Origin: Jannaschia sp. M317
Lineage (GTDB): Bacteria > Pseudomonadota > Alphaproteobacteria > Rhodobacterales > Rhodobacteraceae
Assembly: GCF_025141175.1 (NCBI RefSeq)
Contig: NZ_CP081158.1
Coordinates: 1 to 52,164, forward strand
Direction: 5' to 3'
Length of the DNA stretch: 52,164 nt
The notes beneath the pieces are model-generated. The model worked only from the letters and a program-made list of their open reading frames with translations. It was not told where the DNA came from and did no database searches. Made by a program: the position numbers and the translations under genes. Of this stretch, positions 1 through 52,164 are shown one piece after another (positions within the stretch are counted from its first letter, which is position 1; each line of letters opens with the position of its first letter).

Positions 1-753
1 CTGACCCCCGGAGAGGCGCAGGATCCCACGGCCCCCGCTATGGGTTGCTGTCGGGCTACCGCCGTTTGCTGGCCATGCGCGAGTTGCTGGGGGCCACGGG
101 GGACAATGCGCGGTTCGGCACGATCAAGGCCTTGCTGCGTGCGCCGGAGACGGCAGGGTCCGCCTTTGCCGCCATGGTCGAGGAAAACGAGATTCGCGCC
201 GACCTATCCCCGTTCGAGAGGGGTCGCATCGCCGTCGTGACGGCGGGGCAGGGGGGTCTTTGCCAGCACCGAGGAGGCCATCTCTACCGTGTTTCTGCAG
301 GCATCCAAGGCGAAGCGATCCAAGATCCGGTCCTTTGCCTTGGTGTTCGAAGAACTGGGCGACTTGCTGACCTTTCCTGACCTGTTGAAGGAAAAAGCAG
401 GGCCTGCGCCTGGCCGCTGCCCTGCGGCAACGGGGGCGAGGCCGCGTTGCGCGACGTGTTGGAACGCGCGACGGGTCGCCAACCCGGACGAGGAATGGCC
501 GGTTCTGGAACCGGTCGTGCAACGGTTCGAAAAGATCGCCGACGGGACCCGCGCGCGGGGGACGGCCCAAGAAGGCCGCGCCGCAGCTGGGGCTGGCAGG
601 GCAAGGCCCTGCATCTGCCCAATGGGGTCACCCTGCGCCGTGGCAGGGACGGCGCATACCCACGCCATCTACATCGAAGGGCAGGGCGTCCGATGATGTT
701 CTGATCGAGAGGCCGAGCGCCGTCTGGCCCATTTGTTCGGACCGGCGGACTGA
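1..753 (+). pseudogene. parB: parB, C-terminal two thirds (frame-broken as sequenced; continues from the right end)
   Basis: Translating the first 753 bases while switching frames gives a continuous ParB-like C-terminus: RYGLLSGYRRLLAMRELLG near 36-95, then MVEENEIRADLSPFERG near 172-222, a middle helical part, and a tail ending LAHLFGPAD with a TGA at 751-753. The first motif is the conserved ParB segment that follows the N-terminal part found at 51796-52164. Single-base breaks are needed near 26-29, 245-255, 400-435, 490-500, 555-560 and 585-595, mostly in G or C runs. ParB binds centromere sites and works with ParA to segregate the plasmid. I infer one intact gene of about 370 codons split by linearisation, with indel errors at the contig end; a truly decayed parB is the less likely alternative. 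Confidence 0.85.
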
Positions 754-1207
754 CGGGAGCGACAGGGGCAGAAAGGGCCGGCCTGCTCGGGTCTCGGGCC
801 CGGAGCAAGCCGGCTGACCCCCGCGCGACATCCGACAAGGATCGTGATTCACCGGACCGATAACGGCTGTCTGTGCCGGCCGGTTGCGCAGGCCCGGCGG
901 GGCAGGGGCCTTGCGTCTGCGCAGGCCCCCGACGCGGGGCGGCAATCCTGGTGATGGCAGGCGACTGGGGGGCGGGCTTCGCATCGCTGGGCCCCGGAGT
1001 GAACCGACCAGTCGGCAGGGGGCCAAAGATCAAAAATGCGTCTATTGACAGAAGTGGAATACTAGTCACCTTTGGCGGCAATGGTCCGACGGGGCCCAGA
1101 TGTCGGTCGCGTTCGGAGGAGGACGCCGCGCACCGGGGAGGCGGGGCTCGGTCGACGTGGCGCCCATCGTGTCCTGAGACGACGTCCAAGACTTGAGGGA
1201 GAAACGC
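754..1207. other. Intergenic region between parB and the TRAP operon
   Basis: No gene is supported here. It holds the likely TRAP promoter region: a TTGACA hexamer at 1045-1050, a 13-bp candidate regulator site at 1055-1067, and a purine-rich GAGGGAGAAA just before the dctP start at 1208. No convincing -10 box follows at normal spacing. As in the neighbouring genes, base accuracy may be poor. Confidence 0.5.
1055..1067 (-). promoter_or_regulatory. Candidate GntR operator in front of the TRAP operon
   Basis: The plus strand reads TGGAATACTAGTC, whose reverse complement GACTAGTATTCCA is identical to the 13 bases at 7869-7881 and differs by one base from 7849-7861. The two other copies lie between the gntR and lyase genes. 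It starts five bases after a TTGACA hexamer, so a bound repressor would cover the promoter. That it binds the GntR protein at 7054-7740 is inferred. Confidence 0.6.
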
Positions 1208-2197
1208 ATGACCTACACGAGATTCGCGTCACTGATCGGAACCGCTGCCGCAAATCGCCATGGTCGGGACCGCCGCCATGGGTCAGACAATTGGCGTGGC
1301 TGGAACATCCACACGGAGGGCTATCCAATACGGTGGCCATGGACGCCTTTGCCGAAATGGTGTCGGAGAAAACCGGCGGCCGAGATCACGCTGCAGATGT
1401 TCCAGGCGGAACACTGGGCAGCCAGCCCGACGCCGGTCGAACAGGTGGCGCCTGGGCGGCCTGGCCATCGGCCAATTTCAACCTGGGCCGATCGGCCCGA
1501 TCGTCCCGGCGGCGAAATGTCGTCTCGCTTCCGTTCATCTTCAAGGACGTGGACCACATGTTTCCGCGTGCTGGAAGGGGAAGGCGGCGAGATGATCGCG
1601 GCGGGCATGGCCGAGCAGTGGCTGACGCCGCTGTCCTGGTACGATGCAGGCGCGCGGTCGTTCTACAACGGCACCCAGGCGATCAACACGCCCGCCGACG
1701 TCGAGGGCCTGAAGGTCCGCGTCATGAACAACGATCTGTTCACCGGCATGATCGACGCCATGGGGGGCAACGCCTCGCCGATGGCCTTCGCCGAGGTCTA
1801 TCAGGCGCTGAAGACGGGCGTCGTGGACGGCGCGGAGAACAACTGGCCATCTTACGAATCGACCGGCCACTTCGAGGTCGCGGGATTCTATTCGCTGAGC
1901 CAGCACCTGATCATCCCCGAGTGCATCTGCGTCAACACCGCCGTTTTCGACGCGCTGTCGGCTGACATGCAGGCGGCCGTGCGCGAAGCGGCGCAGGAAT
2001 CCTCGGCCATGCAGCGGGAGCTGTGGCAGGCGCGTGAAGCGGCCAGCCGTGCGGCCGTCGAAGCCGCGGGCGTGCAGGTCAACGAGATCGCCGACAAGGC
2101 CCCGTTCCAGGATGCCATGGCCCCGGTCTATGCCGCCTATCTGGACGCGAACCCGGACCTGCGTCCGTTGGTCGAGCTGATCCAGGCGACCGAGTAA
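1208..2197 (+). pseudogene. dctP: TRAP transporter substrate-binding protein DctP (N-terminal half frame-broken as sequenced)
   Basis: This is the periplasmic solute receptor of a TRAP transporter. From about 1580 to the TAA at 2195-2197 one frame encodes the typical C-terminal lobe, including PADVEGLKVRVMNN, AFAEVYQALKTGVVDGAENN and the segment around FYSLSQHLIIPE. Upstream the same protein is spread over three frames: ATG 1208 with a signal-like start (MTYTRFASLIGTAAA), then TEGYP, AMDAFAEMVSEKTGG, QPDA, FNLG and VVSLPFIFKDVDHMF pieces. At least eight single-base breaks, mostly at short homopolymers, are needed. It is followed by dctQ and dctM, so I infer a functional gene with sequencing errors. 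Substrate is probably an unsaturated or keto uronate, from context only. Confidence 0.85.
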
Positions 2198-2215
2198 CCT
2201 CGGTCCCGGCCACAG

Positions 2216-2244
2216 GACGCCCGGCTCTGCGTGAGCCGGGCGTC
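2216..2244 (+). promoter_or_regulatory. Perfect hairpin between dctP and dctQ
   Basis: GACGCCCGGCTC (2216-2227) pairs perfectly with GAGCCGGGCGTC (2233-2244) around a 5-base loop, with no T-run after it. It sits 18 bases after the dctP stop and 22 before dctQ. Such hairpins after receptor genes commonly protect the upstream mRNA or partly stop transcription, giving more receptor than permease. Similar hairpins follow the other two receptor genes of this window. Confidence 0.7.
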
Positions 2245-2265
2245 AATTATGGGATACGCCCTGCG

Positions 2266-2796
2266 ATGACCTATCGAACCGATGCCCCGCCGCCGGCCCT
2301 GCGCCGCATGGATGCGACCTTTGACGCCCTGGCCCTGATCTGCCGGATCGTGACCGGGATCGCCCTGGTCGTTCTGACCGTGATCTTTGGCTGGCTGGTC
2401 TTTGGCCGCTATGTGCTGAACGCGACGCCGACCTGGGTCGAACAGGTCGCCCTGCTGCTGGTCATGACCATCGCCTTTCTGGGGGCCGCCGTCGGGGTGC
2501 ATGATCACACGCATCTTGCCGTCACCTTTCTGCGCACCAGCGTGCCGCGCGGGTTGCGGGCCGTGCTGGTCGTGGTGACCGACCTGATGATGGCCGGGTT
2601 CGGGGCGCTGATGCTGTGGTATGGCGCGCAGCTGACGGCGTTCAAATGGGGGGCCATGATCCCGCTGTTGCAATGGCCGGAGGGGCTGCGGTCGCTGCCG
2701 CTGACCATCGGAGGCGGGCTGATCCTGCTGTTCTCGGCGGGGCATCTGATTCGCCGTGCCCTGGGGCGCGATACGCGCCTCGATACGATCGAATAG
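2266..2796 (+). CDS. dctQ: TRAP transporter small permease DctQ
   Basis: A 176-residue membrane protein with four predicted helices (about residues 22-45, 60-78, 98-122, 138-158). The segment FGRYVLNATPTWVEQVA after the first helix is typical of the DctQ family. It is the small integral membrane subunit that pairs with DctM to import the solute handed over by DctP, driven by an ion gradient. The ATG at 2266 follows the dctP hairpin, and dctM begins eight bases after its stop, so dctPQM form one operon. Confidence 0.92.
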   Translation: MTYRTDAPPPALRRMDATFDALALICRIVTGIALVVLTVIFGWLVFGRYVLNATPTWVEQVALLLVMTIAFLGAAVGVHDHTHLAVTFLRTSVPRGLRAVLVVVTDLMMAGFGALMLWYGAQLTAFKWGAMIPLLQWPEGLRSLPLTIGGGLILLFSAGHLIRRALGRDTRLDTIE

Positions 2797-2804
2797 GAAC
2801 GACG

Positions 2805-4085
2805 ATGGGCCTTGCGCTGCTTCTTGGGCTTTTCGCCTTCTGTGTCATGATCGGAACGCCGGTGGCCTTTGCGTTGGGTATTTCCGCGCTGGCCGCGTTC
2901 TGGTGGGAGGGGCTGCCCCTGATGATCGGCTTTCAGCGGATCATCTCGGGCATCAATGTCTTTGCCCTGATGGCGATCCCGTTCTTCATCTTTGCGGGCG
3001 ATCTGATGTTCCATGGCGGCATCGCCATGCGGCTGGTCCGCTTTGCGCAGGCGGCCGTGGGAGCGGTGCGCGGGGGGCTGGGGATCGTCAACGTCTTCTC
3101 TTCGATGCTGTTCGGCGGCATCTCGGGGTCCGCCATTGCGGATATCTCGGCGCTGGGCTCCATCTTGGTGCCGGTGATGAAGGAGAAGGGCTACGACGCG
3201 GACTATGCGGTGAACGTCACGGTCACATCCTCCATCGCGGGGATCATCATCCCGCCCAGTCACAACATGATCATCTTCGCCATCGCGGCGGGGGGCGGCA
3301 TCTCCATCTCCAAGCTGTTCCTGGCGGGCGTGGTTCCGGGCATCCTGATGTGTCTGTGCCTTGCGGCGGCGGCCTATCTGGTTGCGGTCAAGCGCGGCTA
3401 CAAGGCCGAGGCCTTTCCGGGGTGGACTGCGCTGGCCTATAGCTTTGCCAGCGCCATCCCCGGTCTTCTGACGGCGGTGATCATCGTGGGCGGGGTCCTG
3501 TCGGGGGTGTTCACGGTGACCGAATCCGGGGCGTTCGGCGCGATCTATGCCTTTCTCGTCACGGTGATCGTCTATCGGGCGCTGACATGGGACAGCTTCA
3601 AGGTTGCCGTCGCCTCGTCGGTGCGCACGACCGCCATGGTGATGATCCTGATCGCCTGTGCGGCGGCCTTTGCCTATATGCTGACGTTCTACAGCGTGCC
3701 CGCGCGCACGGTCGAGTTGATGACGGGGATCACCGACAACCCGATCCTGATCCTGCTGATGATTAACGCGGTGCTGTTGATCCTGGGCATGATCATGGAC
3801 ATGGCCGCGTTGATCCTGATCTGCACGCCGATCTTCCTGCCGGTGGCCAACAGCCTGGGCATGGACCCGATGCAGTTCGGGATGATCCTGTTGGTGAACC
3901 TGGGCCTGGGCCTGTGCACGCCGCCGGTGGGGTCCTGCCTGTTCGTCGGCTGTGCCGTCGGCAAGCTGCCGATGGAAAAGGCGGTGCGGACGATCTGGCC
4001 GTTCTACGCGGCGATCTTTGTGGCGCTGATGCTGATCACCTTCGTGCCCGCCATTTCCCTGACCCTTCCCAAGCTGTTGGAGTGA
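2805..4085 (+). CDS. dctM: TRAP transporter large permease DctM
   Basis: A 426-residue, very hydrophobic protein of the usual DctM length with about 11-12 membrane helices. Family hallmarks are visible: an N-terminal IGTPVAFALGISA, GGISGSAIADISALGS near residue 105, and SSIAGIIIPPSHNMIIFA near 145. It is the large channel-forming subunit of the tripartite transporter. I chose ATG 2805, preceded by GGAACGACG, since starts further upstream would overlap dctQ heavily. Its stop at 4083-4085 is followed two bases later by the next gene's ATG, so the genes are co-transcribed. Confidence 0.93.
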   Translation: MGLALLLGLFAFCVMIGTPVAFALGISALAAFWWEGLPLMIGFQRIISGINVFALMAIPFFIFAGDLMFHGGIAMRLVRFAQAAVGAVRGGLGIVNVFSSMLFGGISGSAIADISALGSILVPVMKEKGYDADYAVNVTVTSSIAGIIIPPSHNMIIFAIAAGGGISISKLFLAGVVPGILMCLCLAAAAYLVAVKRGYKAEAFPGWTALAYSFASAIPGLLTAVIIVGGVLSGVFTVTESGAFGAIYAFLVTVIVYRALTWDSFKVAVASSVRTTAMVMILIACAAAFAYMLTFYSVPARTVELMTGITDNPILILLMINAVLLILGMIMDMAALILICTPIFLPVANSLGMDPMQFGMILLVNLGLGLCTPPVGSCLFVGCAVGKLPMEKAVRTIWPFYAAIFVALMLITFVPAISLTLPKLLE

Positions 4086-4087
4086 CC

Positions 4088-4600
4088 ATGTCCGCCAAAC
4101 CCGCCGTAGGCCAGCCCGTGCCCGCCTTTTCCCTGCCGCTGGCTGGTGGTGGGGCCGTCACGATCGGGGGACCACGGGACCGCTGGCAGATTCTGTTCGT
4201 CTATCGCGGCAAGCATTGCCCGCGCTGCAAGCGGTTCCTGGGCAAGCTGAACGCGGCGTTGTCCGAATGGACCGCGGTGATGGATGTGGTCGTGGCCTCG
4301 GCCGATCCCGCCGACAAGGCGCAGGCCGATATCGCGGAACACGGATGGTCGTTTCCGCTGGCCCATTCCCTGCCGATCCAGACCGCACGGGATCTGGGGC
4401 TTTATATTTCGGAGCCTTTGTCGGAGGCCGAAACGGAGGCCACCTTTGCGGAGCCCGGCACCTTTGCGATGCGCCCGGACGGGACGCTGATGCTGGTCGA
4501 TATTTCCAACGGACCGGCCGCGCGCCCGGACCTGGAGGAGTTGCTGGACGGCATGCGGTTCAACATCGACAAGGATCGCCCGACCCGCGGGGTCGACTGA
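4088..4600 (+). CDS. Peroxiredoxin-like (AhpC/TSA-type) thioredoxin-fold protein
   Basis: A 170-residue protein with a redoxin layout: an opening VGQPVPAFSLPLAGG, a strand ILFVYRGKHCPRCKRFL with a CxxC motif at about residues 43-46, VVVASADPADKAQ, and the cis-proline region EPGTFAMRPDGT. It probably reduces peroxides or disulfides in the cytoplasm; no signal peptide is seen. It starts two bases after the dctM stop, so it belongs to the TRAP operon, an unusual partner for a uronate importer. The CPRC motif resembles thioredoxin-type redoxins more than classical two-cysteine peroxiredoxins. The exact substrate is unknown. Confidence 0.8.
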   Translation: MSAKPAVGQPVPAFSLPLAGGGAVTIGGPRDRWQILFVYRGKHCPRCKRFLGKLNAALSEWTAVMDVVVASADPADKAQADIAEHGWSFPLAHSLPIQTARDLGLYISEPLSEAETEATFAEPGTFAMRPDGTLMLVDISNGPAARPDLEELLDGMRFNIDKDRPTRGVD

Positions 4601-4728
4601 CCGGACGGTCATCTGCGCGCCGGTCTGTTCGGACGGGCAGGGCAGGGGGCCCTTGTCGGACGGGCATGATCCCCTGCCGCACCGCTTTTGGGGTCGTACC
4701 ATTGAAAGACGGAAGGCACCGGGGGTGC

Positions 4729-4748
4729 GGCGCCGGTTGCCCGGCGCC
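4729..4748. terminator. Bidirectional hairpin between convergent operons
   Basis: GGCGCCGG (4729-4736), loop TTGC, CCGGCGCC (4741-4748): a perfect 8-bp GC stem between the end of the TRAP operon and the end of the leftward gntR-MATE-kduI operon. It is placed where both transcripts must stop. There is no clear T-run, so it may act with Rho. Confidence 0.6.
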
Positions 4749-4756
4749 GATCCGGA

Positions 4757-5584
4757 CTAGCGCAGCACGTCCATCCCGACCATGTCCATGTCGGTGAAGT
4801 CCATGTTGTCGCCCGCCATCACCCAGATGAAGCTGTAGGCCGAGGTGCCCGCGCCGGAGTGGATCGACCAGGGCGGCGACAGCACGGCCTGTTCGTTGCG
4901 GACGACCATGTGGCGCGTCTCCTCCGGTTCGCCCATCAGGTGCAGGACGGCCTGATCCTCGGGCAGGTCGAGGTAGAGATAGGCCTCGCAGCGCCGCTCG
5001 TGCACGTGTGCGGGCATGGTGTTCCAGACCGATCCGGGGCTGAGCCGGGTCATGCCCATCACCAGCTGGCAGGTTTCCATCACCGCCGGATGGATGAACT
5101 GATAGATCACCCGTTCGTTCGACGAGGCCTGTGCGCCGAGCGGAACCTGCGTCGCATTGTCGATGGTCACGAGACGGGCAGGAATGGCGCGATGTGCGGG
5201 CGCCGAGGTAATGTAGAAGCGCGCGTCCGACCCCGACAGGGTCACCGGCCCGGACCCCATGCCCAGATACAGCATGTCGCACCGGCCCAGGGTGTGGGTC
5301 TGGCCGTCCGCCTCGACCGTGCCGTCGGTGCCGAGGTTCACCAGCACCGCTTCGCGCCGGTCAAGCCAGGACGGGGTGCCGGTTTCGGCCACGGCATCGA
5401 TGGTCAGCGTGCCGTCACCGGGCACCGCGCCGCCGACGATCAGGCGGTCATATTGGGTATAGGTCAGGCGCACCTCGCCCGTGGCGAACAGATCGTCGAT
5501 AAGGAACTCGGCGCGCAGGGCGGCGCTGTCCATCGTGCGGGCGTGGCGCGGATCGATGGCGCGGCGCAGTTGGGTCGTTTGCAT
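4757..5584 (-). CDS. kduI: 5-keto-4-deoxyuronate isomerase (4-deoxy-L-threo-5-hexosulose-uronate ketol-isomerase)
   Basis: A 275-residue cupin enzyme, close to the 278 residues of E. coli KduI, that turns 5-keto-4-deoxyuronate (DEH) into 3-deoxy-D-glycero-2,5-hexodiulosonate. The metal site is visible in PAHVHERRCEAYLY (two His and a Glu) and PWSIHSGAG (the fourth ligand His). Other family marks are YTQYDRLIVGG and the C-terminal WVMAGDNMDFTDMD. It is the last gene of a leftward gntR-MATE-kduI operon, 32 bases after the MATE gene. KduD, its usual partner, is not evident on the plasmid; the SDR at 10485 looks instead like the direct DEH reductase, so both branches of DEH use may exist. Confidence 0.95.
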   Translation of the reverse strand: MQTTQLRRAIDPRHARTMDSAALRAEFLIDDLFATGEVRLTYTQYDRLIVGGAVPGDGTLTIDAVAETGTPSWLDRREAVLVNLGTDGTVEADGQTHTLGRCDMLYLGMGSGPVTLSGSDARFYITSAPAHRAIPARLVTIDNATQVPLGAQASSNERVIYQFIHPAVMETCQLVMGMTRLSPGSVWNTMPAHVHERRCEAYLYLDLPEDQAVLHLMGEPEETRHMVVRNEQAVLSPPWSIHSGAGTSAYSFIWVMAGDNMDFTDMDMVGMDVLR

Positions 5585-5616
5585 ATCGGATACTCCGTTA
5601 GGTTACGTTGAAAGGG

Positions 5617-6981
5617 TCAGGCGGCGATGTCCGCGCGTTTCCAGTCGCCGCGGCGCAGGCGGCTGTGGAAGGCGGGGAATTTCAGGACTTCCTCCCAGAG
5701 GAGGATCGACAGCACCCAGAAGGGCGACAGATCCAACCAGAGAATCGCAAGCGCCGTTGCCGGCACCCGGAACAGCCACTGCGTCCACAGAAACAGCGCC
5801 ATCACGTAGACGGTATCGCCGCTAGCGCGCAGCGTGTTGCCGCAGATCGCGTTGGATTGCTTGGGAAAGGGCAGAACCAGCAGGATCGGCAGGAACCCCA
5901 GAAGAATCGTCCGGGTTTCCTGCGCGAGATCGTCATAAAGCCAGTTCGCCGACAGGCAGACCGCAAGATACGCCAGCGAGGTCAGACCGGCTGCATAGAA
6001 CCCCGCCCGCCAGGCCTTGCTGAGGAAACGGTCGAGATCCGTCTCCGGCAGGCGTTGGCCCAGCAACTGGGCGACAACGATGCCGGTGGCCTGCGCCCAT
6101 TGCATGCCCAAGGTGCCGGCGATCATGATCCAGGGTCCGATCAGCGTTATGGCGGCAAAGCCGTTCAAGCTGAGCCGGGCGTAGATCAACGCGCAGATCT
6201 GAGTCGCAATCGTCGCGCTGACGAAGGTCGCGGCGATGGGCAGGACGAAGGCCAGATGGCGCCGCAGGGCGGTTGCGAAACTGCCGCCGCGCCAGCCGGG
6301 TGTCGTGCGCAGGCCGCGCAGTTCCGGCAGGAGACGGAAAGCGAGGAAGGCGACCTGGACCGATACGGCCACCACACTGCCTATTGCCGCGCCGACCACG
6401 CCAAGCGCGGGCAACCCCAGGTAGCCGTGGATCAGCACAACGCTGACCGCGACGTTGATCGGCAGCGACAGGGTATAGCTGTAAAGGGGCAGGCGCGTGC
6501 GGCCGCAGCCGTTGGCATAGCTCGACAGACACTGCCCGACGACTTCGCCCAGGATGACCAGCGAAAAGATCGAGAGATAGCGCCAGGCTTCGACCGCGAC
6601 CTCGGGGGTGGGGGCAAGCCGTGCGATGAGCGATCCGCCGAACGCGAGCAGCACGAGCAATCCGATGGCCCCGACCACCGCGCTGATCGACAGGCCCGCG
6701 CCCAGTGCCGATTTCAGGAACACCGGATCCCCGGAGCCCCAGGCTTGCGCCACCCGCAGCTGCATGGCGTTGGCAAAGGCAAAGACGGTGCCAAGGACGA
6801 AGCCAGCCAGGGCCGCGGCGATGCCCATGGCGGCCAGCGCCGTCTCGCCCAGGCCAGCGACCAGATAGGCGTCGATCACGACGGTTCCGTGCAGGATGAT
6901 TGCCTTGAGCGCCATCGGCCAGGCCAGCCCGAGCACGGTCCGCCCCGGGGCCGTGATGGCGGCGGGTTGGGCAGAGCTCAT
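5617..6981 (-). CDS. MATE-family multidrug/solute efflux transporter
   Basis: A 454-residue protein with about 12 membrane helices in two similar halves, the size and pattern of MATE (MatE) transporters. MALKAIILHGTVVIDAYLVAGLGETALAAMGIA near residues 23-55 matches the MATE N-terminal helices. MATE proteins export cations, drugs or metabolites using Na+ or H+ gradients. It lies between gntR and kduI on the same strand, so it is likely co-regulated with uronate use. A role in exporting toxic keto-uronate intermediates is only a guess; drug export is the textbook reading. Confidence 0.88.
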   Translation of the reverse strand: MSSAQPAAITAPGRTVLGLAWPMALKAIILHGTVVIDAYLVAGLGETALAAMGIAAALAGFVLGTVFAFANAMQLRVAQAWGSGDPVFLKSALGAGLSISAVVGAIGLLVLLAFGGSLIARLAPTPEVAVEAWRYLSIFSLVILGEVVGQCLSSYANGCGRTRLPLYSYTLSLPINVAVSVVLIHGYLGLPALGVVGAAIGSVVAVSVQVAFLAFRLLPELRGLRTTPGWRGGSFATALRRHLAFVLPIAATFVSATIATQICALIYARLSLNGFAAITLIGPWIMIAGTLGMQWAQATGIVVAQLLGQRLPETDLDRFLSKAWRAGFYAAGLTSLAYLAVCLSANWLYDDLAQETRTILLGFLPILLVLPFPKQSNAICGNTLRASGDTVYVMALFLWTQWLFRVPATALAILWLDLSPFWVLSILLWEEVLKFPAFHSRLRRGDWKRADIAA

Positions 6982-7053
6982 GACGGAAGACGCGGCAGGC
7001 CGCGTGCCGGACCCGCCAGGGCCCGGACCGAATGTCTGATTGTCATCTTGGTG

Positions 7054-7740
7054 TCAGTCCGGTTCGAAGTAATCTGCGTTCGAGGTCGCGATATCAGTGA
7101 TCGTCTCGTCCAGTCGGGACAGGTGAAGCACGCCGATTTCCACGGCGGTCTCTGCGTCGCCAGCCTTGATCGCAGCCGTCATCTTCTGGTGATCGTCCAG
7201 CAACTGCGGCATCCGGTCTTCCTTGGCGAGGCTGAGGATGCACAGACGGTCGACCTTGGCCTTTTCGGCGCGGATCACCTCGAAGGCGAAGGGCACGCCG
7301 GCGATGTCGCAAAGCGTTTCGTGAAACTTGTAGTCGATCTTGCCGAACTCGGCGTAATCCTTGCGCGCGATCGCGGCCTTCTGTTCCTCCAGGTTGACCC
7401 CGAGACGGGCGATGGCGACAGGGCCCGCGTTCCGGGCCGCGCGGCGCAGCACCTCTGATTCCACCGAGCAGCGCACGAAGCGCGCCTTCTCGATTTCGTG
7501 CATGGAGAACCGACGCACCTCGGTGGCGCGCTGTGGGCGGATCAACAGCAGGTTCAGGTTCGCCAGGCGGCTGAAGGCATCCCGCACCGGCTGGCGTGAG
7601 ACGCCGAATTGGGCCGCGACCTCCGCTTCGGAAATCTTGTCACCGGGGCGCAGGCGCAGGCCGGAGATATCGCTGTGCAAATGATCGAAGATGTCATCGA
7701 CCGTGGTCCGTCGGTCGCGAAGTTGGCTCGCTGGGCTCAT
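7054..7740 (-). CDS. GntR-family (FCD/FadR-type) transcriptional regulator of the uronate genes
   Basis: A 228-residue regulator. An N-terminal winged helix-turn-helix covers about residues 12-75 (GDKISEAEVAAQFGVSRQPV). An all-helical FCD effector domain follows, with the expected metal-ligand histidines in KFHETLCDIAG, LLDDHQKMTAAI and GVLHLSRLDET. I chose the ATG ending at 7740 because GGTGGAG stands eight bases upstream; a start at 7773 is possible but lacks that. FCD regulators of this type usually repress sugar-acid genes until the acid binds. It is divergent from the PL15 lyase operon, and two copies of a 13-bp motif lie between them. Confidence 0.9.
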   Translation of the reverse strand: MSPASQLRDRRTTVDDIFDHLHSDISGLRLRPGDKISEAEVAAQFGVSRQPVRDAFSRLANLNLLLIRPQRATEVRRFSMHEIEKARFVRCSVESEVLRRAARNAGPVAIARLGVNLEEQKAAIARKDYAEFGKIDYKFHETLCDIAGVPFAFEVIRAEKAKVDRLCILSLAKEDRMPQLLDDHQKMTAAIKAGDAETAVEIGVLHLSRLDETITDIATSNADYFEPD

Positions 7741-7848
7741 TTTAACATCTCCACCTCTTGTCGCATGCCGCAAGATCGACCGACCGCATCGGGAGCGTTC
7801 GACGCAGCGGTCCCACGAGCACTAATTGCCTTGAACGTCATTTGTCCA

Positions 7849-7881
7849 GACTAGTATTTCAGATTCATGACTAGTATTCCA
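7849..7881 (+). promoter_or_regulatory. Tandem candidate GntR operators between gntR and the lyase operon
   Basis: GACTAGTATTTCA (7849-7861) and GACTAGTATTCCA (7869-7881) are direct repeats whose starts are 20 bases apart, so they lie on nearly the same DNA face. The second is repeated exactly, in reverse, at 1055-1067 before the TRAP genes. The core CTAG is palindromic. The divergent intergenic region (7741-8132) holds no gene and presumably both promoters. Binding by the adjacent GntR protein is inferred. Confidence 0.7.
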
Positions 7882-8132
7882 GTTTTAAGAGAGACGAATC
7901 GGCGGCACAGGACCGCGTCGGTCGGCTCTGAGGAGGAACGTAGCGTGCATGACGTCGACAGTGCAGGAAAAACCGGTCGCAGGCCTGATCGGCCCGTCCG
8001 ATTGCGGCAGATCGTCGAAGTGCCGCAGACCTGCGACTGCACGGACGGAGGCTGATATCCGCCCTCAGCCACGGCCCCGTAAGGCGCCGCATCACCTGAC
8101 CACTTTCATGACCGAACTGGACCGAGCGACCG

Positions 8133-10463
8133 ATGTTGGACGATAAACTTCCCATGCTTGACGCGCCGAAGGCGGGACGCCTGACCATTCAATATGCGCC
8201 CACGGCCGAAACCGATGTCGTCGAGAATCCGCCCCGGTTTTCCTGGTTGCCAGTGATCGAGGACGAAGCCTGCTACGTTCTGCGCATTTCGGATGACCCC
8301 GGATATCCGAAGAAATCGGTGACCCTGCACAAGGGCATTCCCCTCAACTTCTTCACGCCCGACACCACGCTGGCACCGGGCACGCATTACTGGTCCTATG
8401 CCGTCTGCGATGCCGACGGACAGCCCGTCACCGCCTGGAGCGAGACGCGCAGCTTTACCGTGTCCGAAGGCCTGCCCGAGACGCCTTTGCCGTCCCGCGC
8501 GATCCGTCTGAAGGGGGCAACCCGTGCGCACCCGCGCCTGTGGATGACACCCGACCGGCTGGAGGCGTTCAAGGCCGACGTCGCCGCAGATCCTGACCAT
8601 TGCACCTGGTCCACGTTCTACGAAGGGTCCGTCCTGCCGTGGCTGGACCGCGAGATCATGGATGAGCCGACCGGCTATCCGGACCACAAACGCGTCGCCA
8701 GCGTCTGGCGGAAGACCTACATCGACTGCCAGGAGTTGCTTTATGCGATCCGGCACATGGCTATCGGCGGCACCGTGACCGACGACGAGGCGATGCTGGA
8801 CCGTGCCAAGGCCTGGCTGCTGTCGACGGCGGACTGGGCGCCGATGGGCACCACGTCGCGGGGCTATACCGATGAATGGGCCTACCGCGTCTGCAACGCG
8901 CTGACCTGGGGCTATGACTGGCTGTACGACCGTCTCACCGAAGAGGAGCGGAGCCGCGTGCGCGCCGCGTTGCTGGCACGGACCCGCGACATTGCCGATC
9001 ATGCCATCGTCAACGCGAAGATCCACCTTTTTCCCTATGACAGCCATGCCGTCCGATCTGTGTCGGCGGTCCTGATACCGGCCTGCATCGCGCTTCTGGA
9101 CGATGCGGAGGACGCCGAGGACTGGCTGCACTATTCCATCGAATTCCTGTTCACCGTCTACTCGCCCTGGGGCGACGCCGAAGGCGGTTGGGCCGAAGGT
9201 CCGCACTATTGGATGACGGGGATGGCCTATCTGATCGATGCGGCCAACCTGCTGAAATCCTACACCGGGATCGATGTCTACAGGCGGCCCTTCTTTCAGA
9301 AGACCGGGGATTTCGCGCTTTATGCCAAGGCCCCCGATACCCGTCGCGCCACGTTCGGTGACGACGCCACGATGGGCGACCTGCCGGCCGTGAAGATGGG
9401 TTTCAACCTGCGCCAGTTCGCCGGGGTGACCGGCAACGGGGCCTACCAATGGTATTACGACGAAATCAACGAGAAGAACCCGGGCACCGAGATGGCGTTC
9501 TACAACTGGGGTTGGTGGGATTTCCGTTTTGACGAGTTGGTCTATCGCACCGATTTCCCGCTGGTCGAGGCCACGGAGCCCGTCGACGGAATGCGCTGGT
9601 TCCAGGGCATCGGCTGGGTCGCGATCCAGCAGGGCATGGCCAATCCCGATGACCGCATTCAGTTCGTCATGAAGTCATCGCCCTATGGATCGATCAGCCA
9701 CAGCCACGGCGACCAGAACGCCTTTTGCCTTGCTGGCTTTGGCGAGGACCTGGCGATCCTGTCCGGGTACTACGTGGCCTTCAATTCCACCATGCATCGG
9801 AACTGGCGTCGCCAGACACGGTCGAAGAACGCGATCCTGATCGACGGCAAGGGTCAATATGCCGACAACGACAAGGCGCTGGCGGTGCGGGCCAAGGGTC
9901 GGATCGAGACCGCCGAGGATCGCGGCGATCATGTCTACATCCGGGGCGACGCCACCGAGGCCTATCGTATCCTGACCCCCGAAGTGAACTCGGTCACGCG
10001 AGAGGTCTATTTCGTGGGCGGGCAGTATTTCATCTTTGTCGATGCCATCGACGCGGATACGCCGGTGTCGATCGATTGGCTGCTGCATGCCAATGCGCCG
10101 ATGACGCTGGGGGCCACGACCTTCCGCTATTCTGGCGATACGGCCGGATTCTACGGTCAGTTTCTGTGGTCCGAGGCGGGTGCCCCGACCCTGACCCAAA
10201 ACACCGGTTTCCCGGATGTCGATCCCGTCGATTACGAAGGATTGCCGGTCAGCACCTGCCTGACCGCGCGGTTCCCAAAGGCCACGCGGCATCGAATCGC
10301 GACCCTGCTGGTGCCGTACCCGACGGCGGCCCCCCGCCGCGTGTTCAGCTTTCTCGATGACCAGGGGTATGACTGCGACCTCTATTTTACCGATTCCGAG
10401 GATCGCAGCTTCAAGATCGTTGTGCCCAAGACATTCGATGTCGGACCCAAGTCGGGCAACTGA
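8133..10463 (+). CDS. Exo-type oligoalginate lyase, polysaccharide lyase family 15 (Atu3025-like)
   Basis: A 776-residue cytoplasmic-type enzyme with no signal peptide: an N-terminal beta domain (about 20-115), an alpha/alpha barrel (about 130-450) and a C-terminal beta-sheet domain of heparinase II/III type. It matches, as I recall it, Agrobacterium Atu3025 (also 776 residues). Its active-site residues Arg199, His311, Arg314, Tyr365, Trp467 and His531 would map here with a constant offset of six to R193, H305, R308, Y359, W461 and H525, all present. Such enzymes cut alginate oligomers stepwise to unsaturated monouronate. It heads an operon with an SDR (21 bases on) and kdgF, as Atu3025 does with its DEH reductase. 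PL15 also includes heparin-active members, but the context favours alginate. A start at 8154 is an alternative. Confidence 0.93.
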   Translation: MLDDKLPMLDAPKAGRLTIQYAPTAETDVVENPPRFSWLPVIEDEACYVLRISDDPGYPKKSVTLHKGIPLNFFTPDTTLAPGTHYWSYAVCDADGQPVTAWSETRSFTVSEGLPETPLPSRAIRLKGATRAHPRLWMTPDRLEAFKADVAADPDHCTWSTFYEGSVLPWLDREIMDEPTGYPDHKRVASVWRKTYIDCQELLYAIRHMAIGGTVTDDEAMLDRAKAWLLSTADWAPMGTTSRGYTDEWAYRVCNALTWGYDWLYDRLTEEERSRVRAALLARTRDIADHAIVNAKIHLFPYDSHAVRSVSAVLIPACIALLDDAEDAEDWLHYSIEFLFTVYSPWGDAEGGWAEGPHYWMTGMAYLIDAANLLKSYTGIDVYRRPFFQKTGDFALYAKAPDTRRATFGDDATMGDLPAVKMGFNLRQFAGVTGNGAYQWYYDEINEKNPGTEMAFYNWGWWDFRFDELVYRTDFPLVEATEPVDGMRWFQGIGWVAIQQGMANPDDRIQFVMKSSPYGSISHSHGDQNAFCLAGFGEDLAILSGYYVAFNSTMHRNWRRQTRSKNAILIDGKGQYADNDKALAVRAKGRIETAEDRGDHVYIRGDATEAYRILTPEVNSVTREVYFVGGQYFIFVDAIDADTPVSIDWLLHANAPMTLGATTFRYSGDTAGFYGQFLWSEAGAPTLTQNTGFPDVDPVDYEGLPVSTCLTARFPKATRHRIATLLVPYPTAAPRRVFSFLDDQGYDCDLYFTDSEDRSFKIVVPKTFDVGPKSGN

Positions 10464-10484
10464 CATCACACGGGAGGAAATATC

Positions 10485-11228
10485 ATGAAACTCGAAGGTC
10501 AAACGGCCATCGTGACTGGCGGAGGGCGCGACATCGGCCTGGCCGCCGCGCGCAAGCTTGCGTCCGAGGGGGCCGCGGTTGCGATCAACTATTTCTCCAG
10601 CGGGGCAGGTGCTGAAGAAGCCGTGGCCGACATCACGGCGGCGGGCGGGCGGGCCTTTGCCCTGCAGGGCGACCTGACGAAACAGCACGACGTGGACGCG
10701 CTGGTGTCCAGGACGGTCGCGGAGCTTGGCAGCATCGACATTCTGGTGAACAACGCGGGCGGGTTGATTGCGCGCAAGACCATCGCCGAGATGCCGGACG
10801 ATCACTGGGACGCGGTCATGGACCTGAACCTGACCAGCACGTTCCGGATGATACGTGCCTGCCTCGCGCATATGACCGCCGGCACCATCGTGAATCTGGC
10901 CAGCCAGGCCGGTCGCGATGGCGGCGGTCCCGGTGCGGTGGCCTATGCCACCTCCAAGGGCGCGGTGATGACAATGACGCGGGGCCTGGCCAAGGAGTTG
11001 GGACCGCAGATCCGGGTCAATGCGCTGTGCCCCGGAATGATCGACACCGATTTCCACAACGTCCACACACCAGACGCCGGGCGGCGCGGCTACGAGGCCA
11101 ACGCGCCGCTCAAGCGGCAGGGAACGACCGAGGATACCGCCAACCTGGTGCTGTTCCTGGCCTCTGCGGATTCGGGGTTCCTGACCGGAACGAACATCGA
11201 CATCAACGGCGGGATGCTGTTTTCCTGA
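10485..11228 (+). CDS. SDR-family DEH reductase (4-deoxy-L-erythro-5-hexoseulose uronate reductase)
   Basis: A 247-residue short-chain dehydrogenase with TGGGRDIG at 11-18, NNAGG at 89-93, and catalytic S140, Y154 and K158. Beyond the general fold it shares specific segments I recall from Sphingomonas A1-R: NNAGGLIARK followed by WDAVMDLNL, the GGGPGA loop, and a C-terminal DTDFH. A1-R reduces DEH to 2-keto-3-deoxygluconate with NADPH. Its place right after the PL15 lyase and before kdgF fits this step. AACTATTTCTCC-encoded NYFSS after strand two has no acidic residue, in keeping with NADP(H) use. KduD is an alternative. GGGAGGAA precedes the ATG well. Confidence 0.87.
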   Translation: MKLEGQTAIVTGGGRDIGLAAARKLASEGAAVAINYFSSGAGAEEAVADITAAGGRAFALQGDLTKQHDVDALVSRTVAELGSIDILVNNAGGLIARKTIAEMPDDHWDAVMDLNLTSTFRMIRACLAHMTAGTIVNLASQAGRDGGGPGAVAYATSKGAVMTMTRGLAKELGPQIRVNALCPGMIDTDFHNVHTPDAGRRGYEANAPLKRQGTTEDTANLVLFLASADSGFLTGTNIDINGGMLFS

Positions 11229-11248
11229 TCCGACACAGAGGTATTACC

Positions 11249-11560
11249 ATGTCCGACTTTCCCATTGTGCCCAGCGGCGAAAACGTAACCCGACAGGTCC
11301 TGTCCGAAAGCCCGGAGCTGATGGTCGTCGCCTTTCGCTTTGCGGTGGAAGGGGCCGAAGGCGCGCTGCACGATCATCCACATGTCCAGTCCACCTATGT
11401 GGAAAGCGGACGTTTCCGTTTTACGCTGGGCGAAGAGGAGCGCGAGGTCGGCCCGGGCGACAGCTTCGTCATCCCGTCGGGCCTGCGCCATGGCTGCGTC
11501 TGCCTGGAGCCGGGAACCCTGGTCGACGGATTTACGCCACGCCGCGACGACTTTCTCTGA
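11249..11560 (+). CDS. kdgF: KdgF-type cupin, unsaturated monouronate ring-opening enzyme
   Basis: A 103-residue single cupin. The metal ligands expected in KdgF are present in ALHDHPHVQSTYV (H41, H43, Q47) and GLRHGCV (H81). KdgF converts the cyclic 4,5-unsaturated monouronate left by exo-lyases to the open keto form DEH, which the preceding reductase uses. AGAGG lies just upstream of the ATG at 11249. Third and last gene of the lyase-reductase-kdgF operon; no clear stem-loop terminator is seen after it. Confidence 0.92.
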   Translation: MSDFPIVPSGENVTRQVLSESPELMVVAFRFAVEGAEGALHDHPHVQSTYVESGRFRFTLGEEEREVGPGDSFVIPSGLRHGCVCLEPGTLVDGFTPRRDDFL

Positions 11561-12442
11561 CGCCTGGCGCGGTGCCCCTTGGTCATTGATCTTCTTCGAC
11601 CGGGGGGCACGCGTTCGGTCTGTATATTACATAATGTGACTTATATCACGGGGCCGGAGCGGGCGCGCGCCACCTCGAACTATGACGGCCGGTCCACGAT
11701 AGCTGCTCGGACGGTGGCGCATGTCTTGTATCGCCAGCAGATCCAGGCGCGTTTTCCTGCCCGAGATCCGGGTCGAAAAATTGGACCGAGCAGCCACCAG
11801 AGCAGATCGAGCGTTCTTACCAGATCTGATTGGAAACTGTGTGCGAATGGCACCCACCCCGCTGCCGGGACACAGCCGATCGTCGGTTGGGAGGCCCCCG
11901 ATACCGGAAAATGATGATCATTGATGATGTTGCCCCGCCCGCGTGGGCGCGCGCGCGTGACAAGGACTATTCCCCTCGTCAACGGTTTTCTCAGTGAACA
12001 CTGATCATCTGGCCCGTACGGCAATGAATTGTCAGTCAGTCCGGCCCTTGTTCTTTTCACACTGGCGTTCTTTCGACCCACGGTGACCGGGTTCATGATC
12101 CGCGGGAATGGGATGGATCGCGGCGTCGGTAGGACAGCTATTCTGGTCGAAATGGACCAAGCCGTACCTTTGAGCGGACGACGGCCCGCCGCTTGCAACA
12201 ATGCAGGGCCAATCGCCGGGCCTCTATCCGCCCGCATGGGGAGCGACTAGCAAGAACTCCGGCAGGCGCGGCTGAACCGAACCATCCCTGATTTCAGCAC
12301 CCCGTCCCGCTGACAGAAACACTGACTGTTTCGATTCCGTTTTGCCATTCTGATGGGCGGCTGCACTTGCTTGTGGATGGCCGCCGGCGTCCATTTCTCG
12401 ACGACGAAGGTGGCAGGCCCGCAAGCACGGAGATACAGATCC
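11561..12442. other. Gene-poor region after kdgF
   Basis: About 880 bases with only short, inconsistent reading frames on both strands; I recognise no gene. A near-palindromic AT patch (tgtatattacataatgtgacttat split over 11620-11644) may hold a promoter or a binding site. Towards the right it runs into the IS5-type transposase remnant, so part of it could be old insertion-sequence DNA. Confidence 0.4.
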
Positions 12443-12652
12443 TTCGAAGCGCCGTACCATGAGGCGCTGCCCCAGCAGCTCCAGACAATGTATCTTCGTC
12501 TCGACGAGGCTCTGGCGGCGATATCCGCTCCAGCGTCGCCATAGCGTGCGGCCCATATATCGCTGCGCGCTGACGGCTTTGTTGGGGACAATTGCTCTCG
12601 CGCGCGTAGGCTCCGAAGGCCTTGCATTCTTACGTAGCGGGACAGCGGACAA
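12443..12652 (-). pseudogene. IS5-family transposase remnant (C-terminal part)
   Basis: The minus strand encodes RKNARPSEP, then RYMGRTLWRRWSGYRRQSLV and ETKIHCLELLGQRLMVRRFE, which is the C-terminal segment of IS5-type DDE transposases around the catalytic glutamate (SLVETK). The match fades after the FE, and nothing upstream of about 12652 continues it. The IS1182-like element starts within about 50 bases, so that insertion probably removed or displaced the N-terminal part. Non-functional. Confidence 0.7.
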
Positions 12653-12693
12653 GAGGTCGCCGGATCAGAAGGAGACCATCGATTGCGGGCGTA

Positions 12694-14229
12694 TTTTGTT
12701 GAAAAACTCCGTCTTGATCGTGGGATAGATCGCTGATTCACTTCTTTTACCGAGGAGGTGGATTGCGATGATGGGGCCGAGGCAGGAGGCGCAGGCGGCG
12801 CTGTTCTACGAGTTCTCGCTGGAGGATCACGTTCCGCAAGACTACCTGCTGCCGTCGATCGACCGGTTTGTAGATCTGGGCGGCATCCGTCAGCATCTGG
12901 CCCCGTTCTACAGCAACACCGGTCGTCCGTCGGTCGATCCCGAGCTGCTGATCCGCATGTTGATCGTGGGCTACTGCTTCGGCATTCGGTCCGAGCGGCG
13001 GCTCTGCGAGGAAGTGCATCTGAACCTCGCATATCGGTGGTTTTGCAGGCTCGACCTGGCGGACCGCGTGCCGGATCACTCGACCTTTTCGAAGAACCGT
13101 CATGGTCGCTTCCGCGATAGCGAGTTACTGCGCCATTTGTTCGAGACGGTCGTGGCGCGCTGTATCGCCGAGGGCCTGGTCAGCGGGCAGCGGGTGGCTG
13201 TCGATGCCGGTCTGATAGAGGCTGACGCCAACAAGCAATACTCGGCGGCAAAGGAAGATTGGGATCCGGCGCGGATCGACGCGGAGACCGCCCCCCGGGC
13301 GGTCAGGGAGTATCTCGATACGCTGGACGAGGCCGCCTTCGGTGCCGCTTCGGAGGTCGAGCCCAAGTTCACCTCCTTCTCGGACCCGGCGAGCCAGTGG
13401 ACGGCAGCTCGCAAGGGCCCGGCCTTCTTCAGCTATTCGGACAACTATCTGATCGATACCGATCACGGTGTGATCCTCGACGTCGAGACGAGCCGGTCCA
13501 TCCGGCAAGCCGAAGTTGGCTCGACGAAGACGATGCTCGACCGAGTAAAGGACCGTTTCGACCTCCACCCCGAGAGGCTGATCGCAGACACGGCCCACGG
13601 CAATGGCCCGATGCTCGGCTGGCTGGTGGATCGCAAGATCGCACCGCATATTCCGGTCGTTTACAAGTCGGGTCGGACCGACGGGACCTGGTCGCGCGCC
13701 GACTTCGAGTGGGACGCCGAGGGCGACCGCTACGTTTGCCCCGAAGGTCAGGAGCAGGAGCTCAAACAGTTCCGCCGCAACTACTCCGACCCGAACCGCG
13801 GCCCTTCCGGCAAGGGCACCGCCCGCTACCGGGTGCCCAAGGAGGCCTGCCAAGCCTGCTCGTCGAAGTCCAAGTGCTGCCCGAACGCCGAGGCCCGCAA
13901 GATCACTCGCGAGGAGCACGAAGACGCCCGACAGGTCGCCCGCGACATCGCGAAGACAGACGCCTACGTGATCTCCATGCGGCTCCGAAAGAAGGTCGAG
14001 ATGCTGTTCGCCCATCTCAAACGCATCCTCGGCCTGGGACGTCTCCGACTGCGAGGCCCATGCGGCGCAAGCGACGAATTCCTCCTCGCAGCCACCGCCC
14101 AAAACCTCAGAAAGCTGGCGAAGATCTTCCCGATCCCCACAACGCCAGCGCCACTTTGATCGAGAGCGCACTTTGCCCAGCCGCAGCAACCACTTGCTGC
14201 GCCCGCAAACGCTGCTTTTTCAACAGAAT
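12694..14229 (+). mobile_element. IS1182-family insertion sequence
   Basis: A single long transposase gene is framed by imperfect inverted ends: TTTTGTTGAAAAAC at 12694-12707 and, on the other strand, ATTCTGTTGAAAAAGC at 14214-14229. They share TGTTGAAAAA exactly. The true outer tips may extend some 10-20 bases further (GCGGGC at 12685-12690, and GGCGG near 14230). No target duplication could be read with confidence. It sits beside an IS5 remnant. Confidence 0.75.
12768..14159 (+). CDS. IS1182-family transposase
   Basis: A 463-residue DDE transposase, open over its whole length. The N-terminal block with PSIDRFVDLGGIR, GRPSVDPELLIRMLIVGYCFGI and SERRLCEEVHLNLAYRWFC is typical of IS1182 (DUF772 domain). 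VAVDAGLIEADAN carries the first catalytic Asp, and LFAHLKRILGLGRLRLRG near the end is the conserved C-terminal segment. A cysteine pair region (CQACSSKSKCCPN) is also usual. GGAGGTGG precedes ATG 12768. Probably still active. Confidence 0.93.
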   Translation: MMGPRQEAQAALFYEFSLEDHVPQDYLLPSIDRFVDLGGIRQHLAPFYSNTGRPSVDPELLIRMLIVGYCFGIRSERRLCEEVHLNLAYRWFCRLDLADRVPDHSTFSKNRHGRFRDSELLRHLFETVVARCIAEGLVSGQRVAVDAGLIEADANKQYSAAKEDWDPARIDAETAPRAVREYLDTLDEAAFGAASEVEPKFTSFSDPASQWTAARKGPAFFSYSDNYLIDTDHGVILDVETSRSIRQAEVGSTKTMLDRVKDRFDLHPERLIADTAHGNGPMLGWLVDRKIAPHIPVVYKSGRTDGTWSRADFEWDAEGDRYVCPEGQEQELKQFRRNYSDPNRGPSGKGTARYRVPKEACQACSSKSKCCPNAEARKITREEHEDARQVARDIAKTDAYVISMRLRKKVEMLFAHLKRILGLGRLRLRGPCGASDEFLLAATAQNLRKLAKIFPIPTTPAPL

Positions 14230-14884
14230 GGGCGGAAAGCGGGCTTTCGCTGTGGATGCAATCTGACCGCTACCCGACATGCGATTCGGTAGATGTCCGG
14301 AACCGGACGGTCACGGGCAGAGGGGGGGGGGAGCAGTGGCGCACGGCAAGTGCAATATGGACTCCTGTGCAACCGCCTACCTAACCTGTCTTGCCGGCGA
14401 GACGAAGCGCTGGACTAAGCCGAGCAAAATGACATGGCGCGCACCGTCTGAACTGCCAACCAGCTCGATTGATACCTACCACTATTGTGCCCAAGAACTC
14501 TGCAGAGGTCTCAGAATGGAAAGAGCTTTAGGTGGTGCCTGATGATCGCGACGATTGCACTTGGTCAACAGCACAGACTGCCGTGGAAAAACGTCTCGGC
14601 CCCCAGAAAAGACCTTAATACACTGATTATAATAAAGGAAATTTTCCTGAAAGCGTCTCAGTTCAGGGTGTCGATTTGTCCAACCCACAGTTGGCAGCCG
14701 GCGATCTCGCCCTGCCCCTGCCCTTGCTCTTAGCGATGCGCTTGGATGATCAAGACTGGCTATCGGAGGGTGTTGCCTGGGGGGGACCTTCAAGGACGAG
14801 GCTCTAGTTGCGCTCAGGCAGTAGATGAAAGAAAGGCGCAAGCAGCGTTAAGATAATTTTAATGCGAATCATAACTATCTGTTC
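14230..14884. other. Gene-poor region after the IS1182 element
   Basis: No gene supported. It contains a run of ten G (about 14323-14332) and then turns AT-rich. An open stretch near 14617-14807 encodes LAAGDLALPLPLLLAMRLDD without a proper start, which might be a gene fragment, but I do not recognise it. Confidence 0.4.
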
Positions 14885-15295
14885 GTGCACCCCAAACAAT
14901 CGAGAAAGGTGTGTACGTTGGACTGCGCTACCTGCAAAACCGTTGGCCTGATCGAACAGGTCGATCAATATCCCGCTCGATTTTCGCGAACAATCATCTG
15001 CCCCGAACTGTGCGAGCACGCGCTCAGAGTTGTCCCCTATATGGATCATGACGATATGCGGTGGGAGACGGTTGAACCAGATGACCCGGTCAATATGACC
15101 CGCCCCTGTAAGGACAGCTCCTTACCAATCTCCGTTCACTATCAATCATCCAAGCTTATCCATACTTTTGTCGACAGAGTTCTAACGTCGGTCGATTTTG
15201 ATATTGCGCTCGAAGGATCTGGCGTCACAGACATCAGTCTGGATGACGACTTAAGAGCCTTCCCGTTCATTGAGCGCAATATGCCGTATAGTTAA
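14885..15295 (+). CDS. Hypothetical protein, 136 residues
   Basis: Not recognised. The frame from GTG 14885 to TAA 15295 encodes a soluble protein with a cysteine cluster at the N-terminus (CTLDCATCKTVG at about residues 10-21, then IICPELCEH at about 38-46), which could bind a metal. The rest is mixed and acidic. Codon use looks plausible but base composition is more AT-rich than the operon genes. There is no good ribosome site before the GTG, so the start is uncertain and the gene itself is only probable. It precedes another unknown gene by 57 bases on the same strand. Confidence 0.45.
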   Translation: MHPKQSRKVCTLDCATCKTVGLIEQVDQYPARFSRTIICPELCEHALRVVPYMDHDDMRWETVEPDDPVNMTRPCKDSSLPISVHYQSSKLIHTFVDRVLTSVDFDIALEGSGVTDISLDDDLRAFPFIERNMPYS

Positions 15296-15352
15296 CGCAG
15301 AATACCTACACGTCATAGTGGTGGCTCATTTTTTTACTGGGGGGTGTTAGTA

Positions 15353-15979
15353 ATGACCGTTAACAGCACAATTCAAGGTGAAAATCAAGAAGAAATTCCC
15401 AAGATCGATTTGATAGTTGAGCTTACAGAAGAGTATGCGGCGAACAAAAAAAAATTGGAAGATTTGAGCTCTAGAAAAACTAGCGAGATTGAGAATCTCT
15501 ATAAAGCAAGGTCCCTTTTTGCCCTGCGCTTGAAGCATAACGCTTATGTAAGAATGTTTACATCCAGAGAAAAGTTAATACTTGCTGGCTCAGGGGCGAC
15601 AAGTTTATCCCAAAAAACAAAAATGGAAGTCAGAAATTCCATATTGGGTTTGCAGGGTGAGGCGCTAAATAATGAAGAAATCATCTGCTCCCTGATAGAT
15701 GATTTGCAGCGCCAAATTGAAAAAATAAATCAGAGGCAGAGCGATTTAAAAGACATTATTTTGGAGGCAACCCCCTTCTCGACGGATGGAGCTCTGGCCA
15801 AGCTCGAGATTATATCAGAGTTAATGCTTGATTCGGGTGGCTTGGAGTTGGACATAGTATCGTATCACATTCATCAATGTGTTATTTTATTATTATCTTC
15901 CCTTGGGGGGGCTTCTTCGTCGATAAGTTTTGAGGGTCTTTTGCTGCCAGATCCGCCCTGTCAGGAAATCATCCTTTAG
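15353..15979 (+). CDS. Hypothetical coiled-coil protein, 208 residues
   Basis: Not recognised. I chose ATG 15353, with GGGGGGTG about eight bases upstream; a GTG at 15344 is possible. Heptad-like charged helices at about residues 20-50 (ELTEEYAANKKKLEDL) and 115-140 (SLIDDLQRQIEKINQRQSDL) suggest coiled coils. No signal peptide or membrane helix. The gene is markedly AT-rich and uses AT-ending codons, unlike the metabolic operons, which suggests a separate origin. No function can be given. Confidence 0.65.
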   Translation: MTVNSTIQGENQEEIPKIDLIVELTEEYAANKKKLEDLSSRKTSEIENLYKARSLFALRLKHNAYVRMFTSREKLILAGSGATSLSQKTKMEVRNSILGLQGEALNNEEIICSLIDDLQRQIEKINQRQSDLKDIILEATPFSTDGALAKLEIISELMLDSGGLELDIVSYHIHQCVILLLSSLGGASSSISFEGLLLPDPPCQEIIL

Positions 15980-16204
15980 GCACCGGTGCCACAGTGGAAA
16001 ACTACGAACTGTGGTGGTAAAGAGTATCGTTGGTGGCATGACAATGCATCTTGGGTTAAAATGGGCTATTAAGTTTGAGCATCATTGTTTAAATCTATTG
16101 GCTCGGCTCCTGCAGATATTTTTTAATTACTTTAATCGATCCATGTGCCATGTTGAAGGCGCAGGAGGATTTCGCTACTAGCCTTGTCCTGACGGGAATT
16201 CGAC

Positions 16205-18850
16205 TCATAAAAATTCTGTGGCGAAAATGTAGCTTTCGATTGATCGAGTGATGGCCCCCTCCCCAAGTAGGGGCGCAATATCAATCATTATTGTGCGAAC
16301 GGAATTCGATATGAAATCAGTGTAGTCTATGGAAAGACCAGATGGGGTCAACGCAAGCGAGGCTTCGTCGAAAACCGCGCCGCCACGATTGTAGAAGCGA
16401 ATGATGTCACCCCCTTCAGTGTCGAAATCTGTAATTGTCGTATCAGTCGACGTGCGTGTAAATTCGAATACGTCAGCGCCTGGGCCTCCTGTGAGAATGT
16501 CGACACCAGCGCCGCCGAAAATGACGTCGTCCCCATTTCCCCCAAGGATATGCTCGCCATGGCTGGTGCCCCAGATCGTATCGTTTCCAGCCCCTCCATC
16601 AACTTCGAGGCCACCGGGCGGCATCACGTAGGAATCGCTGGTCAAGTCGATGATGTCATTGCCGCCCATGCCTTCGATGCGCTCGATGCCCCGCAATCGC
16701 AATGCAGATGGTGTGCCGTCGGCGGCCGGCGGCAAGGCCACGTCAGGATGCCGCTCGGAATAGGCATCGTCGAGGAACAGGGCTTCGGAGGCATCGCCCA
16801 ATTGCAGCGTATCCCGACCGGCGCCCCCGTCCGCGAAGATCGCGAACGTATAGTGATCGGCGAGCGAGAGAAAGGCTCCTGTCCCTGTCTGCACGGCACT
16901 GTCGATGTTGAATGCGCCCATTCCCGGCAGTGTCAAATGATCGGTGGTAACGACCATCAGGTCGTCACCGCTGCCCCCGGTCAGGTAATCGACGCCGGTG
17001 CCAGACCAAATCGTATCGTTCCCGGCTCCACCGTGCAGAACGTCATCTCCGGTACCGCCCAGGATGCGATCATTCCCCTCACCGCCGTAAAGGGTGTCGT
17101 TGCCGAAGCTGCCGACCACGCGATCGTCGCCGTGCCCGCCGTCGAGGATATCGTCCCCGGCCTCCCCGTGGAGGGCATCGTTACCATCTTCGCCGCGCAA
17201 AAGATCCGCGCCCTCCCCACCGTGCAGATGGTCGTTGCCGCCCCCGGCTATGATGGTGTCGTCCCCCTTGCCGCCACGGATGTCGTCCCGCCCCTCCGTG
17301 ATCGCCGAAAGCTCGACGCGCACGATCTCCCAGGGGCGCAGATCCAAGTAGATCTTGCGACCGGTCATGACATGACCGTTGGACTGACTTACGATAGGAA
17401 CGGCTTCGTCCTCCGTAGTGGTGCCGTCTTCGCTGTAGAGCCGGGTGACCAGTAGGAACGACGGCGTCGCCGGGGCAAAGGCACCCAGATCGACGGTTGC
17501 CTGACCGCCATTATGAACGGTCTGCGCGCTGCCGCTTCGCTCCGCCACGAACAGGGTGCGGGCGTCGCCATCGCCGAAGCCGTGCACGTCGATCCGGCTG
17601 GTGACCTCGAAGTCGAACAGAGCCTTGTGCCCGAGGGTCGTTTCCGAGAGCCATTGAAACATAACTCCGCCGAACGTCAGGCGTTCATCGCCGGTATCGA
17701 CAAGAGTCCTGTGAATTTGCCCGGGGCTTCCGAATGTGGTCGGCCAGAAGTTGGCACCGTCGATTCCGTGGGAAACCAGTTCGAAAAACGCCTCCACCGT
17801 CGTATGCGCGTAATGAAGTCCATTAGCATTGCCAAGGTTGCGATCCGAATTACTCGACAGCGGGTTGCGGGGGCTCCATTCCGTAATGTGGTAATCGAGG
17901 TCTTCCACTCCGAGACGGTCGGTGAAGATCTCGGGGACTCGGCTCAGGGCAAAATCTCGCTGATCGTCGATGCCCTCAAAACCCGCGTCAAAATAGACGT
18001 GACCGACAATTCCGTCAATCAGCTCAGCCGCCCCGCGAGAAGCAAGAATTTGGTCTGCTATCAGGTTCGTCTGGGTGCCTGCATTGCCGGATCCGGGCAT
18101 CGTCGCGGACATCCAACCAACCGGAAGTACCCCGCCACGTGGCGTCGACATGTGGACAGTGAAATCACCGAATCCATCCGGCTCAAGATAGACCGTCCGG
18201 TCCGCGAGGGGGCTGAACTTGTTGGCGCTGGCGGCAACTTGGACGATGATGTCGAGGTCCGGGTAGTGCCGAGCCAAGAATTTCGACAACTGTCCGGACA
18301 GATACCCGTATTCGCCTGCAGTCATGCGGCCGCTTCCCCAGAATTCGTTGCCAAGTTCCAGGCGTGATATCGCCGTGCCGTTCTCCCTTGCCTGTTCGAT
18401 CGAATGATCGACGAACCGGCGAACCTGGTCGAAGTAGTCCGGCGTGAACGCGCGACGGTCTCCATAACTTCCGGTTGCCAGGGCCTGACCTGCCGATTGT
18501 GCAAATGCGATCCTCGTGGGAATCACGAGTTGCACGCCCGCGCCTATATGGCCGGCCACTTCGAAAAACTCGGATATCGGCGTGATCCGACGGGGCGTGC
18601 CGCCCTCATCCAGAAAGGTTTCGACGCCCCAATCCCCGGTTACAAAGGAAGCCTCTGCAAAGATGCTCTCGGTGACGCTTCCGCCGGGGAAGCGAAGCGT
18701 TTCAATGCCCAATTCAGCCAGAATATCTGCCAGCCCCTCGTCTCGGCCAAATTCGAAATCGTAGCTTGTGACGTAATTCGCTCCGAACATATCCCCGTTG
18801 ATACGGACATCGGAATATATATTGCTATCGTCAATCGTATACTGCGCCAT
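16205..18850 (-). CDS. Secreted RTX protein with glycoside-hydrolase-like (clan GH-A type) catalytic domain
   Basis: An 881-residue protein. Residues about 1-510 look like a retaining TIM-barrel glycosidase of the GH39/51/79 kind: [10 protein letters not shown] at 52-61, ELGNEFWG with probable acid/base E169, and HITEWSPRN with probable nucleophile E324, followed by a beta domain. From about 515 to 640 there are some ten glycine-aspartate nonapeptides (GGxGxD type) that bind calcium, then another RTX patch near 770-800. There is no N-terminal signal peptide, as expected for type I secretion by a C-terminal signal. ATG 18850 is chosen because AGGAG lies eight bases upstream. No type I exporter is found in the window. 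The sugar it cuts is unknown; an algal polysaccharide is a guess from context. Confidence 0.85.
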
Positions 18851-19086
18851 GAACGAAGCTCCTGTCGTGTTCGACAAAGATCTTCGGGGCGCGGAAGGTC
18901 TATTTTGGGTCTGGCTTCGCTCGCAGAAACGGCTGAATTTTGAATATTGAGAATATTTTTCGAATAAGAAATACGTAATTTTAGGTGTTTGGCTCCCTCA
19001 TCATTTAGAATAATTTTAGCGGTAGTACCCTGCAGGTAATCGAATTTCTGTCCTGCGGAACTACTATTCTAGGAGCGGGAGAGGCT

Positions 19087-19878
19087 CTATCTGTAGGACA
19101 GGAGAGCGTTGCTCACGATCTGTGGCATTTCCAGTCGTGTATCGCGCAGCGTAGCGGGATCTTCGCCGGGCAAAGATTGAAATGTCCACGATCCCGTCTC
19201 CACCCTGGCGACGAGTTTTATGCCGGAAATCTCGTCATTTTCGCCGGTGCCACCCTGAGTATCATAGAGAACCGCGCCTTCGGTCGACCATTCGTATCGT
19301 TCCGGAAACACATCCCCTCGGGGAACGAAGTAGACGTTCGATCCGGTATGATGGGATATGGCATCCCCTTCCCCGTCACCCTGTTCGATATAATTTGCTG
19401 ACAGGACAAATAGACTACCAAGAGCCGGCTCCTCCATGTCGATGCAGATGTCCTCCTCCATCGCAGCGTCGATGATGCTCACCTCGTCTTGCAGGAACCA
19501 GTCGGATGTCGCCGGTGGAAGACGGGATATCGCATCTCCGTCGAGATCAATATCCGCGTCCCCCTTTGCTTCGGCAGAGCCTGCCTGCTCCGTCATTTCG
19601 TCCTCGGCCTCTGTAAAATTGACCGATCCGACATCCTTCGTCGGAATGGCGATTTCGTCAGATAGTGGTGTGGCGGCCTCACCTGCTCCCTCGTCCGGGA
19701 ATGCGATGTCGAGAAAATCATCTGTCACTTCCCCTTCGTCCGTCGCGGCCGACCTCATGTCTTTGGTGTCCGTCTCGTCGTTTTCGGGGGCATCTTCATC
19801 GGTGGCCGACGTACCGTCCGGCACCATCGCAAAGGCGAGGGCAGTGCTGCTGAGCAGGAAAAGGCTGAAGAATATCAT
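19087..19878 (-). CDS. Hypothetical acidic protein with N-terminal membrane or signal segment
   Basis: A 263-residue protein. Residues 1-19 are a hydrophobic stretch (FFSLFLLSSTALAFAMV) that would serve as a signal or anchor. Residues about 20-125 are low-complexity and very rich in Asp and Glu, and a folded part follows (DWFLQDEVSIIDAAM, then NVYFVPRGDVFPERYEWS). It resembles in outline the membrane-start, acidic proteins seen beside RTX proteins in Rhodobacteraceae, but has no RTX repeats itself. It lies 236 bases upstream of, and in the same direction as, the RTX glycosidase. Function unknown. Confidence 0.65.
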   Translation of the reverse strand: MIFFSLFLLSSTALAFAMVPDGTSATDEDAPENDETDTKDMRSAATDEGEVTDDFLDIAFPDEGAGEAATPLSDEIAIPTKDVGSVNFTEAEDEMTEQAGSAEAKGDADIDLDGDAISRLPPATSDWFLQDEVSIIDAAMEEDICIDMEEPALGSLFVLSANYIEQGDGEGDAISHHTGSNVYFVPRGDVFPERYEWSTEGAVLYDTQGGTGENDEISGIKLVARVETGSWTFQSLPGEDPATLRDTRLEMPQIVSNALLSYR

Positions 19879-20083
19879 CGGCGAGGACCTCTTATTTCGA
19901 TGATTATATCAGACTGAGGAAGTTTTTTGCATGTTTTAGGTCAAGATGGTTACTAATACTCACGCCACCTGAACTGCTCCCTCACATATCCGCCGGGAGA
20001 ACTGGGCGCATAAGCGTTCTACCAATCAAGAGAATTTGAAGTAGCACCCTGAAATGAGGCCACGAGAGTATTAGGGTCAAGAC

Positions 20084-21100
20084 CTATTGATTTTCGGTTG
20101 GCTGCGTGGTTCGCGGTTGACCCGCTCCCCAAGGTTCCCTCATTCGTAACGAGAGTCTGCGGGTCTGGTTTTCGTAGTCTTGGTTTTCGGTTTGGGCAAG
20201 CGCGCCGGGCGCGGAGCCCTCAAATTGCTCAAGCGTCCGGCGCGCTTCTGCAGGTGTTTGGTTTCCCAGCGACGAGTGCGGTCTGACGTTGTTGTAGTCG
20301 TAACGCCAAAGCGCCAGTTTTCGCCGGGCATCGTCGAGGCTGTCGAACATCTCCTTGTTCAGAAGCTGGGCGCGCAGGCTGCCGTTGTAGCTTTCGATGA
20401 AGGCGTTCTGCTGGGGTTTGCCCGGATCGATTTAGTGCCAGTTCACGCCGTTCTCGTTCGCCCATTTCAAGATCGTCAGGCTGGTGAACTCCGTTCCGTT
20501 GTCGCTGATGATACTGGCCGGTTTGCCATACAGGCGGACGAGCGCATCCAGGTCCTGTGCAACCCGTGCCCCTGAGATGCTGGTGTCAGCCATCAGGCAC
20601 AGGTTCTCGCGGCAGCAATCGTCGTTCACCGCCATGATGCGGAACCTGCGCGAGGCCCCGAACGTGTCGGACAGGAAGTCCAGCGACCAGCGCTCACCTG
20701 GCCGCAGAGCCCCTGGCATCGGCGTCCGCGATCCCCGCGCCCGTTTCCGGTCCCGTCGCCGCCTGGCGCCCAGCTTCTCCTCGGTGTACAGCCGATAGAG
20801 CTTCTTGTGGCTCATGATCATCCCCTTGCGCTCCAGCATCACGCCGATCCGCCGATAGCCGAACCTGCGCCGCTTGGCCGCGACGGCCTTCATTTCCTTG
20901 CGTATCTCAGAATTGTCTGGCGGGCGTTCACGCCGGACCGTCTTCGGATCGACACCGACAAGTCGGCAGGCCCGGCGTTGCGAGATATCGTGATCCCGCA
21001 TCGCCTGATGCGCTGCCGCTCGCCGCTCATTCGGTGTCGTCAGCTCTTTCCCAGCAGATCCTTCGGGACGACATTGTCCAGCATGGCGTCGTCCAGCAGA
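20084..21100 (-). pseudogene. IS3 transposase OrfB, broken by a nonsense codon
   Basis: An integrase-core DDE transposase. The first Asp lies in RWSLDFLSD and the second in SIISDNGTEF. Then GVNWH is followed by TAA (20432-20434) and IDPGKPQQNAFIESYNGSLR continues in the same frame with the catalytic Glu. Relatives have a Tyr at the stop position (WHYI.PGKP), so one base change explains it. The C-terminus YDYNNVRPHSSLGNQTPAEA is normal. No frame shift is involved, which argues for a true mutation rather than an indel error. Confidence 0.85.
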
Positions 21101-21264
21101 CGTTTGAGCCTGGCATTCTCGTCCTCCATCGCTGTCAGTTTCGCGACGTCGGACACCTCCATGCCGCCATACTTGGACTTGTATTTGTAGAACTTGCCCT
21201 GGCCGAGACCGTGCTTGCGGCACACCTCAGCCGTTGGCATCCCAGCTTCCTGCACTTTGATCAT
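21040..21264 (-). CDS. IS3 transposase OrfA (helix-turn-helix subunit), probably non-functional
   Basis: At least 74 residues: MIKVQEAGMPTAEVCRKHGL and GQGKFYKYKSKYGGMEVSD, then a leucine-zipper-like tail DENARLKRLLDDAML, all typical of IS3 OrfA. Upstream the conserved RKSRFTEAQIIG is in frame, but no ATG or GTG comes before a TGA; an ATG near 21319 is in another frame. Either a base is missing near the start or a rare start codon is used. Confidence 0.65.
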   Translation of the reverse strand: MIKVQEAGMPTAEVCRKHGLGQGKFYKYKSKYGGMEVSDVAKLTAMEDENARLKRLLDDAMLDNVVPKDLLGKS

Positions 21265-21345
21265 CCCAATGATCTGAGCTTCCGTGAAACGGCTCTTTCG
21301 CCCTCGCAGCCCTCGTCATTTACCGGCTATCAGTCCCGGCCCTAG

Positions 21346-21855
21346 ATTGCGGTTTCTATTGGACGGCCTTTTTGATCGAGATAGTAATTTCAGAGACCAG
21401 ATGTAGCCTTGTGCCGTAGTGCCGCGGTGAATGTCCGCGAAGGGCCGTCCATGCACCCCGACACGAGGGGCGGGAAGCAGCTCTTCGCTGCAGGTGCGAG
21501 ACCTCAAGAGCGCATCGACGAAACCGGACCTTGATGCCAATCGACGCTTCTTGCGGCTTGTTGCCCAGATCGCGCGGCCAGCAAAAAGGGTCAGTTCTTA
21601 TCGCCACCAGCTACGTGTCCGCCGGCAGGCGCTTGAGCTTGGCTGCGTCACGCGCCTCCAATTCCAGCGTTCAGGTCAGCGGGGACCCAGATGATACAAT
21701 TTCTGTTGAACACCCTCGACGGTTGACGTCAGCCGGGGTATTCAGAATCAGGTTGAATAAAGCCCGGCCCCACAGAAAGTATGAATTAAGATAGCGATCA
21801 TGGCTTAGGTATCGCTCACGTTTTTTGGTTTTTAGCATTGATTTCAGGAAAAGCT
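21346..21855. other. Region between the IS3 element and the BspA-RTX gene
   Basis: About 510 bases with only short overlapping frames on both strands and no recognised gene. The last 100 bases turn AT-rich and presumably carry the promoter of the next gene. Confidence 0.4.
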
Positions 21856-23619
21856 ATGTCACCTTCCTTACCAACTGATTTGAGCGGTCTTTTTCAGGGA
21901 TCTGTTCTTGTTCCGAATGAACTTACGGATTGGGATACCAGCCATGTCACATCTATGGCCCGTATGTTTGAAAACAATTATAAAATTGATGTTTTAGCGC
22001 CATTTAATGTGCCGGGATATGAACCGGATTTAACTGGTTGGGACACTGGAAATGTGACGGACATGTCCAGGATGTTCGCTGCTGCCGATAACTTTAATCA
22101 GGACATCAGCAGCTGGAACACTGAAGCGGTGAGCAACATGGTCGGAATGTTCAATCACTCGTGGCGTTTTAACCAGGACATTTCCAGCTGGAATACCAGC
22201 AATGTCTCTAACATGGAAAACATGTTCCAAGATGCCTGGCATTTTAATGGTCAGCTTGGTGACTGGGACACCGGCAATGTGACGGACATGAGGGACATGT
22301 TCAATCACGCTTACCGGTTCAACCAAGATGTCGGCAATTGGGATACCAGCCGGGTTACCAATATGGCGAATTTGTTTTTCAGTGCTTACGACTTTGACCA
22401 GAATATCAGCGGCTGGAACACGAGCGAAGTGACGGATATGTCCCATATGTTCGATACTGCAACGAGTTTCAATCAGGATATCGGCGGCTGGGACACCAGC
22501 AATGTCACAGACATGTCTTACATGTTTTTTCAAGGTGGCGAATCTGGTGACGGGCGTTTCAATCAAAGCCTTGGAAGCTGGGACATTTCATCCGTTGTCG
22601 ACATGACACAAATGCTGTCCCACTCTGAGATGAGTACAGAGAACATAGATGCAACCTTGGCTGGCTGGGCCAGACTTGACGCTGGCGAAACCCGTATACC
22701 GACAGGCATCTCGTTCGGTGGCTACGGTATATATTACAGCGACGTAAGCGCCTATACGATTTTGACTGAAACCTATGGCTGGGAGATTAACCTGTTGCGC
22801 GAATTCAGGCTTGCGCCGGAGGATGACACGATAGACTTGTCCCGGTTGGCTGTGCGCGCAAGGATTCTTGGGCTGGAAGGGCACGACAGCATTACCGGAA
22901 CCGGGAATGGCGATGAATTGCACGGGGGGGACGGAGACGACATTATTCGCGCCGGTTCAGGCGCCGACTATGTGTTCGGAGAAGCCGGGGATGACCGGAT
23001 TTTGGGTGGCCTGCGCCCTGACCGTTTATATGGCGGTTCTGGCGAAGACACGATCTGGGGCGGCCCGGGCAACGACTATATTTGGGGCGGAGAGCACACA
23101 ATTTACCCTTTCCAAGATTCAGGAGATGTAATTTTTGGCGGCGACGGAGACGAGCAGATTTATGCTGGGCCAGGCGAAGACAGGGTTTCCGGTGATGCCG
23201 GAAAAGATTTCATAAGCGGCGAAGACGGAAACGACATCCTGGCTGGCAACGCCAATGCTGATGTACTGTGGGGCGGTGATGGCGACGATTTCCTGAATGG
23301 CGGTTATGGCTTTGATGTTTTGACTGGGGGCGCTGGAGCCGACAGGTTTTATCATCTTGGTATCGGCCATCACGGAAGTGAATGGATACACGATTACAAC
23401 GCTGGAGAAGGAGATGTTTTGGTCTTTGGCGGTTCTGCAACGCGCGATCAATTCCAAGTCAACGTATCCAGAACGGCAAATTCTGGCGCGAACATTGTGG
23501 ACGAAGCATTCGTAATTTTCCGACCAACAGGGCAGATTCTGTGGGCTCTTGTGGATGGCGATGACCAAGACGAATTAAATATCCGAATAGGTGGGCAGGA
23601 CTTTGACTTGCTTGTTTAG
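21856..23619 (+). CDS. BspA-type (DUF285) repeat protein fused to RTX repeats
   Basis: A 587-residue protein. Residues about 20-260 hold nine repeats with the core W[DN]T..V[TS].M..MF, about 23-25 residues each (for example WDTGNVTDMSRMF, WNTSNVSNMENMF), the mark of BspA-family leucine-rich repeat surface proteins (DUF285). Residues about 345-490 carry calcium-binding RTX nonapeptides (GGDGDD, GEAGDD, GGPGND). The last about 100 residues (GADRFYHLG to the end) resemble those of the RTX protein at 24208. No N-terminal signal, so type I secretion is inferred. AGGAA lies upstream of ATG 21856; a TTG at 21838 is possible. Such repeats often serve adhesion. The gene is AT-rich relative to the operons. 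Confidence 0.85.
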   Translation: MSPSLPTDLSGLFQGSVLVPNELTDWDTSHVTSMARMFENNYKIDVLAPFNVPGYEPDLTGWDTGNVTDMSRMFAAADNFNQDISSWNTEAVSNMVGMFNHSWRFNQDISSWNTSNVSNMENMFQDAWHFNGQLGDWDTGNVTDMRDMFNHAYRFNQDVGNWDTSRVTNMANLFFSAYDFDQNISGWNTSEVTDMSHMFDTATSFNQDIGGWDTSNVTDMSYMFFQGGESGDGRFNQSLGSWDISSVVDMTQMLSHSEMSTENIDATLAGWARLDAGETRIPTGISFGGYGIYYSDVSAYTILTETYGWEINLLREFRLAPEDDTIDLSRLAVRARILGLEGHDSITGTGNGDELHGGDGDDIIRAGSGADYVFGEAGDDRILGGLRPDRLYGGSGEDTIWGGPGNDYIWGGEHTIYPFQDSGDVIFGGDGDEQIYAGPGEDRVSGDAGKDFISGEDGNDILAGNANADVLWGGDGDDFLNGGYGFDVLTGGAGADRFYHLGIGHHGSEWIHDYNAGEGDVLVFGGSATRDQFQVNVSRTANSGANIVDEAFVIFRPTGQILWALVDGDDQDELNIRIGGQDFDLLV

Positions 23620-23628
23620 TCTCAAGAC

Positions 23629-23745
23629 TCATAACCAGAAGATGACGGTTGCGGCGAGAGCGATGGCCAAAAAGAAGACGGTTGGCGATCTGTCATAGCG
23701 CGTTGCTATAGTCCTCTTTGGAGTGCTGCACCGCCGCAACCCTGA
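23629..23745 (-). pseudogene. IS5-family transposase remnant (extreme C-terminus)
   Basis: The minus strand encodes TIATRYDRSPTVFFLAIALA followed by ATVIFWL and a stop, the C-terminal end found in many IS5-type transposases of this bacterial group. Nothing upstream of about 23745 fits the rest of the protein. It is a scar of an older insertion between two RTX genes. The remaining bases to 24207 show no recognised gene. Confidence 0.65.
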
Positions 23746-24207
23746 TGCATATTGAACGGCGGCTTTGGGCCGGAAGCCTCGCAATTCGCCACCCGGCAGA
23801 GTAGAGAGGGGTAGCTCCCTTCGACACTCTCCCAAGCATGACAAGCGAGCCTCGTTTTCATGCACGCGCAGAATGTCACGCAAGAAAGCAAAGCCCAGGA
23901 CCGGGGAAGAGATCCGGAGTTACCTGCTCGCCAAGGGTCTTCGTTGTCGACTTCGTCGGTGGCCACGAGAAGCAAAAACCCTTCCATAGAAAATTTCACT
24001 ATTCAGAAACACATGCGCTGACGACAGATAAATCAAGTTCAGGGAGTTCTCTGCGGCACACCCTTGCTAGTCCTAAAAAACTGATACAATCTAAAGCCGG
24101 AGCAGCTCAGAACGCAGCCTAGCCACCTGCTTGCGAAATCACCCGCAGATATTGACATCAAAATATCTCAACCAGTTTTACCGAAAAAATAGGAAGTACA
24201 TAGCCTC
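23746..24207. other. Region between the two RTX genes
   Basis: Only short frames on both strands, with no recognised product. AT-rich from about 23990. It holds the presumed promoter and AGGAAG ribosome site of the next RTX gene. Confidence 0.4.
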
Positions 24208-25221
24208 ATGGCTCAGATTGCATTTTATCAACAGACAAATATGTCCGCCATTGGTTTTACGTACGGAGAACTTCATACTGCCACTTCAAGTCAGATTGTC
24301 GTGTCCGCTGGTCCACTGACAAGTTCCTATTTTGGGAATTTTTCTTACAGCCCAACCGGAACTGTTTCTGGTGTGCTCACTGGTTATGAGGGTAGGGTTG
24401 GTGGTGCATTACAGGTATCAGTACGAGAAATAAATATCGATGCAACTCAGGTATATGCGGCAATAGTAAGCCTTGACTCCAACAGGTTTCTAAATCTAGC
24501 ACTGTCTGGTTCGGATACACTTTCAGGCTCCAACGGATCAGACCTTCTTTTTTCTCTTTCTGGATCAGATACGATTAGTGGAGGCGGTGGAAATGATACG
24601 TTGAATGGCGGGCTTGGACCGGATTATTTGTTTGGTGGCAATGGGGATGATTTCATTCTTGGTGGATCCGGCTATTCAGATTTACGTGATGTGATTTATG
24701 GAGACGATGGAAATGACTCCATTCACGGCGGATATGGAAATGACGAGCTGCACGGTGGTTTTGGAAACGATTCCGTTGAGGGTGGATTCGGTTCGGACTG
24801 GGTGATTGGAAATGAAGGTGACGATGTGCTGTCTGGTGGAGCGTTGTCCGACCTAATTTATGGAGGGTTCGGGTCTGATTTTATTAACGGTGGTTTTGGC
24901 TTTGACCGTTATAATGGCGGAGCTGGTGGCGATCGCTTTTTCCATGCCGGTGTTGCAGGGCATGGGACAGATTGGATACAGGATTATAACGCCAGTCAAG
25001 CTGATGTGTTGCTTTTTGGAATTGTAACAGCGACGGGGGATGATTTTCAAGTCAACTTTGCCGAAACGCGAAATGCCGGTGCCTCTGAGGTTGCTGAGGC
25101 GTTCGTTATCTACAAGCCAACAGGTCAAGTAATGTGGGCACTGGTAGATGGCGCTCTACAGGAGGATATTTTGGTTCAGGTTAATAACGATGGCGTCAAC
25201 ATGATTTATGATTTGATTTAA
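24208..25221 (+). CDS. RTX calcium-binding protein, 337 residues
   Basis: Residues 1-95 form a unique beta-rich start (MAQIAFYQQ, FTYGELHTATSSQIVV). Residues about 96-235 are about a dozen RTX nonapeptides (GGGGNDTLNGG, GGNGDDF, GGYGNDELHGG, GGFGND). The last about 100 residues (GGDRFFHAG, WIQDYNASQADVLLFG, EAFVIYKPTGQVMWALVDG) match the end of the BspA-RTX protein closely, so the two share a C-terminal secretion module. No catalytic domain seen. Probably exported by a type I system encoded elsewhere. Strongly AT-rich. Confidence 0.82.
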   Translation: MAQIAFYQQTNMSAIGFTYGELHTATSSQIVVSAGPLTSSYFGNFSYSPTGTVSGVLTGYEGRVGGALQVSVREINIDATQVYAAIVSLDSNRFLNLALSGSDTLSGSNGSDLLFSLSGSDTISGGGGNDTLNGGLGPDYLFGGNGDDFILGGSGYSDLRDVIYGDDGNDSIHGGYGNDELHGGFGNDSVEGGFGSDWVIGNEGDDVLSGGALSDLIYGGFGSDFINGGFGFDRYNGGAGGDRFFHAGVAGHGTDWIQDYNASQADVLLFGIVTATGDDFQVNFAETRNAGASEVAEAFVIYKPTGQVMWALVDGALQEDILVQVNNDGVNMIYDLI

Positions 25222-25380
25222 AATATCTACTCGTGGAAATATATCGCATTTTATGAGATCAGGCTTGCTTCCCCCTTGCGTCTCGCCCTCGGAACTGGCC
25301 ATAGAAAGCCATTTCGGTCAGGGTTCCACAACAACGTCCATTGCCGCCTGACCCGACACAACCTGCATAACCCGCGACAG

Positions 25381-26298
25381 TCAGGGCAGCCGGTAGATCC
25401 GCCGTGCGGTGTCGTGGAAGAGGTCGCGGATGATCGGCTGTCCCTGCCCGGCCAGGATTTGCGACAAGCTGGCGATCTGATCGTCGAAGCCGCAATTCAC
25501 ACCCTCGACCGGCAGGTTCGATCCATACATCAGCCGCGCAGAGCCGAGCGTCGTCAAGGCATGCGAAAGGTAAGGGGTCAGGACCGAGGGCGTCCAGGTC
25601 CGGTCAGCGGTCCAGAGGCCGGACACCTTTACGGTGACGTTCGCGCAGGCCGCGATCCGATCGATGCCCGCTCGCCATTGGCCCCCGTTGCCAGGTTGGT
25701 CCGGTTCAAGGGTTGCGAAGTGATTGATGACGATCGTCAGATCCGGCAGGGCGGCGGCCAGATCGGCCACTTCGGAAAGCTGGGCGGGCACCACGACCAT
25801 TTCGAGGACCAGGCCCAGGCCTGCGAGGTGGCGCGCCGCGATCCGAAACGCCGGGTCCGCCAGGCGGTGCGGTGCATTCGCCACGCGCCAACGCCCCGCC
25901 GCGTCCCAGGCGACGGGCGTGCGCACACCGCGCAGGCGATTGCTGGCGGCAGCGTGGTCATCGATCAACCGCGTGGCACCAGGGTCGGACAGGTCGACCT
26001 CTGCCACGATGGCAGATGGCCAGCCGGTCGTCCGGGCCAGTTCGTGCAGCCACCGCGTCTCGTCGACGGGATCGGCCGCGCCGCAATTGGCCTGGACGTG
26101 CACGCTGCCGACCAGATCGACAGAGGCGGTTTCCGCCAGATAGTCCGGCGGCAGGACGTCGCGACGGATCGCCGCCTTGTCGCCGAACCGGGCGGCTGGC
26201 GCATCGGGCGCCAGCCAGTGATAGGGAAACCGCGCCAGCTCCCAGAAGTGATGGTGCGCGTCGATGACCGGCACGCCCTGAAGCAGTCCAGCAGTCAA
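25381..26298 (-). CDS. Amidohydrolase-family sugar lactonase (L-fuconolactonase type)
   Basis: A 305-residue TIM-barrel amidohydrolase-2 protein (COG3618 type). IDAHHHFWEL carries the metal-site histidines H15 and H17; TIVINHFA and MYGSNLPVEG are the later conserved strands. Family members open aldono-lactones such as L-fucono- or L-rhamnono-lactone to the acid. It overlaps the SDR gene by four bases and is last in the leftward lacI operon. With the dehydratases on the other side it fits step two of an oxidative deoxyhexose pathway. The precise lactone is inferred, not shown. Confidence 0.85.
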   Translation of the reverse strand: MTAGLLQGVPVIDAHHHFWELARFPYHWLAPDAPAARFGDKAAIRRDVLPPDYLAETASVDLVGSVHVQANCGAADPVDETRWLHELARTTGWPSAIVAEVDLSDPGATRLIDDHAAASNRLRGVRTPVAWDAAGRWRVANAPHRLADPAFRIAARHLAGLGLVLEMVVVPAQLSEVADLAAALPDLTIVINHFATLEPDQPGNGGQWRAGIDRIAACANVTVKVSGLWTADRTWTPSVLTPYLSHALTTLGSARLMYGSNLPVEGVNCGFDDQIASLSQILAGQGQPIIRDLFHDTARRIYRLP

Positions 26299-27035
26299 TA
26301 GGTGGCACGCCCACCGGACAGATCGAAGACCGCCCCCGTGGAAAAGCTGTTCTCACGCGAGCACAGCCAGACGATCATGGCCGCCGCCTCGTCCAGTTCC
26401 AGAAAGCGGCCCCGCGGAATCTTGGACAACATGTAGTCGATATGTTCCTGCTTCATCTGGTCGAAGATCCGCGTGCGTGCCGCAGCAGGCGTGACGCAGT
26501 TCACCGCGATGTCGAGGTTGGCCAGCTCTTTGCCCAGGGATTTCGTCAGGCCGATGACCGCCGCCTTGGAGGCCGAATAGGCCGAGGCGTTGGGATTGCC
26601 TTCCTTGCCGGCGACCGAGGCGATGTTGACGATGCGACCGTAACCGGCCGCGGTCATCGAAGGCACGACCGCACGGTTGACGTGGAAGGTGCCCAGCAGG
26701 TTGACCTCGGTGATGGCGCGGAATTCGTCCACCGGATACTCGGCCAGGGGGGCGTTCGCCCCCGCGATCCCGGCGGAGTTCACAAGGATGGAAATCGGAT
26801 CGCCCGCGGCCAGGGTCGCCTCGGCGGCGGCCTGCACGCTGTTCCAGTCAGAGATGTCGACGCCGTGGGCCGTGGCCCCGCCGCCAAGTTCCTGCGCGGC
26901 CTGTTCCGCCAATGCGGCATCGCGATCCCAGACGGCGACGCGGGCCCCGCCTGCCGCTAGGCGGTTTGCCACGGCCCGCCCGATACCCTGCGCGCCGCCG
27001 GTGACCACCGCCAGTTGGTTTTCGAATTGTGTCAT
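26295..27035 (-). CDS. SDR-family dehydrogenase of the sugar-acid cluster
   Basis: A 246-residue short-chain dehydrogenase: TGGAQGIG at 12-19, NSAG at 86-89, catalytic S140, Y153 and K157. D37 ends the second strand (AVWDRD), which favours NAD over NADP. Overlaps both neighbours by four bases. In the L-fucose oxidation pathway an SDR either oxidises the sugar to the lactone or oxidises 2-keto-3-deoxy-L-fuconate to the 2,4-diketo acid; the FAH-type hydrolase at 37122 suggests the latter. Substrate cannot be settled from sequence. Confidence 0.87.
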   Translation of the reverse strand: MTQFENQLAVVTGGAQGIGRAVANRLAAGGARVAVWDRDAALAEQAAQELGGGATAHGVDISDWNSVQAAAEATLAAGDPISILVNSAGIAGANAPLAEYPVDEFRAITEVNLLGTFHVNRAVVPSMTAAGYGRIVNIASVAGKEGNPNASAYSASKAAVIGLTKSLGKELANLDIAVNCVTPAAARTRIFDQMKQEHIDYMLSKIPRGRFLELDEAAAMIVWLCSRENSFSTGAVFDLSGGRATY

Positions 27036-28087
27036 GCCTTGTCTGCCCTTGAATCCAGAGAAATGCTATGTGCCAGGCCGCCTTGGCTGGCCGATTGAAG
27101 CACTGCGTGCAGCGTCTCGACGGCGCGCGCGCCGATGTCGCCGGCGCTTTCGTTTCTTTCGCGCCCGAGGGCCACGTCGACCAGCCGGTTGGGTGGTCCC
27201 TCGCAGCTGTAGGTCCAGTCGCCAGGGGACACCTGCGCGACCTCCGTCTCGCCACCTTCGGTCTTGAGAACCATCCGCTCCGTTTCGATGTCCAGCAGGA
27301 CGGAACCCTTGGTGCCGTAGAGACGCAGATCCACCTCGAAGCCGTGGCCGTTCGGCACGCCGCAACTGCCCGACAGGACCCCGGTGGCCCCGTTGGTGAA
27401 CCGCACGGCGGCGGCGTCATGCAGGTCGATGTCGGTCGGGGCCTGGAATGCCATGGACCGAACTTCGGCGACGCGCAGGTCGGTGGCCCAGAACAGGATG
27501 CCCAGGGCATGGGACAGTTGCCCATAGGCATAGCCGCCCCCCTGATCCGGCGCTTCCCAGGTGCTGCGGTCCGGCTGGATCGCGATGTGCTTCCACCGCT
27601 CCATCCCGCCACCGGAAAAGATGCCCCGCGTAAAGGACGCCATGTGGCAGACGACATGCTCGATCGTTCCGATCCGCGCGGTAAAGTCGCGCAGGGTGTC
27701 GAGACCCGTCTTGTAGTTCCAGCCATAGGCCACCAGCAACTCGCGCTTGCACTCGGCGGCGATGCGCACCAGGTCCCAGGCCTCTGCGGGGTCAAGGCAC
27801 ATCGGCTTTTCGACCAGGACGTGACAGCCCTTTTCGAGAAAGGCGCGCGCCTGTTCGTAGTGCAGATTGTGTGGCGAGGCGATCACCGCGATGTCGATGT
27901 CCCGGTCGAGAATCTCGCGCCAGTCCTCGGTCGCGAAGGCAAAGCCGAATTCATCGCGGATCAGGTCCAGCTCCGCACGGCCAAGACGGCACACGCTGTC
28001 GAGCGTGACCTCGGGCCGGGCGGCCAGCACCGGGATGTGCATGCGGTAGGCGAAATGCCCTGCCCCGACGATGGCAGCCTTCAGCAT
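27032..28087 (-). CDS. Gfo/Idh/MocA-family oxidoreductase
   Basis: A 351-residue NAD(P)-dependent sugar dehydrogenase: Rossmann motif VGAGHFAYRMHIP at about 7-19, ASPHNLHYEQA at about 69, and the catalytic-lysine motif VEKPMCLDP near 92. The C-terminal sheet domain is complete. Such enzymes oxidise sugars, inositols or related compounds. It could supply the first oxidation, from sugar to lactone, in this cluster. Four-base overlap with the SDR downstream; 46 bases behind lacI. Confidence 0.88.
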   Translation of the reverse strand: MLKAAIVGAGHFAYRMHIPVLAARPEVTLDSVCRLGRAELDLIRDEFGFAFATEDWREILDRDIDIAVIASPHNLHYEQARAFLEKGCHVLVEKPMCLDPAEAWDLVRIAAECKRELLVAYGWNYKTGLDTLRDFTARIGTIEHVVCHMASFTRGIFSGGGMERWKHIAIQPDRSTWEAPDQGGGYAYGQLSHALGILFWATDLRVAEVRSMAFQAPTDIDLHDAAAVRFTNGATGVLSGSCGVPNGHGFEVDLRLYGTKGSVLLDIETERMVLKTEGGETEVAQVSPGDWTYSCEGPPNRLVDVALGRERNESAGDIGARAVETLHAVLQSASQGGLAHSISLDSRADKA

Positions 28088-28133
28088 GGTTGGCCCCGCC
28101 GCGCGCGAGGTTGGCAGAAAGGGGTCGGTTCGG

Positions 28134-29153
28134 TCATGTGCTGTTCCTGATCTTCAATGAATAACCGATGTCGTGAACCTCACGCTCGGCTTCGCTGCCC
28201 TGCAACCGGTCGAACACCAGCTCGGCGGCGCGTTCGCCGATGGTGCGACCGGGGATGTTCACCGTGGTCATCGTCACCGGCAGCAGAGACGACAGGCTCA
28301 GGTCCCCGAAGCCTGCGATGGCGACGTCCTGCGGAACGCGCACGCCGTTGGAAAGGCACCACAACATGGCCCCCTGCGCCGGCAGTTCCGCCAGGAAGAA
28401 CACCGCGTCCGGGGGCGTTTCGCGCGCCAGAAGCGCCTTGATCGCCGGCCCGCCCGCCTCGATCGTCGCGGGGTGTTCGAATTCTATGATCGCCTCGGGC
28501 GCCAGGGTCCGCCCGGCGTCGCGCATGGCATCCTCAAAGCCCCGCAGTCGGTCCGCGGCCTGGTCATTGTTCTGCGCGGCCCCGCCCACGATCACGATCT
28601 CGCGGTAGCCGCGGTCGATCAGATAGCGGGTCATGTCGCCCGCGGCGCGGTAGTTGTCGAAGCCGACGGCGCTGTCGATCACCGTGTCGGACATGTTCCA
28701 GGCTTCAACCACCGGGCCGTCATATCGTGCCAGCATCGCGCGGGTGGCGTCCGTATGCGAGAATCCGGTCAGGATGATTGCGTCGGCCTGTCGGGCGATG
28801 AAGGTCCGGACCGCCGCCTCTTCTGCTGCGGGGGACCAGTTGCTGACGGCAAGCAGCATCCGCAGGCCATGCGCATCCAGCTGTCCGGTCACACCTTGGG
28901 TGAAATCGGAGAAAAGCGAACTTGCCAGGATCGGCACCACGACCCCGATCATGTCGGAGCGTTTGGACACCAGGGACCGCGCCGTCAGGTTCGGCACATA
29001 GCCCAGTTCCGCGATGGTCTGCTGTATACGCTCGCGCGTGTCGGCGCGTACGGTCTCGGGCTGCCGCAAGGCGCGGGATACGGTGATCAAGGACAGGCCA
29101 GCCGCCCGCGATACATCCTTCAGCGTTACCTTTCTGCCGGTCTTCGTCCCCAT
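28134..29153 (-). CDS. LacI-family transcriptional regulator of the CUT1 sugar-acid cluster
   Basis: A 339-residue regulator. VTLKDVSRAAGLSLITVSRAL at about residues 9-29 is the LacI helix-turn-helix, with the hinge helix NLTARSLVSKRSDMIGVVV, and a periplasmic-binding-protein-like sugar domain follows. I chose the ATG ending at 29153, since the longer upstream frame is not family-like. It is first in a leftward operon and divergent from the ABC receptor gene; two related 20-bp sites lie between. It probably represses both sides until the sugar or an intermediate binds. Confidence 0.92.
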   Translation of the reverse strand: MGTKTGRKVTLKDVSRAAGLSLITVSRALRQPETVRADTRERIQQTIAELGYVPNLTARSLVSKRSDMIGVVVPILASSLFSDFTQGVTGQLDAHGLRMLLAVSNWSPAAEEAAVRTFIARQADAIILTGFSHTDATRAMLARYDGPVVEAWNMSDTVIDSAVGFDNYRAAGDMTRYLIDRGYREIVIVGGAAQNNDQAADRLRGFEDAMRDAGRTLAPEAIIEFEHPATIEAGGPAIKALLARETPPDAVFFLAELPAQGAMLWCLSNGVRVPQDVAIAGFGDLSLSSLLPVTMTTVNIPGRTIGERAAELVFDRLQGSEAEREVHDIGYSLKIRNST

Positions 29154-29218
29154 CCGGCGTCCTTTCTGGTCGTTTTCACCCCTCGGCGCCGCACGCCAAG
29201 AAGTTTTCAAAAATACAA

Positions 29219-29279
29219 TTGACACACGAGTATCATTGCAACTAACGTCCGTCAATAAGCAATGACACTCGTATATCAT
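29219..29279. promoter_or_regulatory. Paired candidate LacI operators in the divergent promoter
   Basis: Site A (29219-29238), read on the minus strand, is CAATGATACTCGTGTGTCAA. Site B (29260-29279), read on the plus strand, is CAATGACACTCGTATATCAT. They agree at 16 of 20 positions and face each other, 21 bases apart. Site A contains TTGACA (29219-29224). They lie between the lacI start (29153) and the receptor start (29326). Recognition by the LacI protein is inferred. Confidence 0.6.
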
Positions 29280-29325
29280 TTGCTGAATGTCAGGGTCACC
29301 GACCCTGTTTTCTAGGGAGGAAGAC

Positions 29326-30642
29326 ATGACAGACCCGATTAGCAGACGCCGATTCCTCGGCACCACAGCGGCCGTCGGCGCCGCAACCCTCGCCCCGACG
29401 ATGCCCGCACGTGCGGCCGCCGGAGACGTGTCCGTATGGAAATTCGGCGGCACCCCCACCGAGGTCGAGCAATGGGCGCTCCGCAATGACGCCTTTGCGG
29501 CGGCGAATTCCGACATCGACCTCAACTATTCCTACTTCAACGGCCAGATCCGCCGTCAGAAGATCCTGGCCGGGTTCCAGACCCGTCGCCTGGCTGACGT
29601 GATCATCGCTTTCGGGCAGGACATCCCGGAATTCGCGGGCTTCGACATGATCCAGCCCCTCGACGACATCGCCGCCGACAAGATCGAAGGCTGGAAAGAG
29701 CGGATCGTGCCCGAGGTGCTGGCCTCCGGGATGCACGAAGGCAAGCTCTATGGCGTGCCCACCTATGTCGACATGGCGAGCTTCCTGGCCGTCAACCTGG
29801 ACGCCCTGGAAGAGGCAGGTTTCGACCGCCCGCCCGCCACCTGGTCCGAGCTGCGCGAATACGCCAAGGCCATGACCAAGCCCGACCGCCCCGGTATCGC
29901 CTTCCCGGCCACGACGGCGCCCGTCGACATCAACATCTTCGAGGGTCTGGCCTATGCCAACGGCGGACGCATCTTCGACGAGGAAACCGGCAAGGTCACG
30001 CTGAACGATCCGGGTGTCGTCGATGCCCTGCAGCTTTACATCGACCTGATTGCCGACGGGTCTACCCCCGCGGCGACCTCGCTGACCGAGACCTTCTTCC
30101 GCGACACCGCGCAGCTGTTCGGTCAGGGGCGGTCGGCCATGTGGATCGGTCTGTCCTGGCTCAACACGCCCTGGGGTGTGTCCGAAGACGTTCGCTGGAC
30201 GGGCGTGCCCTTCCCGCGCCCCGACGCGCCCAGCGGCAGCTTTGCGCCCGTCAATGCGATCATGGATCCCACTGCGATCCTGATGGTGTCCTCGCGGTCC
30301 GAGAACCCCGAAGCGGCGATCGAGTATCTCGACTTCTGGTCGCAGAACGAGCAGCTCGAAATCTGGGGCGGTCAGCCCGAGGTCGCGCGCATCCCCGCCG
30401 GCAAGGCCGCCTGGGACAACAGCGAGCTGGCCGAAGTCTGGCCGAACTGGGTCAAGGCCTACAACGAAGGCAACCTGTTCGAAGGCGCGGCTCCGATGCC
30501 CCGTTTCATCGGTGTCTCGGCCATTGAATCCGCGCTCGGCACGGCGATCCAGGAAGCGATCCTTGGTCAGAAGACGCCGCAGCAGGCGCTCGATGACGCC
30601 ACCGCAGCCGCCCAGACGCAGATCGACCTGATCCGCGGCTGA
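29326..30642 (+). CDS. CUT1 ABC transporter sugar-binding protein with Tat signal
   Basis: A 438-residue family 1 extracellular solute-binding protein. SRRRFLG at residues 6-12 followed by TTAAVGAATLAPTMPARA is a twin-arginine export signal with a likely cut after ARA. The rest shows the SBP fold (VWKFGGTPTEVEQWA, MHEGKLYGVPTYVDM). It captures the sugar in the periplasm for the permeases at 30759 and 31637. AGGGAGGA precedes the ATG. A hairpin follows the gene. The substrate is probably a deoxyhexose or an oligomer, from context. Confidence 0.92.
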   Translation: MTDPISRRRFLGTTAAVGAATLAPTMPARAAAGDVSVWKFGGTPTEVEQWALRNDAFAAANSDIDLNYSYFNGQIRRQKILAGFQTRRLADVIIAFGQDIPEFAGFDMIQPLDDIAADKIEGWKERIVPEVLASGMHEGKLYGVPTYVDMASFLAVNLDALEEAGFDRPPATWSELREYAKAMTKPDRPGIAFPATTAPVDINIFEGLAYANGGRIFDEETGKVTLNDPGVVDALQLYIDLIADGSTPAATSLTETFFRDTAQLFGQGRSAMWIGLSWLNTPWGVSEDVRWTGVPFPRPDAPSGSFAPVNAIMDPTAILMVSSRSENPEAAIEYLDFWSQNEQLEIWGGQPEVARIPAGKAAWDNSELAEVWPNWVKAYNEGNLFEGAAPMPRFIGVSAIESALGTAIQEAILGQKTPQQALDDATAAAQTQIDLIRG

Positions 30643-30656
30643 CCCGCGGGGCGTAT

Positions 30657-30700
30657 GGCAGGCTCGCAAGGACCCTCCCGAGGTCCTTGCGGGCCCTGCC
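30657..30700 (+). promoter_or_regulatory. Hairpin after the CUT1 receptor gene
   Basis: CGCAAGGACC (30665-30674) pairs perfectly with GGTCCTTGCG (30682-30691), extended outside by GGCAGG (30657-30662) with CCTGCC (30695-30700). It lies in the 116-base gap between receptor and first permease and lacks a T-run. As for dctP and rhaS, it probably raises receptor mRNA over permease mRNA. Confidence 0.7.
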
Positions 30701-30758
30701 AGCCCCTCCGGCATTCACGAACGTCCGAACAACAACCTCCCGAGGGGGCCCGACGACC

Positions 30759-31640
30759 ATGCAAAACGACCGCCTTCTGGCGTATTTCATGATATTGCCT
30801 GTGGTGGCGGCTGTTCTCGCCTTCGTCGTCGGGCCAACTTACAACGTCGGCACGCTCAGCCTGACCCAGGTGGTCATGGGGCAAGAGCGGGGCTTTGGCA
30901 CACTCGGAAACTTCCGGGCGCTGATCAACGACCCGGTGTTCCTTCTGGTGATGAAGAACACCGCGATCTGGATCGTCGGCGGCACCCTGGCCTGCGTCTC
31001 CGTGGGGCTGGCCGTGGGCACGTTCCTCGCGATCGACTCCAAGATGACGACCGGCCTGCGCGCCCTGATCCTTCTGCCATGGGTCCTGCCGGATGTGGTG
31101 ACGGCCATGGCCTGGAAATGGATGCTGCACGGCCAGGTCGGCATCATCGGCCAGACCCTGACCTCGACCGGCCTGACCGACGAGCCGATCTCCTTCATGG
31201 GGGACCCGGATCTGGTGATGTGGATGCTGGTGGTGGTTCTGGTCTGGCGCAAGATGCCGCTTGTGGCGCTGATCCTCTGCGCGGCCATCCGCTCCGTACC
31301 CGATGAACAGCTGGAAGCGGCGCGCATGGACGGGGCCACGGCATTCGAGAGGTTCCGCTTTGTCGTGATCCCGAACATCGCCTTTTCGCTGACGGCGGTG
31401 ACGGTCATCTCGATGATCTGGATCACCGCGGAATTCGCCCTGCCCTGGATCATGACGGGCGGCGGGCCGGCCAATGCCAGCCAGATCATGGCAACCTACA
31501 TCTATCAGCAGAGCTTCGAGTTCTTCAATTGGGGCGTCGCCTCGGCCATGTCGGTGGTCAACCTCGTCATGCTCGCTTCGATCGTGGGTCTCTATCTCTA
31601 CATCAATCGTCGCTCCTGGGCGTCGGAGGGGACACGATGA
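30759..31640 (+). CDS. CUT1 ABC transporter permease (MalF/UgpA type)
   Basis: A 293-residue inner-membrane protein with six predicted helices. The EAA-type loop near residues 180-205 is visible (IRSVPDEQLEAARMDGATAF), the docking point for the ATPase. First permease of the operon; its stop overlaps the next start by four bases. Confidence 0.92.
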   Translation: MQNDRLLAYFMILPVVAAVLAFVVGPTYNVGTLSLTQVVMGQERGFGTLGNFRALINDPVFLLVMKNTAIWIVGGTLACVSVGLAVGTFLAIDSKMTTGLRALILLPWVLPDVVTAMAWKWMLHGQVGIIGQTLTSTGLTDEPISFMGDPDLVMWMLVVVLVWRKMPLVALILCAAIRSVPDEQLEAARMDGATAFERFRFVVIPNIAFSLTAVTVISMIWITAEFALPWIMTGGGPANASQIMATYIYQQSFEFFNWGVASAMSVVNLVMLASIVGLYLYINRRSWASEGTR

Positions 31641-32494
31641 ACGAAACGTCACGCACCTGGTACTGGACGGGGCTCAGCCTGATCGGCCTCGTCATTGCCC
31701 TCTATGTCCTGTTCCCGATCTTCTGGCTGTTCCTGGCCTCGTTCAAGACGCAGTCGGAACTGGCCAGCCTGCCGGTCGCCTTCTGGCCCGAGTCCCTGAC
31801 TCTGGACGCCTACAAGGCGCTGTTCTCGCCCACGCACCAAAAGGGGCAGCTGCTCGACTGGCCGCAACTGATCGGCAACAGCTTTTTCATCGCCATCACC
31901 TCGACGATCCTGGTGGTCTTCTTCGGCACGCTGGCGGGCTATGCCTTCGCCCGGCTCAACTTTCCGGGGCGCGACCTGATCCTCGGCGGGCTCCTGATCA
32001 GCCGGATGTTCCAGGGCGCGGCGCTGCTGCTGCCGACCTACCGGTTGATGAACGCGCTTGGTTTGCAAGACAGCCTGATTGGCCTCGTACTGCTCTACAG
32101 CGCCTTCGGCCTGCCCTTCGCCACCTGGATCATCGCGTCCTCCTTGCGGGAAATCCCGCGCGAGCTGGAAGAAAGCGCGATGATGGACGGGGCGTCCCGT
32201 CTGCAAAGCATGGTCATGGTGGTGCTGCCCCTGGCAACGCCCGCCCTGATCACCGCCGCGATGTGGCACTTCGTGGGGGCCTGGTCCGAATTCGCCTTTG
32301 CCTCGATCCTGCTGGAATCCAACGATACCAAGACGGTGACGATCGGTCTGGCCAGCTTCGTGGAGCTGTTCACCCTGGAATTCCAGTTCGTCGGAGCCGC
32401 CGCGACCATCGTGGCCCTGCCGATCATGCTGATCTTCTTCTTCGGGCAGCGCTACTTCACGCGGGGCCTGCTGGCAGGGGCGGTCAAGGGATGA
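31637..32494 (+). CDS. CUT1 ABC transporter permease (MalG/UgpE type)
   Basis: A 285-residue protein with six predicted helices and the conserved cytoplasmic loop SLREIPRELEESAMMDGASR near residues 170-190. It pairs with the permease at 30759 to form the channel. Start ATG 31637 overlaps the previous stop; the dehydratase ATG 32491 overlaps its own stop, so translation is coupled. Confidence 0.92.
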   Translation: MNETSRTWYWTGLSLIGLVIALYVLFPIFWLFLASFKTQSELASLPVAFWPESLTLDAYKALFSPTHQKGQLLDWPQLIGNSFFIAITSTILVVFFGTLAGYAFARLNFPGRDLILGGLLISRMFQGAALLLPTYRLMNALGLQDSLIGLVLLYSAFGLPFATWIIASSLREIPRELEESAMMDGASRLQSMVMVVLPLATPALITAAMWHFVGAWSEFAFASILLESNDTKTVTIGLASFVELFTLEFQFVGAAATIVALPIMLIFFFGQRYFTRGLLAGAVKG

Positions 32495-33639
32495 AGATCC
32501 TGGCCGTCACCGCGCGGGCCGTCGATTGCGGCTTTCAGAAGCAGGCGCTGCAAACCTCCCGCGTGGCCTCGCCCATGTCCCGCTTTCCGCAGTTCGCCGA
32601 ACGACGGTCCAGCTGGATGTGGCCCACCAAGAAGGTGTTCCTGCGGATCGAGACCGAGGACGGTCTGACCGGCTGGTCCTGCACCAACGGCGGCGAGGTG
32701 GTCGAGTTGATCCTCAACGCGCATCTGGCGCGGCTGCTCGACGGGCAGGACGCCGGGGACATCGACCTGCTGTGGGATCAGATGGTCGCGGCCCTGCTGC
32801 CCAACGACCGGTCGGGCTTTGCGATGATGGCGGTCGCGGCTGTCGACATCGCGCTGTGGGACCTGCGGGCCAAGCGCGCGGCCGTCCCACTGGTCGATGT
32901 GCTGGGCGGGGCCCGCACCGACACCCTGCGCACCTATGCCACCACCCCGCAACCCGACGCGTTGGCGGGCGGGGCTTGGGCCGGGCTGAAGGCCGCCGCC
33001 CCCTACGGACCCGAAGCCGGGGCCGAAGGGCTGGCGGAAAACGTCGCGCTGATGCACCGCTTCGCCAAGGCGGCGGGGCCCGAGACACCGATCATGATCG
33101 ATGCCTTCATGGCCTGGGACGCCGACTATGCCCTGCGCTTTGCCGAAGCGATGGCCGATCTGCCGCTGGCCTGGCTGGAGGATCCGCTGCCGCCGAACGA
33201 CATCGACGGGCTGATCCGCCTGCGCGACGGGATGGATCCGTCCGTGCCGCTGGCGCTTGGCAACTTCGCCTTCTCTCGTTCCGATTGCGCCGAACTGATG
33301 CGCGCGGGCGTCGCGGGCATCCTGCAACCGGATGTCGCCTGGGCCGGTGGCATCACAGAGGCGCTGCGGATCCTCGACATGGCGGCGGAAACCGACACGC
33401 CCGTGATCCTGCACAACACCTGCGAACAGCCCTGGTCGCTGTCCCTCGCGGCCGCCCGCCAGGACGACGCGCTGGTCGAATTCGTCGATCGCGGTGCGCA
33501 ATCGCCGTTGTACGGCCTGATTGCGCCCCACCCCGACATCCAGGCCGGTCAAACGCCCGTGCCCCGCGATGCCGCCGGGTATCGCCCCGCCGAGGTGGCC
33601 CTGTCCGCCTTTCCTTCCCCGACCTTGCAAGGAGCCTGA
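32491..33639 (+). CDS. Enolase-superfamily sugar-acid dehydratase, L-rhamnonate-dehydratase-like
   Basis: A 382-residue mandelate-racemase-type enzyme that would remove water from an aldonate to give a 2-keto-3-deoxy acid. Metal ligands: D204 (MIDAFMAWD), E230 (WLEDPLPP) and N258 (ALGNFAF); the general base is H308 (VILHNTC). An Asn as third ligand is known from glucarate dehydratase. GLKAAAPYGPEAGAEG recalls the K.P...GP..G segment of L-rhamnonate dehydratase. It lies between the permease and ATPase genes. L-fuconate, L-rhamnonate or a related acid is the likely substrate; sequence alone does not decide. Confidence 0.85.
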   Translation: MKILAVTARAVDCGFQKQALQTSRVASPMSRFPQFAERRSSWMWPTKKVFLRIETEDGLTGWSCTNGGEVVELILNAHLARLLDGQDAGDIDLLWDQMVAALLPNDRSGFAMMAVAAVDIALWDLRAKRAAVPLVDVLGGARTDTLRTYATTPQPDALAGGAWAGLKAAAPYGPEAGAEGLAENVALMHRFAKAAGPETPIMIDAFMAWDADYALRFAEAMADLPLAWLEDPLPPNDIDGLIRLRDGMDPSVPLALGNFAFSRSDCAELMRAGVAGILQPDVAWAGGITEALRILDMAAETDTPVILHNTCEQPWSLSLAAARQDDALVEFVDRGAQSPLYGLIAPHPDIQAGQTPVPRDAAGYRPAEVALSAFPSPTLQGA

Positions 33640-33642
33640 CCG

Positions 33643-34716
33643 ATGGGATCGCTCGCCCTGAGAAACATCCGCAAATCCTACGGCGCCGTCGAGGTCCTCC
33701 ACGGGATCGACCTCGACATCAAGGACGGCGAATTCACCGTCCTCGTCGGGCCCTCGGGCTGCGGGAAATCCACCCTGCTGCGCGCCATCGCCGGCCTGGA
33801 GACGATCAGCGATGGCGACATCGTGCTGGACGAGGACCGGATCAACACCCGCCAGCCCAAGGAACGCGACATCGCGATGGTGTTCCAGAACTACGCGCTT
33901 TATCCGCATATGAACGTGGCGCAGAACATGGCCTTTTCCCTGCGCCTGGCCAAGGTCTCCAAGGAGGAGCAGGATCGCAAGGTCCGCGCCGCCGCCGAGA
34001 TCCTCGACCTGACCGCCCTGCTGGAACGGTATCCCCGTCAGCTTTCCGGCGGCCAGCGGCAACGCGTCGCCATGGGGCGGGCCATCGTGCGCGACCCCAA
34101 GGTCTTCTTGTTTGACGAGCCGCTGTCGAACCTGGACGCCAAGCTGCGCGTCCAGATGCGCTCCGAGATCAAGGAACTGCACCAGAGGCTGCGGACAACC
34201 ACGGTCTACGTCACCCACGACCAGATCGAGGCGATGACCATGGCCGACAAGATCGTCGTCATGCGCGGTGGCCACGTCGAACAGATCGGCACCCCGCTGG
34301 AGCTTTATGACAACCCGGCCAGTGTCTTTGTCGCGGGCTTCATCGGATCGCCCGCCATGAACTTCCTGCCGGCCCAGGTGACCGCCCGTGGGGTGGAAAC
34401 GCTGCAGGGCGAACTGATCGGCCCCGCGCCCGCAGGATGTCCCTCCGGCCGGACCGTGACGGCGGGCTTCCGCCCCGAGGACATTCGCCTGGGGACCGAC
34501 GGCATTGCCGCCCGTGTCACCCTGGTGGAACCCACGGGGGCCGAAACGCAGCTTACGTTGAAGCTGGGCGGGACCGCGATCGTCGTGACCACGCGCGACC
34601 GCATCACCCTGGCCCCGGGCGACCCGGTCCACCTGTCGGTGGAACCCGGCAAGCTGCACTGCTTCGACACCGAGACAGAGCGTACGCTGTCAGACGCGTC
34701 CGCAGTCGCCGCATGA
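33643..34716 (+). CDS. CUT1 ABC transporter ATP-binding protein (UgpC/MsmK type)
   Basis: A 357-residue ATPase: Walker A GPSGCGKST at 36-44, Q-loop VFQNYALYPHM, signature LSGGQRQRVAMGRAI near 135, Walker B FLFDEPLSNLD, and a C-terminal TOBE-type domain from about 240. It energises the two permeases upstream. The stop overlaps the next dehydratase start by four bases. Confidence 0.94.
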   Translation: MGSLALRNIRKSYGAVEVLHGIDLDIKDGEFTVLVGPSGCGKSTLLRAIAGLETISDGDIVLDEDRINTRQPKERDIAMVFQNYALYPHMNVAQNMAFSLRLAKVSKEEQDRKVRAAAEILDLTALLERYPRQLSGGQRQRVAMGRAIVRDPKVFLFDEPLSNLDAKLRVQMRSEIKELHQRLRTTTVYVTHDQIEAMTMADKIVVMRGGHVEQIGTPLELYDNPASVFVAGFIGSPAMNFLPAQVTARGVETLQGELIGPAPAGCPSGRTVTAGFRPEDIRLGTDGIAARVTLVEPTGAETQLTLKLGGTAIVVTTRDRITLAPGDPVHLSVEPGKLHCFDTETERTLSDASAVAA

Positions 34717-35876
34717 AGATCTCGGACGTCCGTGTCATCCGGTTCCGGACCCATGCCGATCGCTGGGACATCGGCCACGCCCGGCTGAAGCCGAAGGCCG
34801 AGGTGATCCAGACCGTGACCTGCATCGACACTGATGCGGGTCTCACGGGCTACTTCTTCGGCGGCGGCAAGCATGGCGACCAGGACGGCATGACCCCCGA
34901 CGAACAGCGCCTGATCGAAGGCCAGGTCCGCGACATGATCCTGGGCGCCGATCCCTTCGACCGGGAACTGATCTGGAAATGGATGTGGGTGCGCAACATC
35001 CCCGAAGTCGCCCAGAGCGTGATCGACTGTGCGCTGTGGGACCTGGCGGGGCGCCACGCGGACCTGCCGGTCTACAAGTTGATGGGCGGGGCGCGCGACA
35101 AGGTGCCCGCCTATGCCTCCACCTATCCCAACATCGGCCAGCCGCAGGTTTACGCCGAACACGCGCTGGCCTGCCAGGCCGAGGGGTATCGCGCCTACAA
35201 GATCCATCCGCACTACTTCTGGAACCCGGACACCGGGTTGCCGACCAACGGCCGCCCGTCCAACATCCGCGCCGACATCGAGACGGTGAACCTGGTGCGC
35301 GAAGCGGTCGGCCCGGACATGGTGCTGATGTACGATGTCTGGGGCACCTATCACACCATCGAAGAGACGATCAAAGTCGGGCGCGAGCTGGAGAAGCTCG
35401 ATTTCTACTGGTTCGAACATCCGATGCCGGAATACCGGGTGGAAAGCTATCGCAGGCTCTGCCGCGAGCTGTCGATCCCGATCCTGGCCCCGGAAATCGC
35501 CGCAGGCGGCGTGTTCACGCGGGCCGAATGGATCCTGCAGGGCGCCTCGGACATGAGCCGGATGGACATCCGCCGTGGCGGTGTCACCGGGTGCCGCAAG
35601 ACCGCCGTCGTCTGCGAAGCCTTTGGCCAGCGCTGCGAGATCCACATGGCCGGCTGGGGCAACCTGCAGGTCATGGGCGCCACCTCCGAAGACACCAGCG
35701 AATGGTACGAAAAGGGGCTGCTCGCCCCCGGTGTCGACTACGACGCGCCGCATCCCTACCTGGAACGCAATTGCGACCCGATGGACGCGGACGGCATGGT
35801 CGCCCTGCCGCAAGGGCCCGGCCTGGGATACCGCCCGGTCTGGGATTACATCGATGACAACCGGGTCACGCCATGA
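34713..35876 (+). CDS. Second enolase-superfamily sugar-acid dehydratase
   Basis: A 387-residue mandelate-racemase/muconate-lactonizing family protein. Metal ligands are D208 (MYDVWGTY), E235 (WFEHPMPE) and E261 (LAPEIAAGG), with base H311 (CEIHMAGWG). KIHPHYF replaces the usual K.K motif with K.H. It is clearly distinct from the dehydratase at 32491, so the operon carries two dehydratases, possibly for two acids or epimers. Overlaps the mutarotase start by four bases. Confidence 0.83.
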   Translation: MKISDVRVIRFRTHADRWDIGHARLKPKAEVIQTVTCIDTDAGLTGYFFGGGKHGDQDGMTPDEQRLIEGQVRDMILGADPFDRELIWKWMWVRNIPEVAQSVIDCALWDLAGRHADLPVYKLMGGARDKVPAYASTYPNIGQPQVYAEHALACQAEGYRAYKIHPHYFWNPDTGLPTNGRPSNIRADIETVNLVREAVGPDMVLMYDVWGTYHTIEETIKVGRELEKLDFYWFEHPMPEYRVESYRRLCRELSIPILAPEIAAGGVFTRAEWILQGASDMSRMDIRRGGVTGCRKTAVVCEAFGQRCEIHMAGWGNLQVMGATSEDTSEWYEKGLLAPGVDYDAPHPYLERNCDPMDADGMVALPQGPGLGYRPVWDYIDDNRVTP

Positions 35877-36265
35877 CGATCTACCGGCGTGCCTGGACGA
35901 TGCAGCTCAAGCCCGGCGCGGCACAGGCCTATGACGCCGCCCATGCGACGGTCTGGCCCGACCTGCGCCAGAACATGATCGACGCCGGCATCCATCGGTT
36001 CCACCTGTTCCGCTCTGGCCAGACGGTCTTTGCGATGCAGGAACGCCTGCAGCCCTTCCCACCTTCGGGCACGCCGCCCAGCGAGGTCACAATCCGCTGG
36101 TGGCAGGCCATGGCCCCCCTGATGGAGACGGTCGACGGCCTCAGACCGCTGCAGACCGACCTGCGCGAGGTCTTCTCCCTCGTGCCCCCCGATTCAAATG
36201 AGGAGCCCCCGCATGAGCGGCATGACCGGCATCGTCCCGATCCTTCTGACCCCCTTCACCGATGA
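35873..36265 (+). CDS. L-rhamnose mutarotase (RhaM/RhaU) family protein
   Basis: A 130-residue frame; residues 1-105 match the small dimeric mutarotase fold (RRAWTMQLKPGAAQAYDAAH, VWPDLRQNMIDAGI). It speeds alpha/beta interconversion of a deoxyhexose. Compared with the RhaU protein at 39366 it lacks the Tyr of the D-Y-S motif (here HRFHL). The last about 25 residues are polar and unrelated to the family and overlap the next gene by 53 bases; the functional end may have been nearer 36190. Confidence 0.82.
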   Translation: MTIYRRAWTMQLKPGAAQAYDAAHATVWPDLRQNMIDAGIHRFHLFRSGQTVFAMQERLQPFPPSGTPPSEVTIRWWQAMAPLMETVDGLRPLQTDLREVFSLVPPDSNEEPPHERHDRHRPDPSDPLHR

Positions 36266-37115
36266 CGGTGCCATCGACGAGACCAGCCTCGCCCGCGAGG
36301 TCGAGGCGACGCTCGACACGGGCGTTCACGGCCTGGGCATCGCCATCGGCAGCGAGATCTTCAAGCTGACGCCCGACGAACGCCTGTCGCTGTTGCGCCA
36401 GGTGGCCCGGCAGGTCGACGGGGCCGTGCCGTTGGTCATGAATACCTCCGCACCGGGGACCGACGTCGCCGTGCGCCTGTCGGTGGACGCAGCCGAGGCC
36501 GGGGCCACGCGCCTGATGATCTGGCCACCCGACTTCTTTCCCACCGGACCGGATTCGGTGATCGAACATCTGTCGCGCATCGCCGCCGCGACGGGCCTGC
36601 CCATCGTCCTGCAGGATGTGCCGCAATCACCGATCCCGCCGTCGCTGGCCCTGCGCATCATGCAGGACGTGCCGTCGGTCGACACCATCAAGGTCGAAAC
36701 GCAGCCGAACGTCGAACAGGTCCGCGCCATGGTCGGGGCAGTGGGCGACTCCCTGACGGTTCTGGGTGGGGCCGGCGGCGGCACCCTGGTCGAGGAATAT
36801 CGCCGCGGCGCCCGCGGAACCATGCCATTCGCCAGCCAGGCCGCCGATTTCATGGCCGCCTGGACAGCCCTCGAATCCGGCGACGTCGCCGCCGCCGAGC
36901 AGATCATCGAAACCCGGATCCTGCCCGTCAGCCGTCTCGGTTTCCAGGGTCGCGACCTGTTCTACCACGTGCACAAGGCCCTGCTGCTGCGCGACGGGAT
37001 CTTCGACACGGCCCATGTCCGCGCGCCGACCCATCGCCCCGACGACACGACCCTTGCCGAGATCGCGCGCCTTGTCGCGCGGCCAGAACTGGCAAACCCC
37101 GCTAAGAAAGGCTGA
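36213..37115 (+). CDS. DapA/NAL-superfamily aldolase
   Basis: A 300-residue TIM-barrel protein of the dihydrodipicolinate synthase/N-acetylneuraminate lyase family. K160 in DTIKVE is the Schiff-base lysine, near K161 of E. coli DapA. The usual catalytic Tyr (YN.P) is replaced by Gln134 (VLQDVP), and the GTTGE loop is AIGSEIF, so it is not a housekeeping DapA. In context it may split a 2-keto-3-deoxy acid to pyruvate and an aldehyde such as L-lactaldehyde. ATG 36213 is chosen over earlier starts because GGAG lies just upstream. Confidence 0.82.
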   Translation: MSGMTGIVPILLTPFTDDGAIDETSLAREVEATLDTGVHGLGIAIGSEIFKLTPDERLSLLRQVARQVDGAVPLVMNTSAPGTDVAVRLSVDAAEAGATRLMIWPPDFFPTGPDSVIEHLSRIAAATGLPIVLQDVPQSPIPPSLALRIMQDVPSVDTIKVETQPNVEQVRAMVGAVGDSLTVLGGAGGGTLVEEYRRGARGTMPFASQAADFMAAWTALESGDVAAAEQIIETRILPVSRLGFQGRDLFYHVHKALLLRDGIFDTAHVRAPTHRPDDTTLAEIARLVARPELANPAKKG

Positions 37116-37121
37116 AAGACG

Positions 37122-37967
37122 ATGAAACTGATGAGAGTCGGCACCCCCGGCGCCGAGACCCCTGCCCTGTACGACGACGACGACGGCACGATCCGCGATC
37201 TGTCCGGTGTGGTGTCCGATATCGACGGTGCGGCCCTCGCGCCCGACACCCTCGCCCGGTTGGCGGCCCTGGACCCGGCGTCCCTGCCGTCGATGCCCGC
37301 CGACATCCGCGTCGGCCCCTGCGTCGGTGGGGTGGGCAAGGTGATCTGCATCGGGCTCAACTATGCCGACCACGCCGAGGAAAGCGGCATGACCGTCCCG
37401 CCCGAGCCGGTGATCTTCATGAAGGCCACCTCGTCGATCTGCGGACCCAACGACACCGTCGAACTGCCCGCCGGGTCCGAGAAATCGGATTGGGAGGTAG
37501 AACTGGGCGTCGTCATCGGCACCCGCGCCAAATCCGTCACCGTCGAGGATGCGATGGATCACGTGGCCGGGTTCTGCGTCATCAACGACCTGTCGGAACG
37601 GGCCTTTCAGCTGGAACATCAGGGCCAGTGGGTCAAGGGCAAGTCCGCCGACACCTTCGGTCCCATGGGTCCCTGGATGGTCACCCGCGACGCGGTCGCC
37701 GATCCGTCCGATCTGTCGATGTGGCTGGAGGTGAACGGCCACCGCTACCAGGACGGCTCGACGCGTACGATGGTCTATGACGTGCCCTTCCTCGTGTCCT
37801 ACCTGTCGCGTTTCATGTCCCTGCAACCGGGCGACGTGATCTCTACGGGGACACCTCCGGGCGTGGGCATGGGCCAGCGGCCGCCGCGGTATCTGCGGGA
37901 TGGGGACGTCATCCGCCTGGGCATCGCCGGATTGGGCGAACAGCGGCAGGCGGTCGTGGCGACCTGA
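37122..37967 (+). CDS. Fumarylacetoacetate-hydrolase family protein (2,4-diketo-3-deoxy acid hydrolase type)
   Basis: A 281-residue FAH-family enzyme. The core (about 65-275) shows CIGLNYADHAEESG, PVIFMKATSSICGPND, DWEVELGVVIG with the metal-binding Glu pair, and STGTPPGVGMG. Close relatives in L-fucose and L-rhamnose oxidation hydrolyse 2,4-diketo-3-deoxy acids to pyruvate and lactate. It starts six bases after the aldolase stop and is last in the CUT1 operon, converging on rhaK. Confidence 0.87.
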   Translation: MKLMRVGTPGAETPALYDDDDGTIRDLSGVVSDIDGAALAPDTLARLAALDPASLPSMPADIRVGPCVGGVGKVICIGLNYADHAEESGMTVPPEPVIFMKATSSICGPNDTVELPAGSEKSDWEVELGVVIGTRAKSVTVEDAMDHVAGFCVINDLSERAFQLEHQGQWVKGKSADTFGPMGPWMVTRDAVADPSDLSMWLEVNGHRYQDGSTRTMVYDVPFLVSYLSRFMSLQPGDVISTGTPPGVGMGQRPPRYLRDGDVIRLGIAGLGEQRQAVVAT

Positions 37968-37983
37968 CCCTGCCGCCGAACCG

Positions 37984-39369
37984 TCAGGCGGCGCCTTCGC
38001 GCGCCGCCACCCGGTCGGCCCAGTCTGCGGCATATCGGGCGCAGGCCGCGTCCCCGCGAACAGCAGAACGTTCCGCCCCCTCTGCGCGGGCGGGGGCCGC
38101 CCCGCACAGCAGGGCCGTGCCCTCGGTCGTGCCGGTGGCGTTCGCGGTCGCGATCACGTCGCGCCCAGTCGCCGAGGCCAGCATCGTCAGATAGGCTCGA
38201 TTGCGGGCAAAGGGTCCCTCGACCAGGATCGGACCGCGCGCCCCGATCAGGCTCAGGCAGCGCGCCGTGACCAGCGCCAGATAGAACCCGACCGCAGCCC
38301 CTCGCCGACCGGTTCCGACCGGACAATCGGGTCCGGCCCAGGCCGCCTGCATCCCCTGAAAGGGACCGCAATCCGGCACCGCCGCAGGCAACAACATCGA
38401 TCCGTCGCGCAGGACTGCCGCGATGTCGTCGGCCGCGGGCTCGGTCGCGCGCCCCTCGGTCAGCAGATCGTATTCCCGCCCGCCCATGAACCGGGCCGAC
38501 GGGACCGGATCGCCCAGGGCGTTGACGTTCATCAGGCAATCGCGGGCCGGATCCAGCGTCACCGCAGATCCACCCACCGCAAGGGCGATGACCCAGGTGC
38601 CGGTCGACACCACGCCAAAGGGCGCCTGCCGCGCGCCCAGATGCGGCAGCAGCGAGGCGTTGGAATCGTGGATGCCGCAATGGACGGGCGTATCCGCCGC
38701 CAGGCCGGTGCGCGCCGCGATTTCGGGCAGGATCGGTCCCAGAATCTCCTGCGACAGGCGGGCGGGCGCGATCCGGTCGCGAATGCCCAGGCGGTCGACC
38801 AGGTCGGAAAAGGCGCGCGCCTCGGGCCGCCAGAGATCGGTGTGACAGCCCAGCGACGTCACGTCCGTCGCCGCCACACCGGTCAGCCTATGGCCCCAGT
38901 ACTGCGGATAGGTCACCACCGTCGCCGTCCGGTCCCGCAGGCCCGCGTCCTGCCGAAACTGCCAAAAGATCTGCGCCCCCAGGTTCAGGCCCCCGGGCAG
39001 ACGTGGCGATCCGGTCTGCGCGAAGTCGGGCCGCACCTCCGCATAGGCGGCGGCGCAGGCGTCGGGGCCTGCGTGTTCGTAATCCAGAATGGGGGCCGCC
39101 AGGTCGCCATCTGCCGTCAGCAACGCTCCGGCGGCCCCGTGGGTGGTGATGCCAATGGCGCCGATGCCGTGGTCGCGGTGAAACCGGGCCAGTTCCTCCA
39201 GCAGAAAGGCCCAGTGCCCTTCCGTGTCGAAATGAGGATAGGGCGGACCGGGCAGGACGGTGTTGGGCCGGGTTGCGACCTCGACCTCTCGCAGGGTGTC
39301 CGGGTCGACGGCGGCCAGCTTTGCGTTGGTCTTGCCGATGTCGATGACGGCGATGTGGGCGCGCGTCAT
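37984..39369 (-). CDS. rhaK: L-rhamnose kinase RhaK (FGGY family)
   Basis: A 461-residue FGGY carbohydrate kinase. The phosphate-binding loop [15 protein letters not shown] opens the protein, and [12 protein letters not shown] and [12 protein letters not shown] are the later ATP-domain motifs. In the rhizobial rha locus RhaK phosphorylates the sugar and is also needed for transport by the RhaSTPQ ABC system. Last gene of rhaRSTPQUK, overlapping rhaU by four bases. A small inverted repeat GCCGCC/GGCGGC (37972-37992) overlaps its stop. Confidence 0.9.
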
Positions 39370-39680
39370 GGCAGGTGGAAGACGGTCTTCAGCGGGATCG
39401 CCACCGGTTCATTGTCGGGTGCCGCCTCCATGAGGTCGGCCATGTGCGCCCACCACCGCTGCATCACCGGATGGTCGGGCAAGGCGTCCATCCCGTGATC
39501 CTCCGTCCGCCAGAGCACGCCGAACAGCAGCCCCGTTTCTTCGTCCAGGTGGATCGAATAGTCGCTGATCCCCGTCTCCCGCAGCAGGGCGACCAACTCG
39601 GGCCAGATCTCGTCATGGCGACGCTGATACTCCGCCGCATGTCCCGGCCTGAGGATCATCTTGAACGCGAATTTCTCCAT
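39366..39680 (-). CDS. rhaU: L-rhamnose mutarotase RhaU
   Basis: A 104-residue protein of the full family length. [20 protein letters not shown] and the following [15 protein letters not shown] are the classical RhaM/RhaU signature, with the catalytic His and Tyr present. It interconverts the anomers of L-rhamnose. The start overlaps the rhaQ stop by one base. Confidence 0.93.
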
Positions 39681-40666
39681 CACGCGCGCCGCCACATGGA
39701 CCACAGCCGCGGCAGGGCGATCACCCCGATCAGCAGCGCCCCGATAACGATCGACATCACGATGCCCGGCACGTTCAGAAGGCCCAACCCGAAGGTCACC
39801 AGCCCCATCACGAAAGCGGCGATGACGACGCCCGGAATGGTGCCCGATCCGCCCAGGATGCTGACGCCGCCCAGGACAACCATCGTGACGATCTCCAGCT
39901 CCCAGCCGACGGCAATGGAGGGGCGCGTCGATCCCAGGCGCGAGGTCAGGCAGACCGCCGCAACCCCCGACATCAGGCCGGTCAGCACAAAGAGCGTGAA
40001 TTTCACCCGCGCAACCCGGATCCCCGAGAACAGCGCGCCGGTGGCGTTGTTGCCGATCGCATAGACCGCCCGGCCAAAGTTGGTCTTGTGCAACACGAAG
40101 GCATAGATCCCCGCCAGCACCGCGAACAACACGAACTCGAACGAGATCACCCACCAGACATAGCCCTGCCCGAAAAAGGCGAAATCCGTGGGATAGCCCT
40201 GATAGGACTGGTCGCCCAGGATGATATAGCTGATGCCCCGGAACAGGCTCATGGTGCCGATGGTGACAACGATCGATGGCAACCCCATCAGCGTGACCAG
40301 CACCCCGTTGAAGGCCCCGCACGCCACCCCGACCGCCAGGCCGATCAGGACCAACCCCGGAGCACCGACCCCCACCTGCGCCGCAGCCCCCATCGCGGTA
40401 GAGGCCAGCGCAAGGATGGCCGCCACGCTCAGATCGATCTCGCCCGAGATGATCAGCAGCGCCATGGCGAAGGCGATCATCGCCTTCTCGGTAAAGTTGA
40501 AGGTCGCGTCGCTCAGGTTCCAGGCGTTCAGAAAGTACGGCGAGGCAAAGCTGTTGGCCACGAAAATGCCGACCGCCACCAGGATCAGAAGGCTCTCCCA
40601 GCTTTTGAGGCTGCGTTGCAGCGGCGATTGCAGACGGTCGGGGATATGGCGTGCTGTATCGGTCAT
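39680..40666 (-). CDS. rhaQ: CUT2 ABC transporter permease RhaQ
   Basis: A 328-residue ribose/rhamnose-type permease with about eight to ten helices. [20 protein letters not shown] is the hallmark segment of CUT2 permeases (BPD_transp_2), and [17 protein letters not shown] follows. I chose [10 protein letters not shown] (start codon ending at 40666), which overlaps the rhaP stop by four bases. Works with RhaP, RhaT and RhaS. Confidence 0.92.
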
Positions 40667-41646
40667 GCGGGATGCTCCGCGGATTTGAGGATGATGCGGC
40701 CCTTGGCTCGGTTGGCCTGCGCGTTCAGGATGACCGCGATGATGATCGCCGCGCCCGAGATCGCCAGCTGCCAGAACGGCGAGATGTCGACCACCGGCAA
40801 GGCGTTCTTGATGATGCCCAGGAACAGCGCCCCCAGCAGGGCACCGCCCACGGTGCCGATGCCGCCCATGATCGACACACCGCCGATCACGCAGGCCGCC
40901 ACTACGTCCAGCTCGAACCCCGCGGCGATATCGACGTAGGCCACCGCATAGCGCGCCACCCAGAGGTATCCGGCCAGACCCGCCAGCGCGCCCGAGATGG
41001 TAAAGGCCCAGAACTGGGTCCGCCCCACATCGATGCCCGCATAGGTCGCCGCATGGGGGTTGCCCCCGGCGGCATAGAACGCCCGGCCCAGCGTGGTGCG
41101 TGACATGACCACCGAAAAGACCACGACCGCCAGGATCGCCATCCAGCTCATCACCGGAAGGCCCAGCCATTCAGCCCGCGGGAACGCCTTGAAGGCCGGG
41201 CTCATCTCGTGGCTGTTCACCCATTTGCCGTTCGAGATCAGAAAGATGATGCCCCGGTAAATTGTCAGCGTGCCCAGGGTGACGACGATGGGCGGGATGC
41301 CCAGCTTCCAGACCAGCAGGCCGTTGAACATGCCCATCACGGTGCCCAGTGCGATGGCCAGCACCAGGATCGCCACGACCGGCAGACCCGGGAACGCCAG
41401 GTTGGTCATCGCCACGACCATGCCCGTCAACGCCAGGTTGGCGGCCACGCTCAGGTCGATGCACTTGGTCAGGATCACGATCATCTGCCCGATCGCCAGC
41501 AGGATCAGGGGCGAGGTGTCGTTGAACACCGAGGCCAGGTTCGACGGGGCCGTAAAGGCCGGAAACCGCGTCGAGATCAACGCCAGCAGCAGCAGGATCG
41601 CCCCCACCAGCAGCGCCTCACGCGAGAACAGGAAGCGTCTGATCAT
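40663..41646 (-). CDS. rhaP: CUT2 ABC transporter permease RhaP
   Basis: A 327-residue permease, paralogous to Rha[21 protein letters not shown] and [20 protein letters not shown] are the CUT2 hallmarks; the gene overlaps both neighbours by four bases. RhaP and RhaQ form a heterodimeric channel in the rhizobial system. Confidence 0.92.
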
Positions 41647-43190
41647 TGGGTCTCTCCTTCGATGCCCGCAGCATGGCGCACCAGCGCCTCGGGCGACATG
41701 CGCTCCTGGTCCAGCTCCGCGACCATGCGCCCCTCGCGCATCACGATGACGCGGTCGGACATGCCCAGGACTTCGGGGATCTCCGAGCTGACCATGATGA
41801 CGGCCAGGCCCTGTGCGGCCAGTTCGGCCATGAAATCGTGCACCGCCGCCTTGGATCCGATGTCGATGCCCTTGGTCGGTTCATCCAGGATGATGACCTT
41901 CGGTTGGGTCGCCAGCCATTTGGCGATCACCACCTTTTGCTGGTTGCCGCCCGACAGGTTGCCCACATGGCTGTCCAAAGAGGCGGCGCGCAGGTCCAGG
42001 CGCGAGGTAAACTCCCGCGCGACCTTGAATTCCTCGGCCAGCTGCAACAGCCCATTGCGCGAGATCCGCCCAAGCGACGGCAGTGTGACGTTCTGAAAGA
42101 TCGGCAGCGCGGTGATGGCCCCCTGCTTGCCGCGATCCTCGGGCACGTAGACGATGCCATGGGCCACCGCATCCGCCGACGATCTTATGTCGGCTGCCGT
42201 GCCCTCGATCTTCAGCGTTCCGGCCGAGGGACGCGTGATCCCGAACAGGGCCTGCATCACTTCGGACCGACCCGCCCCGACCAGGCCGTAAAAGCCCAGG
42301 ATCTCGCCCCGGCGCAGGGTAAACCCGATGTCGGCAAATTCCGTCGGATGGCTGTAACCCGCGATCTCCAGAACCGGCGCGCCGGGGTTCAGCGTGCGGT
42401 CGGGAAAGATCTGCGTAACGTCACGCCCGACCATCATCTTGACCAGCGCGGCCTCGTCCACGTCGGACATCAGGCCGTCGCCGACCAGCGTCCCGTCGCG
42501 AAATACGGTATAGCGGTCCGCGATGCGAAAGATCTCGTCGAACTTGTGGCTGATGAACAAGATCGCCTTGCCCTGCGCCTTCAGCGCATCGACCAGCTCG
42601 TAAAGCTCCTCGATTTCCTTCTGGCTCAGGGCGGCGGTCGGCTCGTCCATGATGACCACGCGCGCGTCGATCGACAAGGCGCGGGAAATGGCGACCAGGT
42701 GCTTGTTGGCGATGCCCAGCTCGCGCAGCTTGGTGCCGGGGTCGATCTCGGCCCCGATGGACTGCAGGATCGCGGCAGCGTCCCGGTGCATCCGCGCCGT
42801 GTCGATCAGGCCAAAGCGCCCGCGCGGCGCATGTCCCAGATAGATGTTCTCGGCCACCGACAATTCATCGAACAGGACGGTTTCCTGGTGGATCGCCGTC
42901 ACGCCCGCCGCGCCCGCCGCCGTGGCATCGGGAAAGGTCGTGGCGGTGCCGTCGATGCGGATCTGTCCGCCGTCCGGCTGATAGATCCCGGTCAGGATCT
43001 TGACGACGGTGGACTTGCCCGCGCCGTTCTCGCCGATAAGCGCCGTCACTTCTCCGGGATAGAGAGCCAGCGATACCTCCGACAGGGCGCGCACGCCCGG
43101 AAACGTCTTCACCACGCCGTCCAGGGACAGCACAGGAACGACTGTGGAGGCCGCGGCTGCGGCATGGGGGTCGGGGCTGAGGCTTTGCAT
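41643..43190 (-). CDS. rhaT: CUT2 ABC transporter ATP-binding protein RhaT (two ATPase domains)
   Basis: A 515-residue fused ATPase typical of sugar CUT2 systems. Domain 1: Walker A GENGAGKST and Walker B VVIMDEPTAALS, with a poorly conserved signature (ELGIANKHLVAISRAL). Domain 2: degenerate Walker A GAGRSEVM, full signature LSGGNQQKVVIAKWL and Walker B VIILDEPTKGID. This split of good and weak motifs is normal for the family. It follows a hairpin after rhaS. Confidence 0.93.
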   Translation of the reverse strand: MQSLSPDPHAAAAASTVVPVLSLDGVVKTFPGVRALSEVSLALYPGEVTALIGENGAGKSTVVKILTGIYQPDGGQIRIDGTATTFPDATAAGAAGVTAIHQETVLFDELSVAENIYLGHAPRGRFGLIDTARMHRDAAAILQSIGAEIDPGTKLRELGIANKHLVAISRALSIDARVVIMDEPTAALSQKEIEELYELVDALKAQGKAILFISHKFDEIFRIADRYTVFRDGTLVGDGLMSDVDEAALVKMMVGRDVTQIFPDRTLNPGAPVLEIAGYSHPTEFADIGFTLRRGEILGFYGLVGAGRSEVMQALFGITRPSAGTLKIEGTAADIRSSADAVAHGIVYVPEDRGKQGAITALPIFQNVTLPSLGRISRNGLLQLAEEFKVAREFTSRLDLRAASLDSHVGNLSGGNQQKVVIAKWLATQPKVIILDEPTKGIDIGSKAAVHDFMAELAAQGLAVIMVSSEIPEVLGMSDRVIVMREGRMVAELDQERMSPEALVRHAAGIEGETQ

Positions 43191-43213
43191 GGGGTGACCA
43201 GTTTTTCCAAGGG

Positions 43214-43247
43214 GTCCCGGCGCGGGCGGGAGGCACCGCGCCGGGAC
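43214..43247 (-). promoter_or_regulatory. Perfect hairpin between rhaS and rhaT
   Basis: GTCCCGGCGCGG (43214-43225) pairs perfectly with CCGCGCCGGGAC (43236-43247) around ten bases. It lies in the 71-base gap between the receptor stop and the ATPase start, and has no T-run in the direction of transcription. It probably protects the receptor transcript. Confidence 0.72.
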
Positions 43248-43261
43248 AATCGATCAACGGT

Positions 43262-44263
43262 TCAGAAGATCGACTTGAAGTCGTCGATGTTCGACTCGTC
43301 GTAGACGAAGGGGTCGGCCATCGCGGCGGAGTTGGTATCATCCAGCGTGATGGTGCCCATCCGACCGATCGAGATCTCGGCACCCGGCTCGGCCGTGGCA
43401 TTGCCCGAGGCCAGCTGATGCGCGATCATCGCCGCGGAATAGCCCAGGTCGATCGGGTTCCAGATCGCAAAGCTCTTGGACGCCCCGCTCTCGATTGCGC
43501 CCGCCATCTCGGACGGCAGGCCCAGGCCGGTCACGTTGACCTCACCGATCTTGCCGGCATCCGCCACCGCCTGCGCGGCCGCCACGATGCCCACCGACGT
43601 CGGCGCGATGATCGCATCCAGGTCGGGGTAGGACTGCATCAGGCCCTGGGCCTCACGGTAGGATTTGTCAGCCAGGTCATCGCCATAGACGGTGCCGACC
43701 ACGTTGATTCCGGGATAGTTGCCCAGAACCTTGGTCATCTCGTCGATCCAGATGTTCTGGTTCGTCGAGGTGGTGGTCGCCGACAGGACCGCGACGTCAC
43801 CGCCATCGGGCAGGTGATCTGCGGCCAGCTTGATGATCATGTTGCCGATCAGCGCGTTGGACGAGGGGTTCAGGTGAACCTGGCGGCCCTCTTCGGCCAC
43901 GCCCGAATCCCAGCTGATGACGGTGATCCCGCGCTGCTGCGCCCGCTTGAGAGCCGGGACAAGTGCATCGGTGTCATTGGCCGAAACGGCGATGGCATCA
44001 ACGTTCTGCGCGATGAGCGAGTTGATGACCTCGATCTGGCCCTCGGCGGTGGTGTCGGTGGGACCGGTATAGATGATCTCCACGTTGCCCAGCTCGCTCG
44101 CGGCCTCTTCGGCACCCTTGGCTGCGGCCTCGAAGAAGCCGATGCCCAGGGCCTTGACGACCAGCGCGATGCGCATGTTGTCCTGCGCCATTGCGCTGGT
44201 GCCCATGAGGCTTGCGGCCAGCCCAAGGCCTGCGGCCATGGCGGTAAGTGTACGACGTTTCAT
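43262..44263 (-). CDS. rhaS: L-rhamnose ABC transporter substrate-binding protein RhaS
   Basis: A 333-residue periplasmic binding protein of the CUT2 (peripla_BP_4) type. Residues 1-26 are a Sec signal ending TSAMA before QDNMR. The body has ALKRAQQRGITVISWDSGV and VLSATTTSTNQNIWIDEM, close to rhizobial RhaS. It binds L-rhamnose and feeds RhaPQ-T. GGGAGGAAAC precedes its start. Confidence 0.92.
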   Translation of the reverse strand: MKRRTLTAMAAGLGLAASLMGTSAMAQDNMRIALVVKALGIGFFEAAAKGAEEAASELGNVEIIYTGPTDTTAEGQIEVINSLIAQNVDAIAVSANDTDALVPALKRAQQRGITVISWDSGVAEEGRQVHLNPSSNALIGNMIIKLAADHLPDGGDVAVLSATTTSTNQNIWIDEMTKVLGNYPGINVVGTVYGDDLADKSYREAQGLMQSYPDLDAIIAPTSVGIVAAAQAVADAGKIGEVNVTGLGLPSEMAGAIESGASKSFAIWNPIDLGYSAAMIAHQLASGNATAEPGAEISIGRMGTITLDDTNSAAMADPFVYDESNIDDFKSIF

Positions 44264-44297
44264 TGGTTTCCTCCCAATCGGTGATAACGGACGGACG

Positions 44298-45098
44298 TCA
44301 GCCCGCCTCCTCTTGCTGACCCTGGCCCAACGGGGCGACGATCAGGTTCACATCGGAGGCGTCCAGCATGGCGGCCGCCTTGTCCGAGATATTTTCGTCG
44401 GTGACGACGGTGGTGATCCGCGTCAGCGGGCACAGCACGAGGCTGGACCGCTGTTCGAACTTCGAGCTGTCGACCAGAACGACCAGTTCATCGGCCTGCC
44501 CGATCAGCTTCTGTTCCGCCTGGATCAGCAGGGCGTCGGATTCCATCAGGCCGATGGGGCCCAGACCCTGCGCGCCCATGAACATGCGGTTCGCGTAGAA
44601 GTTGCGCGTCACATCATTGTCGAAGGGCGACAGGATGATGTTCTGTTCGCGGTAGATGGCCCCGCCCGACAGCATGATGGTGTTTTCGGAATTCTTCAGC
44701 AGATGTTCCGCGATCGGGAACGAGTTGGTGAAGATGTTGCACCGCCGCGTAGCCAGCGGGTGGACCAACTGAAAGGTCGTGGTGCCGCCGTTGATGATGA
44801 TCGAATCGCCATCCTGCACCAGCTGCGCCGCCGCAAGCGCGATGGCCTGCTTTTCATGCATGTGCAGCGTTTCGTTCACCGAAAATGGCCGCCCCGTCAG
44901 ACCCGACAGGGTGGCGGGCGAAATCGCCTCGGCCCCACCCCGGATCCGGCGCAGCTTCTTTTGCATGTGAAGCGTTGCGACATCACGTCGGATCGTGGCT
45001 TCCGACGCCCCCGTCAGGTCGCACAGATCCGCAACCTTTACCAAGGTCCGGTCCTGCACTGCGGACAGGATTACGCGATGTCGCTCGGTTTCGTGCAT
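44298..45098 (-). CDS. rhaR: DeoR-family rhamnose regulator RhaR
   Basis: A 266-residue DeoR regulator. VADLCDLTGASEATIRRDVA near residues 19-38 is the N-terminal helix-turn-helix with the family TIRRD motif; the C-terminal sugar-phosphate sensor has FQLVHPLATRRCNIFTNSF and VLVDSSKFEQRSSLV. I chose the ATG ending at 45098, with AGGA six bases upstream, over a longer start at 45146. It is divergent from rhaDI and faces a perfect inverted repeat. It probably represses until a phosphorylated rhamnose product appears. Confidence 0.92.
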   Translation of the reverse strand: MHETERHRVILSAVQDRTLVKVADLCDLTGASEATIRRDVATLHMQKKLRRIRGGAEAISPATLSGLTGRPFSVNETLHMHEKQAIALAAAQLVQDGDSIIINGGTTTFQLVHPLATRRCNIFTNSFPIAEHLLKNSENTIMLSGGAIYREQNIILSPFDNDVTRNFYANRMFMGAQGLGPIGLMESDALLIQAEQKLIGQADELVVLVDSSKFEQRSSLVLCPLTRITTVVTDENISDKAAAMLDASDVNLIVAPLGQGQQEEAG

Positions 45099-45140
45099 AG
45101 GGTCCTCCGTTTGTCTGACGGTGCATTTCTTTCCGCTCTC

Positions 45141-45213
45141 TGTCAATCACTTTCAATCATAATCAATCTTTCTGCGGCGCAGCATGACTGATTATGATTG
45201 AAAGTGATTGACA
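45141..45213. promoter_or_regulatory. RhaR operator/divergent promoter: perfect 25-bp inverted repeat
   Basis: The 25 bases at 45141-45165 and 45189-45213 are exact reverse complements, separated by 23 bases. Each arm contains two TCAATCA units ten bases apart, and a further TCAATC overlaps the end of the left arm. Each arm also carries TTGACA pointing outwards (45208-45213 on the plus strand), so each likely serves as -35 region and operator at once. It lies in the rhaR-rhaD gap. Confidence 0.8.
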
Positions 45214-45283
45214 ATATTGGGACCCTCACGCAGTGTCAGGACAAGCATTTTCGCGCGTTTTCGCGCCACCCGTGGAGGAACCC

Positions 45284-47386
45284 ATGCTGAAAACAGTTCA
45301 GAGTCAGCGCCTTGAAAGCCGTTGGGATGACGGCGCCGCCGAAGGGCTGAGCGAATCGGAGCTGCTCCTCTATCGCTCGAACATTCTCGGCGCGGACAAG
45401 CGCGTGACCAACTATGGCGGCGGCAACACGTCGGCCAAGGTCATGGAAACCGACCCCCTGTCCGGCGAGCAGGTCGAGGTGCTCTGGGTCAAGGGATCGG
45501 GGGGCGATATCGGCTCCATCAAGATGGACGGGTTTTCGACCCTCTACATGGACAAGCTGGAGGCCCTGAAGGGTCTCTATCGCGGGCCCGAGCATGAGGA
45601 CGAGATGGTGGCCTACCTGCCCCATTGTACCTTTGCACTGAACCCCCGCGCCGCGTCGATTGACACCCCGCTTCATGCCTATGTGCCGCGCAAGCACGTC
45701 GATCACGTTCACGCCGATGCCATCATCGCCATCGCCGCCGCCGCGAACTCGCAAGAGTTGACGCAAAAGGTCTTTGGCGACCGCATCGGCTGGCTGCCGT
45801 GGAAACGTCCGGGCTATGAATTGGGTCTGTGGCTGGAAAAATTCTGCCTCGAAAACCCCGATGCCGACGGCGTCGTTCTGGGCAGCCATGGCCTGTTCAC
45901 CTGGGGCGACACCGCGCGGGACTGCTACGATACCACCATCGACGTCATCAACGTGGCCACCGACTGGCTTGCGGAACAGACCGGGTCGACACCGGCCTTC
46001 GGCGGACCGGTTCACGACAGCCTGCCGGGCGCGGCACGCCGCGCCGTCGCCGCGCGCCTGATGCCTGCGATTCGCGGCTACGTCAGCGGCAATCAGCACA
46101 TGGTTGGCCACTTCAACGACAGCGATGCGGTGCTTGATTTCGTCAATGCGCGCGACATGCCGCCGCTGGCCGCGCTGGGCACCTCCTGCCCCGACCACTT
46201 CCTGCGCACCAAGATCCGGCCCCTGGTCGTGGACTTCGATCCGGCATCGGGCGACGTCGACGCGGTGCTCGCCGGGTTGCCGCAGCAGATCGCGGCCTAC
46301 CGCGACGATTACGCCGCCTACTACGACCGCTGCAAACGTCACAACAGCCCCGCCATGCGCGACCCCAACGCGGTCGTCTACCTGGTGCCCGGCGTCGGCA
46401 TGATCACCTTCGCCAAGGACAAGGCCACGGCCCGGATTTCCGGTGAATTCTACGTCAACGCGATCAACGTGATGCGCGGTGCCTCCGCGGTCAGCGAATA
46501 TCAGGGCCTGCCCGAGCAGGAGGCCTTCGACATCGAATACTGGCTCCTCGAAGAGGCCAAGCTGCAGCGCATGCCCAAGCCCAAGGCCCTGGCCGGCCGC
46601 ATCGCCCTCGTCACCGGCGGTGCCGGTGGCATCGGGGCCGCCACGGCCCGGCGTTACCTGCAGGAAGGTGCCTGCGTGATGCTGGCCGACATCAACTCCG
46701 ACGCGCTCGAAACCGCGCGCGAGGGTCTGGCAGGCTCCTTCGGCGGCGACGTCGTGCGCAGCGTGATCATGAACGTCACCGACGAACAGGCGGTGGCCGA
46801 TGCCATGGCACAGACGGCGGTGGAATTCGGCGGCCTCGACCTGCTGGTGTCGAACGCGGGCATCGCCTCTTCGGCCCCGGTCGAGGAAACGACGCTGGCG
46901 CTGTGGTCGCAGAACATGGACATCCTCAGCACCGGGTATTTCCTGGTCAGCCGCGAAGCGTTCAAGATGCTGCGCGTGCAGGATCTGGGCGGCTCCATCG
47001 TGTTCGTCGCCTCCAAGAATGGCCTGGCCGCTTCGCCCAACGCCTCCGCCTATTGCACCGCCAAGGCGTCGGAAATCCACCTCGCCCGCTGCCTGGCCCT
47101 GGAAGGGGCCGAGGTCGGCATCCGCGTCAACGTGGTCAACCCCGATGCCGTGCTGCGCGGCTCCAAGATCTGGGAAGGCGACTGGCTCGAACAGCGCGCC
47201 GGCACCTATGGCACCGACAAGGAAGGCCTGGAGGAGATGTATCGCAACCGCTCGCTGCTGAAGCGGTCGGTCTACCCCGAGGACATCGCCGAAGCCTGCT
47301 ATTTCTTCGCCGCAGAGACATCGTCGAAGTCCACGGGCAACATCCTGAACGTGGACGCCGGCAACGTCCAAGCCTTCCCGCGCTGA
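45284..47386 (+). CDS. rhaD: Bifunctional L-rhamnulose-1-phosphate aldolase/lactaldehyde dehydrogenase RhaD
   Basis: A 700-residue fusion. Residues about 1-425 are a class II aldolase (GGGNTSAKVM, metal-site histidines in KHVDHVHADAI). Residues about 440-700 are a short-chain dehydrogenase (LVTGGAGGIGAAT near 441, LVSNAG, YCTAKAS near 589). The aldolase cleaves rhamnulose-1-phosphate to dihydroxyacetone phosphate and L-lactaldehyde, and the SDR part handles lactaldehyde. Length and layout match rhizobial RhaD. ATG 45284 follows GTGGAGGAA. Operon with rhaI. Confidence 0.93.
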   Translation: MLKTVQSQRLESRWDDGAAEGLSESELLLYRSNILGADKRVTNYGGGNTSAKVMETDPLSGEQVEVLWVKGSGGDIGSIKMDGFSTLYMDKLEALKGLYRGPEHEDEMVAYLPHCTFALNPRAASIDTPLHAYVPRKHVDHVHADAIIAIAAAANSQELTQKVFGDRIGWLPWKRPGYELGLWLEKFCLENPDADGVVLGSHGLFTWGDTARDCYDTTIDVINVATDWLAEQTGSTPAFGGPVHDSLPGAARRAVAARLMPAIRGYVSGNQHMVGHFNDSDAVLDFVNARDMPPLAALGTSCPDHFLRTKIRPLVVDFDPASGDVDAVLAGLPQQIAAYRDDYAAYYDRCKRHNSPAMRDPNAVVYLVPGVGMITFAKDKATARISGEFYVNAINVMRGASAVSEYQGLPEQEAFDIEYWLLEEAKLQRMPKPKALAGRIALVTGGAGGIGAATARRYLQEGACVMLADINSDALETAREGLAGSFGGDVVRSVIMNVTDEQAVADAMAQTAVEFGGLDLLVSNAGIASSAPVEETTLALWSQNMDILSTGYFLVSREAFKMLRVQDLGGSIVFVASKNGLAASPNASAYCTAKASEIHLARCLALEGAEVGIRVNVVNPDAVLRGSKIWEGDWLEQRAGTYGTDKEGLEEMYRNRSLLKRSVYPEDIAEACYFFAAETSSKSTGNILNVDAGNVQAFPR

Positions 47387-47395
47387 GGTCCCGCA

Positions 47396-48634
47396 ATGAC
47401 ATATGAAAGCGCCAAGGCCGCCTTTGCCGACTGGGGGGTCGACACCGAGGCCGCCATCGCCCGGCTGATGACCATCCCGATCTCCATGCATTGCTGGCAG
47501 GGGGATGACGTGAACGGGTTTGAACGCCGCGCGGCCACATCCGGCGGCGGCATCCAGGCGACCGGCAATCACCCCGGTCGCGCCCGCACCCCCGACGAGC
47601 TGCGCGCCGATCTGGACTTCGCCTATGCGATGATCCCCGGTCGCCACCGGCTGAACCTGCATGCGATGTACCTCGACACCGACAAGACCCCCGACCGGGA
47701 CGAGATCGAGTTCGAGCACTTCGCCCCTTGGGTCGATTGGGCCCGTGAGGCGGGCATCGGGCTCGACTTCAACCCGACGTTCTTTGCCCACCCGAAGGCC
47801 GACGACAACCTGACGCTGTCACACCCCGACCAGGGCATCCGCGATTTCTGGATCGAGCACGGCCAACGGTCGCGCGACATCGCCGCGCAGATGGGGTCCG
47901 CCCTTGGGTCGGCCTGCGTCAACAACATCTGGGTGCCCGACGGGTACAAGGACACGCCCATCGACCGCATGGCCGCGCGTACCCGCCTGGAGACGTCGCT
48001 GGACGCCATGCTGGCCCCCGCGCAGGATCCGGCCCAGATGCTCGATGCGGTCGAATCCAAGCTGTTCGGCATCGGGGTCGAGGCCTGCACCATCGGCAGC
48101 CATGAATTCTACATGGGCTATGCCATCCGCAAGGGCACCCTGCTGTGCCTCGACATGGGCCATTTCCACCCGACCGAGAACATCGCAGACAAGCTCAGCT
48201 CCGTGGCCCTTTCGCTGCCGCAGATCCTGTTGCACGTCTCGCGTCCGATGCGCTGGGACAGCGACCACGTCACCCTGCTCAACGACGACCTGCTTGCGAT
48301 GGGTCAGGAACTGGTGACGGCGGACCTTCTGGATCGCACGCGCATCGGGCTCGACTTCTTCGACGCCACGATCAGCCGCACCGCCGCCTGGGTGATCGGT
48401 ACGCGCAACATGCAAAAGGCGCTGCTGCGCGCGTTGCTGCTGCCGCTCGACCGGTTGCGGCAGGCCGAGGATGGGCTCGACTATACCACGCGCCTGATGC
48501 TGACCGAGGAAATCAAGGATCTGCCGTTCGGGGCCGTCTGGGCGGAACTCTGTGCCCGCGACGATCGTCCCTCCGGACTGCCGCTGATTCAGGCGCTCGA
48601 TGCCTATCAGGCCAAGGTCGCGACCCGCGGTTGA
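47396..48634 (+). CDS. rhaI: L-rhamnose isomerase RhaI (rhizobial/Pseudomonas type)
   Basis: A 412-residue TIM-barrel sugar isomerase. GNHPGRARTPDELRADL near residue 58, GSHEFYMGYAIRKGT near 232, LDMGHFHPTEN near 251 and HVSRPMRWDSDHV near 279 carry the acidic and histidine metal ligands. It converts L-rhamnose to L-rhamnulose. It starts nine bases after rhaD and converges on the replication gene. Confidence 0.93.
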   Translation: MTYESAKAAFADWGVDTEAAIARLMTIPISMHCWQGDDVNGFERRAATSGGGIQATGNHPGRARTPDELRADLDFAYAMIPGRHRLNLHAMYLDTDKTPDRDEIEFEHFAPWVDWAREAGIGLDFNPTFFAHPKADDNLTLSHPDQGIRDFWIEHGQRSRDIAAQMGSALGSACVNNIWVPDGYKDTPIDRMAARTRLETSLDAMLAPAQDPAQMLDAVESKLFGIGVEACTIGSHEFYMGYAIRKGTLLCLDMGHFHPTENIADKLSSVALSLPQILLHVSRPMRWDSDHVTLLNDDLLAMGQELVTADLLDRTRIGLDFFDATISRTAAWVIGTRNMQKALLRALLLPLDRLRQAEDGLDYTTRLMLTEEIKDLPFGAVWAELCARDDRPSGLPLIQALDAYQAKVATRG

Positions 48635-48644
48635 CCATCAGGGA

Positions 48645-48677
48645 ACGGGGCGCGGGGGGTCACCCCCCCTGCCCCGT
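48645..48677. terminator. Bidirectional terminator between rhaI and the replication gene
   Basis: ACGGGGC (48645-48651) pairs with GCCCCGT (48671-48677) and GGGGGG (48654-48659) with CCCCCC (48663-48668), leaving a small loop and a two-base internal mismatch. The stem overlaps the stop codon of the rep gene. It separates two converging transcripts. Confidence 0.7.
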
Positions 48678-49901
48678 CTCCGCCGCCAGCTCTGCGAATG
48701 CCTCCGGGTAAAGCTCTTGCCAGAAATCAAAGACGGCCTGCGCGTTCAGGGCTGACATCCAGCCGTGGCGCTCGAAATCCTGCGCCGCCGCCCCGTCCGC
48801 CAGACGCGCCGCGAACAGCCGGCGATCCGCGTCGCGCTGCGTGGGCGTGCGCGCCGCTGCAAGGTCGCGCACCAGGCCCAGCTTGCGGGCCCGCACCCCG
48901 GTGGGCACAGCGTCCGGCCGGGGCGCGGCCTCCTCGAGGCCATAGCCACCCTTCAACGCCGCGGCCAGGTATCGGGCGGGCGATTTCACCCCCTCTTGGC
49001 GGACCACATAGGCCAGGGTTTCGGCCACCGTCGCCTCGCCATGTTGCGACAGCCATTGCCGCGCCAGACGGTCGCTGACCCCCAGGGCGCGCATCTGCTC
49101 ATAGATCGGCGCATGGCGGTGCCCTGCCCCGTCGTCCAGGTCCAGAATGGCCAGTTGCGGGTTGGGCGCGATCACGAACCGGATATCCGTGACGGCCCGG
49201 CCCCGCTTGCGCGTCTCGGGCGTGATCAGGATATTGCTGGACCGGTTCACCTCGGCCACGGCGGGCTTGATGATCTTGGCGTTCAGATGCTTGAAAACGC
49301 CGTAATAGTCACTGTCATCGACCCCCATCAGGCGCCGGAACGTCTCCAGGGTCCACCATCCGGTGCTGCCCGTGCGATGAAACCGATAGCAATTCTCATA
49401 GAGCGCCAGCGCATGACCGCTGGTGAACCGGCGCTGGATGTTGAGGTTGATCAGGGCAAACACCTTCGGGTCGCTCAGCTTTTCGGCCAGCGCGGGCGAA
49501 TAGGCGTATTCACAGACGCCCCCCTTCAACTTGGCATAGCTCAGCAGGCTGGAAACGCCCCACTCCTGCTGGCCCTCCGGGTCCAGCATGTCCCATTCCG
49601 CCACCGTTTCCGCCAGGCCGCGCAGGCTTGCCTTCAGGGTGTCGAAATCGTTCGAGTTGTAGCCCACCATCAGGCACAGCGTGCGCGCGTCGATCTGATG
49701 GCTGCGCGCCTGCGTCAGGCTGTCATAGGCATTCAGCAGCAGCACGTTCGACAATTTGCGTTGCAGCAGCGTCAGCTTGCCCGAAACATGGATCGCGCCG
49801 ACATGTTTCTTGACCGCGTCCCGTTTCAACGCGCCCGTCAGACGGTCACGCGGCACCTCGCCAGAGACGCGGGAATTCCGATTGTCCTGCTCGGGCCTCA
49901 T
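48660..49901 (-). CDS. Plasmid replication initiator, Rep_3 (RepB-type) family
   Basis: A 413-residue initiator. VSGKLTLLQRKLSNVLLLNA near residues 40-60 and TSGHALALYENCYRFHRTGS with GWWTLETFRRLMGVDDSDYY near 160-200 are the two winged-helix regions of Rep_3 initiators, which bind iterons and open the origin. The C-terminal about 150 residues are less conserved. It is transcribed away from parA, with the iteron-rich gap (49902-50410) between. Roseobacter replicons of this kind are usually called RepB-type. No counter-transcribed RNA could be recognised. Confidence 0.88.
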   Translation of the reverse strand: MRPEQDNRNSRVSGEVPRDRLTGALKRDAVKKHVGAIHVSGKLTLLQRKLSNVLLLNAYDSLTQARSHQIDARTLCLMVGYNSNDFDTLKASLRGLAETVAEWDMLDPEGQQEWGVSSLLSYAKLKGGVCEYAYSPALAEKLSDPKVFALINLNIQRRFTSGHALALYENCYRFHRTGSTGWWTLETFRRLMGVDDSDYYGVFKHLNAKIIKPAVAEVNRSSNILITPETRKRGRAVTDIRFVIAPNPQLAILDLDDGAGHRHAPIYEQMRALGVSDRLARQWLSQHGEATVAETLAYVVRQEGVKSPARYLAAALKGGYGLEEAAPRPDAVPTGVRARKLGLVRDLAAARTPTQRDADRRLFAARLADGAAAQDFERHGWMSALNAQAVFDFWQELYPEAFAELAAETGQGG

Positions 49902-50410
49902 TGGGTGCTCCGTTTTCCTGAGGTCTACCTCAAAAGGTGCCTTCTCTCAAGCCGCCCTCAGGTACCTGATGCACCCCCCGGCTTGATCCCGTAGACAGGT
50001 ACCTGATCACAAACAGAGGGGGTCATAGGCACCCATTTGCGGGATCATCCTCATCGGACCCTGCCTCCCGCGTCCGGGATTCGTGCCTATCATGGGCGAA
50101 TCAGCCCCCTTCCCGCGAATCGGCACCCCTTGTCCCGGATATGGGTGCCCATCGCACCGTATCGTGGTCCCCTTCGTCCCGTATCCGGATACTCTTATCC
50201 TCGTAAAGCATTGGAGATATGTAATATATCTCCTGCCAAAGCCTATAAAGCTCTAAAGAATAACAAAGCATCGCCTGCGTTTTTGATCTGATTTCTGACA
50301 GGAAGACCGCCTTCCCGCCCCTGATCGGCCGATCCCCGATTCCCAATCGCCCCTTCACGTGCGATAGTTCTGACCAGAGCAGTCAAACAACCGCACATCG
50401 GGAAAACCGA
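49902..50410. other. Probable replication origin with iteron-like repeats
   Basis: The rep-parA gap. CAGGTACCTGAT occurs twice (49959-49970 and 49996-50007); its first ten bases are a palindrome, and it lies 58-106 bases before the rep start, fitting autoregulation by Rep. Further on, degenerate repeats of the form CCCCTT..TCCCG..AT recur: 50105-50120, 50125-50140 and 50169-50183, with weaker copies near 50059-50080 and 50034-50045 (partly inverted). An AT-rich stretch follows at about 50206-50275, a plausible unwinding site. No parS site was identified with confidence. Confidence 0.65.
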
Positions 50411-51793
50411 ATGACATCCAGCGCAAAGCCCCCCCTGCCCCCGTACTTTGGCATCGACCCCGAGACGGCGGGCAAGAAGTTGGGCGACCGTATCGACACC
50501 CGCCGATTCGCGAAAGCCGCCGCCTTCGCCGCCAAGGGACGCGAAGATCTGGCCAAGGCGGGTCACTCGCCCGAGGGCCAGAAACGCCTGCGCCGCTTCT
50601 CCACCTGGGAGATTTGCCGCTATCTGATCCCTGTCGCCAGCGCCCATTTCCGCCGCGTCCTCAAGGCCAATCCCGACCTTCCCCAGGGCGTCGGCGAAGG
50701 CAATTCCCGGTGGTTCAGTCTCGAGGACATTCTGACGCTGCGCGCCCATTTCGCCGCCGAAGGTGCCGCCGGGCGCGAGTATCTGCCCTATCGTCCCCAG
50801 GGGCTGGACGCCAAGATCGTCGCCGTGGCCAACTTCAAGGGCGGCGTCGGCAAGACCTCCACCTGCGCGCACCTGGCCATGTCTGCCGCGCTCGATGGCT
50901 ACAAGGTCCTGGTCGTCGACCTCGACAGCCAGGGCTCCCTGACCTCGATCATGGGGGGCAAGGTCGCCGACGAATGGCAGACCGTCTTCCCCCTCATGGC
51001 CCGCGATTTTGCCCAGCATGTCGCCGAGGAGAACGCCGTTCGTGCCGCGCGCGGCGAGCCGGAGATCGACCAGGACGAGACCCTCAAGGAAGCCCTGAAG
51101 GTTTCGCCGCGAAACCTGATCCAAGAGACGCACTGGCCCAACATCGACCTGATCGGCGCGCAGCTGAACCTCTACTGGGCCGAGTTCCAGATCCCCGTCT
51201 GGCGCATGCAGCAACGCGGCTGGCCGCTTTGGGATGCGCTGCTGTCGGGGCTGACGGACAGCGGGGCCTTGAGGGATTATGATGTCATCCTCCTCGATAC
51301 GCCCCCTGCCCTGGGCTACCTGACGATCAACGCTCTGGCCGCCGCGGACATCCTGCTGGTGCCGCTTGGCGCGTCCTTTCTGGAGTTCGACTCCACCGGC
51401 CGCTTTTTCGACATGCTCTATTCCACCTTTGCGAGCATCGAGGATGGTGAGAACCAAGCGCGCAAGCGGGCGGGTCTGCCGGAAATCCGCTTTGAGTGGG
51501 ACGCCGTGCGGACGGTCATCACGCGGTTTGACGCGGCACAGCAGACCGATCTGGCGAATGTCATTCAGGCCTATTTCGGTGATCTGATGACGACCTTCCG
51601 GCAGGATGTGACCGCCATGGTCGGACAGGCCGGCGAGCAGGTGAACGGCATCTACGAGGCCGACTATCGGGAGTTCAACCGCGACACCTATGTGCGCGGC
51701 CGGGAGACATTCGACCGCACCTGGGCGGAGACCAAGGAGCTGATCATCGGGGCCTGGTGGCGGGATCTGGCGGACGGGCAGAGGGCTGATTGA
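50411..51793 (+). CDS. parA: Plasmid partition ATPase ParA
   Basis: A 460-residue type Ia ParA. Residues about 1-120 hold a helix-turn-helix-like DNA-binding part (FSTWEICRYLIPVASAHFRR). FKGGVGKTS at about 142-150 is the deviant Walker A, VLVVDLDSQGSLT the A' motif, and VILLDTPPALGYLTINAL the Walker B region. It forms ATP-dependent patterns on the nucleoid to move ParB-bound plasmids and likely represses its own operon. parB begins two bases after its stop. Confidence 0.95.
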   Translation: MTSSAKPPLPPYFGIDPETAGKKLGDRIDTRRFAKAAAFAAKGREDLAKAGHSPEGQKRLRRFSTWEICRYLIPVASAHFRRVLKANPDLPQGVGEGNSRWFSLEDILTLRAHFAAEGAAGREYLPYRPQGLDAKIVAVANFKGGVGKTSTCAHLAMSAALDGYKVLVVDLDSQGSLTSIMGGKVADEWQTVFPLMARDFAQHVAEENAVRAARGEPEIDQDETLKEALKVSPRNLIQETHWPNIDLIGAQLNLYWAEFQIPVWRMQQRGWPLWDALLSGLTDSGALRDYDVILLDTPPALGYLTINALAAADILLVPLGASFLEFDSTGRFFDMLYSTFASIEDGENQARKRAGLPEIRFEWDAVRTVITRFDAAQQTDLANVIQAYFGDLMTTFRQDVTAMVGQAGEQVNGIYEADYREFNRDTYVRGRETFDRTWAETKELIIGAWWRDLADGQRAD

Positions 51794-51795
51794 TC

Positions 51796-52164
51796 ATGGC
51801 GAAACGACGGAAGTTGGCGACCCCATCGCAGGACGATCTGACGGCTCTGGAGGACCGGTTTCGCGACGAAACCCCGGTGCGTCCGAACACGGGCGTGGCA
51901 CCGATCGCGCAGGTCGTGGCCGAGGCCGCGCAGGCGGCGGAGCCGGGTGAAACGGCGCGACGGGTGGAGGATGCGGAGGCCGGTCGATACCGGGAGGCGG
52001 AGGCCAAGGGGCTGATCCTGAAGGAGATTTCCCTGGCGGAGATCGATGAGGCGGCGATGATCCGGGACCGGACCGTGGTCGACGCGACTGACCTGGCGGA
52101 GCTTCGAAACTCCATCGATATCAACGGATTGCGCCTGCCGATCGAAGTCTTTGAGCGATCCACG
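51796..52164 (+). CDS. parB: Plasmid partition protein ParB, N-terminal part (cut by the window end)
   Basis: The first 123 codons of parB. Residues 1-40 are the ParA-interacting basic start (MAKRRKLATPSQDD), and DATDLAELRNSIDINGLRLP ending IEVFERST is the start of the ParB/Srx nuclease-like domain. The next expected segment, YGLLSGYRRLLA, is found at window positions 39-74, so the gene continues at the left end. Total length would be about 370 codons. Confidence 0.93.
   Translation, partial: MAKRRKLATPSQDDLTALEDRFRDETPVRPNTGVAPIAQVVAEAAQAAEPGETARRVEDAEAGRYREAEAKGLILKEISLAEIDEAAMIRDRTVVDATDLAELRNSIDINGLRLPIEVFERST

Follow-up and report, generated by a model that had tools for sequence, protein, structure and literature searches.

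The window, by which we mean the whole stretch of DNA that was analysed, is the entire contig C4 of Jannaschia sp. M317 (G000:C4:1-52164; 52,164 bp). The genome consists of six contigs with 3,942,835 bases (3.94 Mb) and a completeness rating of 99.96%; the contigs measure 3,536,370 bp (C1), 104,827 bp (C2), 117,403 bp (C3), 52,164 bp (C4), 60,397 bp (C5) and 71,674 bp (C6). Near the right end of C4, an initiator gene (rep) and a partition ATPase gene (parA) lie on opposite strands, parA is followed by the start of a parB gene that runs off the contig, and the remainder of parB is found at the left end, followed by dctP. The features are as follows:

48660..49901, minus strand: rep, RepB-type initiator gene of the Rep_3 superfamily, oriented divergently to parAB; both Pfam domains, Rep3_N and Rep3_C, exceed the cut-off
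50411..51793, plus strand: parA, ParA-type partition ATPase of 460 aa; Pfam AAA_31 and CbiA above cut-off, NCBIfam partition_RepA below cut-off
51796..52164, plus strand: N-terminal part of parB, 123 codons, running off the right contig end; from the translation, no frame changes against six relatives, mapping to the ParB N-terminal part in 77 of 77 proteins
1..753, plus strand: left-end remainder of parB; the frame shifts once ahead of about base 36 and 6–8 further times at 255-694, which is read as assembly error
1..1564, no strand: low-quality contig tip, in which all the frame changes found for the two genes parB and dctP lie (alignments on either side of 754-1,213)
1208..2197, plus strand: dctP, TRAP substrate-binding protein; Pfam DctP on the open part, first ~350 bases rich in frame changes
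4757..10463, no single strand: KduI isomerase, MATE exporter, GntR regulator and oligo-alginate-lyase-like enzyme; NCBIfam, PDB and Pfam
35873..48634, no single strand: predicted cargo for L-rhamnose uptake and breakdown; NCBIfam and Pfam

A Rep_3 replication and partition module

The rep gene encodes both Rep_3 winged-helix domains (Rep3_N, 69.8 bits with a cut-off of 22.4; Rep3_C, 57.1 bits with a cut-off of 21.1). Both features of a RepB-type (Rep_3) plasmid were present, namely these initiator domains and an adjacent parAB pair, with parA, a single frame of 460 codons, at 50411-51793 and parB from 51796 across the join of the contig ends. Judging from the families, replication would start from the Rep_3 (RepB-type) initiator and the adjacent parAB pair would partition the plasmid. 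Elsewhere in the genome, the only relative of rep was a 31% match on C6. A RepABC plasmid was considered and rejected, as parB is followed by dctP and not directly by repC. Neither ParA nor two related ParB proteins reached the equivalog cut-offs for RepA and RepB.

The combination of rep and parAB is a known kind of Rhodobacterales replicon; the module is common to plasmids of Paracoccus, Falsirhodobacter and Rhodovulum, with 73–76% DNA identity in the first five matches. In the circular plasmid of Rhodovulum sulfidophilum DSM 1374 (NZ_CP015420.1, 102,180 bp), rep likewise lies on one strand and parA-parB on the other, with 73.4% DNA identity to the C4 module across 81% of a query of 3,565 bases. 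There, however, parB is followed by type VI secretion genes, whereas in C4 it is followed by a TRAP transporter. The best segments of the C4 parA are 69–84% identical to the parA genes of the 80 best loci among at least 567 that were confirmed. Within the M317 genome, the only close parA is that of C2 (G000:C2:55702-57054, 67% identical), and more distant parA genes (37–38% identical) are present on C5 and C6. No relative of the C4 initiator was found on C2; perhaps one cell combines similar partition genes with different initiators.

The gene after parA was assigned as a putative parB from the annotation of its relatives and from sub-cut-off ParB_N matches in two complete relatives. Neither piece of the C4 gene matched a Pfam family on its own. 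In the two complete relatives, ParB_N scores 20 bits (Pfam cut-off, 26.3), and the scores for several NCBIfam ParB models also fall short of the cut-off; annotated plasmid relatives are called either 'ParB N-terminal domain-containing protein' or 'ParB/RepB/Spo0J family partition protein'. The position directly after parA fits this name.

One parB gene is divided between the contig ends

At the right end, the parB frame is open from 51,796 to the end of the contig and comprises exactly 123 codons, and at the left end frame 3 encodes the next ParB segment, RYGLLSGYRRL. The initial annotation had read the ends in this way, as a ParB that breaks off on the right and continues on the left, and the alignments bore this out: in all 77 ParB proteins compared, the right end aligned with the N-terminal region and the left end with the region after it. 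With X as the ParB residue at which the right piece stops, the left piece starts at X-2 to X+14 (77 of 77 proteins). The comparison set consisted of 76 complete relatives (at least 300 aa) and the host's own C2 ParB; the relatives were drawn from the 80 best parA loci mentioned above, four of which were dropped with a short or incomplete ParB, and only alignment pieces above 30 bits were counted in the mapping. In one other genome (G008) a single open frame is matched by both parB pieces, and in a genus-mate (G016) both pieces lie on one contig, 23 nt apart, compared with 43 nt (8 + 35) after a simple join of the window ends.

The loop from PIEV to LLSG, counted on the window ends, measures 59 nt after joining (15 + 44), which is longer than in any of the 77 relatives, where it spans 8–18 residues (24–54 nt; the commonest length is 13 residues). 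Therefore, the join is accurate to about 20 nt and not to the base. The two ends thus join into continuous sequence through one split parB; the join is correct, with a margin of about 20 nt on its length in this poor sequence.

Searches of the genome with the ends were in line with single copies. The right 369 bases matched nothing other than themselves, and the left 1,200 bases matched themselves and a 38-base stretch (89% identical) in the parB region of C2. The C2 parB is a complete frame of 357 codons and is 33–53% identical to the window parB over the aligned pieces.

Frame changes cluster at the left tip

The last codon at the right end is complete, so that the ends, when simply joined, read through into left frame 1; as RYGLLSGYRRL is encoded in frame 3, one frame change must lie before about base 36. 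In a frame-aware alignment with six ParB proteins, the left part of parB contained 6–8 further frame changes between bases 255 and 694. The initial annotation had proposed a single missing base near 26–29, which is an undercount, and a full ParB C-terminus ending at 753, which is not one open frame as deposited; its conclusion that the molecule is circular stands despite the undercounted frame changes. The same kind of alignment with one relative each revealed nine frame changes in dctP at 1,256–1,564; the rest of its alignment, up to 2,194, and dctM (2,805–4,088) contained none. The last frame change found was therefore at 1,564, and the aligned stretches beyond it were free of them.

These alignments replaced a frame map based on a codon model. 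This map called 202–1,559 non-coding, so that errors there were invisible to it, and it was set aside. The 12 same-strand frame changes that it gave for the window all adjoin a stop codon, and on the other contigs its counts were uneven and included normal gene borders.

Because the frame changes track position and not the gene, and because they recur on other contigs (see below), the broken frames point to a sequencing or polishing artefact at the contig tip and not to decay of parB. With the broken parB and dctP frames read as uncorrected errors of the left tip, the living cell most likely carries an intact parB.

End overlap, GC skew and gene order

The two ends of C4 share no terminal overlap that we could detect. 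A repeat search of the whole window returned no repeat family of at least 40 nt, and blastn between the first and last 6 kb gave no match at the tips, the best match being internal (43 bases, 81%). A degenerate overlap of ~30 nt between the tips was also considered; the dovetail alignment reached a score of 10, as did 280 of 400 random pairs, and gives it no support. In an excerpt of PMC9025767, at least 50 identical overlapping end bases are given as the working criterion for circular Rhodobacterales contigs. C4 lacks such an overlap, although the gene evidence says that it is a circle, and therefore the overlap test alone would not call it one. The criterion is one group's working test and not a property of the molecule, and the end overlap may have been trimmed during assembly.

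After detrending, the cumulative GC skew is lowest at 51,427, next to rep/parAB, and highest almost opposite, at 26,875, which divides the window into arcs of ~27.6 and 24.6 kb. Its range was reached by none of 5,000 shuffles of 1-kb blocks. This pattern would be expected of two replication arms that meet opposite the origin, as on a circle; we grade it as supporting evidence only, because the shuffle control does not preserve operons.

With respect to gene order, no dctP beside parB was listed (matches of at least 80 bits) in seven genus-mate loci and one Tropicibacter stretch, some of which extend only a few kb beyond parB. The gene order across the join is thus without independent precedent.

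Other contigs of the assembly

Split genes were also found at the ends of other contigs. On C6, a FAD oxidoreductase is divided so that the right piece runs to residue 336 and the left piece starts at 338 of one relative, with 3 nt for the one residue in between. On C5, a molybdopterin oxidoreductase runs to residue 613 on the right and resumes at 622 on the left (again with one relative), with 27 nt for eight residues. The fit is thus exact for C6 and within 3 bases for C5. At both ends of C2 the open frames are rich in repeats and similar to one another, which is suggestive only, and C3 has no recognisable split gene at its ends. A clear split is therefore present in three of the five smaller contigs (C4, C5 and C6) and a suggestive one in a further contig (C2), C3 being the fifth. 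Frame changes were present at the left tips of C6 (two, in bases 2–203) and C5 (one, about 127 bases from the tip), and the right ends of C4, C5 and C6 had none in their aligned parts.

C1 begins with an ATG-led open frame, which we take to be the start of a dnaA-like gene. Therefore, the chromosome seems to have been rotated in the assembly and the smaller contigs left unrotated.

Cargo genes

The L-rhamnose region encodes a RhaS-type binding protein, an ABC ATPase, a RhaD-dehydrogenase fusion, RhaA, a RhaM mutarotase and a DeoR-type regulator. NCBIfam models for RhaA (L-rhamnose isomerase), RhaD_aldol-ADH and RhaS were matched above cut-off, and an L-rhamnonate-type hydrolase, an L-fuconolactonase-like protein, an aldolase-like protein and a kinase-like protein were matched below cut-off. 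On the other side of the window, KduI matched NCBIfam 5-dehydro-4-deoxy-D-glucuronate isomerase above cut-off, and a protein of 776 aa (8,133-10,463) matched the oligo alginate lyase of PDB 3a0o over residues 7–768 with 1049.4 bits. This oligo-alginate-lyase-like gene (8133-10463) lies near the TRAP transporter and KduI, on the same plasmid as the L-rhamnose breakdown genes. These matches suggest that the cargo may serve the use of L-rhamnose and oligo-alginate, and a role in algal-sugar use is plausible.

Further cargo comprises the TRAP transporter, a second sugar ABC transporter, RTX-repeat proteins and two transposase-related genes. A stretch of lower GC content (52–58%) at 16205-25221 encodes three RTX-repeat proteins, one of which also contains DUF285 repeats. 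A DDE transposase (12768-14159) is located at the edge of the low-GC stretch and an integrase-core fragment (20432-21223), presumably IS3-like, inside it, suggesting that the stretch is acquired DNA.

DISCUSSION

We consider it very likely that the window is a complete circular plasmid of ~52.16 kb from a marine alphaproteobacterium, with Rep_3 and parAB, linearised inside parB and carrying errors at its left tip. The initial annotation had likewise seen a whole circular plasmid cut inside parB, and this now has the support of a window that is identical to the contig, of the split parB, of ends for which no second copy was found in the genome, of Rep_3 together with parA, and of the GC skew. 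From these observations we infer that the C4 plasmid is physically circular; the assembly would have opened the circle at an arbitrary point inside parB. The scale of uncertainty in its size is tens of bases, at the join.

The deposited sequence could also be taken at face value, as a circle that carries a genuine parB pseudogene in the living cell and owes its stability to something else, and the 6–8 frame changes in the left part of the gene, besides the one near the tip, would agree with this. However, the nine frame changes of dctP all fall at or before 1,564 and none beyond it (754–1,213 lies outside the alignments), which follows position and not the gene, the left tips of C5 and C6 show frame changes in unrelated genes too, and the N-terminal part of parB is free of frame changes next to a parA of one 460-codon frame. 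A genuine pseudogene is therefore very improbable. An even smaller chance attaches to C4 being part of a larger circle with DNA missing at the join. No end overlap was found and closure was not directly observed, yet the ends make one ParB without missing residues, the joined loop is if anything too long, and an insertion exactly between neighbouring parB codons would be needed.

The absent terminal overlap is also the one observation in favour of a linear replicon, or of a misassembled chromosomal island, whose ends fall by chance in two different parB genes. Against this, each end occurs once in the genome apart from the 38-base match on C2, and the C2 parB is complete and only distantly similar (357 codons, 33–53% identical; the comparison covers the parB of C2, the contig with the only close parA). 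As chance placement of two ends at adjoining codons is not credible, we regard this explanation as negligible. We thus return to the circular plasmid opened inside parB, and its description as a complete plasmid of the RepB type, ordinary in kind, cut within parB by the assembly and with one low-quality tip, is right in substance.

Consequently, the C4 contig can be used as a complete plasmid, which is mainly a gain in record-keeping. Its parB should not be labelled a pseudogene or missing, and annotation of 1-1564 is likely to give false pseudogenes. More generally, a gene split over the ends of a contig can reveal circularity where the end-overlap test fails.

Among the publications listed on Jannaschia plasmids, judged by the title and the start of the abstract, none was about the 52-kb plasmid C4. 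A 2016 study, to go by its title, reportedly found rhamnose genes on plasmids of related bacteria. Those plasmids are reportedly of the RepA type and make dTDP-rhamnose, whereas C4 combines a Rep_3 initiator with genes for rhamnose breakdown. A further comparison is with Alteromonas sp. 76-1, for which an excerpt of PMC6431674 describes a plasmid with CAZymes for ulvan that is linked to the use of algal polysaccharides, as the C4 cargo may be. This bacterium belongs to another class and its plasmid is directed at ulvan, whereas the enzyme of C4 is oligo-alginate-lyase-like.

It is possible, if somewhat doubtful, that C4 represents a self-contained replicon for algal sugars, in which a Rep_3 initiator would be combined with an oligo-alginate lyase, KduI, a TRAP transporter and a pathway for the breakdown of L-rhamnose (perhaps also of the L-fucose type). 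If this is true, one 52-kb circle could confer growth on sugars of both brown and green algae.
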